Shown here: in pieces, positions 1 through 49,866 of the stretch
Layout: each line of letters starts with the position of its first letter
Numbering within the stretch: the stretch's first letter is position 1
Source: a virus
Strand: one strand, 5' to 3'
DNA: 49,866 nucleotides
IMG/VR virus record: IMGVR_UViG_3300025117_000090
Span: 1-49,866 of that record
The notes under the pieces: model-generated
Told to the model about the DNA's origin: nothing
The model's database searches: none
The model's input: only the letters and a program-made list of their open reading frames with translations
Made by a program: the position numbers and the translations under genes

Positions 1-1548
1 GTTCATGCGGCCAGTCAGGGTGCCGTCTACCCTCCACGTTGCATGAACCCGCCCGTCCTCCTGTACGGGTAGGTTGTCGATGTAGGTGGAGGTAATCTTC
101 CCGGCCTTGCGGTACTTGAGGACTATGCCCGCAAGAAGCTCCGCCTTGGGGTTCCCGCAGATGGAGTACTGCTCAAGGGTGTACGCATCCAGGCTCCGCT
201 CCCCCGTAAGCTTGCTGTACCAGAGGGGGTTAAGCCCCATATCATCAAAGAAGAGCTTCTTTAGGCTATCATGGGCCCCGACCGCGCCCAACTTGTACTT
301 GTCCCCGACATGATAATGAAACTCATTACGGGCGGCCTCCATTTTCTTGGTGAGCACAACTCCGTGCCACTGGCGGGTGAGGTCATCAACGGAGACTCCC
401 CACCGCCGCATCCTGATGGCGACCTGGCCTAAGTCCATGACGCCCTGGAATAGTTCCATTCCTTTGTGCGTCGCGGCCAGTAGGCCTTCTTGACTCTTCT
501 GGACCGCCGCGGTGCCCTGATTATCCTCCGCATTGTACTTGCAATAGGCTTCAAGACTTCCGCCCCAGCCGTGGTCGTGCTGGAAGTGAGTCTTCCACCG
601 GGGGAGGTCAGTACTGAGTACGGCTACATGACCTAAGTCTTTGGGTTGTTGGTTTCCGTAGATGCTCGCCGCAAGCATGGTATCCCAATAGTACTCTCCC
701 ATACGAAGTCCGTTGTTTTCCAGTAGAATAATGTCATGCTGCCCGTTGTGGTAAACACATGGGAGGTGTAGTAGACATTGCTGGTAGAGGTCCATTTGCT
801 CCTTGGTGGGTGGCCAGGGAAATGATGCCCCCCGTTTTGTATTTCCGCATCCGACACAGATTAGCTCCTCAGTCTTGGGGTTGTTCTCCACGTCCACCCC
901 GATGGGAAGGCCATCTTCTAGGATTCCCCGGAGGGTGGATACAATGTGCTCACTCTTGTAGTATTTCAGCCCCCGAAAGGAGCGGGGCGTCCACCTGGAG
1001 CTGCCTTTTCTGGCTAGCTTTAGGCCCCGCTCGAAAAGGTGGGCCGCGGCAGGAATCATCCCCGGGGAGCGCAGGCAGAATGCTGGGTGGTATGTGGGCA
1101 TAAGTGGGTGGGTCTTGTAGTGCAGTAGCTCCCCGACCCAATCCCCTACGACCACGACACCCCTCGCATTGCGGGGCCCATCAAGGGCAGCTAAGGCCCG
1201 ACCTCCTAGGGTAATGATGGGGGCATCCCCGCTCGGTATCTCCGCCTGCAATCTACCCTTGCAGCACTCTATAGCTTGGGCCCACTCATTAGGCTTCATA
1301 GGCCTATTGGGCTTGCAGAGCATTGCATTGGTAATAAAGCAGGAGGAGCGGTCCACCTTGCCCCGTCTAAGCCACTTGTCCAGCAGGATACCGGACTGCC
1401 CCACGAAGGGGGACCCGAGGAGTACTTCATTCGTCCCCGGGCCTTCCCCTACGATGATGACTTGTGGGTCTTGAACGAACTCAGAATGTACTTGAACCGG
1501 AGCGTAGCCCGCACATGGGATGGGACAGTCTTTACAATTGGGCGTCAT
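1..1548 (-). CDS. UDG-DNA polymerase I fusion, N-terminal two-thirds (split by window ends)
   Basis: This holds residues 1-514 of a protein of about 771 aa that continues at 49740-48967. Residues 1-160 look like a family 4 uracil-DNA glycosylase: CxxC at 5-8, GEGPG at 34-38, PFVG near 47-50, further Cys at 78 and 95/96 in the usual 4Fe-4S arrangement, and an HPAF catalytic loop at 154-157. Residues 216-342 are a DnaQ-type 3'-5' exonuclease: D219/E221, N268/D272 and Y338/D342. The remainder is the polymerase thumb/finger lead-in, ending with the K-S-T-Y and T-G-R-W-S segments typical of Pol A. The ATG at 1548 overlaps the stop of the upstream gene (ATGA) and is the first start after an in-frame stop at 1591-1593. 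The role is replicative polymerase with proofreading; the fused domain may scan for uracil. Bases 1-6 encode two wrong residues. Confidence 0.93.
   Translation of the reverse strand, partial: MTPNCKDCPIPCAGYAPVQVHSEFVQDPQVIIVGEGPGTNEVLLGSPFVGQSGILLDKWLRRGKVDRSSCFITNAMLCKPNRPMKPNEWAQAIECCKGRLQAEIPSGDAPIITLGGRALAALDGPRNARGVVVVGDWVGELLHYKTHPLMPTYHPAFCLRSPGMIPAAAHLFERGLKLARKGSSRWTPRSFRGLKYYKSEHIVSTLRGILEDGLPIGVDVENNPKTEELICVGCGNTKRGASFPWPPTKEQMDLYQQCLLHLPCVYHNGQHDIILLENNGLRMGEYYWDTMLAASIYGNQQPKDLGHVAVLSTDLPRWKTHFQHDHGWGGSLEAYCKYNAEDNQGTAAVQKSQEGLLAATHKGMELFQGVMDLGQVAIRMRRWGVSVDDLTRQWHGVVLTKKMEAARNEFHYHVGDKYKLGAVGAHDSLKKLFFDDMGLNPLWYSKLTGERSLDAYTLEQYSICGNPKAELLAGIVLKYRKAGKITSTYIDNLPVQEDGRVHATWRVDGTLTGRMN
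7..132. repeat. Terminal direct repeat, left copy (circular assembly overlap)
   Basis: These 126 bases are identical to 49741-49866. Joining the copies restores one uninterrupted polymerase reading frame, so this is most simply the overlap left when a circular or circularly permuted molecule was assembled, not a biological terminal repeat. The unit length is then about 49,734 bp. Bases 1-6 do not match the sequence before the right copy and are not true flanking sequence. Confidence 0.93.
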
Positions 1549-1853
1549 GCCGCCGCGCGGTCTGCCGCCCGCTCCGTATCCCGGACCACCTCAACCTCGT
1601 ACAGGCTATTTTCGGTGGTCACCAGCCAGCGGCCTTCAAGTAGACTAGGTTCGATGCTCCGCGCGGGGGAGGTGGTGAAGTGTCCCATGGCGTAAACATC
1701 GTTTCGTCTCCACCGCATGACGTGGATGCTGCACCCCAGGTTTATCGACTCAAGCAGAAACCCCTCCACCTCATAATCAAGTGCTAGCCCTTCGAAGTCA
1801 GCTCCTTCAAGAGTCTTCAACTTTCTGATAATCACATGGTCATTAGTAATCAT
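1545..1853 (-). CDS. Hypothetical protein upstream of polymerase
   Basis: This is a 102-residue soluble protein with no motif I recognise. It is mixed alpha/beta in appearance and its C-terminus is Arg/Ala rich. It overlaps the neighbouring genes by 4 bp at both ends (ATGA), so it is translationally coupled to the 51-aa gene before it and to the polymerase after it. Its position suggests an accessory replication role, but nothing in the sequence shows this. Confidence 0.75.
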   Translation of the reverse strand: MITNDHVIIRKLKTLEGADFEGLALDYEVEGFLLESINLGCSIHVMRWRRNDVYAMGHFTTSPARSIEPSLLEGRWLVTTENSLYEVEVVRDTERAADRAAA

Positions 1854-2005
1854 AACGACTCCAACACGGCCTGAATGCCCTCTTCAAGAAGGATGATGAT
1901 GTGGGCCCGTTCAACCGGGTCCGTCTCCTGTAGAAGCTCCTCAACCTTGACTTGAAACTCTTCGATAATCCACTCGATGTCGGATTCATAATCGTCATTA
2001 TCCAT
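1850..2005 (-). CDS. Small acidic hypothetical protein
   Basis: This 51-residue acidic, probably helical protein begins M-D-N-D-D-Y-E. The ATG at 2005 is preceded by a GGAG ribosome-binding site about 6 nt upstream, and the TGA stop overlaps the ATG of the next gene by 4 bp. The good RBS, the coupling and an otherwise unexplained gap support it as a real gene. Function unknown. Confidence 0.7.
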   Translation of the reverse strand: MDNDDYESDIEWIIEEFQVKVEELLQETDPVERAHIIILLEEGIQAVLESL

Positions 2006-2079
2006 TTAGTACTCCGGGGGTGCCCTCCCCGGCCGGGGTTGGACCGACCGAGAAGGGTGGGGGTGGAGGGGAGGGCGCG

Positions 2080-2721
2080 TTACTCTTCAACGTCGGCGGT
2101 CTGAGTCACGAAGTTGTCATAGACAATCTCCACGTCCGCGGGCTCCTCGGTTGCGAGCCAAGTGAACTTGACCTCGGGGTAAATCTTGTCATTACTCCCC
2201 TTCTTGTGCTTCGCGGTAAAGAACACTTCCTCTTCCTTCAGGAAGCCTTCGGGGTCATTCCAGAGGTCCACGCTCTTCTTGGCAATGGCCAGCTTTACTT
2301 CCCGATTGATGGCATCGTACTTGGCCTTGTCGATGGCATTTCCCTCAGCGTCGGTGAAGCCCGCATCGTTCTTGAGCTTACGTCCGAAGAGGGGAAATGT
2401 GGGGTCGAGGGACCGCATGGTGCAGTACATCCCGAAGTGGCCCGTGGTGGCCCCGGTCTTATCGTTCCGGAGGGAAGGATAGATGTACCACTTCACGGTG
2501 GGCTTGTGTGTCTTGTCGTTCGAATCCAGAGGGGAAACGATTGCTACCACGCGGCGGGTGCCGGTCCCGCAGACCTCGCGAGTGGCGGCTACGACGCGGC
2601 CCTTCATGCCCGCATCCGTGCGAATCAACTCAAACTTGTCCATGTCATCTACGATGCTGGGGTCGTAGGACACATCTTGCTCTGCCAGGGCTTTCCGTTC
2701 TTCCGTAGTCAATGCTGTCAT
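2080..2721 (-). CDS. Putative single-stranded DNA-binding protein
   Basis: This 213-residue soluble protein ends in an acidic tail (A-D-V-E-E). A strong AGGAG site precedes the ATG at 2721. It lies directly downstream of the Sak4-like ATPase and near the polymerase, where many phages carry an SSB that works with the annealing or recombination ATPase. A beta-rich N-terminal half and an acidic C-terminus are compatible with an SSB, but I see no diagnostic OB-fold motif. The SSB call is inferred from context; otherwise it is an unknown replication-cluster protein. Confidence 0.45.
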   Translation of the reverse strand: MTALTTEERKALAEQDVSYDPSIVDDMDKFELIRTDAGMKGRVVAATREVCGTGTRRVVAIVSPLDSNDKTHKPTVKWYIYPSLRNDKTGATTGHFGMYCTMRSLDPTFPLFGRKLKNDAGFTDAEGNAIDKAKYDAINREVKLAIAKKSVDLWNDPEGFLKEEEVFFTAKHKKGSNDKIYPEVKFTWLATEEPADVEIVYDNFVTQTADVEE

Positions 2722-2804
2722 GTCACTCTCCTAGATGGGTTTTTCTTCTCTCCACTACTAACCAATACCGAGACACTACACTTTCCGAACCGTCACGTCA
2801 AGAA

Positions 2805-3653
2805 CTATTCTTCCTTCGCACGTCGAATTATGTCTTGAAGGTCGCACGGTTCCTCCTTGTTAAGCCCCTTCAGGCGACATTTCCACTCAAACCCCTCGGT
2901 TCCGTAGGGATAGATTGCGTAGGTACGATTGTGGCCCGGACCCTTAGCCTTAACGGGCCAAATGTTGCTGAAGTTCCGCCGGTAGTACTTGGCCCCCTGC
3001 CCCGTGATATCCATCTTAATCTCTCCGACTTCAAGCCCTGCGGCCGTAAGCTGGGCATCATGCTCCGCTACCGCGTCCTCGTTCTTGGTAGTACGAGCGG
3101 CGGTCACGGCCGTGCCGTGGGCAATAACCACCACATGGCATGGAAGCTCGCGGAGGCGATTGAAGAACTTAACGTGCTTCGCAAGGAGGCTAGTCCACAG
3201 GTCCTGGCCCTCCAGGGTCTGGGAAAGGTGTGTTTTGATGACAGCATCATAAGACGAAATGCTATCCACTGTTATTGCCTTGAGTGTCCCGGCCTGGACC
3301 TGGGGTATGATTACCTCCTTGAACACCACTTCGATGGCCTTATCTAGAGACCCCCCGGGGACGGTGCTCAGGTCCACGTGAGGTACTTCTAGCTTGTGAC
3401 CGTACGCCGAGAGTACTCCCTCGCTATCGAATTGGAGTACCAAGAGGTCACTCAGGGTGGTCCATACTTTGGCCTCCAGGGTAAACTTCTCACTGATTGA
3501 AAAGGAGGCAATGGTCTTCCCCTCCCCCTGCCGCCCGATGAGAATTGAGCGGTGGCCGGTAAAGGCCTCTGCCCTACTGCTCTTCACGGTAGTGAAGGCT
3601 TTGAGACGGTCCGCGACATCTGACACTGCAACTTCTGAGTTAGGTTTGACCAT
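2805..3653 (-). CDS. Sak4-like RecA-fold ATPase (recombination)
   Basis: This 282-aa P-loop ATPase has a Walker A motif G-R-Q-G-E-G-K-T at residues 40-47, a Walker B strand ending in D130 (AITVDSIS), and a later strand ending in A-H-G-T near residue 170 that fits a sensor. Size and motif spacing match the Sak4/AAA_24 family, single-domain RecA-like proteins used by phages for single-strand annealing and strand exchange with an SSB. I chose the ATG at 3653 because it overlaps the preceding stop as TAATG; an in-frame start at 3683 would overlap that gene by 31 bp. The Cas4-like nuclease upstream could provide the resected ends. Confidence 0.82.
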   Translation of the reverse strand: MVKPNSEVAVSDVADRLKAFTTVKSSRAEAFTGHRSILIGRQGEGKTIASFSISEKFTLEAKVWTTLSDLLVLQFDSEGVLSAYGHKLEVPHVDLSTVPGGSLDKAIEVVFKEVIIPQVQAGTLKAITVDSISSYDAVIKTHLSQTLEGQDLWTSLLAKHVKFFNRLRELPCHVVVIAHGTAVTAARTTKNEDAVAEHDAQLTAAGLEVGEIKMDITGQGAKYYRRNFSNIWPVKAKGPGHNRTYAIYPYGTEGFEWKCRLKGLNKEEPCDLQDIIRRAKEE

Positions 3654-4585
3654 TATTCCAGGGCCTTGGCTTTCTGCAAGCATGTACGCTCGCCGTCGAT
3701 GTAGTAGACACAGCTCCCAAAATCCTCGCAGGATGAGAGGTTCGGGAAGTTGGTATGCGAAAGGGCCTCCGCCGAAAGGAAGAAGCTGCCCAGCATCTGC
3801 AAGTCATCATCCGTGGGGGAATGTTGCAGAAGGGGCCAGAAGGATTTGGGCTTGCGCTGTCCTTCGTCCCGGAGGCGCATGGGCTTATGCCCCACAATTC
3901 CCATATAAATCATGCCCTTACACGGGGCGTCGGGGTTGCAGAAGTTGTAGACCGCCTGGTAAGTGAGGCCTTGCACTTTGCCCCCGTATGCGTTGAGGAG
4001 GTTGTATGGCTTCTGGTCCTTAGTCTTCCAGTCCACGAGGTAGACCCCCGCTTCCATGCCTTCAAGGACGGGAAGGGTCTTAACGATGCGGGCCACGTCC
4101 TCATTAGTCACCTCGATAATCAGGTCAATCGTCACGGGCAGGATGTAGGGGGGAGCCTCAATGAGGGCATCCGGAATCTCTAGGGCCTTCAGGTCCTGGT
4201 CCCTGGGGAGCTTCACTTCCGCCCCTAGGACCTTACCCCAAAAGTCCTGCGGGAAGTTGTCTCGGTACCCCGTGAAGAAACGAATCCCCTCATCAAAGGC
4301 GGACTTAGCATCGGGGCAGGGAATCTCCAGGGCCTGCTCGGGGCGGAGCCAGCCAGTATGGTACAGCTCTACCAGCTTATGAAAAATACTTCCGCGGTCT
4401 GCCTTCTCCATCCCGCCCCAGTTGTGCTCTTGAGGTAGGCCATTAGCCTCCGCCCGCTTTCTAGCAAGGTCCCGCAGGGCTCTCCGGAGAGGACAAGAGG
4501 CAGCATCCATATGCCAAGACACACCCTTACCCGAGCCTCCACTTTCAAAGTTGATTGAGATTACTTGGGTTGGTTCATCGGTCAT
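3653..4585 (-). CDS. Cas4/PD-(D/E)XK-like exonuclease
   Basis: This 310-aa protein has the RecB/Cas4 nuclease pattern: an early Cys (C31), H69, a G-A-E-V-K-L strand near 121-126, D154 (VTIDLI), the catalytic D185-W-K187 core, and the Q-G-L-T-Y-Q helix at 205-210. Three Cys near the C-terminus, together with C31, suggest a 4Fe-4S cluster as in Cas4 and AddB. No CRISPR array or cas1 lies nearby, so this is a phage recombination exonuclease, probably paired with the Sak4-like ATPase downstream. The ATG at 4585 follows the previous stop by one base; the upstream in-frame start at 4618 is less likely. Confidence 0.82.
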   Translation of the reverse strand: MTDEPTQVISINFESGGSGKGVSWHMDAASCPLRRALRDLARKRAEANGLPQEHNWGGMEKADRGSIFHKLVELYHTGWLRPEQALEIPCPDAKSAFDEGIRFFTGYRDNFPQDFWGKVLGAEVKLPRDQDLKALEIPDALIEAPPYILPVTIDLIIEVTNEDVARIVKTLPVLEGMEAGVYLVDWKTKDQKPYNLLNAYGGKVQGLTYQAVYNFCNPDAPCKGMIYMGIVGHKPMRLRDEGQRKPKSFWPLLQHSPTDDDLQMLGSFFLSAEALSHTNFPNLSSCEDFGSCVYYIDGERTCLQKAKALE

Positions 4586-4586
4586 C

Positions 4587-4889
4587 TTAGTTCCGCTCCT
4601 TGTCTTCAAGTTGAGCACTGGCCATCATGTCGTGGCCTTGCTTTAATGCAAGCCATCTCTGGTAGGCCTCATCCTGCGAGGCGGTTAGCCCCTTGACGAT
4701 GAAGGCGTCCAGAATTTCCAGCGCATCCCGCACCCCCTCCGAGTATGCGGGCTCACGACACCTATCCCCCACCTCGGCTAGGCCCTTAATCCCCAGGGAG
4801 GGGAGCTTGAACATGGCCGTGATGTGGTCACAGGTTAGTTTATAGAACTCCCAGGGGGACATCTCTCCGATTGGTTTGCTAGTGCTCAT
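4587..4889 (-). CDS. Hypothetical protein
   Basis: This 100-residue, mostly helical soluble protein has no recognised motif. The ATG at 4889 overlaps the preceding stop as ATGA, which favours it over the in-frame start at 4904. It lies between the helicase/zinc-finger pair and the Cas4-like nuclease, so it may belong to the recombination module, but this rests only on position. Confidence 0.7.
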   Translation of the reverse strand: MSTSKPIGEMSPWEFYKLTCDHITAMFKLPSLGIKGLAEVGDRCREPAYSEGVRDALEILDAFIVKGLTASQDEAYQRWLALKQGHDMMASAQLEDKERN

Positions 4890-5149
4890 CTTGATGCCTC
4901 CCACCCAGACTTAACTACGCAGGCACAAACCATCGGACATCGGACGCCGCCCTTGGTAATGAGCGTACCCGGGCTTCCAGTCCCATGGCAGTCCTTACAA
5001 CTTGGGTCCTGCATAAGGCAGGGGTCCATTGAGAATATCGCTCTATAGGTGTGCTGGAACAAAGTCCTGTGGTTGTTGTCCACTAATCGAGGGGTCTGTG
5101 CAGGCCCCTTCTTCTTGCCCCTAGTATTCTTCTGCTCTTTAGAATTCAT
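4886..5149 (-). CDS. Small DnaJ-type zinc-finger protein
   Basis: This 87-aa protein has a Lys-rich N-terminus and a C-terminal cysteine cluster, C-K-D-C-H-G-T-G followed about 16 residues later by C-P-M-V-C-A-C. The CxxCxGxG pattern is that of DnaJ-type zinc fingers. No J domain is present. The start overlaps the helicase stop by 11 bp. It may be an adaptor for the helicase, but no partner is evident from sequence. Confidence 0.7.
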   Translation of the reverse strand: MNSKEQKNTRGKKKGPAQTPRLVDNNHRTLFQHTYRAIFSMDPCLMQDPSCKDCHGTGSPGTLITKGGVRCPMVCACVVKSGWEASR

Positions 5150-6533
5150 CGCTCACCCAGCTTTCTGCTGCTTGCATGATTGAATCAAGAAACTCCGCTT
5201 CGCCTCCTAGTGCACTGGATATAGCATTATCAACAGCATCACCACCAATAGCCATGTCAATAGCACCAAGCTTAGTAACTGTACGATCGACGACCACTTC
5301 ATCTATTGTCCCTTTCACCGACATGATAGTTAGTCGGCCTGCCTCTGTTGAACTAAAACGATTGAACCGCCCAAACGCCTGCATAAGGACCTCCGGCTTG
5401 TCCGTCAGCTCTAAGCACAGTACATGAGGGCAATACGTCATGTCAATACCTATTCCGATGGAATCCATGGTCGCGACCGTGATTGACCGTGGCTCCGCGG
5501 CGGCCTTAGCCAGGAGGTCGTTGCGCTGGTCCGGGCTCAGGTCCCCCGTGATGACAAATGTGGGAATTGTGCTGGCAAACTTAGCCCCCACCTGGTAGGC
5601 CAGCTCCCTATGAAATGTGAGTATGGCCAGCCTACTTCCCTCGACTAATGTGTCTGCCACCCACTCAGTAGCGGAGGGCAGCTTGGCAAACCCGGCGCGG
5701 CCCAGTGCCCCGCATAGCTCCTTGGGAGGGGTGGACATCTCCATCCCGTCCGTATTGTCCACATCCACGCTCAAGTGAACCACATCAAATGCCGGTAGTA
5801 AATGGGCCACCTCCTGGCGGGTGGTCCTGCTCATCATATGGCCCATACGCTCCCGCAGCTCATCCATGTAGAGCGGGTTTGCACCCGAGTAGTGAACCCC
5901 GCTCAGGGCGTACTCGCTGGGAATCTCCTGGGCGTAGCGCTGCTTGCATCTTCGGCTTATTCCATACTTCGGGTCTGTCCCCCCGAAGCGGCCGGGCCAA
6001 AGCAATTCTGCAATGCAGCACACATCAAGTGGTTCATTAGCAATTGGCGTAGCTGTAAGCCCGAGCACGACAGCTCTTGGATTGGATGCGATAAGTCCCG
6101 AAGCTGCGATACTGTTCTTGGTGGAAGGATTCCGTCCCCGATGAATTTCATCGAGCACAATTGCGTCCCATCTATCTTGACATACGTCCCCCACCAGATT
6201 CCAGCTAACGATTTGGGTATCATTTCCATGTGCCGCCTCCAGTAGTGCACGCTTCTTCTTGGTTAGTTGCTTTCGATTAGACCCGGCAAAGATACTCCCC
6301 GCGGCGGGGCGCTCGGGCCACCACTTGTTGAACTCCTTCCGCCAGTGATTCCGCACTATCGCGGGCGTAACGACTAGGATGCGGGGGGACTTCTTCTCCC
6401 TTAAGGCGGTAAGAGCCTGGCCGGTCTTACCAATTCCCGTGCTAGAGGTTAGAAGCCAGCGTCCCCCGCGGGCCTCATGGACCTTATCGGCATGAAAGCG
6501 GGTTACCGCGTCCCTGGAAGTAAAGCCTACCAT
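5139..6533 (-). CDS. SF2 (SNF2/DEAD-like) DNA helicase
   Basis: This 464-aa protein shows the helicase motifs in order: motif I S-T-G-I-G-K-T ending at residue 37, motif Ia (LVVTPAIV), motif II D-E-I-H at 127-130, motif III T-A-T-P at 159-162, and motif VI Q-A-F-G-R-F-N-R in the C-terminal lobe. It resembles short phage SNF2/UvsW-type helicases that remodel forks and recombination intermediates. No N-terminal specificity domain is present, but a tiny W-x-P/K-x-W protein of HARP-like type is encoded three genes upstream and may supply it. Confidence 0.88.
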   Translation of the reverse strand: MVGFTSRDAVTRFHADKVHEARGGRWLLTSSTGIGKTGQALTALREKKSPRILVVTPAIVRNHWRKEFNKWWPERPAAGSIFAGSNRKQLTKKKRALLEAAHGNDTQIVSWNLVGDVCQDRWDAIVLDEIHRGRNPSTKNSIAASGLIASNPRAVVLGLTATPIANEPLDVCCIAELLWPGRFGGTDPKYGISRRCKQRYAQEIPSEYALSGVHYSGANPLYMDELRERMGHMMSRTTRQEVAHLLPAFDVVHLSVDVDNTDGMEMSTPPKELCGALGRAGFAKLPSATEWVADTLVEGSRLAILTFHRELAYQVGAKFASTIPTFVITGDLSPDQRNDLLAKAAAEPRSITVATMDSIGIGIDMTYCPHVLCLELTDKPEVLMQAFGRFNRFSSTEAGRLTIMSVKGTIDEVVVDRTVTKLGAIDMAIGGDAVDNAISSALGGEAEFLDSIMQAAESWVSDEF

Positions 6534-6892
6534 GGGGGGTTCAAGACGACAAATTTTGGGTCGTCAAGGGTGAAGGTGGTTTCGGCCCTCCAGGCGTCCC
6601 AAGCGTCCTGGCGATGCTTCCTATCCGCCTCGTTCAGTACCTCAATCAAGTGCTCTATGGCCCTACATACCGCGATGCTCTCCCCGACCTTCTCGTTCCA
6701 CCCATCCTCAGAAGAGCACTTGGCAACCCCCACGAGTACCTGGTTCAGTCCGAGGTAATCCACCATAGCCACCGTGTAGGGCCCCCGCCTAACTATCTCG
6801 TTTACCCAACAGTCCCCGGGATTGACTATGAGCCCACCCCCGCGGCGTTGCATGACCTTCTCTATCAGGTTGTTCACTTCGTCTCTGTTCAT
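6527..6892 (-). CDS. Hypothetical protein between HARP-like and helicase genes
   Basis: This 121-residue soluble protein has a beta-rich N-terminal half, a long helix (VCRAIEHLIEVLNEADRK) and a short beta tail. The ATG at 6892 overlaps the preceding stop as ATGA and is preferred to the in-frame start at 6904. Its 3' end overlaps the helicase start by 7 bp. No family recognised. Confidence 0.7.
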   Translation of the reverse strand: MNRDEVNNLIEKVMQRRGGGLIVNPGDCWVNEIVRRGPYTVAMVDYLGLNQVLVGVAKCSSEDGWNEKVGESIAVCRAIEHLIEVLNEADRKHRQDAWDAWRAETTFTLDDPKFVVLNPPW

Positions 6893-7056
6893 TCCGTTCT
6901 CCATTCCACTTCGAACCCCAGCTCTTCCGCCTTGTCTCTAACCCTGTGGGCCAGCTCCATGGGTACTGTCCACCCCTTCACGTCGGGGACCCAGTTGCAC
7001 CCCGGGAACTGCTTGATGAAGTTCTTCAGCTTGTCATGAAAGGCAAATTTGGCCAT
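6889..7056 (-). CDS. Small HARP-like domain protein
   Basis: This 55-aa protein centres on F-P-G-C-N-W-V-P-D-V-K-G-W-T-V-P, the W-x-P-x-x-K-x-W-x-x-P signature of the compact domain that precedes SNF2 helicase cores in HARP/SMARCAL1-like proteins and some phage helicases. Here it is a free-standing polypeptide. The ATG at 7056 has GGTGGA five bases upstream; a start at 7155 would overlap the preceding gene by 83 bp. I infer that it acts with the SF2 helicase encoded just downstream. Confidence 0.68.
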   Translation of the reverse strand: MAKFAFHDKLKNFIKQFPGCNWVPDVKGWTVPMELAHRVRDKAEELGFEVEWRTE

Positions 7057-7072
7057 TACAATCCACCAATCC

Positions 7073-7360
7073 TTAGTTTCCTGTAGTACCAGGGTCTTTA
7101 CTCCACGGTCCCCCGAGGTCGGGCTTGTCGGCCCCCTTTGAATCCTCTTTACCATAACTTACCTCCACGCCGGAAAGGGCCACCATATCGAACACGTTTT
7201 GCCACGCGCCGTACAGGACCCTGGCGGCTATCATTCCTACAAGCATCCCATTCGCCCCAGAACCACCCCTCTCCACTATCTTCTCTTCAAGGACGTCCTC
7301 CAGCTCGCGGGCAATCTGAGTACCAATCTCATTCAACTTCTGCATGTCCATATCACTCAT
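7073..7360 (-). CDS. Hypothetical helical protein
   Basis: This 95-aa protein starts M-S-D-M-D-M-Q. A GAGGA site five bases upstream fixes the ATG at 7360, which overlaps the end of the zinc-ribbon gene. The first 65 residues are amphipathic helix; the tail is Gly/Asp/Lys rich and probably disordered. Function unknown. Confidence 0.7.
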   Translation of the reverse strand: MSDMDMQKLNEIGTQIARELEDVLEEKIVERGGSGANGMLVGMIAARVLYGAWQNVFDMVALSGVEVSYGKEDSKGADKPDLGGPWSKDPGTTGN

Positions 7361-7562
7361 GCTCATCCTCCTCGAATAGGCCGAGCGGCCAGTTAGCATC
7401 ATCTTCCGGGTAATCATCATTCACAAGCGTGACGCCCATCGTGCGCCTAATGTAGTGCGTGCCTCCGTCAACAAACTCCCCACATGCACATTGCTGAAAG
7501 TCATGCACATGCTTGCTCTCAAGCACCGCCCGACATTTTTGGCATACCCACCTGGTCCTCAT
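7353..7562 (-). CDS. Small zinc-ribbon protein
   Basis: This 69-aa protein has C-Q-K-C near the N-terminus and C-A-C about 20 residues later, a compact four-Cys zinc ribbon, followed by an acidic C-terminus. GAGGAG precedes the ATG at 7562. Proteins of this size often bind RNA polymerase or nucleic acid, but no specific role can be assigned. Confidence 0.7.
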   Translation of the reverse strand: MRTRWVCQKCRAVLESKHVHDFQQCACGEFVDGGTHYIRRTMGVTLVNDDYPEDDANWPLGLFEEDEHE

Positions 7563-7565
7563 GTT

Positions 7566-8603
7566 CTAGCTCCTCTTCACCTTGTTCTTGCCTGCCCTAA
7601 GTAAGCCCCCAGATGCGAGTAGTAAGTCCCGAGCCACGACCGCCACATCCTGGCTCGTACCCCAGGTCGCGGCAAGGTCGCGGACTGAGTACTGTGCATC
7701 GTCCATGAGCAGTCCCAGCTTCTCATTCGCGAACTCTTCGTCCACCATGTCGGGGGACTCCTCCTCCATACGCAGCGTAGCCTTCATATCACACTCGGAG
7801 TCTATGGTCCAGTAGAGCTTGAAGAACTTTTCCATGGCATCCGACTGCCGGACAGTCAGGTCCAAGTAGTCTGAGTGCTCATCATCCGGCTCACGTATGC
7901 AAAGATGAACATCGTAAAACCCCGATAATGCCGAGGTCCCTCGAATCTCCGTGTCGATGTCGGGCTTGATTCCTCCCTTAATCTCGGAGGGCTTCCGCAA
8001 GTGGTGAAGGTAAGCAACGGTGCCACCCTTCATCGCGGCGCGGAGGTCCTTGATTCGCCGCATTACCTCGCCAATCTGCTGGACCGAATTCTCGTCCGCC
8101 CGATTACTCTGTGCAAGGGTATCGATAATCATGAATTTGATACCGGCCTCCTGAACGAACTTTGTAACCTCCTCCATGTGGCTCACGTCGTCTAGTAGGA
8201 AATTAAGCCGGTGGGCATAATAAATGGGGCACCTAAATTGGGTATTCGCAAATGGTTTGAGCAGCATCTCCCACCGATTCGCGGTAAGCTTGGCTGGCCC
8301 CTCCAACTCCAGGACCAGGACAGGCACCGCGCAGGTGGGCATTAAAGCTGGTACTATTGACTTGCCACTAGCAATGGACAAAGCAATCTCGAATGCAAAC
8401 CAGGTCTTCTTAGCTTTCTTGGCGCGGCCGCTGACCAGTACTGCCGCATCGAATGGGATAATCCCGGGGATAATCCAGGGCGGGTCAGTTTGGGCGTTCG
8501 CCCAACCAATCCAGTCCAACAACTGCCGCGGGGGCCAGGGCTGGTCATCAGTCCCCCAACCTTGAGGCAGCTTTGTAAGAGGTAGGTCCCCGCGCTTCAC
8601 CAT
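7566..8603 (-). CDS. RepA-like replicative ATPase/helicase (AAA_25 type)
   Basis: This 345-aa RecA-fold ATPase has an N-terminal region (residues 1-45), a P-loop strand V-S-G-R-A-K-K-A-K-K-T-W at 57-68, Walker B I-I-D161-T-L, a strand ending L-H-H-L-R-K-P of the hexameric-helicase type, and a C-terminal winged-helix-like segment. The P-loop lacks the second glycine of GxxxxGK[ST] and resembles the P-K-S-x-K-T-W variant found in RepA/AAA_25 phage proteins. It is the best candidate for replicative helicase or initiator, as no DnaB-type helicase or separate primase is visible. GGGAG precedes the ATG at 8603. Confidence 0.78.
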   Translation of the reverse strand: MVKRGDLPLTKLPQGWGTDDQPWPPRQLLDWIGWANAQTDPPWIIPGIIPFDAAVLVSGRAKKAKKTWFAFEIALSIASGKSIVPALMPTCAVPVLVLELEGPAKLTANRWEMLLKPFANTQFRCPIYYAHRLNFLLDDVSHMEEVTKFVQEAGIKFMIIDTLAQSNRADENSVQQIGEVMRRIKDLRAAMKGGTVAYLHHLRKPSEIKGGIKPDIDTEIRGTSALSGFYDVHLCIREPDDEHSDYLDLTVRQSDAMEKFFKLYWTIDSECDMKATLRMEEESPDMVDEEFANEKLGLLMDDAQYSVRDLAATWGTSQDVAVVARDLLLASGGLLRAGKNKVKRS

Positions 8604-8607
8604 TTAG

Positions 8608-8790
8608 CTACTCCCGTTCTGGCACATTACAGCAGTATGACAGCATTATCTCCCCGTCATTATACCCTTTGCTGTACCCCTGCTCATAGGCCTCCTCGTG
8701 GACCTGGTTAAGAAGGTCTTCGAGGTCCAGCTCCAATCGAAGGATGTGGTCTCGGTATCTCTGTTCATCCGGGTTCATGGGATTACTCAT
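8608..8790 (-). CDS. Small acidic hypothetical protein
   Basis: This 60-aa acidic protein is mostly helical, with a Gly/Tyr-rich segment (YEQGYSKGYNDG) and a C-C pair near the end. An AGGT site precedes the ATG at 8790, and the gene ends five bases before the RepA-like gene. Function unknown. Confidence 0.65.
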   Translation of the reverse strand: MSNPMNPDEQRYRDHILRLELDLEDLLNQVHEEAYEQGYSKGYNDGEIMLSYCCNVPERE

Positions 8791-9076
8791 TTAGACCTCG
8801 CTTTTTCCCCTGTTTTCTGGTATACTTAGACCAGATGGGTCCTGAGATAAAGATAACTCTCGGTTTCCTGGTAGGGTGCTCTGCCTGTGGAGCGAAATTC
8901 TTCCATAAACAGGGCACCCTACCAATCGGTTCATACCGCTGCATAGCATGTGGCACTATGCACAAAAACTTACGGCTTCCAGCAATCCCTTCCCCACACG
9001 TATAATCCGCTTTCTCAATCTGACCCGAGCTTTGTATTCCCTGGCATGGGCCCGAGCACATATCCTTCCTTATCAT
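8783..9076 (-). CDS. Hypothetical Cys-containing protein (antisense conflict with 8835-9005)
   Basis: This 97-aa ORF continues the leftward operon: its ATG overlaps the previous stop as ATGA, and its TAA overlaps the next ATG by 8 bp. It contains scattered Cys (CSGPC, YTC, LC, PC), a basic C-terminus and no recognised fold. The opposite strand carries a more protein-like zinc-ribbon ORF over the same bases, so only one may be real. Operon geometry favours this ORF; protein character favours the other. Confidence 0.5.
   Translation of the reverse strand: MIRKDMCSGPCQGIQSSGQIEKADYTCGEGIAGSRKFLCIVPHAMQRYEPIGRVPCLWKNFAPQAEHPTRKPRVIFISGPIWSKYTRKQGKKRGLNE
8835..9005 (+). CDS. Candidate zinc-ribbon protein on the opposite strand
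   Basis: This 56-aa ORF has two CxxC pairs in the right setting for a zinc ribbon: C-S-A-C-G-A-K-F-F, then 17 residues later the Y-R-C-I-A-C-G-T knuckle, with a P-x-G-S-Y turn between. A TGGTATACT extended -10-like element lies just upstream (8818-8826). There is no Shine-Dalgarno sequence, so it would have to be leaderless or weakly translated. It would be the only rightward gene inside the leftward block. Confidence 0.45.
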   Translation: MGPEIKITLGFLVGCSACGAKFFHKQGTLPIGSYRCIACGTMHKNLRLPAIPSPHV

Positions 9077-9372
9077 TGGCAGCTACAGGTGCCTTGCTTG
9101 TGGCACTTCTCTACGCAACCTGCGCCTTCCTGTGCCTGCTGTTGTAGCCGGTCCATAGAGGCTTGAAGGTTGCCCATGGCGGCCCGAAGGTCGTCATTCA
9201 ACAGCATCAGCCCATCCACCATGCGCTGCAACCGATTGATTTGATGCGTGGACTGCTTCTGCATTTCGGCAAGCCTCTTATGAAGCTCACCATTGGCTAG
9301 CTGGGCCTGTGCCAGCTCCGACCCGAAATCCCGCACCTGCTCTTCTTCTCGTCCAACAACTTCACATGTCAT
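9073..9372 (-). CDS. Coiled-coil protein with C-terminal Cys cluster
   Basis: This 99-aa protein has a long heptad-repeat helix over residues 10-80 (repeated L/Q/M spacing) and a C-terminal CxxxC...CxC cluster that may bind zinc. A GGAGAA site precedes the ATG at 9372; the in-frame start at 9402 would overlap the DUF3310 gene more deeply. It is probably an oligomer. Function unknown. Confidence 0.7.
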   Translation of the reverse strand: MTCEVVGREEEQVRDFGSELAQAQLANGELHKRLAEMQKQSTHQINRLQRMVDGLMLLNDDLRAAMGNLQASMDRLQQQAQEGAGCVEKCHKQGTCSCQ

Positions 9373-9793
9373 TTTTCTTCTCCTGGTTTTCAAGGTTCTC
9401 AAGGTAATACCGCAAGTATCTAATGGCCTTCTCGATGTTTACCTTCGCCCCTTTCTCATGGAATTCTGCCCTAGCTATGTACTTCAACGCGCACGCCCTG
9501 TAATGGTCTAGGCCCCAGGCCATTGTAACACGAATCGGCTCAGGGTCAAGACGCGTGTAGTGATTGGGGGAGATTGGGTCATCATACCGAAACCTCATAC
9601 CACCTTCCTTCTCTTGTGGCTCATCGGGCTCCTCCCTGGGCCGCCATAGGTTGTACTCAAACGATCCGAAGCGTTGCTCCCCCAGGCATATCGCGGCCTC
9701 CACTGCACATTTACGGCCGTCCGACCCCCTCCCGACATACCCTATCAAGCAATGCTGGCATGTATCGCACTGCTTCTTTATATCTCCTCCCAT
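9362..9793 (-). CDS. DUF3310 protein with N-terminal zinc-binding segment
   Basis: This 143-aa protein has in its second half the DUF3310 pattern: P-N-H-Y near residue 77, E-P-I, W-G-L-D-H, the A-L-K-Y-I-A-R-A helix, and I-E-K-A-I-R-Y-L-R-Y. DUF3310 is common in phages; its biochemical role is unsettled. The N-terminal 40 residues carry C-D-T-C-Q-H-C and two further Cys, an unusual zinc-binding addition. GGAGG lies six bases before the ATG at 9793, which overlaps the end of the regulator gene. Confidence 0.78.
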   Translation of the reverse strand: MGGDIKKQCDTCQHCLIGYVGRGSDGRKCAVEAAICLGEQRFGSFEYNLWRPREEPDEPQEKEGGMRFRYDDPISPNHYTRLDPEPIRVTMAWGLDHYRACALKYIARAEFHEKGAKVNIEKAIRYLRYYLENLENQEKKNDM

Positions 9794-10401
9794 CTGTCGC
9801 CTCCGTTCATGTTTATGGTTTCCGGTTCTTGATTCTTAGGTTCTTTCTCCGCGTAGTGATTCTCTACCACAATCCCCATCGTTTCACAAACTTCAATATC
9901 ACTTTCTAGAAACGCCTTGTACTGGGGGTCTTCTTGCAGGTAGGAGAGGACGCGAATCTTGTCGAGGCGGCGTACCGCCTCCTTATACCCTGCAAGTAAA
10001 TCCGCACGGCCTAAGAAGTGTTCGAGGGCCAAGATTACTACCTCTTGCTGCGTGAGGCCTAAGGCCCCTGAAGTTCTGCGAAGGTGCATACCAAGCTCGA
10101 CGGGCATTATAACCCGGACGGCCTTACCCTCGCAAGGGTCTTTATGCTGAGGGTACATAGTACTCTTCGTGCTGTAAGTCTTCCCCTCAGTGGCCCACCC
10201 GTTAAGCCGCTCTTGAACCCAGGCCGCGGGGACGTACTGCGCATCCTCTAGCTGCCTGTAAATCCGGAGACTAAGGCCTAGCTGGTTCGCGGCCTTAGTC
10301 TGGCTTAACCCCCGCGTCTCCCGCACCTTCACTAATTTGGAGGCTAATGCCTTGGCTAAAGGGGAGGTCCCCGCGGGAGGCGAAGAGGGAGGCAACGTCA
10401 T
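9778..10401 (-). CDS. XRE-type HTH regulator with RHH-like second domain
   Basis: This 207-aa protein has a Cro/CI-type helix-turn-helix at about residues 20-55 (VRETRGLSQTKAANQLGLS, then a Y-R-Q-L-E helix). Around residues 95-130 a beta strand (VRVIMPVELG) followed by two helices (LGLTQQEVVILALEHFL) looks like a ribbon-helix-helix module. The C-terminus is acidic. Two DNA-binding modules would suit a transcriptional regulator of the early region or a replication initiator. The ATG at 10401 overlaps the previous stop as ATGA. The HTH is firm; the RHH call is tentative. Confidence 0.72.
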   Translation of the reverse strand: MTLPPSSPPAGTSPLAKALASKLVKVRETRGLSQTKAANQLGLSLRIYRQLEDAQYVPAAWVQERLNGWATEGKTYSTKSTMYPQHKDPCEGKAVRVIMPVELGMHLRRTSGALGLTQQEVVILALEHFLGRADLLAGYKEAVRRLDKIRVLSYLQEDPQYKAFLESDIEVCETMGIVVENHYAEKEPKNQEPETINMNGGDRWEEI

Positions 10402-10574
10402 AGCGACTCACAGTAATATCTAAAGATGTCCGCACACTCCTTGTATGTAGAGAACGGGCCGTGACGATACGCCCAACTCTCATCCCAGAAGTACCATCCG
10501 GGCATAATCTCTTCACCAGTATCAGCGTCCCTAAAGCCAGTCTTGATGGAATGAATAGCTTTTTTCTCGGTCAT
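10398..10574 (-). CDS. Small aromatic-rich hypothetical protein
   Basis: This 58-aa protein is rich in Trp, Tyr and Phe (GWYFWDESWAYRHGPF), with a terminal helix. The ATG at 10574 overlaps the previous stop (ATGA) and its own stop overlaps the regulator start (ATGA), supporting expression. Function unknown. Confidence 0.7.
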   Translation of the reverse strand: MTEKKAIHSIKTGFRDADTGEEIMPGWYFWDESWAYRHGPFSTYKECADIFRYYCESL

Positions 10575-10786
10575 AGCAAGTCTTCTCCTTCTAGGCACGC
10601 CCCGAGTAGTTCAACTATTCGAGGCATTGGCATGTGGTCATAGGTCCCGCTTTCCTTGAGTACAACCCCATACAGCCTGGCTACCGCGAGCGATATGCGG
10701 GCGGCCAGGATGTCTACCTGGTATGACTCCTGTGCTTTAAGCAGTCCATCTAGCTGGCACTGCCACTTCTTTACCTGGTCTGCCAT
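10571..10786 (-). CDS. Hypothetical helical protein
   Basis: This 71-aa, predominantly helical protein starts M-A-D-Q-V-K-K-W. The ATG at 10786 lies five bases past the previous stop with AAGG just upstream; an earlier in-frame start at 10822 is possible. No recognised domain. Confidence 0.65.
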   Translation of the reverse strand: MADQVKKWQCQLDGLLKAQESYQVDILAARISLAVARLYGVVLKESGTYDHMPMPRIVELLGACLEGEDLL

Positions 10787-10790
10787 TGCC

Positions 10791-11168
10791 TTAGCCCCGC
10801 TTCCTCTCGTGTGCTCTTGCATCCCGTTCGAGTGGGTGATTCCTATACCCATAAATGCCTAGTAGCACCAAGTAGACAACCGGGAATAGGAACCCAAGTA
10901 CCAGCCATTGCTCGATGTGCCGGAACTCGTGCCGTACGGTGGCTAGCATGGGGGCTGGCGCCGTCACGATTGCGAATGGCATTGCATGACCCGCCCAGCC
11001 ATCCCATAGTCTCACCCACCATGAGTACTTTGGTACCATCCTGAAGTGCACCACACCCCCGCAGGCATAAATCACGGAGATGAGCCCTAGGCCCCAGAAC
11101 GGGAGCAAATAGCAAAGCCAGATTGGCACCGCAACCGGTAGTACCCACAACATCTTGAGCCATCTCAT
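10791..11168 (-). CDS. Membrane protein with HExxH motif (putative metallopeptidase)
   Basis: This 125-aa protein has hydrophobic segments at about residues 5-42 (two passes) and 88-107. Between them lies R-H-E-F-R-H (H80, E81, H84), a zinc-protease-like HExxH, and a conserved-looking N-H-P-L-E-R-D-A-R (E114, D116) follows the last membrane segment and could supply the third ligand. Such small membrane HExxH proteins occur in phages without known substrates. It is coupled to the upstream 58-aa gene by ATGA. The protease role is inferred. Confidence 0.65.
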   Translation of the reverse strand: MRWLKMLWVLPVAVPIWLCYLLPFWGLGLISVIYACGGVVHFRMVPKYSWWVRLWDGWAGHAMPFAIVTAPAPMLATVRHEFRHIEQWLVLGFLFPVVYLVLLGIYGYRNHPLERDARAHERKRG

Positions 11169-11341
11169 TCCCTCGTATCCTTTTTCTCCCCCGTTCTCCG
11201 GAGGCGGTACACTTGCATTTCAATGTAGCCCAGCTCCTCTATCTCATTCGAGAGGAGAAGGGGCAGGCTCCGCTTACCACTAACCTCCAAGATTTGTGCC
11301 TCCCGTCGTATGAGGTCGGCAATCTCATCTTCAACACTCAT
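11165..11341 (-). CDS. Small hypothetical protein
   Basis: This 58-aa, charged, largely helical protein starts M-S-V-E-D-E-I-A-D-L. Its ATG overlaps the previous stop and its TGA overlaps the next ATG (both ATGA), filling exactly the space between two other genes. Function unknown. Confidence 0.7.
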   Translation of the reverse strand: MSVEDEIADLIRREAQILEVSGKRSLPLLLSNEIEELGYIEMQVYRLRRTGEKKDTRE

Positions 11342-11544
11342 GCCTTCTCCTTCAATGCCAGCATCTTCAGGCCTTGGCAGTAACCACGCTCGAAGTAGTA
11401 GCTATCCTCCGAGGTGCCCCGCTTCAGGCCCCTATTAAGAAGGACGTGCGCCTGGCCCTTGTGGCCGTGAGCGGACATGACCCCCGCTTGATAGAACAAC
11501 GCTCGTGCAGTAATCTCGGGCCCCGGATAGAAAGACTTTCTCAT
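11338..11544 (-). CDS. Small hypothetical protein
   Basis: This 68-aa basic, helical protein starts M-R-K-S-F-Y-P-G. GGAG eight bases upstream supports the ATG at 11544 over the in-frame start at 11619. The A-R-A-L-F-Y-Q-A-G and G-K-A/Q-like helix pairs vaguely suggest a repeat-helix (TPR-like) hairpin. No firm family. Confidence 0.65.
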   Translation of the reverse strand: MRKSFYPGPEITARALFYQAGVMSAHGHKGQAHVLLNRGLKRGTSEDSYYFERGYCQGLKMLALKEKA

Positions 11545-11569
11545 AGTTCGTTCTCCTTTGTGTAAGTAC

Positions 11570-11788
11570 TCATTGAATGTTGATGGCGCGGATTGCTTCC
11601 TGGAGGGCGATACAGTCACCCGGTTCCATGCATAGCCCGCCTTGCTTCTGAACCTTGGTCACGGCGGCCTCCCGCATTGCTACGGCTGATTCGGTAGATG
11701 CGATCCGCAACCGCTCAACCTCTGCTCGCAGTTTGTCGCGCTCCTGGATTAGGCTCACAATTAATGAAGCGTCTATCTCCTTGCTCAT
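11570..11788 (-). CDS. Short coiled-coil protein (ERDxLR family)
   Basis: This 72-aa protein has a central heptad helix with Q-E-R-D-K-L-R-A-E-V-E-R-L-R, the same motif as in the proteins at 12672 and 13160, followed by a C-terminal segment with two Cys. The ATG at 11788 overlaps the previous stop as ATGA. It is probably an oligomerising accessory protein. Function unknown. Confidence 0.7.
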   Translation of the reverse strand: MSKEIDASLIVSLIQERDKLRAEVERLRIASTESAVAMREAAVTKVQKQGGLCMEPGDCIALQEAIRAINIQ

Positions 11789-12027
11789 TGAATACCTTCC
11801 TTCCAGGATATGGCCCAACTTCCGTCAGACCTGGGGGCAAGGTCAAACCCGGCCTCCGAAAGTTCGGCCAACGTCTCGGAAAACAATTCGCAAGCTACGA
11901 TTGCGGTACGCCCCTCTGCCACTGTATTACAAATCTGCTTCTCAATCCGCAGTAATTGCTGCTCTTTTGCTTGCTTCAAACATGATGCCGCGTCTAGTTT
12001 CATGCGTTCCTCCGTGTTAAGAGCCAT
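11785..12027 (-). CDS. Hypothetical helical protein
   Basis: This 80-aa helical protein (MALNTEERMKLDAASC start) ends in a short beta segment (GSWAISWKEG). I placed the start at 12027, where CAGG lies upstream; an in-frame ATG at 12054 overlaps the DUF4406 stop by 8 bp and remains possible. No recognised domain. Confidence 0.62.
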   Translation of the reverse strand: MALNTEERMKLDAASCLKQAKEQQLLRIEKQICNTVAEGRTAIVACELFSETLAELSEAGFDLAPRSDGSWAISWKEGIQ

Positions 12028-12046
12028 AAAATACCTGAATTTGAGG

Positions 12047-12424
12047 CTAGCCATTCGCGTCGCCAGTGATGAATCGCCGCAACGCGCAGCCACCAATTAA
12101 CCCAGCCTGTCTCGCTGATTCCTCGAACCAAATGTGCGGCATACACCTCTGGGCCTCCGTCATCTCACCACGGCAGCCTTCCGACTTCTCCCACCCGTCG
12201 ACGAACACAGCACCATCACACCGGCGCAGCAGGTCAAGCGTCGCGTCCAGCCAAAACCGATCATTCAACGTCCCATCCCAATTGCCAAACATGGTGTGCG
12301 GCATGACTGGCACTGCGCCGAGTTCCGCAAGCAGGAAACCAACATCTTCGACGTGGCGAATCTGCTTCGCTTGCTGCCACCGGTCCTTTGCCCGAAACGG
12401 GCCCGCTACGTAAATCAGTTTCAT
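12047..12424 (-). CDS. DUF4406 / nucleoside 2-deoxyribosyltransferase-like protein
   Basis: This 125-aa protein matches the DUF4406 pattern: I-Y-V-A-G-P-F at the start, an A-x-x-L-x-x-x-G-A-x-P-V-M-P-H strand near residue 42, a D-L-L-R-R-C-D-G-A segment, and W-E-K-S-E-G-C-R-G-E-M with a helix rich in E and A. The family is related to nucleoside deoxyribosyltransferases, which move deoxyribose between bases, and occurs often in phages, suggesting base salvage or modification. Activity here is inferred. It belongs to the compositionally distinct 12.05-13.55 kb segment. Confidence 0.8.
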   Translation of the reverse strand: MKLIYVAGPFRAKDRWQQAKQIRHVEDVGFLLAELGAVPVMPHTMFGNWDGTLNDRFWLDATLDLLRRCDGAVFVDGWEKSEGCRGEMTEAQRCMPHIWFEESARQAGLIGGCALRRFITGDANG

Positions 12425-12463
12425 TTCTTTGGCTCCACAATCTCAACACCGCCATCAATGTGA

Positions 12464-12682
12464 CTACGACGAACGCACCGACCACCGGGACACAACGGAG
12501 TCACACATCGCACACCGTCGTTCCGAGCCCTCCGTATGAGTAAGCGGCGAGGTGAACACGACAAACGGGCCATCCGCACACCATGGAAAGTGCCACCACC
12601 GATGGCGCGAGCTGTTTACGCCAGGGTCACGCAGCTCGTCCCGTTTTTTAGGGTGTGCATGATAGTAGCGTCTATCGCTCAT
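12464..12682 (-). CDS. Small basic hypothetical protein
   Basis: This 72-aa basic protein begins M-S-D-R-R-Y-Y-H-A-H-P and has a C-terminal C-A-M-C pair plus one earlier Cys, possibly part of a zinc site. The ATG at 12682 overlaps the preceding gene by 11 bp; a longer in-frame form from 12769 would overlap it far more. Function unknown. Confidence 0.55.
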   Translation of the reverse strand: MSDRRYYHAHPKKRDELRDPGVNSSRHRWWHFPWCADGPFVVFTSPLTHTEGSERRCAMCDSVVSRWSVRSS

Positions 12683-13160
12683 TTGTTTCCCAGCACTTCC
12701 GCGCCTCAGCATCATCCTGGCATTCGTCCAAAGCGTCACCCAAGATGATATGCGCTGAGTCGGCCGCATCGTTCAATTCACACAGTTGCGCATGGTTGCC
12801 TTCGGAAAACAGCAACTGGATCGATTGAAGAGTAAGCTCGGGCGCATCGTCAAGAGCAGTGTAGGCAAGACGCATTGCAGACCTCAGCCGTTCCGCCTCC
12901 AACTGCAGCCCTACCCTGTCGCAGAGCAGTTTGTCGCGCATCAGTTCGAGTCGCGCGATTACCACGTTTGCGTCTGCCAGCTCATCGCGCAGCTCGTCGC
13001 GCTCACGAACGCTGTCAACACTCTCAATGCAAGCGTCGCATCGACGGCCATCGCGTGTCAGCACACGCAGACGCTCCACCTCATTGCGGGCCTCGTCGCG
13101 CTCAGCCATCAGCTTTCGCACCACTCCAGTCACCATCGTATCTACCACCAATGTCGTCAT
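12672..13160 (-). CDS. Coiled-coil protein (ERDEL family)
   Basis: This 162-aa protein is mostly coiled coil, with A-E-R-D-E-A-R-N-E-V-E-R-L-R near residue 20 and R-E-R-D-E-L-R-D-E-L near residue 52, separated by a CxxC pair, and an acidic C-terminus. The ATG at 13160 overlaps the previous stop (TGATG). It is a likely paralogue of the 13160-13543 protein and lies in the GATC-rich, atypical segment. Function unknown. Confidence 0.7.
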   Translation of the reverse strand: MTTLVVDTMVTGVVRKLMAERDEARNEVERLRVLTRDGRRCDACIESVDSVRERDELRDELADANVVIARLELMRDKLLCDRVGLQLEAERLRSAMRLAYTALDDAPELTLQSIQLLFSEGNHAQLCELNDAADSAHIILGDALDECQDDAEARKCWETNER

Positions 13161-13543
13161 CACAGGTCCCCCGTGTTCAACCGCTCCACCTGGGCCCGAA
13201 GCTCGTCTCGTTCAGCCGCCGCGATAGCGAGCGCCGTAACCGCATCCACGTGCTCGGCTTTGAGCTTGCAGATGAGCGCCACCGCGCGGCACGCCGTCAC
13301 CTCGGCAGTTTCTGGACCAGGTGCGCCAATCTCGTCGATGATCACCTGCCCGATGAACCGCAACCTCACTTGAAGCTCGTCGCGCTCCGTAACCGCTTTT
13401 TTCAATGCGACCAGTTGCACCGCGCAAAGCTCCCTCGCCTCGTCGCGTTCTTGCCTGACTTGATCGCAAAGTCTGGTCATCCTCATGGCCGGCATCAGTG
13501 CATCGACGATCGCATTGTCGGGGTGCTCTTGGTCTCGTCCCAT
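13160..13543 (-). CDS. Coiled-coil protein (ERDEL family)
   Basis: This 127-aa protein has three E-R-D-E-x-R/x-L helical motifs (about residues 32, 53 and 112) with alternating heptads. AGGT precedes the ATG at 13543. It shares its repeat motif with the downstream 162-aa protein and the 72-aa protein at 11570, suggesting duplication. It is the first gene of the atypical segment. Function unknown. Confidence 0.7.
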   Translation of the reverse strand: MGRDQEHPDNAIVDALMPAMRMTRLCDQVRQERDEARELCAVQLVALKKAVTERDELQVRLRFIGQVIIDEIGAPGPETAEVTACRAVALICKLKAEHVDAVTALAIAAAERDELRAQVERLNTGDL

Positions 13544-13591
13544 TAGTACCTACCTTTCGTCATGATAGTTAACATACTCGGTCCCTACTAG

Positions 13592-14089
13592 TCAAGGTTT
13601 CTTTTTGCCCGTCTCTTCTTTTGTACAATAAGGGAGGCGGGGAGTCATGATTCCAATCCATTCGTGGCTCAAGCCCAGGGCGTGCCCCAGCTCATGACGC
13701 AGGGTAGCCCCTAGCTGTCTAGCACAAGCCAGATTCTGCACATAGATTGTAATACGTGTACCAGATATGCACCCGTCGCGGTGGATTGATTGGGCCGTTC
13801 CCCCGACCGTACTAGTTCTGGCATGACTCCGAGGTAGCACACGAATCGTGATGTAGTTGGCAAGGGGGGTAGTCTCGGATGTCCACTCGGGGACTACCCC
13901 CCCATAGACTAGCACGGACGCGGAACGTCCGTCATTCCAGTATTCAATACCCTCCTTAGTAGCTTGGATTACCTGCTCCCCCGTGTCCCCCGCGACTACT
14001 ACTAGTTGGGGACGCGAGCATAGACGGACCGTTCGCAGTGCGGGCGCACATGAACAGCACACAAGTAGCACACAAGCTAAAGCTTTCAC
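13592..14089 (-). CDS. Secreted metzincin-like zinc metalloprotease
   Basis: This 165-aa protein starts with a short hydrophobic signal ending in V-C-C-S-C, which could be a lipobox. H-E-L-G-H-A-L-G-L-S-H at 132-142 is a full HExxHxxGxxH metzincin site, and G-I-M-T-P at 146-150 supplies the Met-turn, so this is a matrixin-like catalytic domain. I chose the GTG at 14089 because GGGGGG lies seven bases upstream and it gives a clean signal peptide; a GTG at 14104 is the alternative. Phage-encoded secreted metzincins are unusual. Substrate unknown; modification of the host envelope is a guess. Confidence 0.8.
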   Translation of the reverse strand: MKALACVLLVCCSCAPALRTVRLCSRPQLVVVAGDTGEQVIQATKEGIEYWNDGRSASVLVYGGVVPEWTSETTPLANYITIRVLPRSHARTSTVGGTAQSIHRDGCISGTRITIYVQNLACARQLGATLRHELGHALGLSHEWIGIMTPRLPYCTKEETGKKKP

Positions 14090-14090
14090 G

Positions 14091-14399
14091 TCATAGCCCC
14101 CCACTGGATATGATGGCTCGCACGAAACAGAGATAAATCACGCCCTCTTCATTGGTCTCTATGCCTTCCCATGTAGCATGTACGCAGGGCGACACCCACG
14201 AAGGGGATGGATAGTCCAAACCAACCCTAAGAGCACAATCCCCACAGCCCCAATTCCACCCCGTGGGATTTCCCGCAGCAATGCACAAGGGGCAGGTGTT
14301 CGTAGGACCAAACCTGATTAATACGTCTGGGCTCTTAGCCGAGTGGATACGTATGCACTCATCAATTGCCTTTACCATCCGTTTTTCTTTTCGTGTCAT
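14091..14399 (-). CDS. Hypothetical protein with CxxC pairs
   Basis: This 102-aa protein has C-P-L-C and, about 15 residues later, C-G-D-C, consistent with a zinc-binding knuckle, in a largely beta C-terminal half. The ATG at 14399 overlaps the previous stop (ATGA), favouring it over 14453. Function unknown. Confidence 0.68.
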   Translation of the reverse strand: MTRKEKRMVKAIDECIRIHSAKSPDVLIRFGPTNTCPLCIAAGNPTGWNWGCGDCALRVGLDYPSPSWVSPCVHATWEGIETNEEGVIYLCFVRAIISSGGL

Positions 14400-14620
14400 A
14401 GGGCCTCCGTTTCGATTTTTCTGATTTGCGATGCACATTCCTCGGGCGTCCATTGCCTACAACGTGTGCACTCGCACAACTTAGCGGCCGCTTCTCGCAT
14501 AGCCTCAGCCCCAGATTTATACGCGTAGCACACGTCGCATAGGACAAACTCTGGGTCATTATTTACGGCATAAGACCCACAATACCCGCCTGTGTGCTGA
14601 TACTTGTTACGGCATCTCAT
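14396..14620 (-). CDS. Small Cys-rich zinc-binding protein
   Basis: This 74-aa protein has C at residue 3, then Y-C-G, L-C-D-V-C, and C-E-C-T-R-C, enough for two zinc sites, followed by a short helix. The ATG at 14620 overlaps the previous stop (TAATG); the longer in-frame ORF to 14803 reads through the neighbouring gene and is rejected. Function unknown. Confidence 0.68.
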   Translation of the reverse strand: MRCRNKYQHTGGYCGSYAVNNDPEFVLCDVCYAYKSGAEAMREAAAKLCECTRCRQWTPEECASQIRKIETEAL

Positions 14621-14907
14621 TACTTCCTCACTTCCTTTCGCGCATATGGGACATAGGCGTAGTCCCCATTGATTAGGGAATGGGGGCGAGTCTCTACACG
14701 GGTCATGGGATGGCCATCGGCGGGGGTCCAGACTATGGTCCCGTCTATCTTCACCCGCGCTATCTGACCATAGACCATGCCGCGCCCAGGGCTTACAAGC
14801 CATAGCCCCTTCTTAGGCCTAACGCCGTGCAATGTGGCGTCATTCTTAAGGTTTCGTTTCCTCTCACGAAGGATTTCGCGCCCCGTGTCTTTTAATGACT
14901 TTGCCAT
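14620..14907 (-). CDS. Hypothetical basic protein
   Basis: This 95-aa protein has a basic helical N-terminus (R-E-R-K-R-N-L-K) and a beta-rich C-terminal half (GLWLVSPGRGMVYGQIARVKIDG) that could be a small barrel. GGAGG eight bases upstream supports the ATG at 14907. A nucleic-acid-binding role is possible but unproven. Confidence 0.68.
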   Translation of the reverse strand: MAKSLKDTGREILRERKRNLKNDATLHGVRPKKGLWLVSPGRGMVYGQIARVKIDGTIVWTPADGHPMTRVETRPHSLINGDYAYVPYARKEVRK

Positions 14908-14909
14908 AA

Positions 14910-15188
14910 TCAATACCTCCCGGGCCTCCAAGCCCCAAATTCTTTACCATCTCTAAAGGCCACACCAATATCCCATAAGGTTGCTCGCGGCCACGAAGCC
15001 AGGCATGCTAGCTTTACCGCCTTTCTCATGGTGAGCTTAGCGCGGGATTGGATGTCCTGGTGAAAGGCGTGCTCTACCCGGCGGTAATGCTGGGCGCGGG
15101 CGTACATTTCCCCCGCCTTATGTGCCAGGAAACAGGCGCTTTCGACCAGCTCCTCATCTGTCGGGCCACTCCACTTTAAACCGTTCAT
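14910..15188 (-). CDS. Hypothetical helical protein
   Basis: This 92-aa, mostly helical, His- and Arg-rich protein is coupled to the preceding gene by an ATGA overlap at 15185-15188. No recognised domain; the C-terminal G-A-W-R-P-G-R-Y is basic. Confidence 0.68.
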   Translation of the reverse strand: MNGLKWSGPTDEELVESACFLAHKAGEMYARAQHYRRVEHAFHQDIQSRAKLTMRKAVKLACLASWPRATLWDIGVAFRDGKEFGAWRPGRY

Positions 15189-15373
15189 GACTCATACCCC
15201 CTTGCCTTAGCCCAGCAATCACCACAAAGGTCCGTAAGGTCGTCTGACCCCTCGTCCCACGATACCCAGCGGCAGCACGCCCAACACCAATACTTCTGAC
15301 AATGTGAGCAATCCCAGTCGTGTAGATTGAGGTGGCACAAAACCGCTTGAAGTTTTTGAGGCAACTCCCTCAT
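15185..15373 (-). CDS. Small Cys/His zinc-ribbon protein
   Basis: This 62-aa protein has H-D-W-D-C-S-H-C, then C-W-A-C-C and C-G-D-C, a dense zinc-ligand array. It overlaps both neighbours by 4 bp (ATGA). It probably binds one or two zincs; its partner is unknown. Confidence 0.7.
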   Translation of the reverse strand: MRELPQKLQAVLCHLNLHDWDCSHCQKYWCWACCRWVSWDEGSDDLTDLCGDCWAKARGYES

Positions 15374-15546
15374 GGCTCCTCCCCCGCCCTTAGGGCGTCA
15401 AGAAGTTTGATAAGGTCGTGGGCTTGGTTTGTGTAAATTTCACATCCCTTATAGTCCTTGCATAACATGCAAATTTCCGCTTCGCTAAACAGTCCGTTCA
15501 ATTCTTCTTCAAGCTCATCAATTCGTGTATCAAAATCACAATCCAT
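15370..15546 (-). CDS. Small acidic protein with CxxC
   Basis: This 58-aa acidic helical protein (MDCDFDTRIDELEEELNG start) has C-M-L-C and one further Cys. Its TGA overlaps the next ATG as ATGA. AAAGGGAAAG lies upstream of the ATG at 15546. A compact hairpin at 15580-15615 precedes it. Function unknown. Confidence 0.68.
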   Translation of the reverse strand: MDCDFDTRIDELEEELNGLFSEAEICMLCKDYKGCEIYTNQAHDLIKLLDALRAGEEP

Positions 15547-15579
15547 GGTCTTTCCCTTTCTGTTAGGTGTGTATTAAAG

Positions 15580-15615
15580 GTCCGTGATGTCCCCCTAGGA
15601 GAGGGGGACACGGAC
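15580..15615. terminator. Intergenic hairpin in the leftward operon
   Basis: TGTCCCCC at 15588-15595 pairs perfectly with GGGGGACA at 15603-15610 around a 7-nt loop, and GTCC/GGAC extends the stem outside one bulge. In the leftward RNA it lies after the gene at 15632 and is followed by CUUUAAU, a weak U-tract. It may be an attenuator, a processing site or a weak terminator. Confidence 0.6.
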
Positions 15616-15631
15616 GGGCCCTTACTACTCA

Positions 15632-15883
15632 TCATACCGTATAAGACCAGCCGTTCGCCCTTCCGTAGTAATCAACCTCGCTTGGAGGGTTAATCCCCTT
15701 CCCACAAATCGTATCCCCACATAGGTCGCAGTGCACCGTACGCCCCGTAAAATCCTCCTTTCGTGCCGCGACTAGGGGCCCCTTGACTCCTTTAGCCCCG
15801 CTCGTCGGATGCCCACACTTAGCACAGTACACCTCACGGTTACCTTGCCATGCTACTACGGTTTCGTTCGTCTTAGTATTCAT
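15632..15883 (-). CDS. Small zinc-ribbon protein
   Basis: This 83-aa protein has Y-C-A-K-C-G-H-P near residue 20 and H-C-D-L-C-G-D about 33 residues later, a classical two-knuckle zinc ribbon. AAGGTG before the ATG at 15883 supports that start rather than 15943. The basic linker between knuckles suggests nucleic-acid or polymerase contact. Function unknown. Confidence 0.7.
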   Translation of the reverse strand: MNTKTNETVVAWQGNREVYCAKCGHPTSGAKGVKGPLVAARKEDFTGRTVHCDLCGDTICGKGINPPSEVDYYGRANGWSYTV

Positions 15884-15966
15884 AACACACCTTTCGCCAT
15901 ACTTGCAGCGCTTAATTGCGCTGGCGGACTCTGCTACGTGCAAGCGTATGGCATAGAGCCCATGTT

Positions 15967-15990
15967 GCCTAGGCTTTTTATGGCCTAGGC
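15967..15990. repeat. Self-complementary repeat pair (hairpin)
   Basis: Two copies of the palindrome GCCTAGGC (15967-15974 and 15983-15990) flank an 8-nt spacer. They can form an 8-bp hairpin just downstream of the gene at 15996 in the leftward transcript. There is no U-tract, so RNA stabilisation, cleavage or protein binding is as likely as termination. Confidence 0.6.
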
Positions 15991-15995
15991 GGAAC

Positions 15996-16304
15996 CTAAT
16001 CGACTAGCAGGGTCTGCACCGCTCCTAGTCCAATCGTCACAACAAGTACCGCGTTTTGGTTTAGGACAGACTTCAGCCTAACCGCTACGCTTCGGGCATT
16101 GGCATGACCAAAGCTTATGAATTCCACAACCAAGGAAGCCTCACTTTTGCCTTCCCAAACACCCACGGCATCGAAGATGGTTGCCCCCGCTAGGCCAACC
16201 TCGCTCATTGCTTTGAGCACGTGCCCCACAGCGGTATCCCGCGCGATTTCCGCTCCGTCTCTGTCCGTCAAACCCACATAAACCCTATAAATTGTGCTTT
16301 CCAT
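15996..16304 (-). CDS. Hypothetical alpha/beta protein
   Basis: This 102-aa protein (MESTIYRVYVGLTDRDG start) alternates beta strands and helices in a way that fits a ferredoxin-like fold; the V-Y-V-G-L-T-D-R-D-G and T-I-F-D-A-V-G-V-W segments recall DUF3574-like proteins. GGGGTTT precedes the ATG at 16304. No catalytic residues are clear. Confidence 0.66.
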   Translation of the reverse strand: MESTIYRVYVGLTDRDGAEIARDTAVGHVLKAMSEVGLAGATIFDAVGVWEGKSEASLVVEFISFGHANARSVAVRLKSVLNQNAVLVVTIGLGAVQTLLVD

Positions 16305-16305
16305 A

Positions 16306-16542
16306 TCAAACCCCTTTCTGCTTTCGTATCCAATCAAGCGTACAATTCGTCTTATTGTAGTATTGCTGACAACCACATCCGGGTATGCCACAGTTCCTTG
16401 GGGGATTGCCCTTCTGCATATCATCCACGACATATCTGTGCACTGAGGTATGGTGGCCACAGCCCGCGCAATCCCGCAGAGTCTTCCTACCCGGGCGACG
16501 CCAATGATTAATTGACCAACCCCACCTATTAACCCGAGTCAT
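16306..16542 (-). CDS. Small Cys-rich zinc-binding protein
   Basis: This 78-aa basic protein has C-A-G-C-G-H-H and later N-C-G-I-P-G-C-G-C plus one more Cys, suggesting a zinc site in a mainly coil structure. GGGG six bases upstream supports the ATG at 16542. Function unknown. Confidence 0.68.
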   Translation of the reverse strand: MTRVNRWGWSINHWRRPGRKTLRDCAGCGHHTSVHRYVVDDMQKGNPPRNCGIPGCGCQQYYNKTNCTLDWIRKQKGV

Positions 16543-16554
16543 GTCAAACCCCTT

Positions 16555-16797
16555 TCAACGCTTGGTTTCACGAAGCTTCACAAACCCGCAATCCTTGCCA
16601 TCAGCGGCTAGAACTAGGTCGCCATCAGGCCCCGCGCGGCCTTCCACATAGGCCCCCGTGGCTATCTGGCCCTTATCCCTTTGCAAAATACATATGCTAA
16701 AGCCTCCGTCCTTCTTTTGCGGCCCACACGCAATGCGTGTCTTACGACCATCAATCTGGATTTCGAGCCAAAAATTCCGAACATTCCTAGGTGCCAT
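16555..16797 (-). CDS. Small basic beta-rich protein
   Basis: This 80-aa protein starts M-A-P-R-N-V-R-N-F and reads as a run of beta strands with many Lys and Arg. AGGG precedes the ATG at 16797; the longer frame to 16866 has only a TTG start. A small nucleic-acid-binding barrel is possible. Function unknown. Confidence 0.65.
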   Translation of the reverse strand: MAPRNVRNFWLEIQIDGRKTRIACGPQKKDGGFSICILQRDKGQIATGAYVEGRAGPDGDLVLAADGKDCGFVKLRETKR

Positions 16798-16862
16798 TTG
16801 TTTTCCCTTTCGTTGGTAGTATCCAGTGATAGCCACCTTACGATGGCCATCAGTGCAGACTA

Positions 16863-17246
16863 TCAAGCAATACTAAACCACCACGTGCCCTCGTTCTCGT
16901 ATAGGTAACCGGAACACGTCCCTTCCTCTTGTGCCTTATAGAACGCTTGCGGAGAGTCGTACCGTTCTAGCTGGCGGATATCCCCCGCGATGAATTGCAA
17001 CAGCAAGGCGTTTGTCTCTGTATCGTTCATATCCCCAATTTCCTCCCGCGACCATGCCCCGAACTCGGCTAGCCAACTTCTAAGCTCACCTTGTTGCTCG
17101 GGAGTAACCAGCCCTTCAACGGCCACATGTTGCAGAGCATTTTTCCACGTAATACGCCCGATGTTCTGCTGGCCCGTTTCCGCAATGGTGGCCGAAAACT
17201 CGGCACAGTCATACTCATCTACATACTTTGTGACGTTGATTTCCAT
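16863..17246 (-). CDS. Hypothetical protein
   Basis: This 127-aa acidic protein begins with beta strands (MEINVTKYV), continues with helices and ends in an aromatic beta segment (GTWWFSIA). AGGG precedes the ATG at 17246. No domain recognised. Confidence 0.68.
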   Translation of the reverse strand: MEINVTKYVDEYDCAEFSATIAETGQQNIGRITWKNALQHVAVEGLVTPEQQGELRSWLAEFGAWSREEIGDMNDTETNALLLQFIAGDIRQLERYDSPQAFYKAQEEGTCSGYLYENEGTWWFSIA

Positions 17247-17325
17247 GTGCTTTCCCTTTCCTTCCGTGTTGGTTCGTTCAAGTCTACTCCCCTCGTGGGA
17301 AGGGAGCAGAGTTGAGCCTACCAAT

Positions 17326-17421
17326 CTACAGCCAATCTCCCAGTGCGAGGGTAAGCCAGCCGAGCCCGCCGACTATCAGCGACGGCCCAAGTCCCATGAT
17401 TAACGTTGAAAGTAAGCTCAT
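17326..17421 (-). CDS. Tiny membrane protein
   Basis: This 31-aa protein is almost entirely a single hydrophobic, Gly/Leu-rich helix (MSLLSTLIMGLGPSLIVGG start, ending G-D-W-L). Its ATG overlaps the stop of the 43-aa membrane ORF as ATGA. It is too short for automatic callers. Operon geometry and the clear membrane character support it; function unknown. Confidence 0.5.
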   Translation of the reverse strand: MSLLSTLIMGLGPSLIVGGLGWLTLALGDWL

Positions 17422-17549
17422 TTCCGCCCGCCTTTTCTGGACTCTTCGTCCTTTAAAATCTCCGCCACAGCGACCTTTACGATTGCCGGGATAGAGCAAA
17501 GTAACGCAATGACAACCAAAACCACGCCCAGAAGGTACATCATCGTCAT
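17418..17549 (-). CDS. Small membrane protein
   Basis: This 43-aa protein has one transmembrane helix at about residues 4-26 followed by a charged tail (K-D-E-E-S-R-K-G-G-R-K). The ATG overlaps the previous stop as ATGA and its TGA overlaps the next tiny membrane ORF as ATGA. Together they form a two-gene membrane pair. Function unknown. Confidence 0.58.
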   Translation of the reverse strand: MTMMYLLGVVLVVIALLCSIPAIVKVAVAEILKDEESRKGGRK

Positions 17550-17764
17550 GCTCTCCTCGTCAACACGACGTTGTGTGTATGCTCAACACAACGGCCGTTG
17601 TGCACGACGGTGTAGTTCACCGTCAGGACCGGATAACCCCCCAGTCCCGCCGTGATAAGTGCCCAGTCTTTAAAGACGACCTCACAGAGACCCTTGTTCG
17701 CCATCCTGATTTGTGCCTTAGCTGTCTTAAGCTCTGCCTTGATAGTAGTCTCGGAAATAATCAT
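17546..17764 (-). CDS. Hypothetical protein
   Basis: This 72-aa protein begins M-I-I-S-E-T-T-I-K-A, a helical N-terminal half followed by beta strands (PVLTVNYTVVHNG). AGG lies upstream of the ATG at 17764, which is preferred to 17833. Function unknown. Confidence 0.65.
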   Translation of the reverse strand: MIISETTIKAELKTAKAQIRMANKGLCEVVFKDWALITAGLGGYPVLTVNYTVVHNGRCVEHTHNVVLTRRA

Positions 17765-17780
17765 GGGTTCTGCCTTTCCT

Positions 17781-17924
17781 TTATCGGGTTTTCCGCACGG
17801 CATCAAGAGCCGCTTCGCGTGTCCCAAACACACCTATGAGAAACCACTTGTAATCAATGTCTTGGATTTCCGCAATCCAGCCACCATGATTCACGTCTTG
17901 CCAGACGTTTTCTGTACGTGTCAT
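17781..17924 (-). CDS. Small protein, possibly AP2-like fold; first gene of the leftward operon
   Basis: This 47-aa protein is a likely three-strand sheet plus helix (W-I-A-E-I, W-F-L-I-G-V-F-G-T, then R-E-A-A-L-D-A-V-R). That layout is seen in AP2-like and integrase arm-binding domains, so DNA binding is possible. AGGG six bases before the ATG at 17924 supports the start. It follows the 18.04-18.15 kb promoter/operator cluster directly. Confidence 0.6.
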   Translation of the reverse strand: MTRTENVWQDVNHGGWIAEIQDIDYKWFLIGVFGTREAALDAVRKTR

Positions 17925-18036
17925 TTTCAGCCCTTTAGTTGTGTTTGTGTTTTGCATATCCACTTGCATTGCACACTGCGTGCCAGCATTTCGGGCCCGT
18001 AACTAGCTGATTTTCGGCGGAGCCCGCTTCCTGAAG

Positions 18037-18054
18037 TGCGAATAAGTTTACGCG
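18037..18054. promoter_or_regulatory. Operator-like dyad, copy 1
   Basis: TGCGAA-N6-TACGCG matches the consensus TGCGTA-N6-TACGCA of the nearby perfect copy at 10 of 12 half-site positions. It lies 3' of the leftward promoter at 18069-18097, in the leader before the first operon gene. Confidence 0.6.
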
Positions 18055-18060
18055 CCCCCG

Positions 18061-18078
18061 TGGGCATCATTTTACGCA
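18061..18078. promoter_or_regulatory. Operator-like dyad, copy 2
   Basis: TGGGCA-N6-TACGCA has a perfect right half and a 4/6 left half. It overlaps the -10 element of the leftward promoter at 18069-18097, the expected place for a repressor site. Confidence 0.58.
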
Positions 18079-18097
18079 CCTCGGAAATCTCGTGCAA
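18069..18097 (-). promoter_or_regulatory. Leftward sigma70-like promoter of the early operon
   Basis: Read on the minus strand: TTGCAC, a 17-bp spacer, then TAAAAT. The -10 lies within operator copy 2. It would drive the leftward operon from the 47-aa gene at 17924 onward, with a leader of about 140 nt. Confidence 0.6.
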
Positions 18098-18135
18098 TTC
18101 CAGGCGCTTATGGTGCGTACTACGCTTCGCACTAC

Positions 18136-18153
18136 TGCGTATAATTTTACGCA
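18136..18153. promoter_or_regulatory. Operator-like dyad, copy 3 (perfect)
   Basis: TGCGTA-TAATTT-TACGCA is a perfect 6-6-6 dyad. The flanking sequence (ACCTTGAAATC) resembles that beside copy 2 (ACCTCGGAAATC), showing that a longer unit was duplicated. It lies upstream of the -35 element of the leftward promoter. Confidence 0.65.
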
Positions 18154-18202
18154 CCTTGAAATCATTGAGAAATTTTCGGGCGTAATTTAGGCGTGGTCTC
18201 AT

Positions 18203-18618
18203 CTAGGTGGGAGGGTGACCGACTAGTCGTCTCTCCGACTTGCCGAGGGGATGCCGAGGGGGCGCAAAATATGCCGGTTTGGGAGCGGCCGGAAATGGCG
18301 CGGCCTCCCAGGTAAGACTGGTCCGGGCGGGAACGGCCTTACCTAGGCGCGGCGGACTCCCCCTCCCCCCCCTTATCTTACCTTTCCATACCCCGGGGTA
18401 CCTATTCCCTCGTCATGGAGACCTCAATGGCGTGGGGGAGCAGGCTCAATTGTCGCTCGAAATTAGGAATTTTTGGGGGATTTTCTGACTAGTGATGTAG
18501 GGAAAAGTGGGGAAAGGTAGGAGAGAAGGGGCACGAAAGTGCGATGAAAAGGAAGGGAGTAGTAATTACCACAAATGCAGTAATGATTACCGGTAGTAAA
18601 GCCCGCGCCGCCGGGAAA
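18203..18618. other. Non-coding control region with repeats; possible origin
   Basis: No convincing gene is present. The stretch holds a tandem 10-bp repeat TGCCGAGGGG (18241-18250 and 18252-18261), an imperfect inverted repeat at 18281-18309, a 7-bp inverted repeat AGGTAAG/CTTACCT at 18310-18316 and 18338-18344, the palindrome TACCCCGGGGTA at 18389-18400, and a purine-rich stretch with two TAAT-ATTACC-like copies near 18570-18592. Structured repeats between divergent blocks suit a replication origin or regulatory locus, but no iteron set or DnaA box is clear. Confidence 0.5.
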
Positions 18619-19086
18619 CTATAAGGAAATAAGTGTCTCTTCTAGGCGAGCAATCTGTCGGGCCTGGGCCTCAACCCGCCGCTCCAGGTCCTTGATTATG
18701 GGTGAGACCTGCCCCTCGAAGGCGACGTTCACATAGGCTTGAGTCCACCGCCCCGGGCAGTACTTCCGGCCCCTGGTCGTGTAGGTGGTAAGCTTAATCC
18801 ACTTTCCTTCCGAGTCCTGAGCCTTGGTGAACCAGCATAGTTCCCCGGCCTTTGCCCCGCAAGAGGGGCAGTCAACGGACCTAGGGCTGGCCTTGATCCC
18901 AGCTATAGACCCGGACCTGACCCCTCGGGGGGCCTCAGTCTCGGCGGAGGCTTTGGCCTTCCTGAAAGCATAGGCAGCCTTCATCTTTTTCCGGGTACAA
19001 AATTTACACTCGCCACGTACTACCCCCTTCGAAGAATAGAACCCATCATTGTCGTAAGAATTTCCGCATCTTGAACATTCCCGCAT
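18619..19086 (-). CDS. Double zinc-ribbon coiled-coil protein (possible regulator)
   Basis: This 155-aa protein has an N-terminal zinc ribbon (C-S-R-C-G-N, then C-K-F-C-T-R-K-K about 20 residues later), a basic helix, a second Cys set (C-P-S-C-G-A, then C and Y-C-P-G-R-W) and a C-terminal coiled coil (R-R-V-E-A-Q-A-R-Q-I-A-R-L). AGGAGG before the ATG at 19086 fixes the start. It has its own promoter and stands alone in the control region, facing left, as regulator genes often do. A transcriptional role is inferred. Confidence 0.7.
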   Translation of the reverse strand: MRECSRCGNSYDNDGFYSSKGVVRGECKFCTRKKMKAAYAFRKAKASAETEAPRGVRSGSIAGIKASPRSVDCPSCGAKAGELCWFTKAQDSEGKWIKLTTYTTRGRKYCPGRWTQAYVNVAFEGQVSPIIKDLERRVEAQARQIARLEETLISL

Positions 19087-19119
19087 TTGAAGCCTCCTAG
19101 TTAGCTCTGTCTGAAAAAA

Positions 19120-19149
19120 TGTATAAATCACGTAAGGCCCATCTTACAA
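19120..19149 (-). promoter_or_regulatory. Leftward promoter for the zinc-ribbon gene
   Basis: Read on the minus strand: TTGTAA (19144-19149), an 18-bp spacer and TATACA (19120-19125). It lies about 35 bp upstream of the ATG at 19086, a suitable leader length. Confidence 0.55.
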
Positions 19150-19183
19150 CTTTTCTTACATGCAGGCAAGTCTTATTTATTAA

Positions 19184-19209
19184 TACTAGTAACTAGTACT
19201 AATCATTAG
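19184..19209. promoter_or_regulatory. Pair of adjacent dyads between divergent promoters
   Basis: TACTAGT-A-ACTAGTA (19184-19198) is a perfect 7-1-7 dyad and is followed immediately by CTAAT-C-ATTAG (19199-19209), a perfect 5-1-5 dyad. They lie between the leftward promoter at 19120-19149 and the rightward one at 19224-19252, well placed for a shared operator. Confidence 0.6.
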
Positions 19210-19223
19210 GGAAAAGAAATATG

Positions 19224-19252
19224 TTGACGGATTTCTCGGGATATGGTATTAT
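19224..19252 (+). promoter_or_regulatory. Rightward sigma70-like promoter P1
   Basis: TTGACG, a 17-bp spacer and TATTAT, close to consensus. A 7-bp dyad (CTCATTC-ACC-GAATGAG) at 19258-19274 covers the likely start site, suggesting repression or an RNA 5' hairpin. Confidence 0.7.
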
Positions 19253-19456
19253 TCTACCTCATTCACCGAATGAGTGACCGAGCGGGCGGAGCAAGAGCGA
19301 AGGGAAACGAAATATTTAATAGGGGGGAGCCCTATATATTCTATATCAGCTCTAAGAGTTCCCTTGATTTCTATTAATAAATCGCGCTTCGCGGCGGGCC
19401 GGGGGCCCGCGCTCGCGCTTTACTTCACGCCTTAGCTGGGACTAACAAATAAGGGC
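19253..19456 (+). other. P1 leader, apparently non-coding, with strong GC hairpin
   Basis: Downstream of P1, GCGGGCC (19394-19400) pairs with GGCCCGC (19404-19410) around GGG, and GCGC arms at 19384-19387 and 19415-19418 can extend it; TTTACTTC follows. This could end a short RNA of about 160 nt starting near 19260, or attenuate read-through. A 35-codon ORF (19270-19377) without an RBS lies inside and is probably not translated. Confidence 0.45.
19258..19274. promoter_or_regulatory. Dyad at the P1 start site
   Basis: CTCATTC and GAATGAG pair perfectly around ACC. The dyad starts 6 bp after the P1 -10 element, so it could be an operator or a stabilising 5' hairpin. Confidence 0.55.
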
Positions 19457-19547
19457 TGGCATCTCGACTCGTAACTGGCTAGCCTCTTGAAGTTGGCTAG
19501 CCTATTAAAGCTGGCCCGTGGCATTAAAGCTGGCGTGGGTAGTAAAG
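19457..19547. repeat. Five tandem TGGC-led 18-19 bp repeats upstream of P2
   Basis: Units begin with TGGC at 19457, 19476, 19494, 19512 and 19531 (periods 19, 18, 18, 19). Copies 1-4 after the first end in a TT-x-AAG-like block, best kept in TGGCTAGCCTATTAAAGC. The array ends 3 bp before the P2 -35 element, so it looks like a multi-site activator or repressor array. A related ATTAAAGCGGGC block recurs at 20823 before the terminase gene. Confidence 0.68.
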
Positions 19548-19550
19548 GGC

Positions 19551-19579
19551 TTGATTAGTGTAGTAATTATTGGTATACT
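19551..19579 (+). promoter_or_regulatory. Rightward promoter P2 for the late block
   Basis: TTGATT, a 17-bp spacer and TATACT with GG before the -10. It directly follows the tandem repeat array and lies about 50 bp before the first rightward gene at 19628. Confidence 0.7.
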
Positions 19580-19627
19580 ACCTTAGGTAAAAGGTTTTAG
19601 TTTAGATAAAAGGGGTAGTACTTCTAA

Positions 19628-19990
19628 ATGATCAACGTAGAACAATGGCCCGAGAATCCTAGCGAGGACCCCCGCCTCCTGCCGCATGACGGATGCATTA
19701 GTCCCGGCGAGGCTTTACTACTCAAAGAGCGGGGATGGGTCGCACAGGATGTGAGGCTAATGCCGAGTGACTCCACCCCGCAAAGGCAGGCGGCAATACT
19801 AGCATTTCTAGAGGGCGTAAGGCTGGGACTAATCGAGCCCCGCAAGGATTCTATCCGCTTCATCGAAATGGAAATGAGAGCGTGCGGGCTCCACGTCGGG
19901 AAAACGCAGGGGAAACTGGTCAAGAAAGTCGGTAGTGATACCGTGCGGGAACTATTCGCGGACGTGGTGAAGAGTTACGAGGAGAAGTAA
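19628..19990 (+). CDS. Putative small terminase subunit or packaging protein
   Basis: This 120-aa protein has an extended N-terminus and a helical C-terminal two-thirds with basic patches. It is the first gene of the rightward block, four genes before the large terminase, where small terminase subunits usually lie, and its size fits. I cannot see a clear HTH, so the call rests on position. A GGGG site about 12 bases upstream is weak. Confidence 0.42.
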   Translation: MINVEQWPENPSEDPRLLPHDGCISPGEALLLKERGWVAQDVRLMPSDSTPQRQAAILAFLEGVRLGLIEPRKDSIRFIEMEMRACGLHVGKTQGKLVKKVGSDTVRELFADVVKSYEEK

Positions 19991-20191
19991 ATGGGATGGC
20001 GTGGGAAGAGGGGCTTCCTCCGCGACAAGGCCAGACACGGGGGAAGGTTCAATACCCTGAAAGGTTTATGGAAACACTTCACCTGGCGTAAACACAGAGC
20101 ATTAGAACGGGTGGAGCTGGCCGCCGGGCGGTACGATACGTTAGGTCATAACAGTTATAAGTACGTAGATGATTGGTGGAATTGGGACTAA
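19991..20191 (+). CDS. Small basic hypothetical protein
   Basis: This 66-aa, very basic protein is rich in Arg, Lys, His and Trp (M-G-W-R-G-K-R-G-F, ending D-D-W-W-N-W-D). The GAGGAG site overlaps the end of the previous gene. A DNA-binding packaging accessory is possible. Function unknown. Confidence 0.65.
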   Translation: MGWRGKRGFLRDKARHGGRFNTLKGLWKHFTWRKHRALERVELAAGRYDTLGHNSYKYVDDWWNWD

Positions 20192-20208
20192 GGTCTCGGG
20201 AGAAATAA

Positions 20209-20415
20209 ATGAAGAGGGATATCTGGTGGCCTACCGTTCCCGGAAATTTCGAGGGACATCGGATAGTTTGCAGTCACGATTATGGGTACTACCAGTGCAT
20301 AGACTGCTCCCAGATATTCACGGATTATCAAGTATGTTTGGCCCGCGCCTCCTTCTGGGGTAGGCTAAAGAACACGTTTAGGGGAATTCTTAGAAAGATA
20401 AGAGGAGGCGTATAA
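20209..20415 (+). CDS. Small zinc-finger-like protein
   Basis: This 68-aa protein has C-S-H and C-I-D-C followed by another Cys, then a basic helix (W-G-R-L-K-N-T-F-R-G-I-L-R-K-I-R). GGGAG lies before the ATG. Its stop overlaps the next ATG as TAATG. Function unknown. Confidence 0.66.
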   Translation: MKRDIWWPTVPGNFEGHRIVCSHDYGYYQCIDCSQIFTDYQVCLARASFWGRLKNTFRGILRKIRGGV

Positions 20416-20807
20416 TGGCTTACTATTCAAAGGCTTCGGTTCGGATTCTGGCAAGTGATAACTCGGACTACTCGGACCCGGTTGTGGATACTAAGGTTCT
20501 TAGCGAGACCGCTACCACCGCGACGGCATGGATGTCCGGCAAGCGAAGTATCCCCTTCGCAGCGGCCACGACTCTGCTCGCCCTTGGGGGGTGGACTACG
20601 ATTAGTTCCCTGCTTATTCAAAACCACAACGCTACGAACTATGTGACCGTGAGCTACACGGGCTCGACGGGCGCGGGGGTCTTGTCCCAAGTCGTGGAAC
20701 CCGGCGGGGTCTTCCTCACGACTAATATCGGGTCGGCCACGGCAATCACAATCCAAGCCAACGCAGCCCCTTGCATCTGCACGGTGGTTATGTTGGGCGT
20801 CGCGTAA
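20415..20807 (+). CDS. Small virion-like beta protein
   Basis: This 130-aa protein is Ala/Thr/Ser/Val rich and predicted all-beta, resembling phage decoration or other minor structural proteins (V-T-V-S-Y-T-G-S-T-G-A-G, A-I-T-I-Q-A-N). AGGAGG precedes the ATG. Its placement before the terminase is unusual for a structural protein. Role inferred from composition. Confidence 0.6.
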   Translation: MAYYSKASVRILASDNSDYSDPVVDTKVLSETATTATAWMSGKRSIPFAAATTLLALGGWTTISSLLIQNHNATNYVTVSYTGSTGAGVLSQVVEPGGVFLTTNIGSATAITIQANAAPCICTVVMLGVA

Positions 20808-20845
20808 TGGACAGTAAACTAGCATTAAAGCGGGCGTACGACTAA
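20807..20845 (+). CDS. Possible 12-codon coupling ORF before the terminase
   Basis: An ATG overlaps the previous stop (TAATG) and opens M-D-S-K-L-A-L-K-R-A-Y-D, ending 13 bases before the terminase ATG. The terminase lacks a clear RBS, so translation of this mini-ORF could deliver ribosomes to it. Speculative. Confidence 0.3.
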   Translation: MDSKLALKRAYD

Positions 20846-20858
20846 TATATTGGCCATT

Positions 20859-22796
20859 ATGGAATACTCGATAGCACTACGGCTCGCGGATGAGGTCTTC
20901 ACCCTGGCGGGGTCAGCCCCCAGGCCAGAAGGCATTACTGCCAATCCTTCTCGGTACTTGAGCGATGCTGCATATGCCGCGACCCAGATACCCCGCAAGT
21001 TCCAACCCGAGTGGCTTCTTGAATGGGCCCAGACTTGGCGCAGGTTGATGGATGGGTATGAGGACCTGCGGGCCGCCGACCCCATGATGGCCTATGTTCC
21101 TGCCAATCCTAAGGCCAGGTTATTCCATGAATCACGGGCGTTTATCCGCCGCTTCCGCGGGGGGAACCGAACTTCCAAGACCCAGAGCGGGTACGCCGAG
21201 ATTTACTTCTGCGTGACGGGGGAAGACCCCTTCAAGCCCCAGCCCAAGTGGCAGCGATCGGCCTTAATTATCGCGGGGTTACCCTTCGCGGACTACGTGG
21301 CGAGAACCTTCGACAAGAAGATGATTATCGGGGAGGACGGCATTGAGGGGAAGAACCCCTTGAGTCCCATGTTCCCCGAGAACGGGAAGTGGTTCTACCG
21401 CTACGACCGGAAGGACCATATCATCACTCTCCGCTGTGCCGAGTGTGCCCGGGACCGTGAGCCGGGGATGTGCCCGGGCCACCACAAGAAGCCAACGATT
21501 GCACTATGTACCTCCGAGAAAGGGGTAGGAGTTATCGAATCTTTCTCGGTAGGTAGGGGACTAATCGACGAGCACGTGCCTAAGGAATTCCTCTCTGCCC
21601 TGAAGATGCGAGTCGCGGACCAGAGCGGGGACATCTGCCTTACCGGTACGCCCCTTCATGGCCCGAATGCCTGGGAAGAGGAGGAGATTACCAAGAAGGC
21701 CGGCCTCCCCCCGAGACTAAACCGGAGAAACCCGGACGACCCCAAGTCGGAACCCTACGTTTTCATGGTAAATGTTTCCCAGTGGGAAGGGAACATAGTC
21801 ACCCACGAGCAGATTAATACCAGCGTCCAGGGGATGAACGTCTTCGAGCGGAGCGCTAGGATTGATGGGATTCCCGCCGCTATTACGTCCTCCCCCGTAT
21901 TTTCGATGGGGGCCCTAGAGACTATTAAGAAGCGCTGCGAGAAGGACCCCCTGAGGGGATACCTCCACATCGTTCAGGGGAAAGAGCTGACCGGGGAGAA
22001 GGGTATTGAATTCTCACATGATTTGAAGTTCCTGATTAACCCCGCCGAGGTGGAGGTTGATCCCAAGGAGATTTCATACCGTGTCTGGGAAGCACCAGTC
22101 CCGGGGGCCCAGTACATAGTCTCGGTGGATACCGCCGCGGGCCTGAGCCGGGAAGCAAACGACCCGTCTTGCGCAAGCGTCTTGAAGCTGGGCATGAGGA
22201 ACGGGGCACTGACGTTCTCCTTGGTAGCGCAGTACCACGAGTGGACCCCCGTGCATGAGTACAGCGACGAGGTATTCAAGCTCTCAATCTGGTACAACTC
22301 CGCGTTACTGGTAGTAGAGCTAACGGGGGGACTAGGCCGGGCCGTGGTAGAGCGACTGATAAAAGACTTGGCGTACTGGAACCTTTTCCGGGATGTAAGG
22401 AAGGGCGAGTATGCTGAGTTCGGGCAGGACCCCCGCTTCGGGATTGAGACTTCTCCCCAGACCAAGCCCTCCATGATTGGTGTGTTGCAGCAAGTTATCA
22501 AAGATGATAGGTTGGACTGCCCCTGCTCCGCCACGATTGGGGAGCTGGTAGCATACGAGCAGACTAAGACTGAGTTCGGGAACTCCCGGTACTCAGGTGC
22601 GTCAGGCAGCCATGACGACCGGGTGATGTCCCTGGTAATTGGTGTGTCCGTGGCCATAACGCACGCAGTCTACGACCCGGCATCAGCCCTGGAAGAGGCG
22701 GACCGGGCAATGGCCACCCAGAAGAATGTGTTCACAGAATGGGACAAGGAGCGGGCACAGCTCGCGGAGGAGGCGGAATGGACGGGGTATCGCTAG
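20859..22796 (+). CDS. terL: Large terminase subunit (ATPase-nuclease)
   Basis: This 645-aa packaging motor has a P-loop F-R-G-G-N-R-T-S-K-T at about residues 98-108, Walker B-like L-I-D-E near 236, a T-G-T-P coupling motif near 265, then a RNase H-type nuclease: V-S-V-D-T-A-A-G near 420, V-V-E-L-T-G near 485 and S-H-D-D-R near 583. A Cys-rich insertion (C-A-E-C...C at about 192-205, then H-H) suggests a zinc knuckle inside the ATPase domain. The ATG at 20859 lacks a clear RBS; a TTG at 20850 is the alternative. Confidence 0.92.
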   Translation: MEYSIALRLADEVFTLAGSAPRPEGITANPSRYLSDAAYAATQIPRKFQPEWLLEWAQTWRRLMDGYEDLRAADPMMAYVPANPKARLFHESRAFIRRFRGGNRTSKTQSGYAEIYFCVTGEDPFKPQPKWQRSALIIAGLPFADYVARTFDKKMIIGEDGIEGKNPLSPMFPENGKWFYRYDRKDHIITLRCAECARDREPGMCPGHHKKPTIALCTSEKGVGVIESFSVGRGLIDEHVPKEFLSALKMRVADQSGDICLTGTPLHGPNAWEEEEITKKAGLPPRLNRRNPDDPKSEPYVFMVNVSQWEGNIVTHEQINTSVQGMNVFERSARIDGIPAAITSSPVFSMGALETIKKRCEKDPLRGYLHIVQGKELTGEKGIEFSHDLKFLINPAEVEVDPKEISYRVWEAPVPGAQYIVSVDTAAGLSREANDPSCASVLKLGMRNGALTFSLVAQYHEWTPVHEYSDEVFKLSIWYNSALLVVELTGGLGRAVVERLIKDLAYWNLFRDVRKGEYAEFGQDPRFGIETSPQTKPSMIGVLQQVIKDDRLDCPCSATIGELVAYEQTKTEFGNSRYSGASGSHDDRVMSLVIGVSVAITHAVYDPASALEEADRAMATQKNVFTEWDKERAQLAEEAEWTGYR

Positions 22797-23125
22797 CGGT
22801 ATTTGGCACCGGAACAGTCTTTGTCCTGATTGCCTTGTTCGCGGTAATCGGCATGTACCGGCAACTCATCCGGGCCTTCGAGGCTTACACGAAAAGCTCC
22901 GTGACCTTGGCCACCGAGGGGTATGTCGCTTTACTTTCAAGGACATCCAAGGAGTATGCTGATGCAGTGGTGCAGAAAGAAGTGGCGATGAAACAGCTTG
23001 AAGTCTTCGAGAAGCAGCTTCTCAAGGATGTAGAAGACCAAGTAAAGCGGGCCCCCGCGGCCCAGATTGTACACACAGAAGACGGGCAGGAGATTAGTCT
23101 CGACGACCCGAGATACGAGTTTTAA
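22778..23125 (+). CDS. Membrane-anchored coiled-coil protein
   Basis: This 115-aa protein has a transmembrane helix at about residues 5-25 (FGTGTVFVLIALFAVIGMY) and a helical, charged C-terminal part (coiled coil at 60-90). The GGAGG site lies inside the terminase end, and the gene overlaps terL by 19 bp. A TM protein between terminase and portal is uncommon; function unknown. Confidence 0.7.
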   Translation: MDGVSLAVFGTGTVFVLIALFAVIGMYRQLIRAFEAYTKSSVTLATEGYVALLSRTSKEYADAVVQKEVAMKQLEVFEKQLLKDVEDQVKRAPAAQIVHTEDGQEISLDDPRYEF

Positions 23126-23127
23126 AA

Positions 23128-23391
23128 ATGCGTAGTGGAATAGAGATGTTGCGCGAGAAGTACTACGGGGACGGCCCGGGCGAGTTCAGTGTAGAAGACG
23201 CGGCGGGGTACTTCAACGAGCAGGGTACCGAAGGTCTTCCCGAGTGGGACGAGTCGGCCTGGGGCCCGGAGCCCGCGGAGGAAGAAGAGGAAGAGGAGAT
23301 GTCCCCCGAGGCCATGACGGCTGAGTACAACGAGAAGGCCATCCTCCATGCGGAGATGACAGCGGCCTATCAGAAGAAGGCCAGAAAGTAA
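23128..23391 (+). CDS. Acidic hypothetical protein
   Basis: This 87-aa protein has a central run of Glu (after G-P-E-P-A) and helices at both ends. Its stop overlaps the portal ATG as TAATG. It is probably a small assembly factor; nothing specific can be said. Confidence 0.68.
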   Translation: MRSGIEMLREKYYGDGPGEFSVEDAAGYFNEQGTEGLPEWDESAWGPEPAEEEEEEEMSPEAMTAEYNEKAILHAEMTAAYQKKARK

Positions 23392-25766
23392 TGGCATTCA
23401 ATCACGACCCGGCCCCGCACGAACTAGATTCGATTGTCGAGACCTTTGCCGACGCGGAGTCCTACGACCCCGCCGAGCAGGAGAAGGGACTCATCGCGGA
23501 GATAAATGAGTGGTGGGCTTCGGACCAAACCCAGCGGCAGGAGTACAGTACAGATTGGGAGTTCTACCGAGACTTCCTGAAGGGGAAGTGTAATATCGCC
23601 CGGGACCGGGAGACTAATACTCTCATTCGAATCGAGGAGCGGGACACCCACAAAATTCGTTCTAGAATCAACATACTTCGTCCAACCTCCCGGTCCCTTA
23701 TCGGCAAGATGACACGAAGTATCCCCTCGGTGGAAGTGATTCCCGCCACTGCCGACTTTGAAGAGCAGCACGGAGCTAAGGTTGCGGAGCAACTACTGGA
23801 GCATTGCCGCCGCGTCGAGAACATGAACGTCAAGTACATTGAAGCCATTGAATGCCTACCCTGGGCGGGGAATGGTTTTTGGTACTTGGAGTGGAACCGC
23901 TTCGGCGGGGAGAAGCGTCTGTGGTGTCCTGCGTGCGATTACGAGGTCGACCCCGAGGGAGTCGAAGACCACACCTGCCCTCAGTGTGCACAGCAGCGTA
24001 TGATGGAATCTCAGGCCTATGAGATGGCAATTCAGCAGGCCGAGCAGCAGCAGATGATGGAAGTGGCTGGCCAGCTTGGGCCGGGGATTCAACCCGACCT
24101 CTCGATGGTCCCCATGGATGTACCTCCCCCGGAGCCCCAGCAGATGGGACCCCTCGCCCTAGACCAGGAAGTCCCCGAGCTTCAGGAGGTCTTCACCGGG
24201 GCCCCTTGCGTCCAAGTGATAGACCCACGGTTCGTGTACCCAGAGGCAGGGGCTACCAGCCTAGAGAAGGCTCAGCGGGTCACCCTATGCTATCCGGTTC
24301 CAGTCGCGGAGCTACGCCGGGAATTCCCCGAGCGGGGCATGTACATTCACGAGGATGATCATCTCCTGCTAAGCGAGACAATCTTCCGGGACCACGGCAC
24401 ATTCGCTGGGGAGGCGGAGTCCTCGGCCCTGAACAATCATGCCATGCTATGGATTATCATGCATAAACCCACGCAGCGGCACCCCCAGGGGAGAATCATT
24501 TACCGAGTGAATGACATGGTTGTGCGGCAGCTCGGTATTGACTTGGAGTCCCAGCTCCCGATCTCAGAGCAGGAGCCGAACCCATTCCACATCCTGGATA
24601 GATTTCCCCTGTATCACATAGGGTTTGACCACAATACAGGGGAGCTGTGGTTTGAGCCCTACATCGAGCAAGCTTGGTCTATGCAGCAGGAGCTTAACCG
24701 GGTTGACACCCAGGTTGCAGAGCACACCGCTTTGGGGCTGAAGCCTAAGGCTTTAGTCCCCATAAATAGCCGTATTTCGGTGAGCGAGATAACTAGCTCA
24801 TCGGACCAGTTGATTAAGTACAACCCGATTGCTGGGGAGATAAAACCCTTCGCTTTCCCGCCGCTTTCGAACCAGGTGCTAGAGCGAAGGATGATGCTGA
24901 TTGACGGGATACGGCAGCAGGCCACGGTCACCGAGCAGGAAGCGGGAATCTCCCAGTCCGACCCGAACGGCCGGGCCTCCGCGATTCTTGAGGCTGAAGC
25001 GGACCAGCAGATGGGCCCTTTCATGGTCAGAATCCACCACGAGTGGCAGGAGCTGCACCGTGGGATTCTGCAATTGTTTCAAGCCTTTGGGGACGAGAAC
25101 ACGAAGTTTACGGTCGCCGGGGTGGACGCCCCCGAGACGTACTACTTCAACGAGCTGATTCTAAAACCGGGGTGGGATGTCCAGCTTGAGCAACAGGATG
25201 GCTTGAGTAATAACAAGGCAGTACGCCTGAACCAGGCCCTAGAGCTTCTTAATGCTGGGGTGTTTACGGATGTGACAACTGGTGCAATCGATACCAAGGC
25301 TTTCATGCGGCAGGCCCGGGTTAACCTCCGCCAGGCGGGGTATGACCTAGAAGCCACCGAACGAGCTGCCGCCGCCCAGATTCCCGTCCTCATCCAGGCT
25401 GGGGGCCAATGGATGCCCCAGCTAGAGGATGACCCGGAGCGCTTCGGGGAGGTACTTCTGGGATGGCTCCGCGGACCGGGTAGAAGGCTCAAAGAGTCGA
25501 ATCCCCAGGTGGTTGACCAGGTGCGTCAAATCTGGGTGTTCTACACCACGTGGGCTTTGTCGGGTCAGATACCGGGCACGCCGATGGCATCTGGAGGGCC
25601 GCCAGGGGGTCAAGGAGGCTCTGGCGCGGGGGGGCCTGACATGACTGCCCCGGGGGGTACTCCGAACAGTCCTGGGAGCATCCAGCAAGAGTCCCAGGCC
25701 ATGGTGTCTCAGGCGGACCAGCAAGGTGAGACCCAAGCCGCGGTGCAGCAGAACCACGAAGGCTAA
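23391..25766 (+). CDS. Portal protein
   Basis: This 791-aa protein has the size, position (after terminase, before scaffold and capsid) and character of P22-like portals: a helical N-terminus (W-E-F-Y-R-D-F-L-K-G), a clip/stem centre (S-M-Q-Q-E-L-N-R-V-D), the G-R-A-S-A-I-L-E-A helix, and a long Gln-rich, low-complexity C-terminus. Residues about 179-198 contain C-P-A-C...C-P-Q-C, a zinc ribbon inserted in the wing, followed by a Gln-rich linker. It forms the dodecameric DNA channel at one capsid vertex. Confidence 0.88.
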   Translation: MAFNHDPAPHELDSIVETFADAESYDPAEQEKGLIAEINEWWASDQTQRQEYSTDWEFYRDFLKGKCNIARDRETNTLIRIEERDTHKIRSRINILRPTSRSLIGKMTRSIPSVEVIPATADFEEQHGAKVAEQLLEHCRRVENMNVKYIEAIECLPWAGNGFWYLEWNRFGGEKRLWCPACDYEVDPEGVEDHTCPQCAQQRMMESQAYEMAIQQAEQQQMMEVAGQLGPGIQPDLSMVPMDVPPPEPQQMGPLALDQEVPELQEVFTGAPCVQVIDPRFVYPEAGATSLEKAQRVTLCYPVPVAELRREFPERGMYIHEDDHLLLSETIFRDHGTFAGEAESSALNNHAMLWIIMHKPTQRHPQGRIIYRVNDMVVRQLGIDLESQLPISEQEPNPFHILDRFPLYHIGFDHNTGELWFEPYIEQAWSMQQELNRVDTQVAEHTALGLKPKALVPINSRISVSEITSSSDQLIKYNPIAGEIKPFAFPPLSNQVLERRMMLIDGIRQQATVTEQEAGISQSDPNGRASAILEAEADQQMGPFMVRIHHEWQELHRGILQLFQAFGDENTKFTVAGVDAPETYYFNELILKPGWDVQLEQQDGLSNNKAVRLNQALELLNAGVFTDVTTGAIDTKAFMRQARVNLRQAGYDLEATERAAAAQIPVLIQAGGQWMPQLEDDPERFGEVLLGWLRGPGRRLKESNPQVVDQVRQIWVFYTTWALSGQIPGTPMASGGPPGGQGGSGAGGPDMTAPGGTPNSPGSIQQESQAMVSQADQQGETQAAVQQNHEG

Positions 25767-25771
25767 TCTGT

Positions 25772-25797
25772 AAGTACGTATCGTACTTGACTTTTTA
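25772..25797 (+). terminator. Intrinsic terminator after the portal gene
   Basis: AAGTACG-TAT-CGTACTT is a perfect 7-bp hairpin starting 6 bases after the portal stop. The T-run at 25792-25796 follows after GAC. The right arm overlaps the -35 element of the next promoter, so terminator and promoter are interlocked. Confidence 0.68.
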
Positions 25798-25815
25798 TAC
25801 ATCATGGTGTATACT
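25787..25815 (+). promoter_or_regulatory. Near-consensus promoter P3 for scaffold/capsid genes
   Basis: TTGACT, a 17-bp spacer and TATACT; 10 of 12 hexamer bases match consensus. A leader of about 110 nt precedes the scaffold ATG. It would give strong separate expression of scaffold and capsid proteins. Confidence 0.8.
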
Positions 25816-25816
25816 T

Positions 25817-25830
25817 ACACACTGATGTGT
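25817..25830. promoter_or_regulatory. Dyad at the P3 start site
   Basis: ACACA-CTGA-TGTGT begins one base after the -10 and spans the likely start. ACACAC/GTGT copies continue to 25852. Candidate operator. Confidence 0.5.
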
Positions 25831-25933
25831 ACTACTACACACTCAAGCACACGGTTCGGGCAGACGTTAGTCCGTATGAGTGTTTTGTACACTGGTTCTT
25901 TCGTCACTACACGTTACGTAGCAGGAGGTTGAG

Positions 25934-26998
25934 ATGGCAGATTCCAACGCAGGTCCCTCGGACGGTATTGAGAACGGCGGCAGCGCAGGCGAGGACTTCT
26001 CCGCTTTGGTGGGAGAAGCATCCGATAGTCTTATGAGTGTTCGGGGGGAAAACCCCGACGACATCATCGAAGCGGCATTGGCCGAAGATGAGCCTTCAGA
26101 AGAGGAGGCTCCTGAATCAGAGGCGGAGGCGGATTCGGAAGATGAGTCTGCTAAGGCCGATGAAGAGGAAGAGTCCGAGGAAGAGGAAGAGGAAGAGGAA
26201 GAAGGGCAACCTGAGGAGAAGCCCGCGGGGGCTAACAAGCGGATTCAGCAGCTTGTCTCTAAGCGTAAGGAATTGGAGTCTAAGCTAGAGCAGCAGACCG
26301 CCCAATTCAATGCATATGCACAACAGGTTCAGACTCAATTCCAGCAACTACAGCAGCAGAAGGAAAGTCAGCAAAGCGAGATTACTCAGAAGCTTATGGA
26401 ATCTAATCAGCTTCTGGCCAAGCAAATCGAGATGCTGACCGGGCGAAGAAAAGAGGAGGAAGAGGCTAATCTTAGCGAGGTAGACCACTACAAATTGCAA
26501 GTAGAACGGGCTGCGGAGCAACGGGCTATGGCCGCAGTGGACAGCCTTCGTGCGGAGATGAAGGAAGCAGAGCGGAAACGCAGCGAGGAAATTTCCCACA
26601 TCAACACGCAGGCGCAGATTAGACAACTTTCTCAGAACGTAACTAGTGCGAGAAACGCAATCATTTTTGAGGGTTTAGACCCCAAGGAAATTGATCCAGA
26701 GCAGGGCAAAGTCTTCGACGATGCAATCATGGCTTTAGTAGCAGCACGAAACGTGACGCCGCAGCAGGCCGCTGCCTACCTTCGGAAATCTCAAGAGATG
26801 CTGTCCCAGGTGCGCCAGAAGAGCGCAGTGAAGACGGTCTCCAAGAAGAAGAAGGCTGGCGGTACCAAGCTCCCCGTGGGGGCCAGTAGGCAAGCTGTGA
26901 AGAATACGGGCGGGTACCCCGCGTGGGACCTAGTTCGTAAGGCGGGCTACAGCAGCTATCTTGATTGGAAAGCCGATGGGGCCCCGCCGCTGGGTTAA
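25934..26998 (+). CDS. Capsid scaffolding protein
   Basis: This 354-aa protein has an acidic, disordered N-terminal third with long Glu/Ser runs, a coiled-coil middle (Q-Q-L-V-S-K-R-K-E-L-E-S-K-L and Gln-rich helices) and a basic C-terminus (V-S-K-K-K-K-A-G-G). That layout, with placement between portal and major capsid, is typical of scaffolding proteins, whose basic C-terminal helix binds the coat. AGGAGG precedes the ATG. Confidence 0.85.
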   Translation: MADSNAGPSDGIENGGSAGEDFSALVGEASDSLMSVRGENPDDIIEAALAEDEPSEEEAPESEAEADSEDESAKADEEEESEEEEEEEEEGQPEEKPAGANKRIQQLVSKRKELESKLEQQTAQFNAYAQQVQTQFQQLQQQKESQQSEITQKLMESNQLLAKQIEMLTGRRKEEEEANLSEVDHYKLQVERAAEQRAMAAVDSLRAEMKEAERKRSEEISHINTQAQIRQLSQNVTSARNAIIFEGLDPKEIDPEQGKVFDDAIMALVAARNVTPQQAAAYLRKSQEMLSQVRQKSAVKTVSKKKKAGGTKLPVGASRQAVKNTGGYPAWDLVRKAGYSSYLDWKADGAPPLG

Positions 26999-27010
26999 CA
27001 GGAGAAGCTT

Positions 27011-28264
27011 ATGGCAGTTGGTGTAACTTCGAGTACCAGTGGACTAGCCTTCGTGAACTACATGAAGGACATTTCGGAGTCCTTGAATCAACAGTCCAAG
27101 GGGCGCTTGCTTTGCAAGAAGACCAAGCCTTGGACCGGGCAGTACCTTGAGTGGCGTCTTCATGTCGCCCGTACTAGCGGAATTGGCTTTGCCGAAGACG
27201 GCGGGCAGTTCTCCATCCCCGGGAAGCAAAGCTATCAAAGCCCGAAGGCCTACCGCCGAGCGGTGCAGGGCAAGATCCAGCTTACGGACATGGCGATGGC
27301 AGCCATCAAGAATGACAAGAACAGCGCGAAGGGTGTTGTTAATTCTGAGATGGAAGGCCTCATGCGGGACATCCTCAAGTTCGAGAACTGGTACTTCTTC
27401 CGCGACGGCTCGGGGAATGTCGCTACCGTCAAGGCCAACTATGATGTTGGTGACACTGACCTGGTTGAAGTCGACGACTCACGCGGCATGTGGGAAGGGT
27501 CCGAGTTGGACCTCTACACAGCGGGCGGCGTGTTCCGTTCGACCCTGCCCTCGGTTAGCTCTATTGCTTCACTAGCGGTAGACGATTATGCTCAGGTGGA
27601 CCTGTCCGGCGCGGGCAATGCCGACATGATTGCCACTGATGTTCTCAAGTGGAAGGGCGCTACCAGCTCCAATGCGGTCAGCGGCTTGATGAGCTTGATT
27701 GATGACACCGCGGGTACTTTCCAGAACGTATCGGTGACCAGCTATCCCAAGTATGCTTCACTGGTTATGGGCAACAGTGGGACGGCACGGGAGCTTACCC
27801 CCTCGCTGTTCCGCAGCGTGTTGGCTGGTATTCAACAGAAGTGCGGTAATGAGTCCCCCGCCAGTGGCCTTACCTGTTTGACCAGCCTCTGGGATGCCGT
27901 CTCGGTTGAAGAGATGTACGAGGGCGAGCTTCGCCTCTCCCCCAAGGACAAGGTTGTTGGCCTCGCAGTCAAATCCTTCCAGACCATGCTTGGTAAGGTT
28001 GATGTCGTGACGGATGCGGACGCCCCCATGGGTACCATGTTCTTCGCAGATTTCAGCCAGATTTACCGCGGCGTCCAGAAGCCCCTTGAATGGCGGCGCG
28101 ACGGCAATAGCGGTGACGGTGGAAGTGGCGCAATCTTCAAGCGCAATGACGAGTCGGGTGTCTACACCGCGACCGTGCTTGAAATTTATGAGCACTTCAT
28201 CAAAGAAAGACACAGCTCGGGCCGCTTGGATGACCTGTCCTACAGCCGCTCGACCGTGTACTAG
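27011..28264 (+). CDS. Major capsid protein
   Basis: This 417-aa protein directly follows the scaffold gene. The order helical N-arm (M-K-D-I-S-E-S-L), E-loop-like segment (S-G-I-G-F-A-E-D-G-G, Q-S-Y-Q-S-P-K-A-Y-R-R), spine helix (M-E-G-L-M-R-D-I-L-K-F-E), and beta-rich A/P domains fits an HK97-fold coat protein. No protease gene is adjacent. GGAG precedes the ATG; a large hairpin follows the stop. Confidence 0.88.
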   Translation: MAVGVTSSTSGLAFVNYMKDISESLNQQSKGRLLCKKTKPWTGQYLEWRLHVARTSGIGFAEDGGQFSIPGKQSYQSPKAYRRAVQGKIQLTDMAMAAIKNDKNSAKGVVNSEMEGLMRDILKFENWYFFRDGSGNVATVKANYDVGDTDLVEVDDSRGMWEGSELDLYTAGGVFRSTLPSVSSIASLAVDDYAQVDLSGAGNADMIATDVLKWKGATSSNAVSGLMSLIDDTAGTFQNVSVTSYPKYASLVMGNSGTARELTPSLFRSVLAGIQQKCGNESPASGLTCLTSLWDAVSVEEMYEGELRLSPKDKVVGLAVKSFQTMLGKVDVVTDADAPMGTMFFADFSQIYRGVQKPLEWRRDGNSGDGGSGAIFKRNDESGVYTATVLEIYEHFIKERHSSGRLDDLSYSRSTVY

Positions 28265-28275
28265 AGTCTAAACTA

Positions 28276-28325
28276 GGGGCTAGAGCGGGAGCGGCCGGAT
28301 TGTACTGGTGACCCGCTTTAGCCCC
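28276..28325 (+). other. Long RNA hairpin after the capsid gene
   Basis: GGGGCTAgAGCGGG (28276-28289) pairs with CCCGCTtTAGCCCC (28312-28325): 14 bp including one G-U pair, with a 22-nt loop. No U-tract follows. It lies 11 bases past the capsid stop, so it may protect the capsid message from 3' decay or reduce read-through. Confidence 0.65.
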
Positions 28326-28350
28326 GCCATCCTGGTGGACGGAGGAAAAG

Positions 28351-29754
28351 ATGGCAACTGGAGCAAGAAAGGGTCATGGCATCAAAGATCGTGCCCTGGC
28401 TGACAATGCGGGTATTCGCCCGTTCAAGATGGATCTTCGATATGCGAGTACGGCCGCATTCTTGGTCGCCAAGGGTGCGAGCGGTGTGAACGTAGCAACT
28501 GCCGAAGAGGGCGACTTCTTCTTCGACACCACAGACAACGTGATTAAGTCCTATACCGGGGCCGCCTGGGTTAATGGCACGGGAGGCCTCGGGTCGGCCC
28601 TTACAACGGGCAAGATTTGGATGGGCGCTGCGGGCGTCGCGGCCGAGGGCATTGACCTCACTGGTACTGCCGGTGACATCATCGTCAGCAACGGTACTAC
28701 TGGCGCTGTGGTCGCTGTAACCGGTGATGTCTCCTTGTCGGGGGCTGGCCTCTGCCTGCTTTCGGACAAGTACGGCGAGCGTATTGCAACTTCTCTTGCC
28801 ACCGCCGGTGCGGGAACCTACACGGCGGCTCACCTTATTGGTGGGTTGATTGTTCGTGACTGTGCGGGCGCGGGCCGGACAGACACCACCTCTACTGCGG
28901 CCCTTCTGGTTACAGCCCTGGGCGCGGCAGCGGAAGTCGGTTCCTTCATCGAATGTCGGGTCGTCAATGACTCGGATGCTGATGAGGCTATTACCCTCGC
29001 TGGCGGAGTGGGAGTGACTCTAGATGTTAGCTCCGGTGCAGGTGGCGCTCAGGGTACCCTGACGGATGCGATTATTCCCCAGGGTCAGTATGCTGACCTC
29101 CTCTTCGTGTTCAGTAACGTGACGGCCGCTGCGGAAGCTGCTGCTTGTTACTGCATTGGGCGGGGTCCGGTTAGCCTCGGCGACATCAAGGTGGGTTCGG
29201 ATGCGGCGGGTGACCTTCATTACAAGTCCTCGGCCAACAAGATGGCACGACTTGCGAAGGGCACCAAGCTTCAGAACTTGCAGATGAACGCCGGTGCTAC
29301 AGCCCCCGAATGGGCTGATGCTCCCCCGATTCGGCAGGTTAGTACCACAATCCTGGCCGCAGCGGTCAAGACTTTGGATGCATCTCCCGTGGTCGTGGTC
29401 GACCATTCGGCCATGGTCACTGCTGGTATCTGCGCCGCTGGGGATGCCCTCATCTTCCACGGAGCGGTTATCCATGAGTACGGTGGGACAACCGATTATG
29501 ACCAGGATGGGGATTGTCTGATTGAGTACGCGACCGGCCCCGTGACGGTCTCCCTCACTTTGGACGACTTCTTCAATGACGGTACGGCCGGGAGTATTGC
29601 AACAATCAAGCCCTTGGCTACGGACCTTGCGTATAACCAAGTCATTGTGAATGACGATTTGCAACTTCGGATGACCGCTTCGCCCTGGGCCGCAGCGGGC
29701 AATCGTAACTGTAAGATTACTGTGTACTACAGTGTCTTCACTCCAGGAGCGTAA
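28351..29754 (+). CDS. Structural protein (decoration or fibre-like)
   Basis: This 467-aa protein is rich in Gly, Ala, Thr and Val and reads as repeated beta segments (D-F-F-F-D-T-T-D-N-V-I-K-S-Y-T-G-A-A-W-V-N-G is the pattern of phage fibre/head-fibre N-termini). It lies directly after the capsid gene, where head fibres or decoration proteins are common. GGAGG precedes the ATG. Confidence 0.7.
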   Translation: MATGARKGHGIKDRALADNAGIRPFKMDLRYASTAAFLVAKGASGVNVATAEEGDFFFDTTDNVIKSYTGAAWVNGTGGLGSALTTGKIWMGAAGVAAEGIDLTGTAGDIIVSNGTTGAVVAVTGDVSLSGAGLCLLSDKYGERIATSLATAGAGTYTAAHLIGGLIVRDCAGAGRTDTTSTAALLVTALGAAAEVGSFIECRVVNDSDADEAITLAGGVGVTLDVSSGAGGAQGTLTDAIIPQGQYADLLFVFSNVTAAAEAAACYCIGRGPVSLGDIKVGSDAAGDLHYKSSANKMARLAKGTKLQNLQMNAGATAPEWADAPPIRQVSTTILAAAVKTLDASPVVVVDHSAMVTAGICAAGDALIFHGAVIHEYGGTTDYDQDGDCLIEYATGPVTVSLTLDDFFNDGTAGSIATIKPLATDLAYNQVIVNDDLQLRMTASPWAAAGNRNCKITVYYSVFTPGA

Positions 29755-29757
29755 ACG

Positions 29758-30546
29758 ATGGCTTTAACTCAGAGAAAGCATTTCTTTGCTGACTTTACTC
29801 AGGAGACCGTCAACTTGGCGCTCCTTGAGGGTGCGTCGGCTGTTGCTGCGGTTACGGACAACGCGGTGAATGTGTATCAGCTTAGCCGACCCGGGCACTA
29901 CCTGGCAATCAACAACACAGGGCAGAATGATGCCAAGCTACCTGCCGCGGCGGCCGATGGCTGGGTACTCCCGGTGGATAACACCAATGGGGATGGGATT
30001 GAATTCAATCCAATGACTGGCTTGACTGCCGGGATTGGGGGCCCTCTCCAGTTTACCGTTGGTACCGACCCCGCGTTCTTCTTGCGGGCGGTTATCAACT
30101 GTGGGACCCTGACTACTCAGGACGTTGAGCAGGTTGGGTTTCGGAAGCAAGCTGCGTATGCCAACGTTGACTCCCCCGCGAACTTGACCGTCTATACGGA
30201 CATTGCGGTTATCGGAATCAACGATAATGCCGGTGCCCTTGCTACGAACACGGACAACGACAATGCTGGTATCACCAGCACCGCACTTGCCGCGACCGCT
30301 CCTACCGGTGATGACTACGTTGCCCTGGAGGTTGACGTGAGTGCTGCCGGGGCCGTCACGTACAAAGTGGGCGTTCATGCCTCTACGGTGGCTGGGGCCT
30401 TGGCAGCCCTGGCAGCGGATGCAAGCGCAGTTGCGTTCTCGTTCGACGCTGGGGATGTTGTTATTCCCTGTGGGTTCTTGGTTAATACCGGCGCAGTCGG
30501 TGTCTCAGATATGTCTTTGACCCGGCTCGAAGTCGGCTATCAGTAG
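29758..30546 (+). CDS. Structural beta protein
   Basis: This 262-aa Ala/Val/Thr-rich all-beta protein (A-D-F-T-Q-E-T-V-N-L-A-L start; V-A-L-E-V-D-V-S-A-A-G-A-V-T-Y-K in the C-half) suggests a capsid surface or fibre component. CAGGAG lies before the ATG. The exact role cannot be told from sequence. Confidence 0.68.
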   Translation: MALTQRKHFFADFTQETVNLALLEGASAVAAVTDNAVNVYQLSRPGHYLAINNTGQNDAKLPAAAADGWVLPVDNTNGDGIEFNPMTGLTAGIGGPLQFTVGTDPAFFLRAVINCGTLTTQDVEQVGFRKQAAYANVDSPANLTVYTDIAVIGINDNAGALATNTDNDNAGITSTALAATAPTGDDYVALEVDVSAAGAVTYKVGVHASTVAGALAALAADASAVAFSFDAGDVVIPCGFLVNTGAVGVSDMSLTRLEVGYQ

Positions 30547-30555
30547 GAGTGAGAA

Positions 30556-30894
30556 ATGGCTATTACTACAGCTACAGGAGTTGTGGAGCAAGTCACTCCT
30601 CAACAGGTGCTCCGGGTCAGATGCAGTACCTTGGTTGCGGCCAAGACCGAGAACGTGTCACATGGGGGCCCCTCGGGGGTCTCCCCTTCTGAGGTGCGCT
30701 TCGAGGTCGTGACTCAGCCGGATTCAAGTGACCCGGTGTTTATGGCCCATATCTCTGGGAGCGACAGCGCTTCCGGGGGTACGATGGCCCTCAGGTTTGA
30801 CACAGTTGCCGGTGGCGACTTGACTGGTGCGGTGGTGGACGTGTTCTGCCACTTTGTTGCCCACGCCTCTGGCGGATTTACTGACGTGAGTTAA
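30556..30894 (+). CDS. Small structural protein, paralogue A
   Basis: This 112-aa beta protein ends H-F-V-A-H-A-S-G-G-F-T-D-V-S. The neighbour at 30906 ends W-F-S-Q-A-S-G-G-L-S-N-V-S with similar spacing, so the two are probably duplicated decoration-type proteins. AGGAG precedes the ATG. Confidence 0.7.
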   Translation: MAITTATGVVEQVTPQQVLRVRCSTLVAAKTENVSHGGPSGVSPSEVRFEVVTQPDSSDPVFMAHISGSDSASGGTMALRFDTVAGGDLTGAVVDVFCHFVAHASGGFTDVS

Positions 30895-30905
30895 GGAGAA
30901 CAACT

Positions 30906-31223
30906 ATGGCATTTTATTGGAATGGGGCATTGAAGGCGGATGCAAAGGCTCTGGTTGAGGCCTCGTGGCCTTTTCTGGTGAAGAAGTTTGTTGTCGTGGC
31001 AGATGGTACGGACGCGGAAGAGGCTTTGCATGGTGAGGACCGAGCCCCGGACATGGTGCTTATCACCAACGTCAGCGCAGACCCGGCTGCTACCTCGATG
31101 TCGAGTCAGGCTCCCACCTCGGCAGCGACTCAGGTGAAGATTGATGCCGAGGCCGCCGCGACCGGTCATGTTTACATGATCTGGTTCTCGCAGGCCTCTG
31201 GTGGCTTGAGTAACGTTTCTTAA
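30906..31223 (+). CDS. Small structural protein, paralogue B
   Basis: This 105-aa protein begins M-A-F-Y-W-N-G-A-L-K and shares its C-terminal A-S-G-G-x-S/T-x-V-S pattern with the upstream gene. AAGGAG lies seven bases before the ATG. A long RNA hairpin follows. Confidence 0.7.
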   Translation: MAFYWNGALKADAKALVEASWPFLVKKFVVVADGTDAEEALHGEDRAPDMVLITNVSADPAATSMSSQAPTSAATQVKIDAEAAATGHVYMIWFSQASGGLSNVS

Positions 31224-31249
31224 GCTTGGCGGTTGTTGGACCGCTAAGG

Positions 31250-31301
31250 CCTCCTAGATGGTAGTAGGGTCGCTAGTACGGGGCCCTACTACTATAGGAG
31301 G
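31250..31301 (+). other. Compound RNA hairpin before the 31322 gene
   Basis: An inner stem GTAGTAGGG (31261-31269)/CCCTACTAC (31284-31292) is enclosed by an outer stem CCTCCTA (31250-31256)/TAGGAGG (31295-31301) with small internal loops. The outer stem sequesters a Shine-Dalgarno-like TAGGAGG that duplicates the true RBS ten bases later. Confidence 0.66.
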
Positions 31302-31319
31302 AGTTACTAGGAGGTAACT
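31302..31319 (+). promoter_or_regulatory. RBS displayed in a mini-hairpin loop
   Basis: AGTTAC-TAGGAG-GTAACT forms a 6-bp stem with the Shine-Dalgarno bases in the loop, directly before the ATG at 31322. With the upstream hairpin it looks like a translational control element. Confidence 0.55.
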
Positions 31320-31321
31320 AG

Positions 31322-31915
31322 ATGTACGTTCCAAGCACAGTTTGCAAGCAGCTCTTCCGGCTTCACCCTCAGCTCAGGTTCGCCTGGATGGGGCGGGAGC
31401 GCCAGAACGAAGAGGATTTAAACGCCGGGGACTTTGCCGTTGTCCAACTCTACCACATTAAGGACGCTGGCACCCCCGATGAGCCGAATACGTTCTACAT
31501 GCATTGGCCCCGCGGGGCCGGTCCCATTTACAACCGGAATGGGGGCTCTACCCGGGACTGGGACCCGCTTTTCAGGATGCCCATTCTCGTAGCGAGGCTT
31601 GGGGACTTCGGCATCTCGAAAGAGGAAGTACTTTCGGGAGCCGTGATTTCACAGCTAGAGAGCTGGATTGATTGGGAGAAGAACAAACGGGTCGTGGAGC
31701 ACCGCCGCAAGATGGGCCGTGACATGGTTTCCAAGTTCGATGACCTTGCTGGGGAGATGACCGATTATCTCTGGCACGAGGGGAACAAGGCCAGCGAGAC
31801 CTCGATCAATACCATCCCTTGGAAGGACAGCAAGAAGGAGCTTGAGCGCTCCCTAGCGAAGGGGCAGCAGAGGCGACACCAGCTTGAACACTACTACGAC
31901 ATCCCCTTCACCTAA
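31322..31915 (+). CDS. Virion or assembly-associated hypothetical protein
   Basis: This 197-aa protein has a mixed N-terminal half (Q-L-R-F-A-W-M-G-R-E-R) and a charged, helical C-terminal half (W-E-K-N-K-R-V-V-E-H-R-R-K-M). It lies between head and connector genes. Its preceding RNA structure suggests controlled synthesis. No family recognised. Confidence 0.65.
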   Translation: MYVPSTVCKQLFRLHPQLRFAWMGRERQNEEDLNAGDFAVVQLYHIKDAGTPDEPNTFYMHWPRGAGPIYNRNGGSTRDWDPLFRMPILVARLGDFGISKEEVLSGAVISQLESWIDWEKNKRVVEHRRKMGRDMVSKFDDLAGEMTDYLWHEGNKASETSINTIPWKDSKKELERSLAKGQQRRHQLEHYYDIPFT

Positions 31916-31925
31916 GGATTAGTCC

Positions 31926-32570
31926 ATGGCCGGAAATACCACCCGCTCCGAAATCAGGGACCTGACCACCTTCATCCTGAATAACAATGATGGTCAGACC
32001 AATCAGGCGTATAGTACCATTCGGGTCAATCAGGCCTTGGACATGGCGTACCGCAAGGAGCTTAACGCACTGCGCCTAGAGGCGGGGTGGAATTGGACCC
32101 GCGTCGTCACGACCCTGGCCTGGCCTGCGGACCAAGCCACCCTGGCCCTTCCGGGGTCAATCTCTCAGCAGGGGATTATCTCAATTCGGGACATCACGAG
32201 TTCCAATCCCGGGGTAGAGCTTCTGCTCTCCCACGACCAGGATGCAGGGAACCCCTTCTGGCTGGACAAGGGTCAATTGCAGTGGGGAGAGAACGGGCCC
32301 TCGTCGGCCAAGACCTTGCAGTTTGTATACTGGCCCCGGGCAGTCTGGGGCCTGGATGATGATGATGAACCGGACATGATTCCGTATGATTTTCGTGACG
32401 TTTTGGCCTGGTCAGCGGCCGTAATTCTTAGTACAATAGGGGATATAAATCCGCCTAAGAGCTGGCTAAACGAGTTAGAGTATTTGAGGATGGACATGTG
32501 GAAATACTTGGGGACCAACAGACCATTCGAGGTTCCACAACAGCCCGCCCCGTACGACTTAGAGTACTAA
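31926..32570 (+). CDS. Head-tail connector/adaptor protein
   Basis: This 214-aa protein starts with helices (T-T-F-I-L-N-N-N-D-G, I-R-V-N-Q-A-L-D-M-A-Y-R), followed by a beta middle and a helical C-terminus (P-Y-D-F-R-D-V-L-A-W-S-A-A). This matches adaptor proteins of the gp4/tail-tubular-A kind that ring the portal exit. AAGGA lies upstream. Homology is inferred from layout, not from exact motifs. Confidence 0.6.
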   Translation: MAGNTTRSEIRDLTTFILNNNDGQTNQAYSTIRVNQALDMAYRKELNALRLEAGWNWTRVVTTLAWPADQATLALPGSISQQGIISIRDITSSNPGVELLLSHDQDAGNPFWLDKGQLQWGENGPSSAKTLQFVYWPRAVWGLDDDDEPDMIPYDFRDVLAWSAAVILSTIGDINPPKSWLNELEYLRMDMWKYLGTNRPFEVPQQPAPYDLEY

Positions 32571-32587
32571 CAATCTAGGAGAGAAAA

Positions 32588-33445
32588 ATGGAAGAGGAAC
32601 TTATTAGACTGTACAACGGGTCCAAAGACTCCGCGATGCAGATGGTTGATGGAAAGCGCGTGATTCTCGGCGGCTTCGAAGAAGGCTTGTACTCACGTAA
32701 GGCCGCGAAGGCCCTCATGGTGAAGTACCCCGGGACGGTTACAATCTCGGACGACGCCGGGCTTCTGCCCCAAGAGGCGGAGGTCTTGAAGCCAAAGACC
32801 CTCTGGGTAGCGAACGTTACGGGAGACCCCCGGTACCCCGCGAAAATCAAGAAGCGCGAATTTGTCGATAAGCGGTGGACCACGTACGAGGACGACAACC
32901 CCGTCGCGAAGGCCATGCCGCTGCAAGAGAAAGCCCTCGGTTCCTGGTTTGAATACCAAGGCCCCGGCGGGTTGTACTCCGGGCGAGAAGCCAACAAGAG
33001 CTACGTGATTATGCCCTACCGCCGGGTGGAGATGGATGTGGCCTCCGCTCGATGGTTCGTAAACCGCTCCCGCCCCGTGGGCTCCCATGGCTCTTCCGAG
33101 GTGTACCGCAAGGCCATCATCAGCCGCAAGTCGGACTTTGAGCCGGGTCCTTCGTGGAGCCTAGATGAATTGATCGCCTACCTGAGTTATATCGACACGA
33201 ATGCCTCACTCCCCCCGACAGAGGCTAAGGTCAGGGCCACCGCGAAACGGGGCCATGCTACTAAGGAAGCGGAAGACTTCAAGGTACTTGACGCCGCTCG
33301 CGAGATGCGGAAGCGCCTGTACTACTACGTGGTGGACCCCAAGGTGAAGCTCCCTACCCGCGAAGAGTTTGAGCAATTCATGCTTGGTGTGGCAGGACGC
33401 CCCGGGGATGATAACGAGGCCCTTGCCGAGGAGCTAGTGGGATAA
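32588..33445 (+). CDS. Virion-associated hypothetical protein
   Basis: This 285-aa protein has a beta-rich N-terminal part (V-D-G-K-R-V-I-L-G-G-F-E-E-G), a G-P-G-G-L-Y-S-G segment, and a helical C-terminus with a stretch of Lys/Arg and acidic residues. It lies between adaptor and tail hub genes. AGGAG precedes the ATG. Function unknown. Confidence 0.62.
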   Translation: MEEELIRLYNGSKDSAMQMVDGKRVILGGFEEGLYSRKAAKALMVKYPGTVTISDDAGLLPQEAEVLKPKTLWVANVTGDPRYPAKIKKREFVDKRWTTYEDDNPVAKAMPLQEKALGSWFEYQGPGGLYSGREANKSYVIMPYRRVEMDVASARWFVNRSRPVGSHGSSEVYRKAIISRKSDFEPGPSWSLDELIAYLSYIDTNASLPPTEAKVRATAKRGHATKEAEDFKVLDAAREMRKRLYYYVVDPKVKLPTREEFEQFMLGVAGRPGDDNEALAEELVG

Positions 33446-33446
33446 C

Positions 33447-35732
33447 ATGGCACGAGACCAGTACACTTGGTTAGGACAAACTGACTTCTCAGGTGGCGTT
33501 AATCTTAACGAAGAGGAGGCGGAGCCTAACCAAGTGGCTGATTCGCGTAACATGTGGCTCGATAACGGGTTCTGCTCACAGAGACCGGGGTACGCCTACA
33601 TTGGTGGTGGGTACGTAGACACACAGAATAAGACCTCCGGGGCGATAACAGCCTTTGCCGATGCCGGTGGGGGGAAGGTCACAGTAACCTCTGCTGCGCA
33701 TAACGTAGGTGCGGCTCCTGTTCACATTACTGAGGCCCCGAACTATCTGGGGGAATTCACTGCTTCCGATATTACGGCGGACACGTTCAATATCATTGCT
33801 CCTTGGTTGGGGGACGATGCCACCGGGACTTGGGGAATAGCCTCCGGTGTTACTGGGGCATTAGCAATAACGCACCCTGCTGCCGCCGGTGCCATGACAT
33901 TAAGCAGTGCCGCCGTCGGGACGTACTGGTACCTTGGTTTCAGCTCGGTTCCAGATAACGCGACCCTCATAATGATAGGAGCTGGTACCACAAATAGTAA
34001 TGCGGTGGTGTCGGCCATAGAGTATTGGAACGGGGCCGAGTGGCAATTTGCGGGGAATGAGACGGCTAGTACTAGTACTGGGTTGACGGACAAACACTTG
34101 GGTAACTTCTATAGTCTGGTAGGAACTAGTGTCCCGACGAACTGGGCCGCCTCTACTGTAGAGGCCACTGCTGTCGTCCGATACTGGCTTAGATTTCGGT
34201 TGATTAACAATGGGGATACCACCCTTGATGCATCCGTGACCGTGAACTTTACACCTGGGGCGGGGCCCTTCATCTATACTGTGGAGGGGGCTACTGGTCT
34301 TAAGGGGATGTACGGAGCCAGATTTCCGGGCGGTAGATGGTATTTACGGGTTGGGGACTACCCCGGAACTGGGGCTTCTGTAACTGGTACCGAGTTCAGG
34401 GTTGTACAGTATATAGGTGTACCAACCGGAGGTAACTACATTCTGTTGCCAAAGACCTCGGGTGATGAGCCTGCCAGCTTCATTACCATTCCCGAGTATG
34501 GCAGGGCGTTCGGGGCCTACGGATATGACGTGGTGGAGTTCGACCCCGAGGGGGGCACGGTTGCACTAGCACAGGCTGAGACAGCAATTGACCTCGTTGG
34601 TACGATGGCCGGGCAGAAGATGCCCTACCACCCCGACTATATTGCGACTCTAGGGGCGGTCCCCAAGGCCAAGTACCTTGAGTACTTTGATGGGCAGCTC
34701 TGGGCCGCCAATATCCAGGACAATCCGTACTTGCTGTACTGGTCCGCCCCCGAGGATGCCTTCCGCATCTGGCCCGCCGTTAGTGGCCTGACCGTAATGG
34801 AGGATGACCCGTCACCGATTACAGGGCTGCGAGCTTTCGGAGAGCATCTTGCAGTGTTCAAGCAAGATTCCATCTGGAGAATAGTCCACGTGGGAGAAGA
34901 CGGGCTTACGGGCCTGAATACTTACACCGCAGTGAAGGTCCCCGGGAATATTGGCTGTGTGAGCAATTCCAGCATAGTGAACGTGAACGGCGTTACCATC
35001 TTCCTAGCCGAGGACGGGGTGTACGCCTTTGACGGAGTGAGCAAGCCCGAGAAGCTGAGCGGGGCCATTGATGACCTGATAAGCAGCATCGACGCGGGCC
35101 GCCGGAAATTCTCCTGTGCGGAAAACTGGAGCACAAAGAATTGCTACATCTTGGCCGTTGCTGTGGACGGCAGTGAAGTGAACAACCTGGTCCTGGTTTA
35201 TGACTACTCCGTGGGGGCTTGGTGGGTTTGGGACAACATCGAAGCTCAATGCTGGATGCGGGACGAGGACGAGTTCGATAATGAGGAGCTTTACTTTGGG
35301 GACCGCTACGGCCGTATTTACCGCCTGGGAGAAGGTGACCTAGATAATGGTGCTGCGATTACTTCATATGTTCAAACCCACCGACTCGCCCCGGAGGACG
35401 AGTCCACCAAATCCTTTCGCCAAGTGCGGATTTATGGCGAGGGTTCGGAGCTTGCTTCGATGGATATCAAAATGGTGGCGGACGATGCTGACAGGAATGC
35501 GGTGACCGGTATCGTAGATTGGCGCTCTAGCCTTGAGGTTAAGGTTGGGGCTACCACCCTGGTGGACGACTCGGACCCGGAGGTCACCTACATGTCGCGC
35601 CGCGACAAGGTGAAGCTCGATTTCCGCAAGACCGGGGACTGGGCCACCGTACGGGTTACGAACGATGAGCGGGGGCACAAGATGGCTCTCAGGCACATCA
35701 AGGTTGGGGTAACGAGCCATGGCATCAGGTAA
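33447..35732 (+). CDS. Tail hub/stabilisation beta-propeller protein
   Basis: This 761-aa protein starts D-F-S-G-G-V-N-L-N-E-E-E-A-E-P-N-Q and soon has S-R-N-M-W-L-D-N-G, the usual opening of podovirus tail hub proteins (P22 gp10/T7 gp12-like). Repeated blade-like segments follow (F-D-G-Q-L-W-A-A-N, Y-W-S-A-P-E-D, L-R-A-F-G-E-H-L-A-V-F). It probably forms the nozzle or hub below the adaptor ring. Its 3' end overlaps the next gene by 14 bp. Confidence 0.72.
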   Translation: MARDQYTWLGQTDFSGGVNLNEEEAEPNQVADSRNMWLDNGFCSQRPGYAYIGGGYVDTQNKTSGAITAFADAGGGKVTVTSAAHNVGAAPVHITEAPNYLGEFTASDITADTFNIIAPWLGDDATGTWGIASGVTGALAITHPAAAGAMTLSSAAVGTYWYLGFSSVPDNATLIMIGAGTTNSNAVVSAIEYWNGAEWQFAGNETASTSTGLTDKHLGNFYSLVGTSVPTNWAASTVEATAVVRYWLRFRLINNGDTTLDASVTVNFTPGAGPFIYTVEGATGLKGMYGARFPGGRWYLRVGDYPGTGASVTGTEFRVVQYIGVPTGGNYILLPKTSGDEPASFITIPEYGRAFGAYGYDVVEFDPEGGTVALAQAETAIDLVGTMAGQKMPYHPDYIATLGAVPKAKYLEYFDGQLWAANIQDNPYLLYWSAPEDAFRIWPAVSGLTVMEDDPSPITGLRAFGEHLAVFKQDSIWRIVHVGEDGLTGLNTYTAVKVPGNIGCVSNSSIVNVNGVTIFLAEDGVYAFDGVSKPEKLSGAIDDLISSIDAGRRKFSCAENWSTKNCYILAVAVDGSEVNNLVLVYDYSVGAWWVWDNIEAQCWMRDEDEFDNEELYFGDRYGRIYRLGEGDLDNGAAITSYVQTHRLAPEDESTKSFRQVRIYGEGSELASMDIKMVADDADRNAVTGIVDWRSSLEVKVGATTLVDDSDPEVTYMSRRDKVKLDFRKTGDWATVRVTNDERGHKMALRHIKVGVTSHGIR

Positions 35733-36345
35733 GAAGGTAACGCTTCCCGGTGGGCGGGGTGAACTGACCTCCGCGGGGAACGTTCAGAACGAGAACTTCC
35801 GCCAGCGGGGGGAAGAAGCCGCTCAAACCCAGTCCCGGGGGTGGTCATACTCCACGGCCCCCTCTACACATGGGTGCGCCTCTATGCCCACGTACAACAT
35901 CTATCTCTCGGCGGTGCCGGAGCTGATGCGGGACTTGCGGGCGACGAAGGCAACTACTAGGATGAACGCCCTGGCCGCGGGCCATACGGCCCAGATCGCT
36001 CTTTATACCATGGAGCTTGTTCCGCTCCCTACTTTCGTCCAGGTTCGAGGCACAAAAATTATCCTAAATGCTAACCTGGCGACAAGGCAGACTATAGACC
36101 TAGGAGGAACAGCTTCCATTCCGGCTGGTCGACCCCTCTTCGTCGGGGCGTGGGTTTCCAATGCCGTTCCCCGGCTTTCCGGTAGTCCCTGTATAGAGAT
36201 GCCCTTTCAAGTCTGGAGATTGGAAGCTGCGACGGGTGGGCTGCTAGAACGGATGCCGGTGGCACACTTGACGAAGGTGGAAAGCACTAATGTTTACACC
36301 CCTTGGGTAACCTATTATTCGGCTGATGCCGCAAGGATTTACTAA
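35719..36345 (+). CDS. Structural protein
   Basis: This 208-aa protein has a disordered, Gly-rich N-terminus and an all-beta body (T-F-V-Q-V-R-G-T-K-I-I-L-N-A-N). Its stop overlaps the next ATG (TAATG). It may be a tail or fibre-attachment component. No specific family. Confidence 0.65.
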   Translation: MASGKKVTLPGGRGELTSAGNVQNENFRQRGEEAAQTQSRGWSYSTAPSTHGCASMPTYNIYLSAVPELMRDLRATKATTRMNALAAGHTAQIALYTMELVPLPTFVQVRGTKIILNANLATRQTIDLGGTASIPAGRPLFVGAWVSNAVPRLSGSPCIEMPFQVWRLEAATGGLLERMPVAHLTKVESTNVYTPWVTYYSADAARIY

Positions 36346-36953
36346 TGGCAATAACTGGGCTTAAAACTTGGTCGGATGGGGATGCCCTTAATACGACAAA
36401 CCTGAATAACGATAAGACTATACTTGCAGCGAAGTTCAATGGTAACATTACGAATGCAGACATCTCGGCCTCCGCCGCGATTGATACCGCCAAGCTTTCC
36501 GCAAAGCATTACGAAATAGTGCTGAACATGAAAGTGGAGGGGGTTGCCTGGACCGCTCGAAACGCCAGTACCACCAAGATTGTGGCAGTGGCGGGGCTCC
36601 CGGCCGATGTAACCGCCACCCAATACGACATCGTTGAGATTGATTGGTGCTTCTTCTGCGGGGCTAATAACATTGCTGCCGCCCCGGCGTTCGATATTGA
36701 CTGGGGGTACTTCGGAAGCGACACAGTTTGGACCACGACCACGGCAGTGAAGAACGCCCAGTCGACCGGCACACTCACAGCACAGCAGGGTTCGATTGGA
36801 GTTATTGCAGCCCCAGCGGCTAGCGTGACCACGAGCACCACGAGGCACGAGGTGTTTGCTTTGAGAATTGATACGGTCGGAGACTTTGACGCGGCGGACC
36901 AGGAGCTTACGGTCTCCATTAAACTCAAACGTAATGCGGGCCTCCGCACCTAA
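36345..36953 (+). CDS. Tail fibre-like protein
   Basis: This 202-aa protein opens T-W-S-D-G-D-A-L-N-T-T-N-L-N, then K-F-N-G-N-I-T-N-A-D-I-S, a pattern common in phage tail-fibre N-termini (D-I-x-x-S-A-A-I-D-x-A-K-L). A beta-rich C-terminal domain follows. Probably a short fibre or fibre-anchoring protein. Confidence 0.7.
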   Translation: MAITGLKTWSDGDALNTTNLNNDKTILAAKFNGNITNADISASAAIDTAKLSAKHYEIVLNMKVEGVAWTARNASTTKIVAVAGLPADVTATQYDIVEIDWCFFCGANNIAAAPAFDIDWGYFGSDTVWTTTTAVKNAQSTGTLTAQQGSIGVIAAPAASVTTSTTRHEVFALRIDTVGDFDAADQELTVSIKLKRNAGLRT

Positions 36954-36964
36954 GGAGATACAAG

Positions 36965-37849
36965 ATGGCAAGAAGGGAAGATGACCGGAACGGTGGAAGG
37001 GGCGGAAGCAGTGGTTATGGGTCGGGCTCTGGGAGTTCCGGCACCAGTGTACCTCTTGCTGGGGGTCTAGGCCCCAGGAAGTCCATGGCCCGTGGGGGTA
37101 TTGCCGCTCCACAGGGTGGGCTATCGGCGGGCCCCGCCAAACCTTACGACGGAAGTGACACCGTTGGGGGGCTCGGGGCGAACAGAGGGGTGACCATGGC
37201 GGGGCTAGCGGCACAGGCCCTTAAAGATAGGGAGGCAGAGAAGGAGAGAAACAAGTATCAATTCGAGGGCGGGGTCGATAACAGTGCTGCCGAAGCCGCT
37301 CGAAAAGAGATTATGGCTCAGCATGAGGCGTCTCTAGCCGGAAGGCAGGAAGATGCCAATGTTCAGGGGGCCATGATGCAGCGCCAAATGCAGGCCCGCG
37401 GTGGGCGAATGGGCCTGAGTGGCCCCGCCTCGTTGGCCGTGTCGGCTATGGGTCAAATCAATCAGAACAACATGATGAATCAGGCTGAGACCCAGTGGAA
37501 TTCCGAGAAGACTAATCTCATGAATCAGCAACTCGGCCAGCGTACGGAAGAGGATCGATACAATAGGGAACTAGAGCGGGCCTCTGGTGAAGCATACGGC
37601 AGCATGGACGAGGATGCACTAGGGAAGCTTGCCGCGGGTGGGGACAAGGCCGCGGAAGAGGCTTACAGGCTCAAGAAGGGTTACTCCGAGGAGGAGTGGG
37701 CCCTGTATAGAGAGCAGATTCTAGGTAAACTTCAAGGGGAGAAGTTCACCTGGGGTCAGGCCCCTTCTTCAACACCTAGCTGGACTCCTAGTACTAGCAA
37801 TCCGAATAATAACCCAGGTGGACCAGGCTCGAATAGAAGTAGAAAGTAA
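36965..37849 (+). CDS. Putative internal virion protein (Gly/Gln/Ala-rich)
   Basis: This 294-aa protein has a low-complexity Gly/Ser N-terminus, a helical Ala/Gln/Met-rich middle and a Pro/Ser/Asn-rich C-terminus. With the next three genes it forms a run like the ejection-protein clusters of podoviruses. AAGGAG lies upstream. Role inferred from position. Confidence 0.6.
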   Translation: MARREDDRNGGRGGSSGYGSGSGSSGTSVPLAGGLGPRKSMARGGIAAPQGGLSAGPAKPYDGSDTVGGLGANRGVTMAGLAAQALKDREAEKERNKYQFEGGVDNSAAEAARKEIMAQHEASLAGRQEDANVQGAMMQRQMQARGGRMGLSGPASLAVSAMGQINQNNMMNQAETQWNSEKTNLMNQQLGQRTEEDRYNRELERASGEAYGSMDEDALGKLAAGGDKAAEEAYRLKKGYSEEEWALYREQILGKLQGEKFTWGQAPSSTPSWTPSTSNPNNNPGGPGSNRSRK

Positions 37850-37861
37850 GGAGACATAATC

Positions 37862-38476
37862 ATGGCAATGGGTAGTGGATTTGGTGTGGGGGCCGCTAGT
37901 GGGTTGAAGACCGCTAGGGACAACGACATTCAGATGAGGATGATTCGAGACGCTGAAGATGAGGCGGAGAAGCGCAGGCTAGAGGAGCAGGCCCGTGCAG
38001 ACGAGGCCGCGGCGGAAAATAAGAAAGCAGGGATGTGGAGCAACATCGGCTCCATCGGGGGGACAATTCTCGGGGGCGTGGGAGGCGCTTTGGCAGCTCC
38101 GTTTACTGGGGGACTACTGAATCCGGTTACCGGGGCGATGCTGGGCTCTAGCCTCGGCGGGGGCCTAGGCCGTGGCGTTGCGGGACTTGCCGCGCCGGGG
38201 TCTCAGGGCCAGTATGCGGCTCAGGGGGCTGGGGCTCTTCAGGAGGGTATGTCCCCGATGCTTAGCTACCTCGCCATGAAGCAGCTTCAAGACAGCCGCC
38301 CCACAGGTCAGGTAGACCCAAATCGCCTGGGGAACTTGAATATGTACGGCGGGAACATTGCCAATCCCAGCTCCGCTAAGATTCCACTTCCAAGTCCCGG
38401 GGCTGCTAATGGCCTTTACCAGAGCCCTTGGATGCTTCCTTCTCAGGGCCCGTATTACCCTCCCTTTAGTCCGTAA
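37862..38476 (+). CDS. Putative internal/ejection protein with Gly-zipper segment
   Basis: This 204-aa protein has a charged N-terminal helix (R-D-A-E-D-E-A-E-K-R) and a Gly-rich hydrophobic stretch at about residues 60-115 (G-G-T-I-L-G-G-V-G-G-A-L-A) able to insert in membranes, as in P22 and T7 ejection proteins. The C-terminus is Pro-rich. AAGGAG precedes the ATG. Confidence 0.62.
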   Translation: MAMGSGFGVGAASGLKTARDNDIQMRMIRDAEDEAEKRRLEEQARADEAAAENKKAGMWSNIGSIGGTILGGVGGALAAPFTGGLLNPVTGAMLGSSLGGGLGRGVAGLAAPGSQGQYAAQGAGALQEGMSPMLSYLAMKQLQDSRPTGQVDPNRLGNLNMYGGNIANPSSAKIPLPSPGAANGLYQSPWMLPSQGPYYPPFSP

Positions 38477-38487
38477 GGAGTTCCACG

Positions 38488-39312
38488 ATGCCGCTACCTC
38501 TTGCACAATTAGGGTCTACCTTGCTTGCTATGAAGCTTCGCAACCAGCAGGCCCTGGATGCGAAGGCTGCCCAAGAAGCCCAGTTCCAGGCCGAGATGGC
38601 CGCGAAGAATGGGATGTACCTAGACAGGGGCCAGGCCACTATGGGGCAAGCGGTTAGGGACATCGGCCAGAATGAGTACCGCCAGGACGTGATGCGGCAG
38701 CAGGGAGAGATGCAGGAGAAGAGCCTTGCCGAGAAGCGGCAGGAAGCGGCTATGTCCCGCGAGATGGCCATCATGAAGCTTGAAGAGGAGAAGGCTCAGA
38801 ACCGGGGCATGGAGGAATATCGCTCCGGCCAGCTCGGTTTGCAGGGGCAAGAGCTTGGACTTAGGGGGGAAGCCCAAACATTCGATCAGCTTCTCGGTGG
38901 CATCAAGCTGGATTTGGACCGGGCCCGGCTTGATGAGGAGGTCCGCTGGCATAAAACACAACCGAGCCTGATGAGTATGCGCTTCTCTACGCAGGAGGAC
39001 TCGGAGGCCCGAAGGATTGCTAAAGACAATGCTGATGTCATTGACAGGCAGCTCAGGGCGAAGCTCGGAGAAATCAAGAATAGAACTGCTTCGGGGCTTG
39101 GGAAGTACAGCCCCGAGATTAGAGGTAACGCGTCGAAAGATGCCAAGGCAGCACTCAAGGCAGCGCGGGATGCTTTACAAGCCCTTTCTGAGCAGTTCCC
39201 CGGAGTTGTGATTCCCGGGGCAGTTAACCCACCGCTTTCTACCGATGAAGAGGGCGGCGGGGACGCTACTGATGAGGACGCGGCACGAGACGCCTTTATC
39301 CGGGGGCAATAA
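38488..39312 (+). CDS. Putative internal virion coiled-coil protein
   Basis: This 274-aa, almost entirely helical protein is rich in Gln, Glu, Arg and Ala (S-L-A-E-K-R-Q-E-A-A) with an acidic C-terminus (D-E-E-G-G-G-D-A-T-D-E-D). It precedes the 1227-aa protein by 3 bp and probably works with it in DNA ejection. Confidence 0.62.
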   Translation: MPLPLAQLGSTLLAMKLRNQQALDAKAAQEAQFQAEMAAKNGMYLDRGQATMGQAVRDIGQNEYRQDVMRQQGEMQEKSLAEKRQEAAMSREMAIMKLEEEKAQNRGMEEYRSGQLGLQGQELGLRGEAQTFDQLLGGIKLDLDRARLDEEVRWHKTQPSLMSMRFSTQEDSEARRIAKDNADVIDRQLRAKLGEIKNRTASGLGKYSPEIRGNASKDAKAALKAARDALQALSEQFPGVVIPGAVNPPLSTDEEGGGDATDEDAARDAFIRGQ

Positions 39313-39315
39313 TCA

Positions 39316-42300
39316 ATGGCAAGACTAGCCTCCAAAATAGAGGACCTTCTTACGGTGGGCCCCGAGAAGGCCGCCGTCAAGGAGGGTAAAGCCTATGAGA
39401 GTATCGCTCAAAGCCAGGATACCATTAAGGATTACGAGGCATTCTTTAGCGACCCCAAGAACCTCAGGACTCTGGCCTGGGAGCGCGTGGCGGTGGCCAT
39501 GCCCAGGGCCAGCATTGAGGAGAGGCGGGCGGCCGCGGAGTCCATGGCCGCTGAGTTGGAGGCTGGCGGCCCTGCCGAGTTGCAGAAAGCCATAGAGAAG
39601 GGTGCACTCGTGATGCCTCCAGAGATGGGAGGGAAGCCCTCTGAGGCAGGCCCCGGCATGGGGTACCGGGTTATGGGTGCCCTTATGGGCCCCTTCCGCG
39701 GCTTAGCTGGAATGAAAGCCGGGGCTGGTCGGGCGGCAGAGGAGATAGTCGGCGATGCCCCCCAGGAGGAGTCAGTCCTTGGTGGTATAGACCCCCGAGC
39801 CTTCGCTTCTAACCCAATCGACAAGATAGCCCTCGGGGTGGATACCCTCAGGGGTCGTGCCAGCTTCAAGGACCTTTTAGCGGCGGCGGCTACCGTGGCG
39901 GTAGACCCTCTAGGATTAGTCCCCGGAAAAGCTGAGATGGCTTCGACTATCGGTGGGGGTCAAGTGGCTGGTGTCCCCGCGAATGCCCTAGCCCGAGAAG
40001 TGGTGAGTAATCCCCTGGCCGCGACGGGCATAGCCTACGAGTCCCTGAGACAGGGCCTCTCAGACGCCTTTAATGGAACTTTCGTTGACGACCCCGTGAC
40101 AGACCGCCTGAAGGAGATTGGCCGGAGATACCGTCAGGAGGCGTGGGCACAGGCCGAGAAGGAGATGGCAAGCGGGGCTATCGCCCCCGCCCCGGGTACA
40201 CTTACGCCAGAGTATGAAGAGTCATCTGATGAGTTCGGGGAAGAGCTTGTGGTAGTGAACCCGACGATACAGGGTATAAAGGAGAGGGCATCCGCTTTAG
40301 TCCAAGAGAAGCTGAGGAACGACACTCAGAAGTGGGGCCTTGAGAACCCGGAGCTGGCGGGGGCCCTGAATTCTATGACGGATGACCCCCTCAACTTCCT
40401 CCCCGCGGGGTGGCTCCCCAAGATTTTGGGCAAGCTTCCGAAGGGCGTAGCCACGGGTAGTAAAGCCGCGGCCATTATCAAGGGTGTCCAGTCCACCGGC
40501 ACAGGGGCCTTAATCGGGGCCATCGGTGGGGATACGAGTGCAGTCATAGGGGCGGGCCTCGGGGCCCTGACCCGTACCCCGATAGTGGGCGAGGCACTTC
40601 GCGGCGGCTTTAGGAAGGGCGTCAAGTACCTGCCCTGGTTTGAGGACCTAAAGAAGTCCGGGCACGAAGACCTGGCCAGCATGATGCGGGCACGCCATGA
40701 GATAGCGGGCCAAACCGAATCGACCATCCTTGCTGACCTAGAGAAGAACCTCGCCCCGGTGGACGCCCTCACGTTGCCCGAGAGTAAGACCCTGGCCGGG
40801 CTTCTCAAGGGCGAGCGGCCAGACCCAGCGGCCATTCGGGCAGAATTTGGGGATAAGATAGGGGACGCCTACGAGTCCGTCACTACTAAGATAGAGCCCG
40901 AGAAGACCCGGATGCTCAAGGAGACGGGAGTTGGCTCCGCCTACGACAGCGAGGGTACCCTGAAGGGATTCGAAGAAGACCCGAACTATGACTTCCCGCG
41001 CAGGGTTAAGTCCCCGGATTACCTTGCAGAGGAGCAGCGCGTATACAGAAACCAACATGCCAAGCAAGAAGCTGAGCTTACGGCCGATGCGGCCAAGGAA
41101 CGGACGGGCTCCCCCGAAGGGATGTACCTAGACGACGTGGCGAAGCAGTACCGCGCCGAGTTCCGAAACATCTCGAAGAAGGCCTCGGTGGGTGATGAGC
41201 TTCAGCACATGGACCGGCTCCTTAAGCAGGGGGGGAAAATCAAGACTATCGACCTCACGTCCGAACGGGTGCCGAAGGAGTGGGTTGAGGAGATAATTCC
41301 CGACCGAAAAGTGGCCGGGGACTTGATGCCGAAGATAAGTGAGCTTGACGCGGCGCAGCAGGCCAGGTACATCGACAAGGTGACAAGTGAGCTAAGGACC
41401 ATTCATGGAGTGGACTTCGTTCCGCTTCGCACGGGTACCCTAGCTGGGGGGTTCCTCAAGGAGGGCGGGGCGAATACCCTTGAAGGCATGTTCAAGCAGG
41501 CCACCCGCTTCCCGGGGGACAAGCTTGCAGACGACATGATTCTCCTCCCGGCCCCGGTCAAGGAGCACATGGACCACCTGGCCAAATTGATTGGCCGGTC
41601 CAAGTCCGATGCGGAGAATATGCTGCGTATCTACGACGACTTCAGCAACAAGTTTTACCGCCCCGCCCGGAAAAACTGGTCTCTTCTCAAGACTATAGTT
41701 GGGGGTCCCACCTTCTTCGTACGGAATGCCATAAGCGGGGTAGGCCTCGCTATACTAGGAATGGGGGCCAAGGGGATGGACCCTATCCTTCACGCCCAGT
41801 CCCTGCGGCTCGGAATTCTGGGGGCAGCGGCGGGAAGCCCGGAGGCCCTTGAAGGCCTCAAGAAGATAGACCTAACTCTCCGCTCTGGCCAGAAGGCTAG
41901 TGCATATGATGTGTGGAAAGCCTTTGAAAGTGTGGGCCTTTCAGGACAGATGGAGAAGCGTCTAAACCTTACTGATGTAGTCAGGATGGGTTCTAGGGAC
42001 CCAGGTGCGGCTAAGAACATCATCAAGGGCGTCTTCACGGGGTCTAAGCCCGCGAAGCAGAAGCTGAGTGAATTAGTCGGAGGGGCCTACCGCAACTCCC
42101 CGAAGTTGCTTGAGAAGGGCCTAGCCTTCGGAGATGTGCCGGGGCTGAAGTATGCTTCCCCCATGTTCTGGTCACGGGCGACTGAGAATTATCAACACAT
42201 GGTCACCTTCCTGGGGTTCCTGGATGACCTGAGCGAGAAGGGCATAGCCCGCGCCTTGGACCTAAGTTCCAAGTACTCGGGCAATTACAACCGGTTGTCC

Positions 42301-42999
42301 CAGCTCGAAAAGAGCTTCATGAAGGACGCCTTCGGCTTCTACGCCTGGTCCCGGTTTATCGGCCCCCACTTCGTTCAGCAGATGGCCGAGAACCCCCAGC
42401 GGTTGGCAGCATTTATCAAGGCCCGGAATGTATACCGCGCCTCACTGGGAGAAGAAGGCAAGGACAAGTACGGCTGGCAAGGGCGAGCGGCTTGGCTCCG
42501 CGAAAACTCAGTCATGGCCCCCGACTTCATCCAGCCTAAGATGAAGGATAATCACCACTTTGCAGTGCTGAATGTTGATGACCCAGTTAGTATGGGCCTT
42601 AGCACCCTGAAGGGGATAGCCTCATACTGGCCCGGGAACGTAGAGGCTCAGGGAACCGAAGGGTCCGAGATGACCGGACCCGCCCTTACATCCGTGCTAG
42701 AATTCTTTATGGGACGGGACGTTAGGACCGGGGAGAAACTTGAAGGTATAGAAGGATGGGCCAAGAACCAAGCGGGGGACTTCATCGACCGCCCTTCTAG
42801 ACAGTTCCTCCTCATGAATAACTGGCTCAGAGATAACGGGCACCCGGACGCCGCGGACTCCATGTGGTGGAGATATGCGGCTATGAGAATGATGATGGGG
42901 GCTCCTGTGTACTTGCAGAAGCCCATTGAAGAGACGGCTCGCGTGAAGCGGGACGCAACGTATGATTTAGGGGAGACCCTAGACAAACTGAAGGAGTAG
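39316..42999 (+). CDS. Large internal virion/DNA-ejection protein
   Basis: At 1227 aa this is the largest protein. It is mostly helical, with Ala/Gly-rich hydrophobic segments (about residues 95-115 and 385-420) that could form a channel. I find no lysozyme or protease motif at the termini. Large helical proteins after smaller helical, Gly-zipper proteins are characteristic of podovirus ejectosomes (T7 gp16, P22 gp16). No tape-measure-like repeat is seen, so a tape measure is the less likely alternative. Confidence 0.66.
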   Translation: MARLASKIEDLLTVGPEKAAVKEGKAYESIAQSQDTIKDYEAFFSDPKNLRTLAWERVAVAMPRASIEERRAAAESMAAELEAGGPAELQKAIEKGALVMPPEMGGKPSEAGPGMGYRVMGALMGPFRGLAGMKAGAGRAAEEIVGDAPQEESVLGGIDPRAFASNPIDKIALGVDTLRGRASFKDLLAAAATVAVDPLGLVPGKAEMASTIGGGQVAGVPANALAREVVSNPLAATGIAYESLRQGLSDAFNGTFVDDPVTDRLKEIGRRYRQEAWAQAEKEMASGAIAPAPGTLTPEYEESSDEFGEELVVVNPTIQGIKERASALVQEKLRNDTQKWGLENPELAGALNSMTDDPLNFLPAGWLPKILGKLPKGVATGSKAAAIIKGVQSTGTGALIGAIGGDTSAVIGAGLGALTRTPIVGEALRGGFRKGVKYLPWFEDLKKSGHEDLASMMRARHEIAGQTESTILADLEKNLAPVDALTLPESKTLAGLLKGERPDPAAIRAEFGDKIGDAYESVTTKIEPEKTRMLKETGVGSAYDSEGTLKGFEEDPNYDFPRRVKSPDYLAEEQRVYRNQHAKQEAELTADAAKERTGSPEGMYLDDVAKQYRAEFRNISKKASVGDELQHMDRLLKQGGKIKTIDLTSERVPKEWVEEIIPDRKVAGDLMPKISELDAAQQARYIDKVTSELRTIHGVDFVPLRTGTLAGGFLKEGGANTLEGMFKQATRFPGDKLADDMILLPAPVKEHMDHLAKLIGRSKSDAENMLRIYDDFSNKFYRPARKNWSLLKTIVGGPTFFVRNAISGVGLAILGMGAKGMDPILHAQSLRLGILGAAAGSPEALEGLKKIDLTLRSGQKASAYDVWKAFESVGLSGQMEKRLNLTDVVRMGSRDPGAAKNIIKGVFTGSKPAKQKLSELVGGAYRNSPKLLEKGLAFGDVPGLKYASPMFWSRATENYQHMVTFLGFLDDLSEKGIARALDLSSKYSGNYNRLSQLEKSFMKDAFGFYAWSRFIGPHFVQQMAENPQRLAAFIKARNVYRASLGEEGKDKYGWQGRAAWLRENSVMAPDFIQPKMKDNHHFAVLNVDDPVSMGLSTLKGIASYWPGNVEAQGTEGSEMTGPALTSVLEFFMGRDVRTGEKLEGIEGWAKNQAGDFIDRPSRQFLLMNNWLRDNGHPDAADSMWWRYAAMRMMMGAPVYLQKPIEETARVKRDATYDLGETLDKLKE

Positions 43000-43003
43000 G
43001 CTA

Positions 43004-43417
43004 ATGGCAGCAAAACAGACGGTTTATCAGATTCATGTTCCCCCGGTCCTCATGATTAATGGGGTGGCAATCAGCACCAGCCCCTCGTGCATCCTGAGTA
43101 CTGAGGGCTTCAACCACCTGGAAATTGAGGTGGACACGGCCTGGGCCTCCGCGACTAATGTCAGGATGGTGGTCGAGACTTCTCAGGATGTAAGTGGGAC
43201 TCCCACCTGGCGGGCCATGCAGGCTATCGAGTCGGCGGGGTCGGGGGCCTACACCTCCTATGACTTCACGCTTACCAAGACGGTGGCCGCGGCGGACCAC
43301 TGGGTTTGGCACATTGATGTGAACAGCAACGCGGTGAAGCTCACGTTCACTAATCCCGCGGCTAATGCTGGCGCCGGCGATACCATCACCATCGGCGTGA
43401 AGAAGGGGGTTGTGTAA
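43004..43417 (+). CDS. Small virion beta protein
   Basis: This 137-aa all-beta protein (F-N-H-L-E-I-E-V-D-T-A-W, N-A-V-K-L-T-F-T-N-P) lies just before the fibre-like gene and overlaps it by one base (TAATG). It could be a tail-tip or fibre adaptor. No family recognised. Confidence 0.64.
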   Translation: MAAKQTVYQIHVPPVLMINGVAISTSPSCILSTEGFNHLEIEVDTAWASATNVRMVVETSQDVSGTPTWRAMQAIESAGSGAYTSYDFTLTKTVAAADHWVWHIDVNSNAVKLTFTNPAANAGAGDTITIGVKKGVV

Positions 43418-44529
43418 TGAAACCTTGGCATCCAGGTGCTGATATTCAACCCATGGGTCCGGGCGGTACTTCCGCCATTCCTCTTCTTCTCCCGAATGGG
43501 ACGGCGGCTGCCCCTGCATTGGCGTTTGCAAGTGATACGGATTTGGGGCTCTATAGATATGGGTCGAATACGGCCGCATTGACAAGCCCTATCTTCTACC
43601 TCGGCAATGCGGGTATGACCCAAGGCATGAAGTTCGACACGGTAAGCGATGGCGTGTTGTTTCTAACGGATGAGGCTGGGGGGGCACTCGCTGTTAGTGC
43701 TGGAAGTTTCTATTGGGGCTCTGGTGGGAGCAGCAACGTGATAGGCTCTATTGCAACCCTCGGCGGTGGCGGTGGGATTGTCAGGACTCCATCGGTCACT
43801 GGTACGTCTGAATCTGCATCAATGACGATCTCGACCGGGAATCAAAGCAATGTAGGCAACTACAGCAGCGGAAAGCTCTACCTCCTCACTGGAGCCACGA
43901 CCACAGATGGCAACACGGGCAACGTCGAAATCTACACCGGCGCGGCGGGCGCGGGCATCGCGGACGCAGGCGACATCATCATGAGTGTCAACGGCGCACC
44001 AGGCGCTGGCACGACCATGCTTACGTTGGACGCGAGCACGACCAACTCTTTGTTCGGTGCGGCGATTGGCGTCGGCTGGGCAGGCCGCGACCTACTGAAG
44101 TCCAGTGCCGATGGTGTGTTGCTGCTGACCAACGCCGCGGGCACTCAGGGCCTCAAGCTGGATACGACAACGGACGGCGTACTGCTGATGGCGGACGAGA
44201 GTGCGGCGGGTCTTCGAGTCGCCACGGTAATGGGGGCACAAACATTAGGGGCCGGTGCCACGGCCATTGCACTCACCAGCAACGTCATGGAAATTACCGG
44301 TAACGGGGGCGGAAATACGGTGGCCACTATCACGGGCGGCGTAGGTGGCCTCATCGCCACCCTCATCTTTAAGGACGCCCTGGTGACCATTACGGATACC
44401 GCCGTTGGGGCGGTAGGGGCTAATCAAGTGTGCCTCTCCGCGGCATTCACGGGTGCTCTAGGCACCACGATGCAACTGGTGTTTAATGGCACCTACTGGC
44501 AAGAGCTTAGCCGTAGCGTGAATGGATAA
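43417..44529 (+). CDS. Tail fibre/host-recognition-like protein
   Basis: This 370-aa protein has the A-F-A-S-D-T-D-L-G-L-Y-R-Y-G-S-N motif found near the N-terminus of many phage fibre proteins (S/D-x-D-x-G-x-Y-R), followed by Gly/Ala/Thr-rich repeats in which Q-G-M-K-F-D-T-V-S-D-G-V-L-F-L and Q-G-L-K-L-D-T-T-T-D-G-V-L-L-M are near-identical units. The segment around 43,800-44,200 has a distinct base style (many GCG and GGC), suggesting fibre recombination. Likely binds the host surface. Confidence 0.74.
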   Translation: MKPWHPGADIQPMGPGGTSAIPLLLPNGTAAAPALAFASDTDLGLYRYGSNTAALTSPIFYLGNAGMTQGMKFDTVSDGVLFLTDEAGGALAVSAGSFYWGSGGSSNVIGSIATLGGGGGIVRTPSVTGTSESASMTISTGNQSNVGNYSSGKLYLLTGATTTDGNTGNVEIYTGAAGAGIADAGDIIMSVNGAPGAGTTMLTLDASTTNSLFGAAIGVGWAGRDLLKSSADGVLLLTNAAGTQGLKLDTTTDGVLLMADESAAGLRVATVMGAQTLGAGATAIALTSNVMEITGNGGGNTVATITGGVGGLIATLIFKDALVTITDTAVGAVGANQVCLSAAFTGALGTTMQLVFNGTYWQELSRSVNG

Positions 44530-44704
44530 TGCCATGGCTTCTGAAGTTGAAAAGATGATTGTCGAGGAGCTGCGAATCTTGCAGCATGAAGTTCGCTTGG
44601 TAGGTAAGGAAGTTGCCGCCTTGAAAGTCAAAGCAGGTTTAACCGGCTTCCTCGGGGGGTTACTCCCCGCCGTGGGGGCCGCACTCTGGGTACTGTTCAA
44701 ATGA
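44522..44704 (+). CDS. XhlA-like holin-associated protein
   Basis: This 60-aa protein has an amphipathic/coiled helix (residues 5-37) and a C-terminal transmembrane helix (G-L-T-G-F-L-G-G-L-L-P-A-V-G-A-A-L-W-V-L), the layout of XhlA/phage hemolysin proteins that accompany holins. It overlaps the fibre gene by 8 bp and the next gene by 4 bp. First gene of the lysis cassette. Confidence 0.75.
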   Translation: MDNAMASEVEKMIVEELRILQHEVRLVGKEVAALKVKAGLTGFLGGLLPAVGAALWVLFK

Positions 44705-44973
44705 AACTAGAATTAGGCAATAAGCAGAAGATGTCCTCAATCATTTGCGGAGTTGTATTCGTCGCCGTCTACGCCCTGGTCTGGGTAGACCGGCTTAGTG
44801 GAGAATCGTTTGCCAACTTCGCAATGGTCTGGACACCGGCCTCCCTTTCTGCTATTTTGTTTCCAGCAGCATGGAGGGACAAAAATGTTAGCAAGAATAA
44901 AGACGGTGTTGACTTATCTGGGTGCACTAGCGTCAACGATTCTCGCGGTAATTCTAGGGATGTTCCTTCTTAA
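44701..44973 (+). CDS. Holin-like membrane protein
   Basis: This 90-aa protein has two likely membrane helices (about residues 11-30 and 38-57), a short loop between and a polar C-terminal tail that overlaps the next gene. Size, topology and position between XhlA-like and spanin-like genes suggest a holin. It is coupled to the previous gene by ATGA. The class is uncertain. Confidence 0.66.
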   Translation: MKLELGNKQKMSSIICGVVFVAVYALVWVDRLSGESFANFAMVWTPASLSAILFPAAWRDKNVSKNKDGVDLSGCTSVNDSRGNSRDVPS

Positions 44974-45181
44974 AAGGAATAGAACCGAGAAGAAGTTGGA
45001 GGCGATTGACGAGCGGGCGTGGCAGGCAGCAAAGCTGGCGGAGCTGGAATACAAGGACGACCTGCGGAGAATCCACGACCACATGAGAGTTGTCCGGGCA
45101 CAAAGAAAGAAGCAGGCAGATGACATCGCTGATTCTGGCTCTTTTACTGAGCACATCAAGCGTGACCTCTCCAAGCGATGA
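44885..45181 (+). CDS. i-spanin-like protein
   Basis: This 98-aa protein has an N-terminal transmembrane helix (Y-L-G-A-L-A-S-T-I-L-A-V-I-L-G-M-F-L-L) followed by a charged coiled-coil periplasmic part, the Rz layout. GGAGG lies seven bases before the ATG at 44885. The 3' part overlaps the next ORF in another frame, as in Rz/Rz1 pairs. Its role would be fusion of inner and outer membranes at lysis. Confidence 0.72.
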   Translation: MLARIKTVLTYLGALASTILAVILGMFLLKRNRTEKKLEAIDERAWQAAKLAELEYKDDLRRIHDHMRVVRAQRKKQADDIADSGSFTEHIKRDLSKR

Positions 45182-45539
45182 GGTCCTGGACCCCCCGGTG
45201 ATTGACACCCTCCCGGGGGGTCTCCCGCCTCCTCAGGACGTGGAAGGGGGAGTGTTCCTTCCCACGGAACTGGCGGAGGCATTAGACCGCGAGCGGGAGC
45301 AGGGGCTTGCATGTCCTGATGCATGTAAGGTCCTTCTTCTCAGCCAGAAGGAGCTGGACGATGCACGGGCGAGTAGGGATATGAAGAAGCGAGAGGCCAC
45401 TCTTAGGGCGCTTCATGAAAAGGAGTTAGCCAATGTCGAATCAAAAGGATTCTCGCTGCTTGAGGTTATTGGAATTGCGGGATGCACGGCTGCAACAACA
45501 ACGATTGTTGTGGTTCTCTCAATCGTACTCGGAGCTTAG
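45120..45539 (+). CDS. Embedded second spanin-like protein
   Basis: This 139-aa protein starts inside the i-spanin gene in another frame (62-bp overlap). It has a signal-like hydrophobic N-terminus (T-S-L-I-L-A-L-L-L-S-T), a Pro/Gly-rich stretch (D-P-P-V-I-D-T-L-P-G-G-L-P-P-P), a helical part, and a C-terminal hydrophobic segment (E-V-I-G-I-A-G-C-T-A-A-T-T-T-I-V-V-V). Nested position and Pro-rich region resemble Rz1, but no lipobox Cys follows the signal and a second membrane anchor is present. The RBS is weak. Confidence 0.62.
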   Translation: MTSLILALLLSTSSVTSPSDEVLDPPVIDTLPGGLPPPQDVEGGVFLPTELAEALDREREQGLACPDACKVLLLSQKELDDARASRDMKKREATLRALHEKELANVESKGFSLLEVIGIAGCTAATTTIVVVLSIVLGA

Positions 45540-45540
45540 T

Positions 45541-46074
45541 ATGAATGATTTGACTAGAGTCAGCGAGCGAGAGGCCAAGCGGGATGTTTCTAGGCTGACG
45601 CACATCGTTCTGCACCGCTCCCACCTGGCGGAGACGGGCGAGGCCACTGCCGAGTGGTTCAAGACACATGATGAGGGGGGTACTGGCCGCAAGGTCCCGT
45701 ACCATATATATATCAGGAAGGATGGTACGATTGAGCAGTTAGTGCCGTTTAGCCGAGTCGCCCCTGGCGCGGGGGTCTTGAATAAGACCGGCATTCAGGT
45801 AGCTCTCTGCGGTGACCTCCGCCAGTACCCCCCGACCCCGAAGCAGGCTATGGCCCTAGGCAAGGTGCTTCAGGACCTTACAAGCTGGCTGGGCAAGAAG
45901 GCCAAAATTGTGGGCCATACTGAGGTCGAGGGGACTTCAAGCGACCCCACTAAGGAGTGCCCCGGCAAGCACATAAACTTGGATGGGGTACGAAAGCTGG
46001 CAGAAGAGAATTACGTGCCTTGGCATCCCGCTCAGGCCGACGACCTATTTAGAGAGAAAGGGTGGGTAGTTTAA
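45541..46074 (+). CDS. Endolysin: N-acetylmuramoyl-L-alanine amidase
   Basis: This 177-aa Amidase_2/PGRP-type enzyme has a first zinc ligand in H-I-V-L-H-R-S-H, a substrate segment P-Y-H-I-Y-I-R-K-D-G-T-I, then G-H-T-E-V and D-P-T-K-E-C-P-G with a zinc-binding Cys, as in T7 lysozyme. It cleaves the amide bond between muramic acid and L-Ala. GGAGCTTAGT before the ATG at 45541 supports that start; the in-frame start at 45433 overlaps the upstream gene. No signal peptide, so export relies on the holin. Confidence 0.9.
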   Translation: MNDLTRVSEREAKRDVSRLTHIVLHRSHLAETGEATAEWFKTHDEGGTGRKVPYHIYIRKDGTIEQLVPFSRVAPGAGVLNKTGIQVALCGDLRQYPPTPKQAMALGKVLQDLTSWLGKKAKIVGHTEVEGTSSDPTKECPGKHINLDGVRKLAEENYVPWHPAQADDLFREKGWVV

Positions 46075-46949
46075 TGGCAAAGAAGAACGGGCCCCCAACA
46101 ACTAGGACAGTGACGGCTACAGGTACAGGAATCTCCGCAGCGGCCCCTCCTAGCATGGTCCAGGGTGTGGACCTGGATGAAATGCTTAGGGCCCTAAAGG
46201 CCAACCCCCCTCCGCCTACTAACCCTCGTTGGGACATGGCCCCCGGATGGGGAATGACGCGGGGCACCCTCGACGACCTGCAAACGGAAGCGCGGGCCAT
46301 ATATGGACCAGAAGAGCTTGGAGCCTGGGATGACCTTGCCTGGCAGGATTCCAACCCGGTCAAAGGGGAGGCCCCTGCGAAGTCTATGGGCTCGCCCTGG
46401 GACGAACCGGCACAGGGGATGAACAGGCCCCGCCTACCCCGAGTGGGCGTGGAGCCGGTGGGCAATCCTAGCCTAGGTGTTCGGGCGGAGCAGGCTATAG
46501 GCCGCGGGGCGGAAGGCCTCGGAAACCTGGTCAGCAAGATTCCCGGTTCAAGGCTGGCCGCGCAGGCTCTAAGGGCGGGGGCCAACAGCCTCCCCGGTCG
46601 CATGGCGGGCAGGGCTCTTGGGTTTCTCGGGGGGGGCCCGGCGACCGCTGCGGGCATCATGCTAGACTCTAGTGAGCTGGGAGACTCTGGTAATACCGCA
46701 CTTCAAGAACACCTAGCAAGAGGCGGGGGATTAGACCCTCGGGCAATCCCGTTCGCGCAGACCCCTAGCTATGAATCCATGCCCATTGAGGGAACCATGT
46801 CCCCAAAGGACCTCTATGACTTCTCCGGGGAGCAACCCTGGGGCGAAGAAGGGTTCAATGTCCCCACCAATAGGGAAGAGCAGGGCCAGGGGAGACGTAA
46901 AGTGGAGGATGCCCTCAGGGCTTTACGCGCATTGAAGCTTGGAATGTAA
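46074..46949 (+). CDS. Hypothetical Pro/Gly-rich protein, last rightward gene
   Basis: This 291-aa protein has a low-complexity Pro-rich N-terminus, a Trp/Gly/Met-rich stretch, a hydrophobic Gly-Ala segment near residues 165-200 (A-G-R-A-L-G-F-L-G-G-G-P-A-T-A-A) and a charged helical C-terminus. The ATG at 46074 overlaps the amidase stop (TAATG). It may be virion associated, as the composition resembles the internal proteins. Function unknown. Confidence 0.65.
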   Translation: MAKKNGPPTTRTVTATGTGISAAAPPSMVQGVDLDEMLRALKANPPPPTNPRWDMAPGWGMTRGTLDDLQTEARAIYGPEELGAWDDLAWQDSNPVKGEAPAKSMGSPWDEPAQGMNRPRLPRVGVEPVGNPSLGVRAEQAIGRGAEGLGNLVSKIPGSRLAAQALRAGANSLPGRMAGRALGFLGGGPATAAGIMLDSSELGDSGNTALQEHLARGGGLDPRAIPFAQTPSYESMPIEGTMSPKDLYDFSGEQPWGEEGFNVPTNREEQGQGRRKVEDALRALRALKLGM

Positions 46950-47006
46950 GGTAGAAGTGGAGAGGACCGGATGTAAAGTCCGGCCATTACCCACCTTTAG
47001 ATAGAA
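46950..47006. terminator. Convergent intergenic region with hairpin
   Basis: This 57-bp gap separates the converging blocks. CCGGA (46967-46971) pairs with TCCGG (46979-46983) around a 7-nt loop, and GGT/ACC-type arms outside may extend it. No clear U-run is present on either strand, so this is at most a weak bidirectional terminator. Two ATAGAAT copies lie at 47001-47018. Confidence 0.42.
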
Positions 47007-47747
47007 TCAGATAGAATATTCTTTACCGCCCACGATGCACTTACGGCCGATGATTGGGACCGCCTGAAACCAGGTGCTTCCCTCATCATCCATCCAGCCG
47101 AAACCGAATCCTAAAGCCCAGTCCCGGCGAGCTTTCAGGGTGTGCATGTAGTCGGCCTTCCAGGCGTTGCCCAGCCAGCCGAAGCAGTGTGCTACCCGGG
47201 GGGTCGCGTTAATGTCCCCGGATACCGCCGACCTGATGCGATGCGCATGGCCAATAACAATAGAGTGGCCAGCATCACGCAAGGCGTACTCAGCACAATG
47301 AGGCCCAGTGTTCGACAAGTCATGTGTGTACGTAATCCTTCCTATGTCCAGGTAGTCCTTGTACGGGACCACGTTCCAGCCCGCATCATCAAGGCTAAAC
47401 AACTCCTCCGCCGATAGCCCCCCGAGACCCATCAGGGCGGGGGCCCTGTCCTGCAAGTACCGGGAGAGGCGGTCTTCATGATTGCCCATAAGGAAGTGCT
47501 TCTCCGCGTCCCCGCAGGCATCATCGATAGCCGCCCATATTGTCATGGCCTCCATAAGTTCATCTTCCAGCAAGAGGGGCCGCCGAGGGTCCTTCCTATG
47601 GGAGCTGACGGAGTAGAAGTCGAAGATGTCACCGTTTGCCACCACGATGTCGGGCTTCTGGTCGGCAAGAACCTCGACCAGCAGCTCCACCGCGTCACTA
47701 TCGTGGTACGGCAGGTGGACATCACTAAACACAGCTATGGACTTCAT
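47007..47747 (-). CDS. Calcineurin-like metallophosphoesterase
   Basis: This 246-aa protein has the full signature: D-V-H at 9-11, G-D-I-F-D at 39-43, G-N-H-E near 94, a later H (T-H-D-L) and G-H-A-H near 165. The family hydrolyses phosphoesters at a two-metal site; phage members act as nucleases, phosphatases or ligand-end processors. It is the last leftward gene and is coupled to the gene before it by ATGA. Substrate unknown. Confidence 0.85.
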   Translation of the reverse strand: MKSIAVFSDVHLPYHDSDAVELLVEVLADQKPDIVVANGDIFDFYSVSSHRKDPRRPLLLEDELMEAMTIWAAIDDACGDAEKHFLMGNHEDRLSRYLQDRAPALMGLGGLSAEELFSLDDAGWNVVPYKDYLDIGRITYTHDLSNTGPHCAEYALRDAGHSIVIGHAHRIRSAVSGDINATPRVAHCFGWLGNAWKADYMHTLKARRDWALGFGFGWMDDEGSTWFQAVPIIGRKCIVGGKEYSI

Positions 47748-47938
47748 TCTAGCACACCCGTCCGCTTGTAGACCGAGACGCGGAGCTTCTTGGGGTTAAG
47801 CCATTCGGTGGCCTGGTCAATGGCCTCATCCTTGTCCGTATAGTACTCGCCCCAAACCAGCCACTTGCGGCCACGTTCAAGCTTGTACTCTATACCGTAC
47901 ATGAGGTCTTCGTGCTTCTCTCTTGGTGCTTCCTTCAT
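47744..47938 (-). CDS. Small hypothetical protein
   Basis: This 64-aa protein (MKEAPREKHEDLMYGIEYK start) is a likely beta-hairpin plus helix (W-L-V-W-G-E-Y-Y-T-D-K-D-E-A-I-D-Q-A) and a basic beta tail. It overlaps both neighbours by 4 bp (ATGA). Function unknown. Confidence 0.68.
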   Translation of the reverse strand: MKEAPREKHEDLMYGIEYKLERGRKWLVWGEYYTDKDEAIDQATEWLNPKKLRVSVYKRTGVLE

Positions 47939-48186
47939 TTTTCCTCCTCCATTTGAGCTAGCATAAGTTCCATTTCCTGGTAGGACCCCGTGGGGTCCGG
48001 GGAGCAGACCATCATATCCACATACTTGGTGTTGCGGGCGACCCACAAATAGCAATCCATCTCAGTGACCCACTCCTTTGTGACGCTAACACGGACCGGT
48101 TCGTCCGGGTCTGGCTTCCGCTTCCCGAACACAGAAGACCAATTCATGCCATACTCCTTTGTACTTGGCCGTGAGATAATGGTCAT
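47935..48186 (-). CDS. Hypothetical protein
   Basis: This 83-aa mixed protein has AGGAGG five bases before the ATG at 48186. The middle is beta rich (V-R-V-S-V-T-K-E-W-V) and the C-terminus helical and acidic. Coupled to the next gene by ATGA. No family recognised. Confidence 0.66.
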   Translation of the reverse strand: MTIISRPSTKEYGMNWSSVFGKRKPDPDEPVRVSVTKEWVTEMDCYLWVARNTKYVDMMVCSPDPTGSYQEMELMLAQMEEEK

Positions 48187-48197
48187 GGATTCCTCCT

Positions 48198-48635
48198 TTA
48201 CTTGTAGACCACCGTACGCAGGAACTGTAGAAGGGCGGAGGCCAGTGCATCTGTTTGCTTCTCATTAAAGTCCAGCCCATACACCGCATCCATGGCGTGC
48301 ACCGCTTCGTGCAACTCGGTGTGCTGACGGGCATCGTCCTTGTCTTTCAAGTCGAGATTTATTTGGCACTCCAGTGAGATGGTGTTCATCAGCCCCGCGG
48401 AGTCTATGTACTTCTCGTACGAAAAGGACACCTGTCTAGGCCCACATGTGAAGGAACTGAGGACGAGCCGGGGGTCGACCAGGGGTTTATGCTCCTCCCC
48501 GGATTCTTCTTCTTCTTCCTCCATCGGGACCATATGGCTACCATCCAAGCAGTCCTTGCACCCAGTCCAGGCCGGGGAGCCATCCGGGGGCGGTTCATAA
48601 GACCAGCCGTACTTGCAATCATCGCAGCAGCTCAT
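48198..48635 (-). CDS. HExxH zinc-peptidase-like protein with N-terminal zinc ribbon
   Basis: This 145-aa protein has C-C-D-D-C and C-K-D-C in the first 30 residues, an acidic linker, and a C-terminal domain with L-H-E-A-V-H (H109, E110, H113), A-M-D-A-V-Y-G-L and E125 followed by A-L-A-S-A-L-L. That H-E-x-x-H-A-x-D-x-x-x-G-L-x-x-x-E layout is seen in small phage metallopeptidase-like proteins related to ImmA/SprT folds. Catalysis is inferred. Coupled to the upstream gene by ATGA at 48632-48635. Confidence 0.7.
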   Translation of the reverse strand: MSCCDDCKYGWSYEPPPDGSPAWTGCKDCLDGSHMVPMEEEEEESGEEHKPLVDPRLVLSSFTCGPRQVSFSYEKYIDSAGLMNTISLECQINLDLKDKDDARQHTELHEAVHAMDAVYGLDFNEKQTDALASALLQFLRTVVYK

Positions 48636-48970
48636 AGTGCCACCCCCGGTTTGATGTCTCTACAAACAAGCCCCTCCATACCCCACTCGCCCTCACACGA
48701 CTTACGTGCCATGGTCACGTAGCACTCCTTGTCCCCGAGGGGCCCGAAGTACACACATTGAGCCGCCCCGGTCTCGTAATCTCTGGCACAGAACTTCTGC
48801 TTGAAGCCCTCCGGGGAAGGGGCCATGTTGCAGTCTCCCACGGGGGGAAGGGGGACTAGAAGCGGCCGCGGGGCCTCCTGACGGCAGCATCCCAGATTCC
48901 ACATGAGAAGACAAGCAGTTGCGAGTACCAAGCCGAAAAGAATCCGTTCTCTGTTTCCGCTAAACTTCAT
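48632..48970 (-). CDS. Secreted Cys-rich protein
   Basis: This 112-aa protein begins with a basic N-terminus and hydrophobic segment (I-L-F-G-L-V-L-A-T-A-C-L-L-M-W) ending near L-G-C-C, a possible lipobox, followed by a Pro-rich linker and seven further Cys, which could form disulphides in the periplasm. The ATG at 48970 overlaps the polymerase stop (ATGA), preferred to 48997. Possibly involved in exclusion or envelope modification, but nothing proves this. Confidence 0.66.
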   Translation of the reverse strand: MKFSGNRERILFGLVLATACLLMWNLGCCRQEAPRPLLVPLPPVGDCNMAPSPEGFKQKFCARDYETGAAQCVYFGPLGDKECYVTMARKSCEGEWGMEGLVCRDIKPGVAL

Positions 48971-49866
48971 AGCTCCAATCCTTTCAGGTTGTACCAATCA
49001 ATGCCCCATTCAATATCCGCGGGGATGACAATGGGGCCCGTACCGAAATCCACCTCCTGCTCTAGGCACTTCTTCAGCATCCTACCCGCTTCAACCTTAT
49101 CCTCCATCGGCACCTCCAGGTTAATTTCGTCGTGGACCATTGACCAGATACCCCAAGTCTTCCAGTCGACAAGTCTATCCAAAGCCAGGATTGCCCTGTT
49201 CACGATAGTCGCGACCCCCGCCTGCTCGGGGTAGTTGAGGATGACGCTCGGGTCAATTCTTCCATCGGGGAAGTACTCCCTTCTTCCACTAAGTACTTCT
49301 TCAACATAGCAGTTTTCTTGGGCGTCTGCAAGTAGTTTCTTCTGGAAAGACTCGATATCCGGGTGGTCCCGGAAGAACCGCTTGAACATTGTCCGCACAT
49401 CAGCAAGACGAACATTGAACCCGCCCGCCCGCATCTGAGCCCAGCAAGTTTCGGCGGTGCCGCCATAAACTAGGCAATAGATGAATATCTTCGCCATCTT
49501 ACGCATACCCTTGGTCACTGCCGTAATGGGTATGGCAAACATCGTAGAAGCATTCCGGGCGTGAACGTCTTCCCCTTCGGCGAACCACTTCAAGAACAAC
49601 TTGTCCCCCGAAAGGGCGGCCACGGCATATACCTCAGCTTGTGACAAGTCTCCGCTGACGAAGGCCATCCCCGGCCCAGGCACGTACATGTCTCGTAACC
49701 ACTTGGGTTGATTAGTCATATTCGGCATCTGGCATGACCAGCGGCCAGTCAGGGTGCCGTCTACCCTCCACGTTGCATGAACCCGCCCGTCCTCCTGTAC
49801 GGGTAGGTTGTCGATGTAGGTGGAGGTAATCTTCCCGGCCTTGCGGTACTTGAGGACTATGCCCGC
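48967..49866 (-). CDS. DNA polymerase I-type, C-terminal part of the UDG fusion (continues at 1)
   Basis: This completes the 771-aa polymerase begun at 1548; 49741-49866 repeats bases 7-132. Palm and finger motifs are clear: motif A G-D-L-S-Q-A-E with D545, the O-helix R594-K-M-A-K598 followed by Y602 and Y-G, and motif C H-D-E-I-N-L-E-V. Y602 aligns with E. coli Pol I F762 and T7 Y526. The TAG/TAA region ends with K-G-L-E-L at 48967, overlapping the next gene by 4 bp. Confidence 0.94.
   Translation of the reverse strand, partial: AGIVLKYRKAGKITSTYIDNLPVQEDGRVHATWRVDGTLTGRWSCQMPNMTNQPKWLRDMYVPGPGMAFVSGDLSQAEVYAVAALSGDKLFLKWFAEGEDVHARNASTMFAIPITAVTKGMRKMAKIFIYCLVYGGTAETCWAQMRAGGFNVRLADVRTMFKRFFRDHPDIESFQKKLLADAQENCYVEEVLSGRREYFPDGRIDPSVILNYPEQAGVATIVNRAILALDRLVDWKTWGIWSMVHDEINLEVPMEDKVEAGRMLKKCLEQEVDFGTGPIVIPADIEWGIDWYNLKGLEL
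49741..49866. repeat. Terminal direct repeat, right copy
   Basis: This is identical to 7-132. The sequence just before it (49735-49740) continues the polymerase codons correctly (W-S), unlike bases 1-6, so this copy carries the true flank. Confidence 0.93.

Follow-up and report, generated by a model that had tools for sequence, protein, structure and literature searches.

Does a uracil-DNA glycosylase (UDG) fold that is built into a replicative DNA polymerase serve repair, DNA holding, or both? The question is raised by a 49,866-nucleotide stretch of viral DNA (IMG/VR record IMGVR_UViG_3300025117_000090, positions 1 to 49,866; hereafter the window), which encodes a single chain of 771 residues with a family-4 UDG domain (residues 1-183), a DEDD exonuclease, and a family A polymerase core, probably the replicative polymerase of a 49.7-kb tailed phage. 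With a probability of roughly 0.6, we consider this protein to be a phage replicative polymerase that carries a working, tethered family-4 UDG, the domain of which probably also holds DNA in a non-catalytic manner. This reading draws on the architecture, the UDG fold, the conservation of the pocket and cysteines, and the replication-gene neighborhood, and extends from these sequence and model data to a proposed excision of uracil in cis. The protein stands at one end of a natural comparison, in which complete and lost fused UDG sites occur on the same polymerase chassis in many phages, and which makes the above question testable. UDG-PolA fusions were already known and are quite common in phages, and the window protein is a divergent addition to them. 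The new and surprising element is the comparative pattern among 101 fusions, in which the pocket was lost again and again and the domain was kept, and not the window protein alone.

A polymerase gene that spans the contig ends

An open frame of 516 codons spanned positions 1-1548 on the minus strand, ran off the left end of the window, and halted at the window edge just past the TGR motif. The six leftmost bases (GTTCAT) were stray and produced a spurious terminal 'MN' in this frame. Bases 7-132 were identical to bases 49741-49866; therefore, the contig is circular with a unit of 49,734 bp, and the last 42 true residues of the frame reappeared at the start of another open frame, at the opposite end of the window. 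Although IMG/VR lists the record as linear, it is circular, the perfect 126-bp repeat being hidden behind the stray bases. Joining the gene across the circle yielded the full-length protein, and an artefact or chimera at the contig end was excluded because the frame stayed in register across the repeat (Table 1). The ATG at 1548 overlapped the stop codon of the upstream open reading frame (1545-1853), which fits coupled translation.

The Pfam DNA_pol_A profile matched both gene halves (E 9e-11 and 1.6e-50), and the far-end half covered positions 78-380 of the 381 positions of PF00476. The DEDD 3'-5' exonuclease occupied residues about 190-380, with D219, E221, D272, and D342 complete, and exonuclease motifs I-III were all present together with polymerase motifs A, B, and C, as in a family A polymerase with a DEDD exonuclease. 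The original prediction had placed a complete Pol A core within positions 1-1548; the core is indeed complete in the gene, but motifs A, B, and C are located at 48967-49866, outside that interval. An AlphaFold2 model was built for residues 1-516 from an alignment of 40 sequences (mean pLDDT 87), and its exonuclease-polymerase part resembled phage G20c Pol I (Z 21.0). Tyr602 (49477-49479) occupied the position of Taq F667 and Klenow F762. Tyrosine at this position is a trait of T7 polymerase and of F667Y Taq, and is associated with weak discrimination against dideoxynucleotides; by analogy, the window polymerase is predicted to discriminate weakly against dideoxynucleotides and to incorporate them easily. 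A divergent relative (MW202622) likewise had Tyr at the Taq F667 position.

Genes encoding a Sak4-like ATPase, a PD-(D/E)XK nuclease, an SNF2-type helicase, and an AAA_25 ATPase were located upstream of the polymerase on the same strand, and the polymerase-nuclease-Sak4 set was common to the fusion loci of Almagne, Lebethron, Serbin, and Yersinia phage P744. The major capsid protein (27011-28264) was of the SU10/phrog_14242 type and was distantly related (22-24%) to capsids of Arthrobacter and Microbacterium phages. No near DNA match to window bases 1-25000 was found in the public phage collection, and no close relative of the polymerase was found among viral contigs.

Table 1. Positions of the features of the polymerase gene, its neighbors, and the terminal repeat in the window.
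Feature	Position	Strand	Basis or remark
UDG-exonuclease-PolA gene, N-terminal 514 codons	1..1548	-	start ATG at 1548
Same gene, C-terminal part (palm, fingers, stop codon)	48967..49866	-	PF00476 E 1.6e-50; continuous with 1-1548 across contig ends
Terminal direct repeat, copy 1	7..132		126 bp, identical to 49741-49866
Terminal direct repeat, copy 2	49741..49866		identical to 7-132
Family-4 UDG domain, residues 1-183	1000..1548	-	PF03167; PDB sequence matches 1l9g/1vk2/1ui0; AF2 model against 1ui1
Predicted Fe-S cysteines C5, C8 (NCKDC)	1525..1536	-	align with TthUDGa C13, C16
Predicted Fe-S cysteine C78	1315..1317	-	aligns with TthUDGa C84; invariant in fusion alignment
Predicted Fe-S cysteine C96	1261..1263	-	aligns with TthUDGa C100; invariant in fusion alignment
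UDG motif 1 GEGPGTNE, residues 34-41	1426..1449	-	alignment, E35-G36 = TthUDGa E41-G42, E41 = TthUDGa E47; residue roles PMC5387724
F48, uracil-pocket stacking residue (TthUDGa F54)	1405..1407	-	alignment
N74, uracil-reading Asn (TthUDGa N80)	1327..1329	-	alignment
UDG motif 2 YHPAF, catalytic H154 (TthUDGa H155)	1078..1092	-	alignment
Exonuclease motif I, D219-V-E221	886..894	-	invariant, 40 fusions
Exonuclease motif II, N268...D272	733..747	-	invariant, 40 fusions
Exonuclease motif III, Y338...D342	523..537	-	D342 invariant, Y338 90% or more (40 fusions)
Polymerase motif A, GDLSQAE (D545)	49633..49653	-	alignment to Taq/Klenow
Polymerase motif B / O helix, RKMAKIFIYCLVYG; R594/K598/Y602	49462..49503	-	alignment to Taq/Klenow
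Polymerase motif C, MVHDEI (HDE)	49123..49140	-	alignment to Taq/Klenow
Sak4-like AAA recombinase	2805..3683	-	PF13479 E 1.9e-6, phrog_124
PD-(D/E)XK (Cas4-like) nuclease	3653..4618	-	PF12705 E 1.6e-4, phrog_1218
SNF2-type helicase	5139..6533	-	PF00176, phrog_62
AAA_25 ATPase, probable replicative helicase/primase partner	7566..8603	-	PF13481 E 4e-20, phrog_3123/906

Fold and uracil pocket of the N-terminal domain

Pfam PF03167 (UDG) covered residues 25-164 (E 1.9e-19), and in the PDB the N-terminus was closest in sequence to family-4 UDGs from Thermotoga and Thermus (E about 1e-15), with 9qhs_A also in the list. The domain shared 53 of 177 aligned residues with the Thermus thermophilus enzyme (TthUDGa), and residues 1-183 of the model superposed on its structure (1ui1) with a Z of 21.0 and 2.5 A over 172 residues; the resemblance is therefore not due to chance. 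A structure prediction of the N-terminus against family-4 UDG had been posed as the test that could overturn the original prediction of a family-4 Fe-S UDG joined to a DnaQ-type exonuclease and PolA. The modeled fold was UDG-like, and it agreed with PF03167, PF00476, and the residues in upholding that prediction.

The uracil pocket of TthUDGa comprises E41, G42, E47, F54, N80, and H155, whereas N89 helps place the water, and mutations in this pocket cause losses of one to four orders of magnitude (PMC5387724). All six pocket residues had aligned counterparts in the window protein, namely E35, G36, E41, F48, N74, and H154. TthUDGa shares its fold, Fe-S cysteines, motifs 1 and 2, and pocket residues with the window domain, but it is a stand-alone enzyme, and its motif 3 loop is two residues longer; N81 of the window protein aligned with N89 across this deletion and is probably its equivalent. 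The N-terminal region thus combined the family-4 fold with four cysteines, GE(A/G)PG with the thymine-excluding Glu, the pocket Phe and Asn, and HP(A/S). The four cysteines, as in family-4 enzymes, are predicted to be ligands of a 4Fe-4S cluster. Because all of the pocket residues were kept despite the lack of a close relative and a branch length of 1.4 substitutions in the exonuclease-polymerase tree, continued selection on the pocket is likely.

The domain would thus hydrolyze uracil from DNA by the family-4 mechanism, with His154 stabilizing the uracilate and Glu41 excluding thymine. It may act in cis at the polymerase site, so that misincorporated or deaminated uracil would be removed during copying, and the excised sites would later be repaired or recombined. 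Uracil surveillance coupled to synthesis, as originally suggested, is therefore plausible from the sequence, and polymerases that remove uracil by themselves might be sought in the intact class of fusions. On the other hand, if the UDG acted on template that the fork had yet to reach, the resulting AP sites would block synthesis. Alternatively, the domain might only read uracil, with the polymerase stalling before it in the template. Archaeal family B polymerases behave in this manner and are a precedent for a uracil pocket coupled to a polymerase, and the window protein does have an intact pocket attached to one. However, all catalytic residues were present, including H154, and cutting is efficient in family-4 enzymes that have them (PMC5387724), which makes reading without cutting highly improbable compared with a working glycosylase.

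The same single-chain order of UDG, exonuclease, and PolA was found in the DNA polymerase of the Thermus phage phiLo (9QHS, AYJ74010), which, like the window protein, had an intact pocket (GEAPG, E, F, TN, HPS) and four cysteines. It differed in its length (1175 aa, with large extra segments), showed about 17% identity in a structural alignment, and came from an unrelated host and phage. The PDB title of 9QHS is 'phiLo family-A DNA polymerase with modified template', and no paper on this structure was found in the collection of papers searched. The fold was also shared with mycobacterial UdgX (Z about 20). UdgX is defined by a KRRIH loop with a crosslinking His and by a GEQPG motif (PMC10359453); the window protein lacked the KRRIH loop, and its GEGPG motif lacked the Gln, such that UdgX-like self-crosslinking is not expected.

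Intact and degenerate domains among phage fusions

The fusion had been regarded as rare and limited to a few phage groups of the SPO1 type, which the searches contradicted. The window UDG domain alone matched 33 phage records (tblastn), whereas the N-terminal 358 residues of a related fusion matched 419 public phage records, a count that takes in matches via the exonuclease part alone. These 419 included 163 Vibrio and 68 Gordonia phages, as well as SPO1-like, Serratia, Pseudomonas, Streptomyces, and Microbacterium phages, and a fusion structure (9QHS) already exists. A UDG domain, reported to model on 1ui0, has also been described in PaBG-type DNA polymerase I (PMC7412058); the PaBG and 'Lupandier' enzymes are UDG-domain fusions like that of the window, but these phages are jumbo myoviruses. 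SPO1 itself was a misleading comparison. Its gp31 joins a UDG-fold domain at the N-terminus to a family A polymerase, but it contains QENPF, Met for Phe, and Ser for Asn, and has lost the cysteines, whereas the window protein keeps both the pocket and the cysteines.

The window protein, annotated phage fusions, and 80 IMG/VR loci were aligned with TthUDGa, and a pocket was termed intact when E41, F54 (or Tyr), N80, and H155 were all present (TthUDGa numbering, also below). Among the 101 classifiable fusions, in a sample that was seeded from one subfamily, 58 were intact, including the window protein, and 43 were degenerate, including SPO1. Sites outside the definition of the classes differed as well: G44, E47, and N89 were present in 57, 56, and 54 of the 58 intact domains, and in 6, 18, and 11 of the 43 degenerate domains, respectively. 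The two classes therefore represent two coherent states. On a quick LG+G4 tree of the exonuclease-polymerase columns only, in which the window was on a long branch, the pocket state changed 13 times, and at least 10 of these changes were forced by branches with SH-aLRT of 95 or more. Alignment-seeded scans with two earlier alignments recovered no conserved stretch.

All four cysteines were kept in at least 27 of the 43 degenerate domains, a lower bound in that some cysteine losses may reflect start-codon annotation. A degenerate domain that had lost motifs 1 and 2 (L090) still modeled as a family-4 UDG (pLDDT 80, Z 20.5 to 1ui1). Given that the pocket was repeatedly lost among relatives while the fold persisted, the domain may also hold or guide DNA for the polymerase, as a second role that is non-catalytic, and both the retained cysteines and the L090 model argue for such a role. 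Degenerate relatives also show that glycosylase activity is dispensable for such polymerases, and individual phages may retain or abandon it. Seven loci (L021, L025, L041, L086, L090, L093, and L095) had lost motif 1 and/or motif 2 with the four cysteines kept, and are pseudo-UDGs with a probable Fe-S cluster. The start of the Almagne protein was annotated after CxxC, and a similar locus (L043) had all four cysteines.

The domain could even be mainly a DNA-holding module for processivity or positioning, with excision being incidental despite an intact pocket, much as poxvirus D4 acts via A20 on E9. The switches between intact and lost pockets with retention of the fold and often of the Fe-S cysteines, as well as SPO1 gp31 without pocket and cysteines, are consistent with this possibility. 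Vaccinia E9 requires A20/D4 as its processivity factor (PMC5682278). The E9-A20-D4 holoenzyme likewise has a UDG that works within a viral replicative polymerase, but it is an analogy only, with separate subunits, a family B polymerase, and a family 1 UDG. In contrast, the joint conservation of the pocket in 58 of the 101 fusions, including isolated lineages such as the window, would be unexpected if excision never mattered; thus, a mainly holding function is rather unlikely for the window protein, and a working UDG that probably also holds DNA is preferred. Extended to phage UDG-PolA proteins in general, the domain might be a dual-use module, itself essential to the polymerase for holding DNA, with a glycosylase site that was switched on or off many times independently, a proposal that we put forward tentatively, at slightly less than even odds. 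If it is true, the polymerase of window-type phages would remove uracil while copying, whereas close relatives would use the domain as a dead clamp.

Pyrimidine-modification genes and possible split polymerases

The original prediction had also proposed recognition of host versus phage DNA, in which the domain would attack uracil-containing or unmodified DNA and thereby favor phage DNA. Many relatives adjoin pyrimidine-modification genes, and pocket loss was associated with these genes (thymidylate synthase/hydroxymethylase) in the raw counts (Fisher p 0.009). However, the association vanished when relatedness was taken into account, with 0.9 of 9 independent pairs on the tree changing the same way, 0.0 the opposite way, and 8.1 being uninformative, and it is therefore not supported. 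Furthermore, the searches of the window detected no such gene (hydroxymethyl-pyrimidine, thymidylate synthase, hydroxymethylase, dCMP deaminase, or dUTPase). SPO1 makes hydroxymethyl-dUMP, whereas the window had neither the degenerate pocket nor the adjoining dUMP hydroxymethylase of SPO1-type (hydroxymethyluracil) phages. Discrimination between host and phage DNA is thus unsupported and barely credible for this protein.

The fusions of L010 (MW202455), L104, and L105 adjoined conserved genes for thymidylate kinase, NTP pyrophosphatase/dUTPase, 'pyrimidine hmase', thymidylate synthase, and dCMP deaminase, a block that is probably a thymine-modification pathway. In Vibrio phage ABTNL-3 (L101, 5956-9090), the polymerase appeared to be split into a UDG-exonuclease gene and a polymerase gene with a small open reading frame between them, and its UDG part was degenerate. 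The fusion in MW202554 (L008, 1727-4364) was annotated as an adjacent UDG-exonuclease (419 aa) and polymerase (408 aa), which is a possible second split.

Follow-up and report, generated by a model that had tools for sequence, protein, structure and literature searches.

Probable horizontal acquisition of a compositionally foreign early-gene block in a GATC-avoiding phage

Does a stretch of phage DNA that retains an otherwise avoided word at its normal frequency mark genes that came from elsewhere? This question is raised by a block of early genes (positions 12047 to 13543) in IMGVR_UViG_3300025117_000090, a single uncultivated virus record of 49,866 bp, the whole of which was analysed here and is called the window. 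A preliminary description of the window had proposed that this block escapes a genome-wide depletion of GATC, and that its DUF4406 and ERDEL coiled-coil genes were recently acquired.

The phage genome and its avoidance of GATC and GCGC

Bases 7 to 132 of the window are an exact 126-nt repeat of 49741 to 49866 (the first six bases are unmatched), and the frame of the family-A DNA polymerase runs off both ends of the contig, both pieces carrying the end repeat. It is therefore very probable that the contig circularizes at about 49.7 kb and is nearly complete. The minus strand carries the early genes, which occupy roughly the first 19 kb and the part past 47 kb; late genes, encoding terminase, portal, capsid, a 1227-amino-acid protein and amidase, lie on the plus strand. 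No tRNA or Rfam family was detected in the window.

In the GenBank phage collection, no match was obtained by megablast of positions 10000 to 16000, by blastn of 12000 to 13600 or with the portal. The capsid matched 12 records at 22 to 24% identity, 11 of them actinobacterial phages, and the terminase matched 998 phage records, all below 60% identity, those listed covering 39% of the protein at about 27% identity. Searching viral contigs with a portal alignment (the window plus L002) yielded 15 loci, of which ten are 41 to 44% identical over their best segment, the other five being weaker or partial; the remaining viral-contig scans returned L002 alone, L004 alone or nothing, and scans of genome contigs, portal alignment included, returned no relative. 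No close sister phage was found in the phage collection and the viral contigs, and hence no empty site; nor did the searches reveal a donor or a host. In their early region the relatives found are too remote: when the early genes were compared with those of a 46-kb relative, only 9778 to 10401 matched.

An exact count gave 25 GATC sites in the 49,866 bp, where base frequencies predict 189, a maximal-order Markov model 167 and a first-order one 209; this bears out the strong avoidance that the preliminary description had put at about 28 sites against about 190. GATC has the lowest observed-to-expected ratio of all 256 tetramers (0.15), followed by GCGC (0.63), and a palindrome so strongly under-represented (25 against 167) is what characterizes a restriction-site-avoiding phage. 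We also conditioned expectations on the encoded proteins, by resampling their codons from the phage's own codon usage. Outside the block, coding GATC then stood at 20 against 185.2 (0.11), or 20 against 158.4 by a local Markov model, and GCGC at 105 against 230.4 given the proteins (0.46). One-end neighbour words of GATC were enriched outside the block (1.30) and reached 1.18 inside it.

GATC was also counted in relatives whose portal or terminase is about 42% identical. In the portal relatives and further pieces its ratio lay between 0.19 and 0.75, except in L016 (0.89) and L002 (0.95); avoidance is thus common but not universal in the clade, and among the phages seen it is strongest in the present one. 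Since L002 and L016 are portal relatives without GATC avoidance, the trait was gained or lost within the clade. The three pieces of the 46-kb relative held 54 GATC sites against about 173 expected (0.31) and did not avoid GCGC (176 sites against about 107 expected).

In their study of restriction-site avoidance by phages, Rusinov et al. 2018 (PMC6286503) class GATC as a Type IIM site, describe it as under-represented in every one of 46 phages with hosts that encode the corresponding enzymes, and give near-complete site elimination as more frequent in non-temperate phages. The present case is alike in that one palindrome, GATC, is strongly under-represented in a dsDNA phage; it differs in that our focus is a block that escapes. 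The depletion is consistent with restriction pressure, with a host enzyme as its putative agent. Avoidance of GATC is shared with the GATC-free phage phiX174, for which PMC5014478 discusses evasion of mismatch repair and links it to the methyl-directed system of E. coli. Such evasion is less apt for the present large dsDNA phage, because it would leave the additional avoidance of GCGC unexplained.

GATC frequency, base composition and edges of the block

Within the block, GATC proved to be close to the random expectation, as had been claimed: five sites were found against 4.8 by codon resampling (1.04) or 8.0 by the local Markov model, compared to 20 against 185.2 elsewhere. All five positions quoted earlier were exact (Table 1); a sixth site lies just outside the block, and no GATC starts between 13509 and 18894. 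Neither of the two outcomes named beforehand as speaking against an escape, a lack of depletion elsewhere and a lack of contrast at the block, was observed. GCGC was released as well, with 19 sites against 13.1 given the proteins (1.45) and against 4.1 for the length.

How surprising the GATC cluster is depends on whether its place is taken as given. With the place fixed in advance, P was 0.0008 to 0.0009 under uniform weights, 0.006 under local-Markov weights and 0.0003 under codon weights. Allowing any place, P was 0.098 for at least five sites in a 1497-bp window, 0.056 for at least five in a 1250-bp window and 0.028 for at least six in 1807 bp. A Kulldorff-type scan gave P = 0.33, its best cluster being the three sites from 13340 to 13508, and a gene-run scan conditioned on the proteins gave P = 0.012, its best run being 11570 to 13543 (6 sites against 0.92). 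GATC positions alone are therefore not decisive, since P ranges from 0.33 to 0.012 once the choice of place is counted; corrected in this way, their clustering is weak to moderate evidence and cannot carry the claim. Pockets of GATC arise without foreignness, too, since the densest one in the relative G012 (7 sites in 1.5 kb) is no outlier in composition.

The place of the block can nevertheless be fixed independently of GATC, because dinucleotide composition alone peaks there: the most deviant 1500-bp window, in a scan that did not count GATC, was 12051 to 13550, and it holds five GATC sites (P = 0.0008). The most deviant window of 1000 bp (12451 to 13450) holds only two (P = 0.09), that of 2000 bp six (P = 0.0004) and that of 3000 bp five (P = 0.015).

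Composition, rather than GATC clustering, is thus the main and strong evidence for foreignness. The block ranks first of 194 windows for both dinucleotide and tetranucleotide deviation, its dinucleotide deviation being 0.213 against a mean of 0.080 (s.d. 0.029). It is short of TA, CC/GG and AG/CT and rich in CG, GC and CA/TG. Depletion of TA is the strong clue in its base style: rho is 0.30 to 0.36 against 0.89, and the block contains 23 TA per 1497 bp, compared to a median of 60 and a lowest value of 47 in windows that do not overlap it. The block also holds three of the five genes most deficient in TA given their proteins (70 genes), and neither flanking gene is deficient. The preliminary description had seen a different base style in GCGC and CGTCGCG words. 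The GCGC part holds up; CGTCGCG (5 copies against 0.3 for the length) is a weak clue, because four copies encode repeated Glu-Arg-Asp-Glu.

Such repeats fit a reading in which the genes are native, Arg/Glu/Asp/Ala-rich coiled coils produce the odd base style and the GATC pocket arose by chance, for which the scan P of up to 0.33 leaves room. Synonymous codon usage agrees with it: the codon-usage distance suggested as a check does not single the block out, since at least 8 of the 69 other gene pools have a z above its pooled value of 3.7. The nearby gene 11570-11818 and gene 9073-9402 likewise carry, by eye, similar heptad-like stretches and have ordinary TA, so that such proteins are not themselves foreign to the phage. 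However, when the proteins of three genes of the block, pooled, were rewritten in the phage's codons, the deviation fell to 0.127 ± 0.018 against 0.221 observed, with none of 500 simulations as high, and none of the 70 other pools of adjacent genes showed so large an excess beyond its proteins. The composition thus differs beyond protein content. The DUF4406 gene is TA-deficient as well (5 against 11.5 given its protein), and the release of GCGC is a further point against native origin, a reading that is largely refuted and that we consider very unlikely.

The limits of the block, as given in the preliminary description, were recovered to within about 25 bases without use of GATC. The sliding window (50-bp steps) peaked as described above, and segmentation of positions 1 to 19400 from many starts reached 12053 to 13520 from 35 of 179 starts with a log-likelihood ratio (LLR) of 88.1, or 12052 to 13519 when started at the proposed limits; 100 Markov simulations, searched from fewer starts, gave an LLR of at most 26.6. 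A broader segment, 11858 to 18178, scored higher still (LLR 92.9, from 33 of 179 starts). Other early segments, with LLRs of up to 55.8, also exceeded the simulated maximum, and late-region segments reached 89.5, the simulations covering the early region only. Because these broader, other early and late segments score high too, mosaicism in this genome extends over several scales, with the block as the most extreme element of 1.5 kb.

The mosaic unit might accordingly be larger or older, with foreign segments extending over 11858 to 18178 or 11570 to 13543 and the block only their extreme part. The score of the broader segment, the best GATC gene run and a deviant gene pool at 16863 to 18202 all point that way. 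The recurrence of the edges at 12053 and 13520, the ordinary or high TA of both flanking genes and the GATC-free stretch from 13509 to 18894 do not, and on balance we find a larger unit improbable.

Genes of the block and their neighbours

The block comprises four open reading frames (ORFs) in the same direction (Table 1). The first three overlap at stop/start (the start of gene B with the end of gene A, that of the 72-amino-acid ORF with the end of gene B), and the module is therefore probably co-expressed, judging from this arrangement.

Table 1. Coordinates of the block, its reading frames and other features of the window
Feature	Position	Strand	Basis or remarks
Family-A DNA polymerase with N-terminal uracil-DNA glycosylase domain	1-1548, continuing 48967-49866	-	
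Short gene with ERDKLRAEVERL stretch	11570-11818	-	Holds the sixth GATC (11702); TA 9 against 10.8
Native downstream gene	11785-12003	-	Likely start ATG 12003 behind GGAGG; TA 8 against 5.7 expected
Foreign-composition, GATC-undepleted cassette of four co-directional ORFs	12047-13543	-	Composition scan, segmentation, GATC and GCGC counts
DUF4406/DUF7768 gene, nucleoside 2-deoxyribosyltransferase-like, 125 aa	12047-12424	-	Profile matches; 1 GATC (12259)
Small ORF, 72 aa, 4 Trp and 3 Cys	12464-12682	-	Reading frame; gene status uncertain
ERDEL coiled-coil gene B, 163 aa	12672-13163	-	ORF; 1 GATC (12819)
ERDEL coiled-coil gene A, 127 aa	13160-13543	-	ORF; 3 GATC (13340, 13462, 13508)
Native upstream gene, HELGHALGLSH motif	13592-14104	-	Metallopeptidase matches below cut-off; TA 30 against 22.3 expected

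Gene A shows the largest TA deficit of the 70 genes (3 against 11.4 given its protein), and gene B is also deficient (8 against 16.4). No Pfam, PHROG or NCBIfam match was obtained for the gene A product, and none by tblastn in phages; the gene B product matched nothing in Pfam or PHROG, or by tblastn in phages or plasmids, and its one NCBIfam match was at chance level (12 bits against a cut-off of 500). A structure prediction for the latter was all-helical at low confidence (mean pLDDT 56). Both ERDEL proteins are ORFans predicted to be helical coiled coils, and they are probably small early accessory or host-interaction proteins. Ead/Ea22-like proteins are also phage coiled-coil proteins; membership of A and B among these was considered but is not supported, the two having no Pfam or PHROG family at E ≤ 0.01. 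The 72-amino-acid ORF fell outside the list of the ten genes most deficient in TA, and gave no Pfam or NCBIfam family and no tblastn match in phages.

Both neighbours of the block are intact and not poor in TA. Inside the upstream, metallopeptidase-like gene lies an inverted repeat (13864 to 13902) with 16-nt arms, 88% complementary, and a 7-nt loop. The gene that holds the sixth GATC is probably native, because its TA content is ordinary.

The DUF4406 protein matched PF24963 at 28 bits (cut-off 26), PF14359 at 27 bits (cut-off 22) and phrog_355 at E = 3.2e-20; no NCBIfam match and no PDB sequence match was found. Aligned with six phage homologues it has 17 invariant columns, including G8, P9, H43, D70, S81, G83 and E87, and the residues of the family (GP, H, CD, S.G...E) are kept; E87 we take to be catalytic. 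A single-sequence structure model was poor (pLDDT 42) and unusable. The protein is probably an enzyme that cleaves off or transfers the base of deoxynucleosides or of deoxynucleoside 5'-monophosphates, and its putative role would probably be remodelling of the nucleotide pool during infection. By tblastn it matched 184 phage records, all below 60% identity, and one plasmid record, and was found in none of the 13 related records searched, most of which are short fragments.

Of six phage neighbourhoods viewed, four have a DNA methylase gene next to the DUF4406 homologue, annotated as adenine-specific in three of the four; given this and the 184 records, genes of this type are widely spread among phages. 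The phrog_355/DUF4406 genes of Gorganvirus, Nonanavirus and Casjensviridae encode a homologous protein with the conserved residues at 31 to 38% identity, and they are the ones that lie beside a methylase in four of six cases, whereas the gene described here adjoins coiled-coil ORFans. This makes it conceivable that the block is a piece of a phage module linked to a methylase, and that the donor shielded its GATC by methylation rather than by losing sites. We regard such an origin as unlikely; if true, the module moved without its methylase and became a restriction liability in a GATC-avoiding phage, and GATC density could serve as a clock for when genes arrived in phages of this kind. Searches for a methylase that might account for GATC tolerance, made with PF05869, PF01555 and PF02086, gave no match in the genome at E ≤ 0.001; the helicase gene 5139-6533 has a weak PHROG match to a DNA methyltransferase (phrog_11801, E = 1.2e-4).

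Origin of the block

Taken together, the genome-wide depletion, its absence in the block, the sharp change of composition at the edges and the intact flanks make it likely that the block entered by horizontal transfer, as an early-gene module, into a dsDNA phage that has lost most of its GATC and part of its GCGC, and suggest that it arrived recently. For the DUF4406 and ERDEL genes, the acquisition proposed in the preliminary description is accordingly supported by foreign composition, and its recency is what we infer from the retained sites. Several findings count against acquisition: GATC clustering by itself is weak to moderate evidence, codon usage is no outlier, no exact flanking repeats of at least 10 nt that might be insertion scars occur within 250 bp of the block, 11858 to 18178 scores higher, and the 72-amino-acid ORF does not rank with the ten genes most deficient in TA. 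To these come the gene pool at 16863 to 18202, which is deviant yet free of GATC, the two GATC sites in the most deviant 1000-bp window, the GATC pocket of G012 with its unremarkable composition, and the enrichment of one-end neighbour words inside the block as well.

An assembly chimera, with unrelated DNA joined into the contig, is highly improbable. The record is a single uncultivated virus, and the DUF4406 gene was not seen in the 13 related, mostly fragmentary, records; but the block lies on the strand of its neighbours, flanking genes are intact, both junctions are intergenic, and the contig ends overlap by 126 nt, as in a circularly closing phage assembly.

Under the acquisition reading, hosts of the phage would destroy or penalise DNA containing GATC. 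The most likely agent would be a restriction enzyme that recognizes this word, such as one of the DpnII/MboI kind, with an HhaI-like enzyme perhaps also acting on GCGC. As a result of this penalty, GATC sites would have been lost by mutation over many generations. The module would then have arrived recently by recombination from a TA-poor, CpG/GCGC-rich donor element free of GATC pressure. With 20 sites already present elsewhere in the genome, its five extra ones would be tolerated, their loss still to come.

Phage morons and other mosaic accessory modules are compositionally foreign and placed between intact genes. The block resembles morons in both respects and differs in having several genes and in lying in the early region; the acquisition itself is a case of the mosaicism usual among phages, marked with uncommon clarity. 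Our literature search found no paper that joins restriction-site avoidance in phages with recently acquired genes. Two avoided words, GATC and GCGC, are both at normal frequency where independent composition changes. If acquisition is true, a strongly selected word, GATC, reveals new arrivals among the genes that codon usage misses, and could provide a simple ranking of gene arrivals in restriction-avoiding phages as well as a measure of the speed at which sites are purged. The use of GATC as a marker was not supported in the single relative examined (G012). The pool of genes at 16863 to 18202, which deviates beyond its proteins (z 4.6) and is without GATC, is perhaps an older acquisition.
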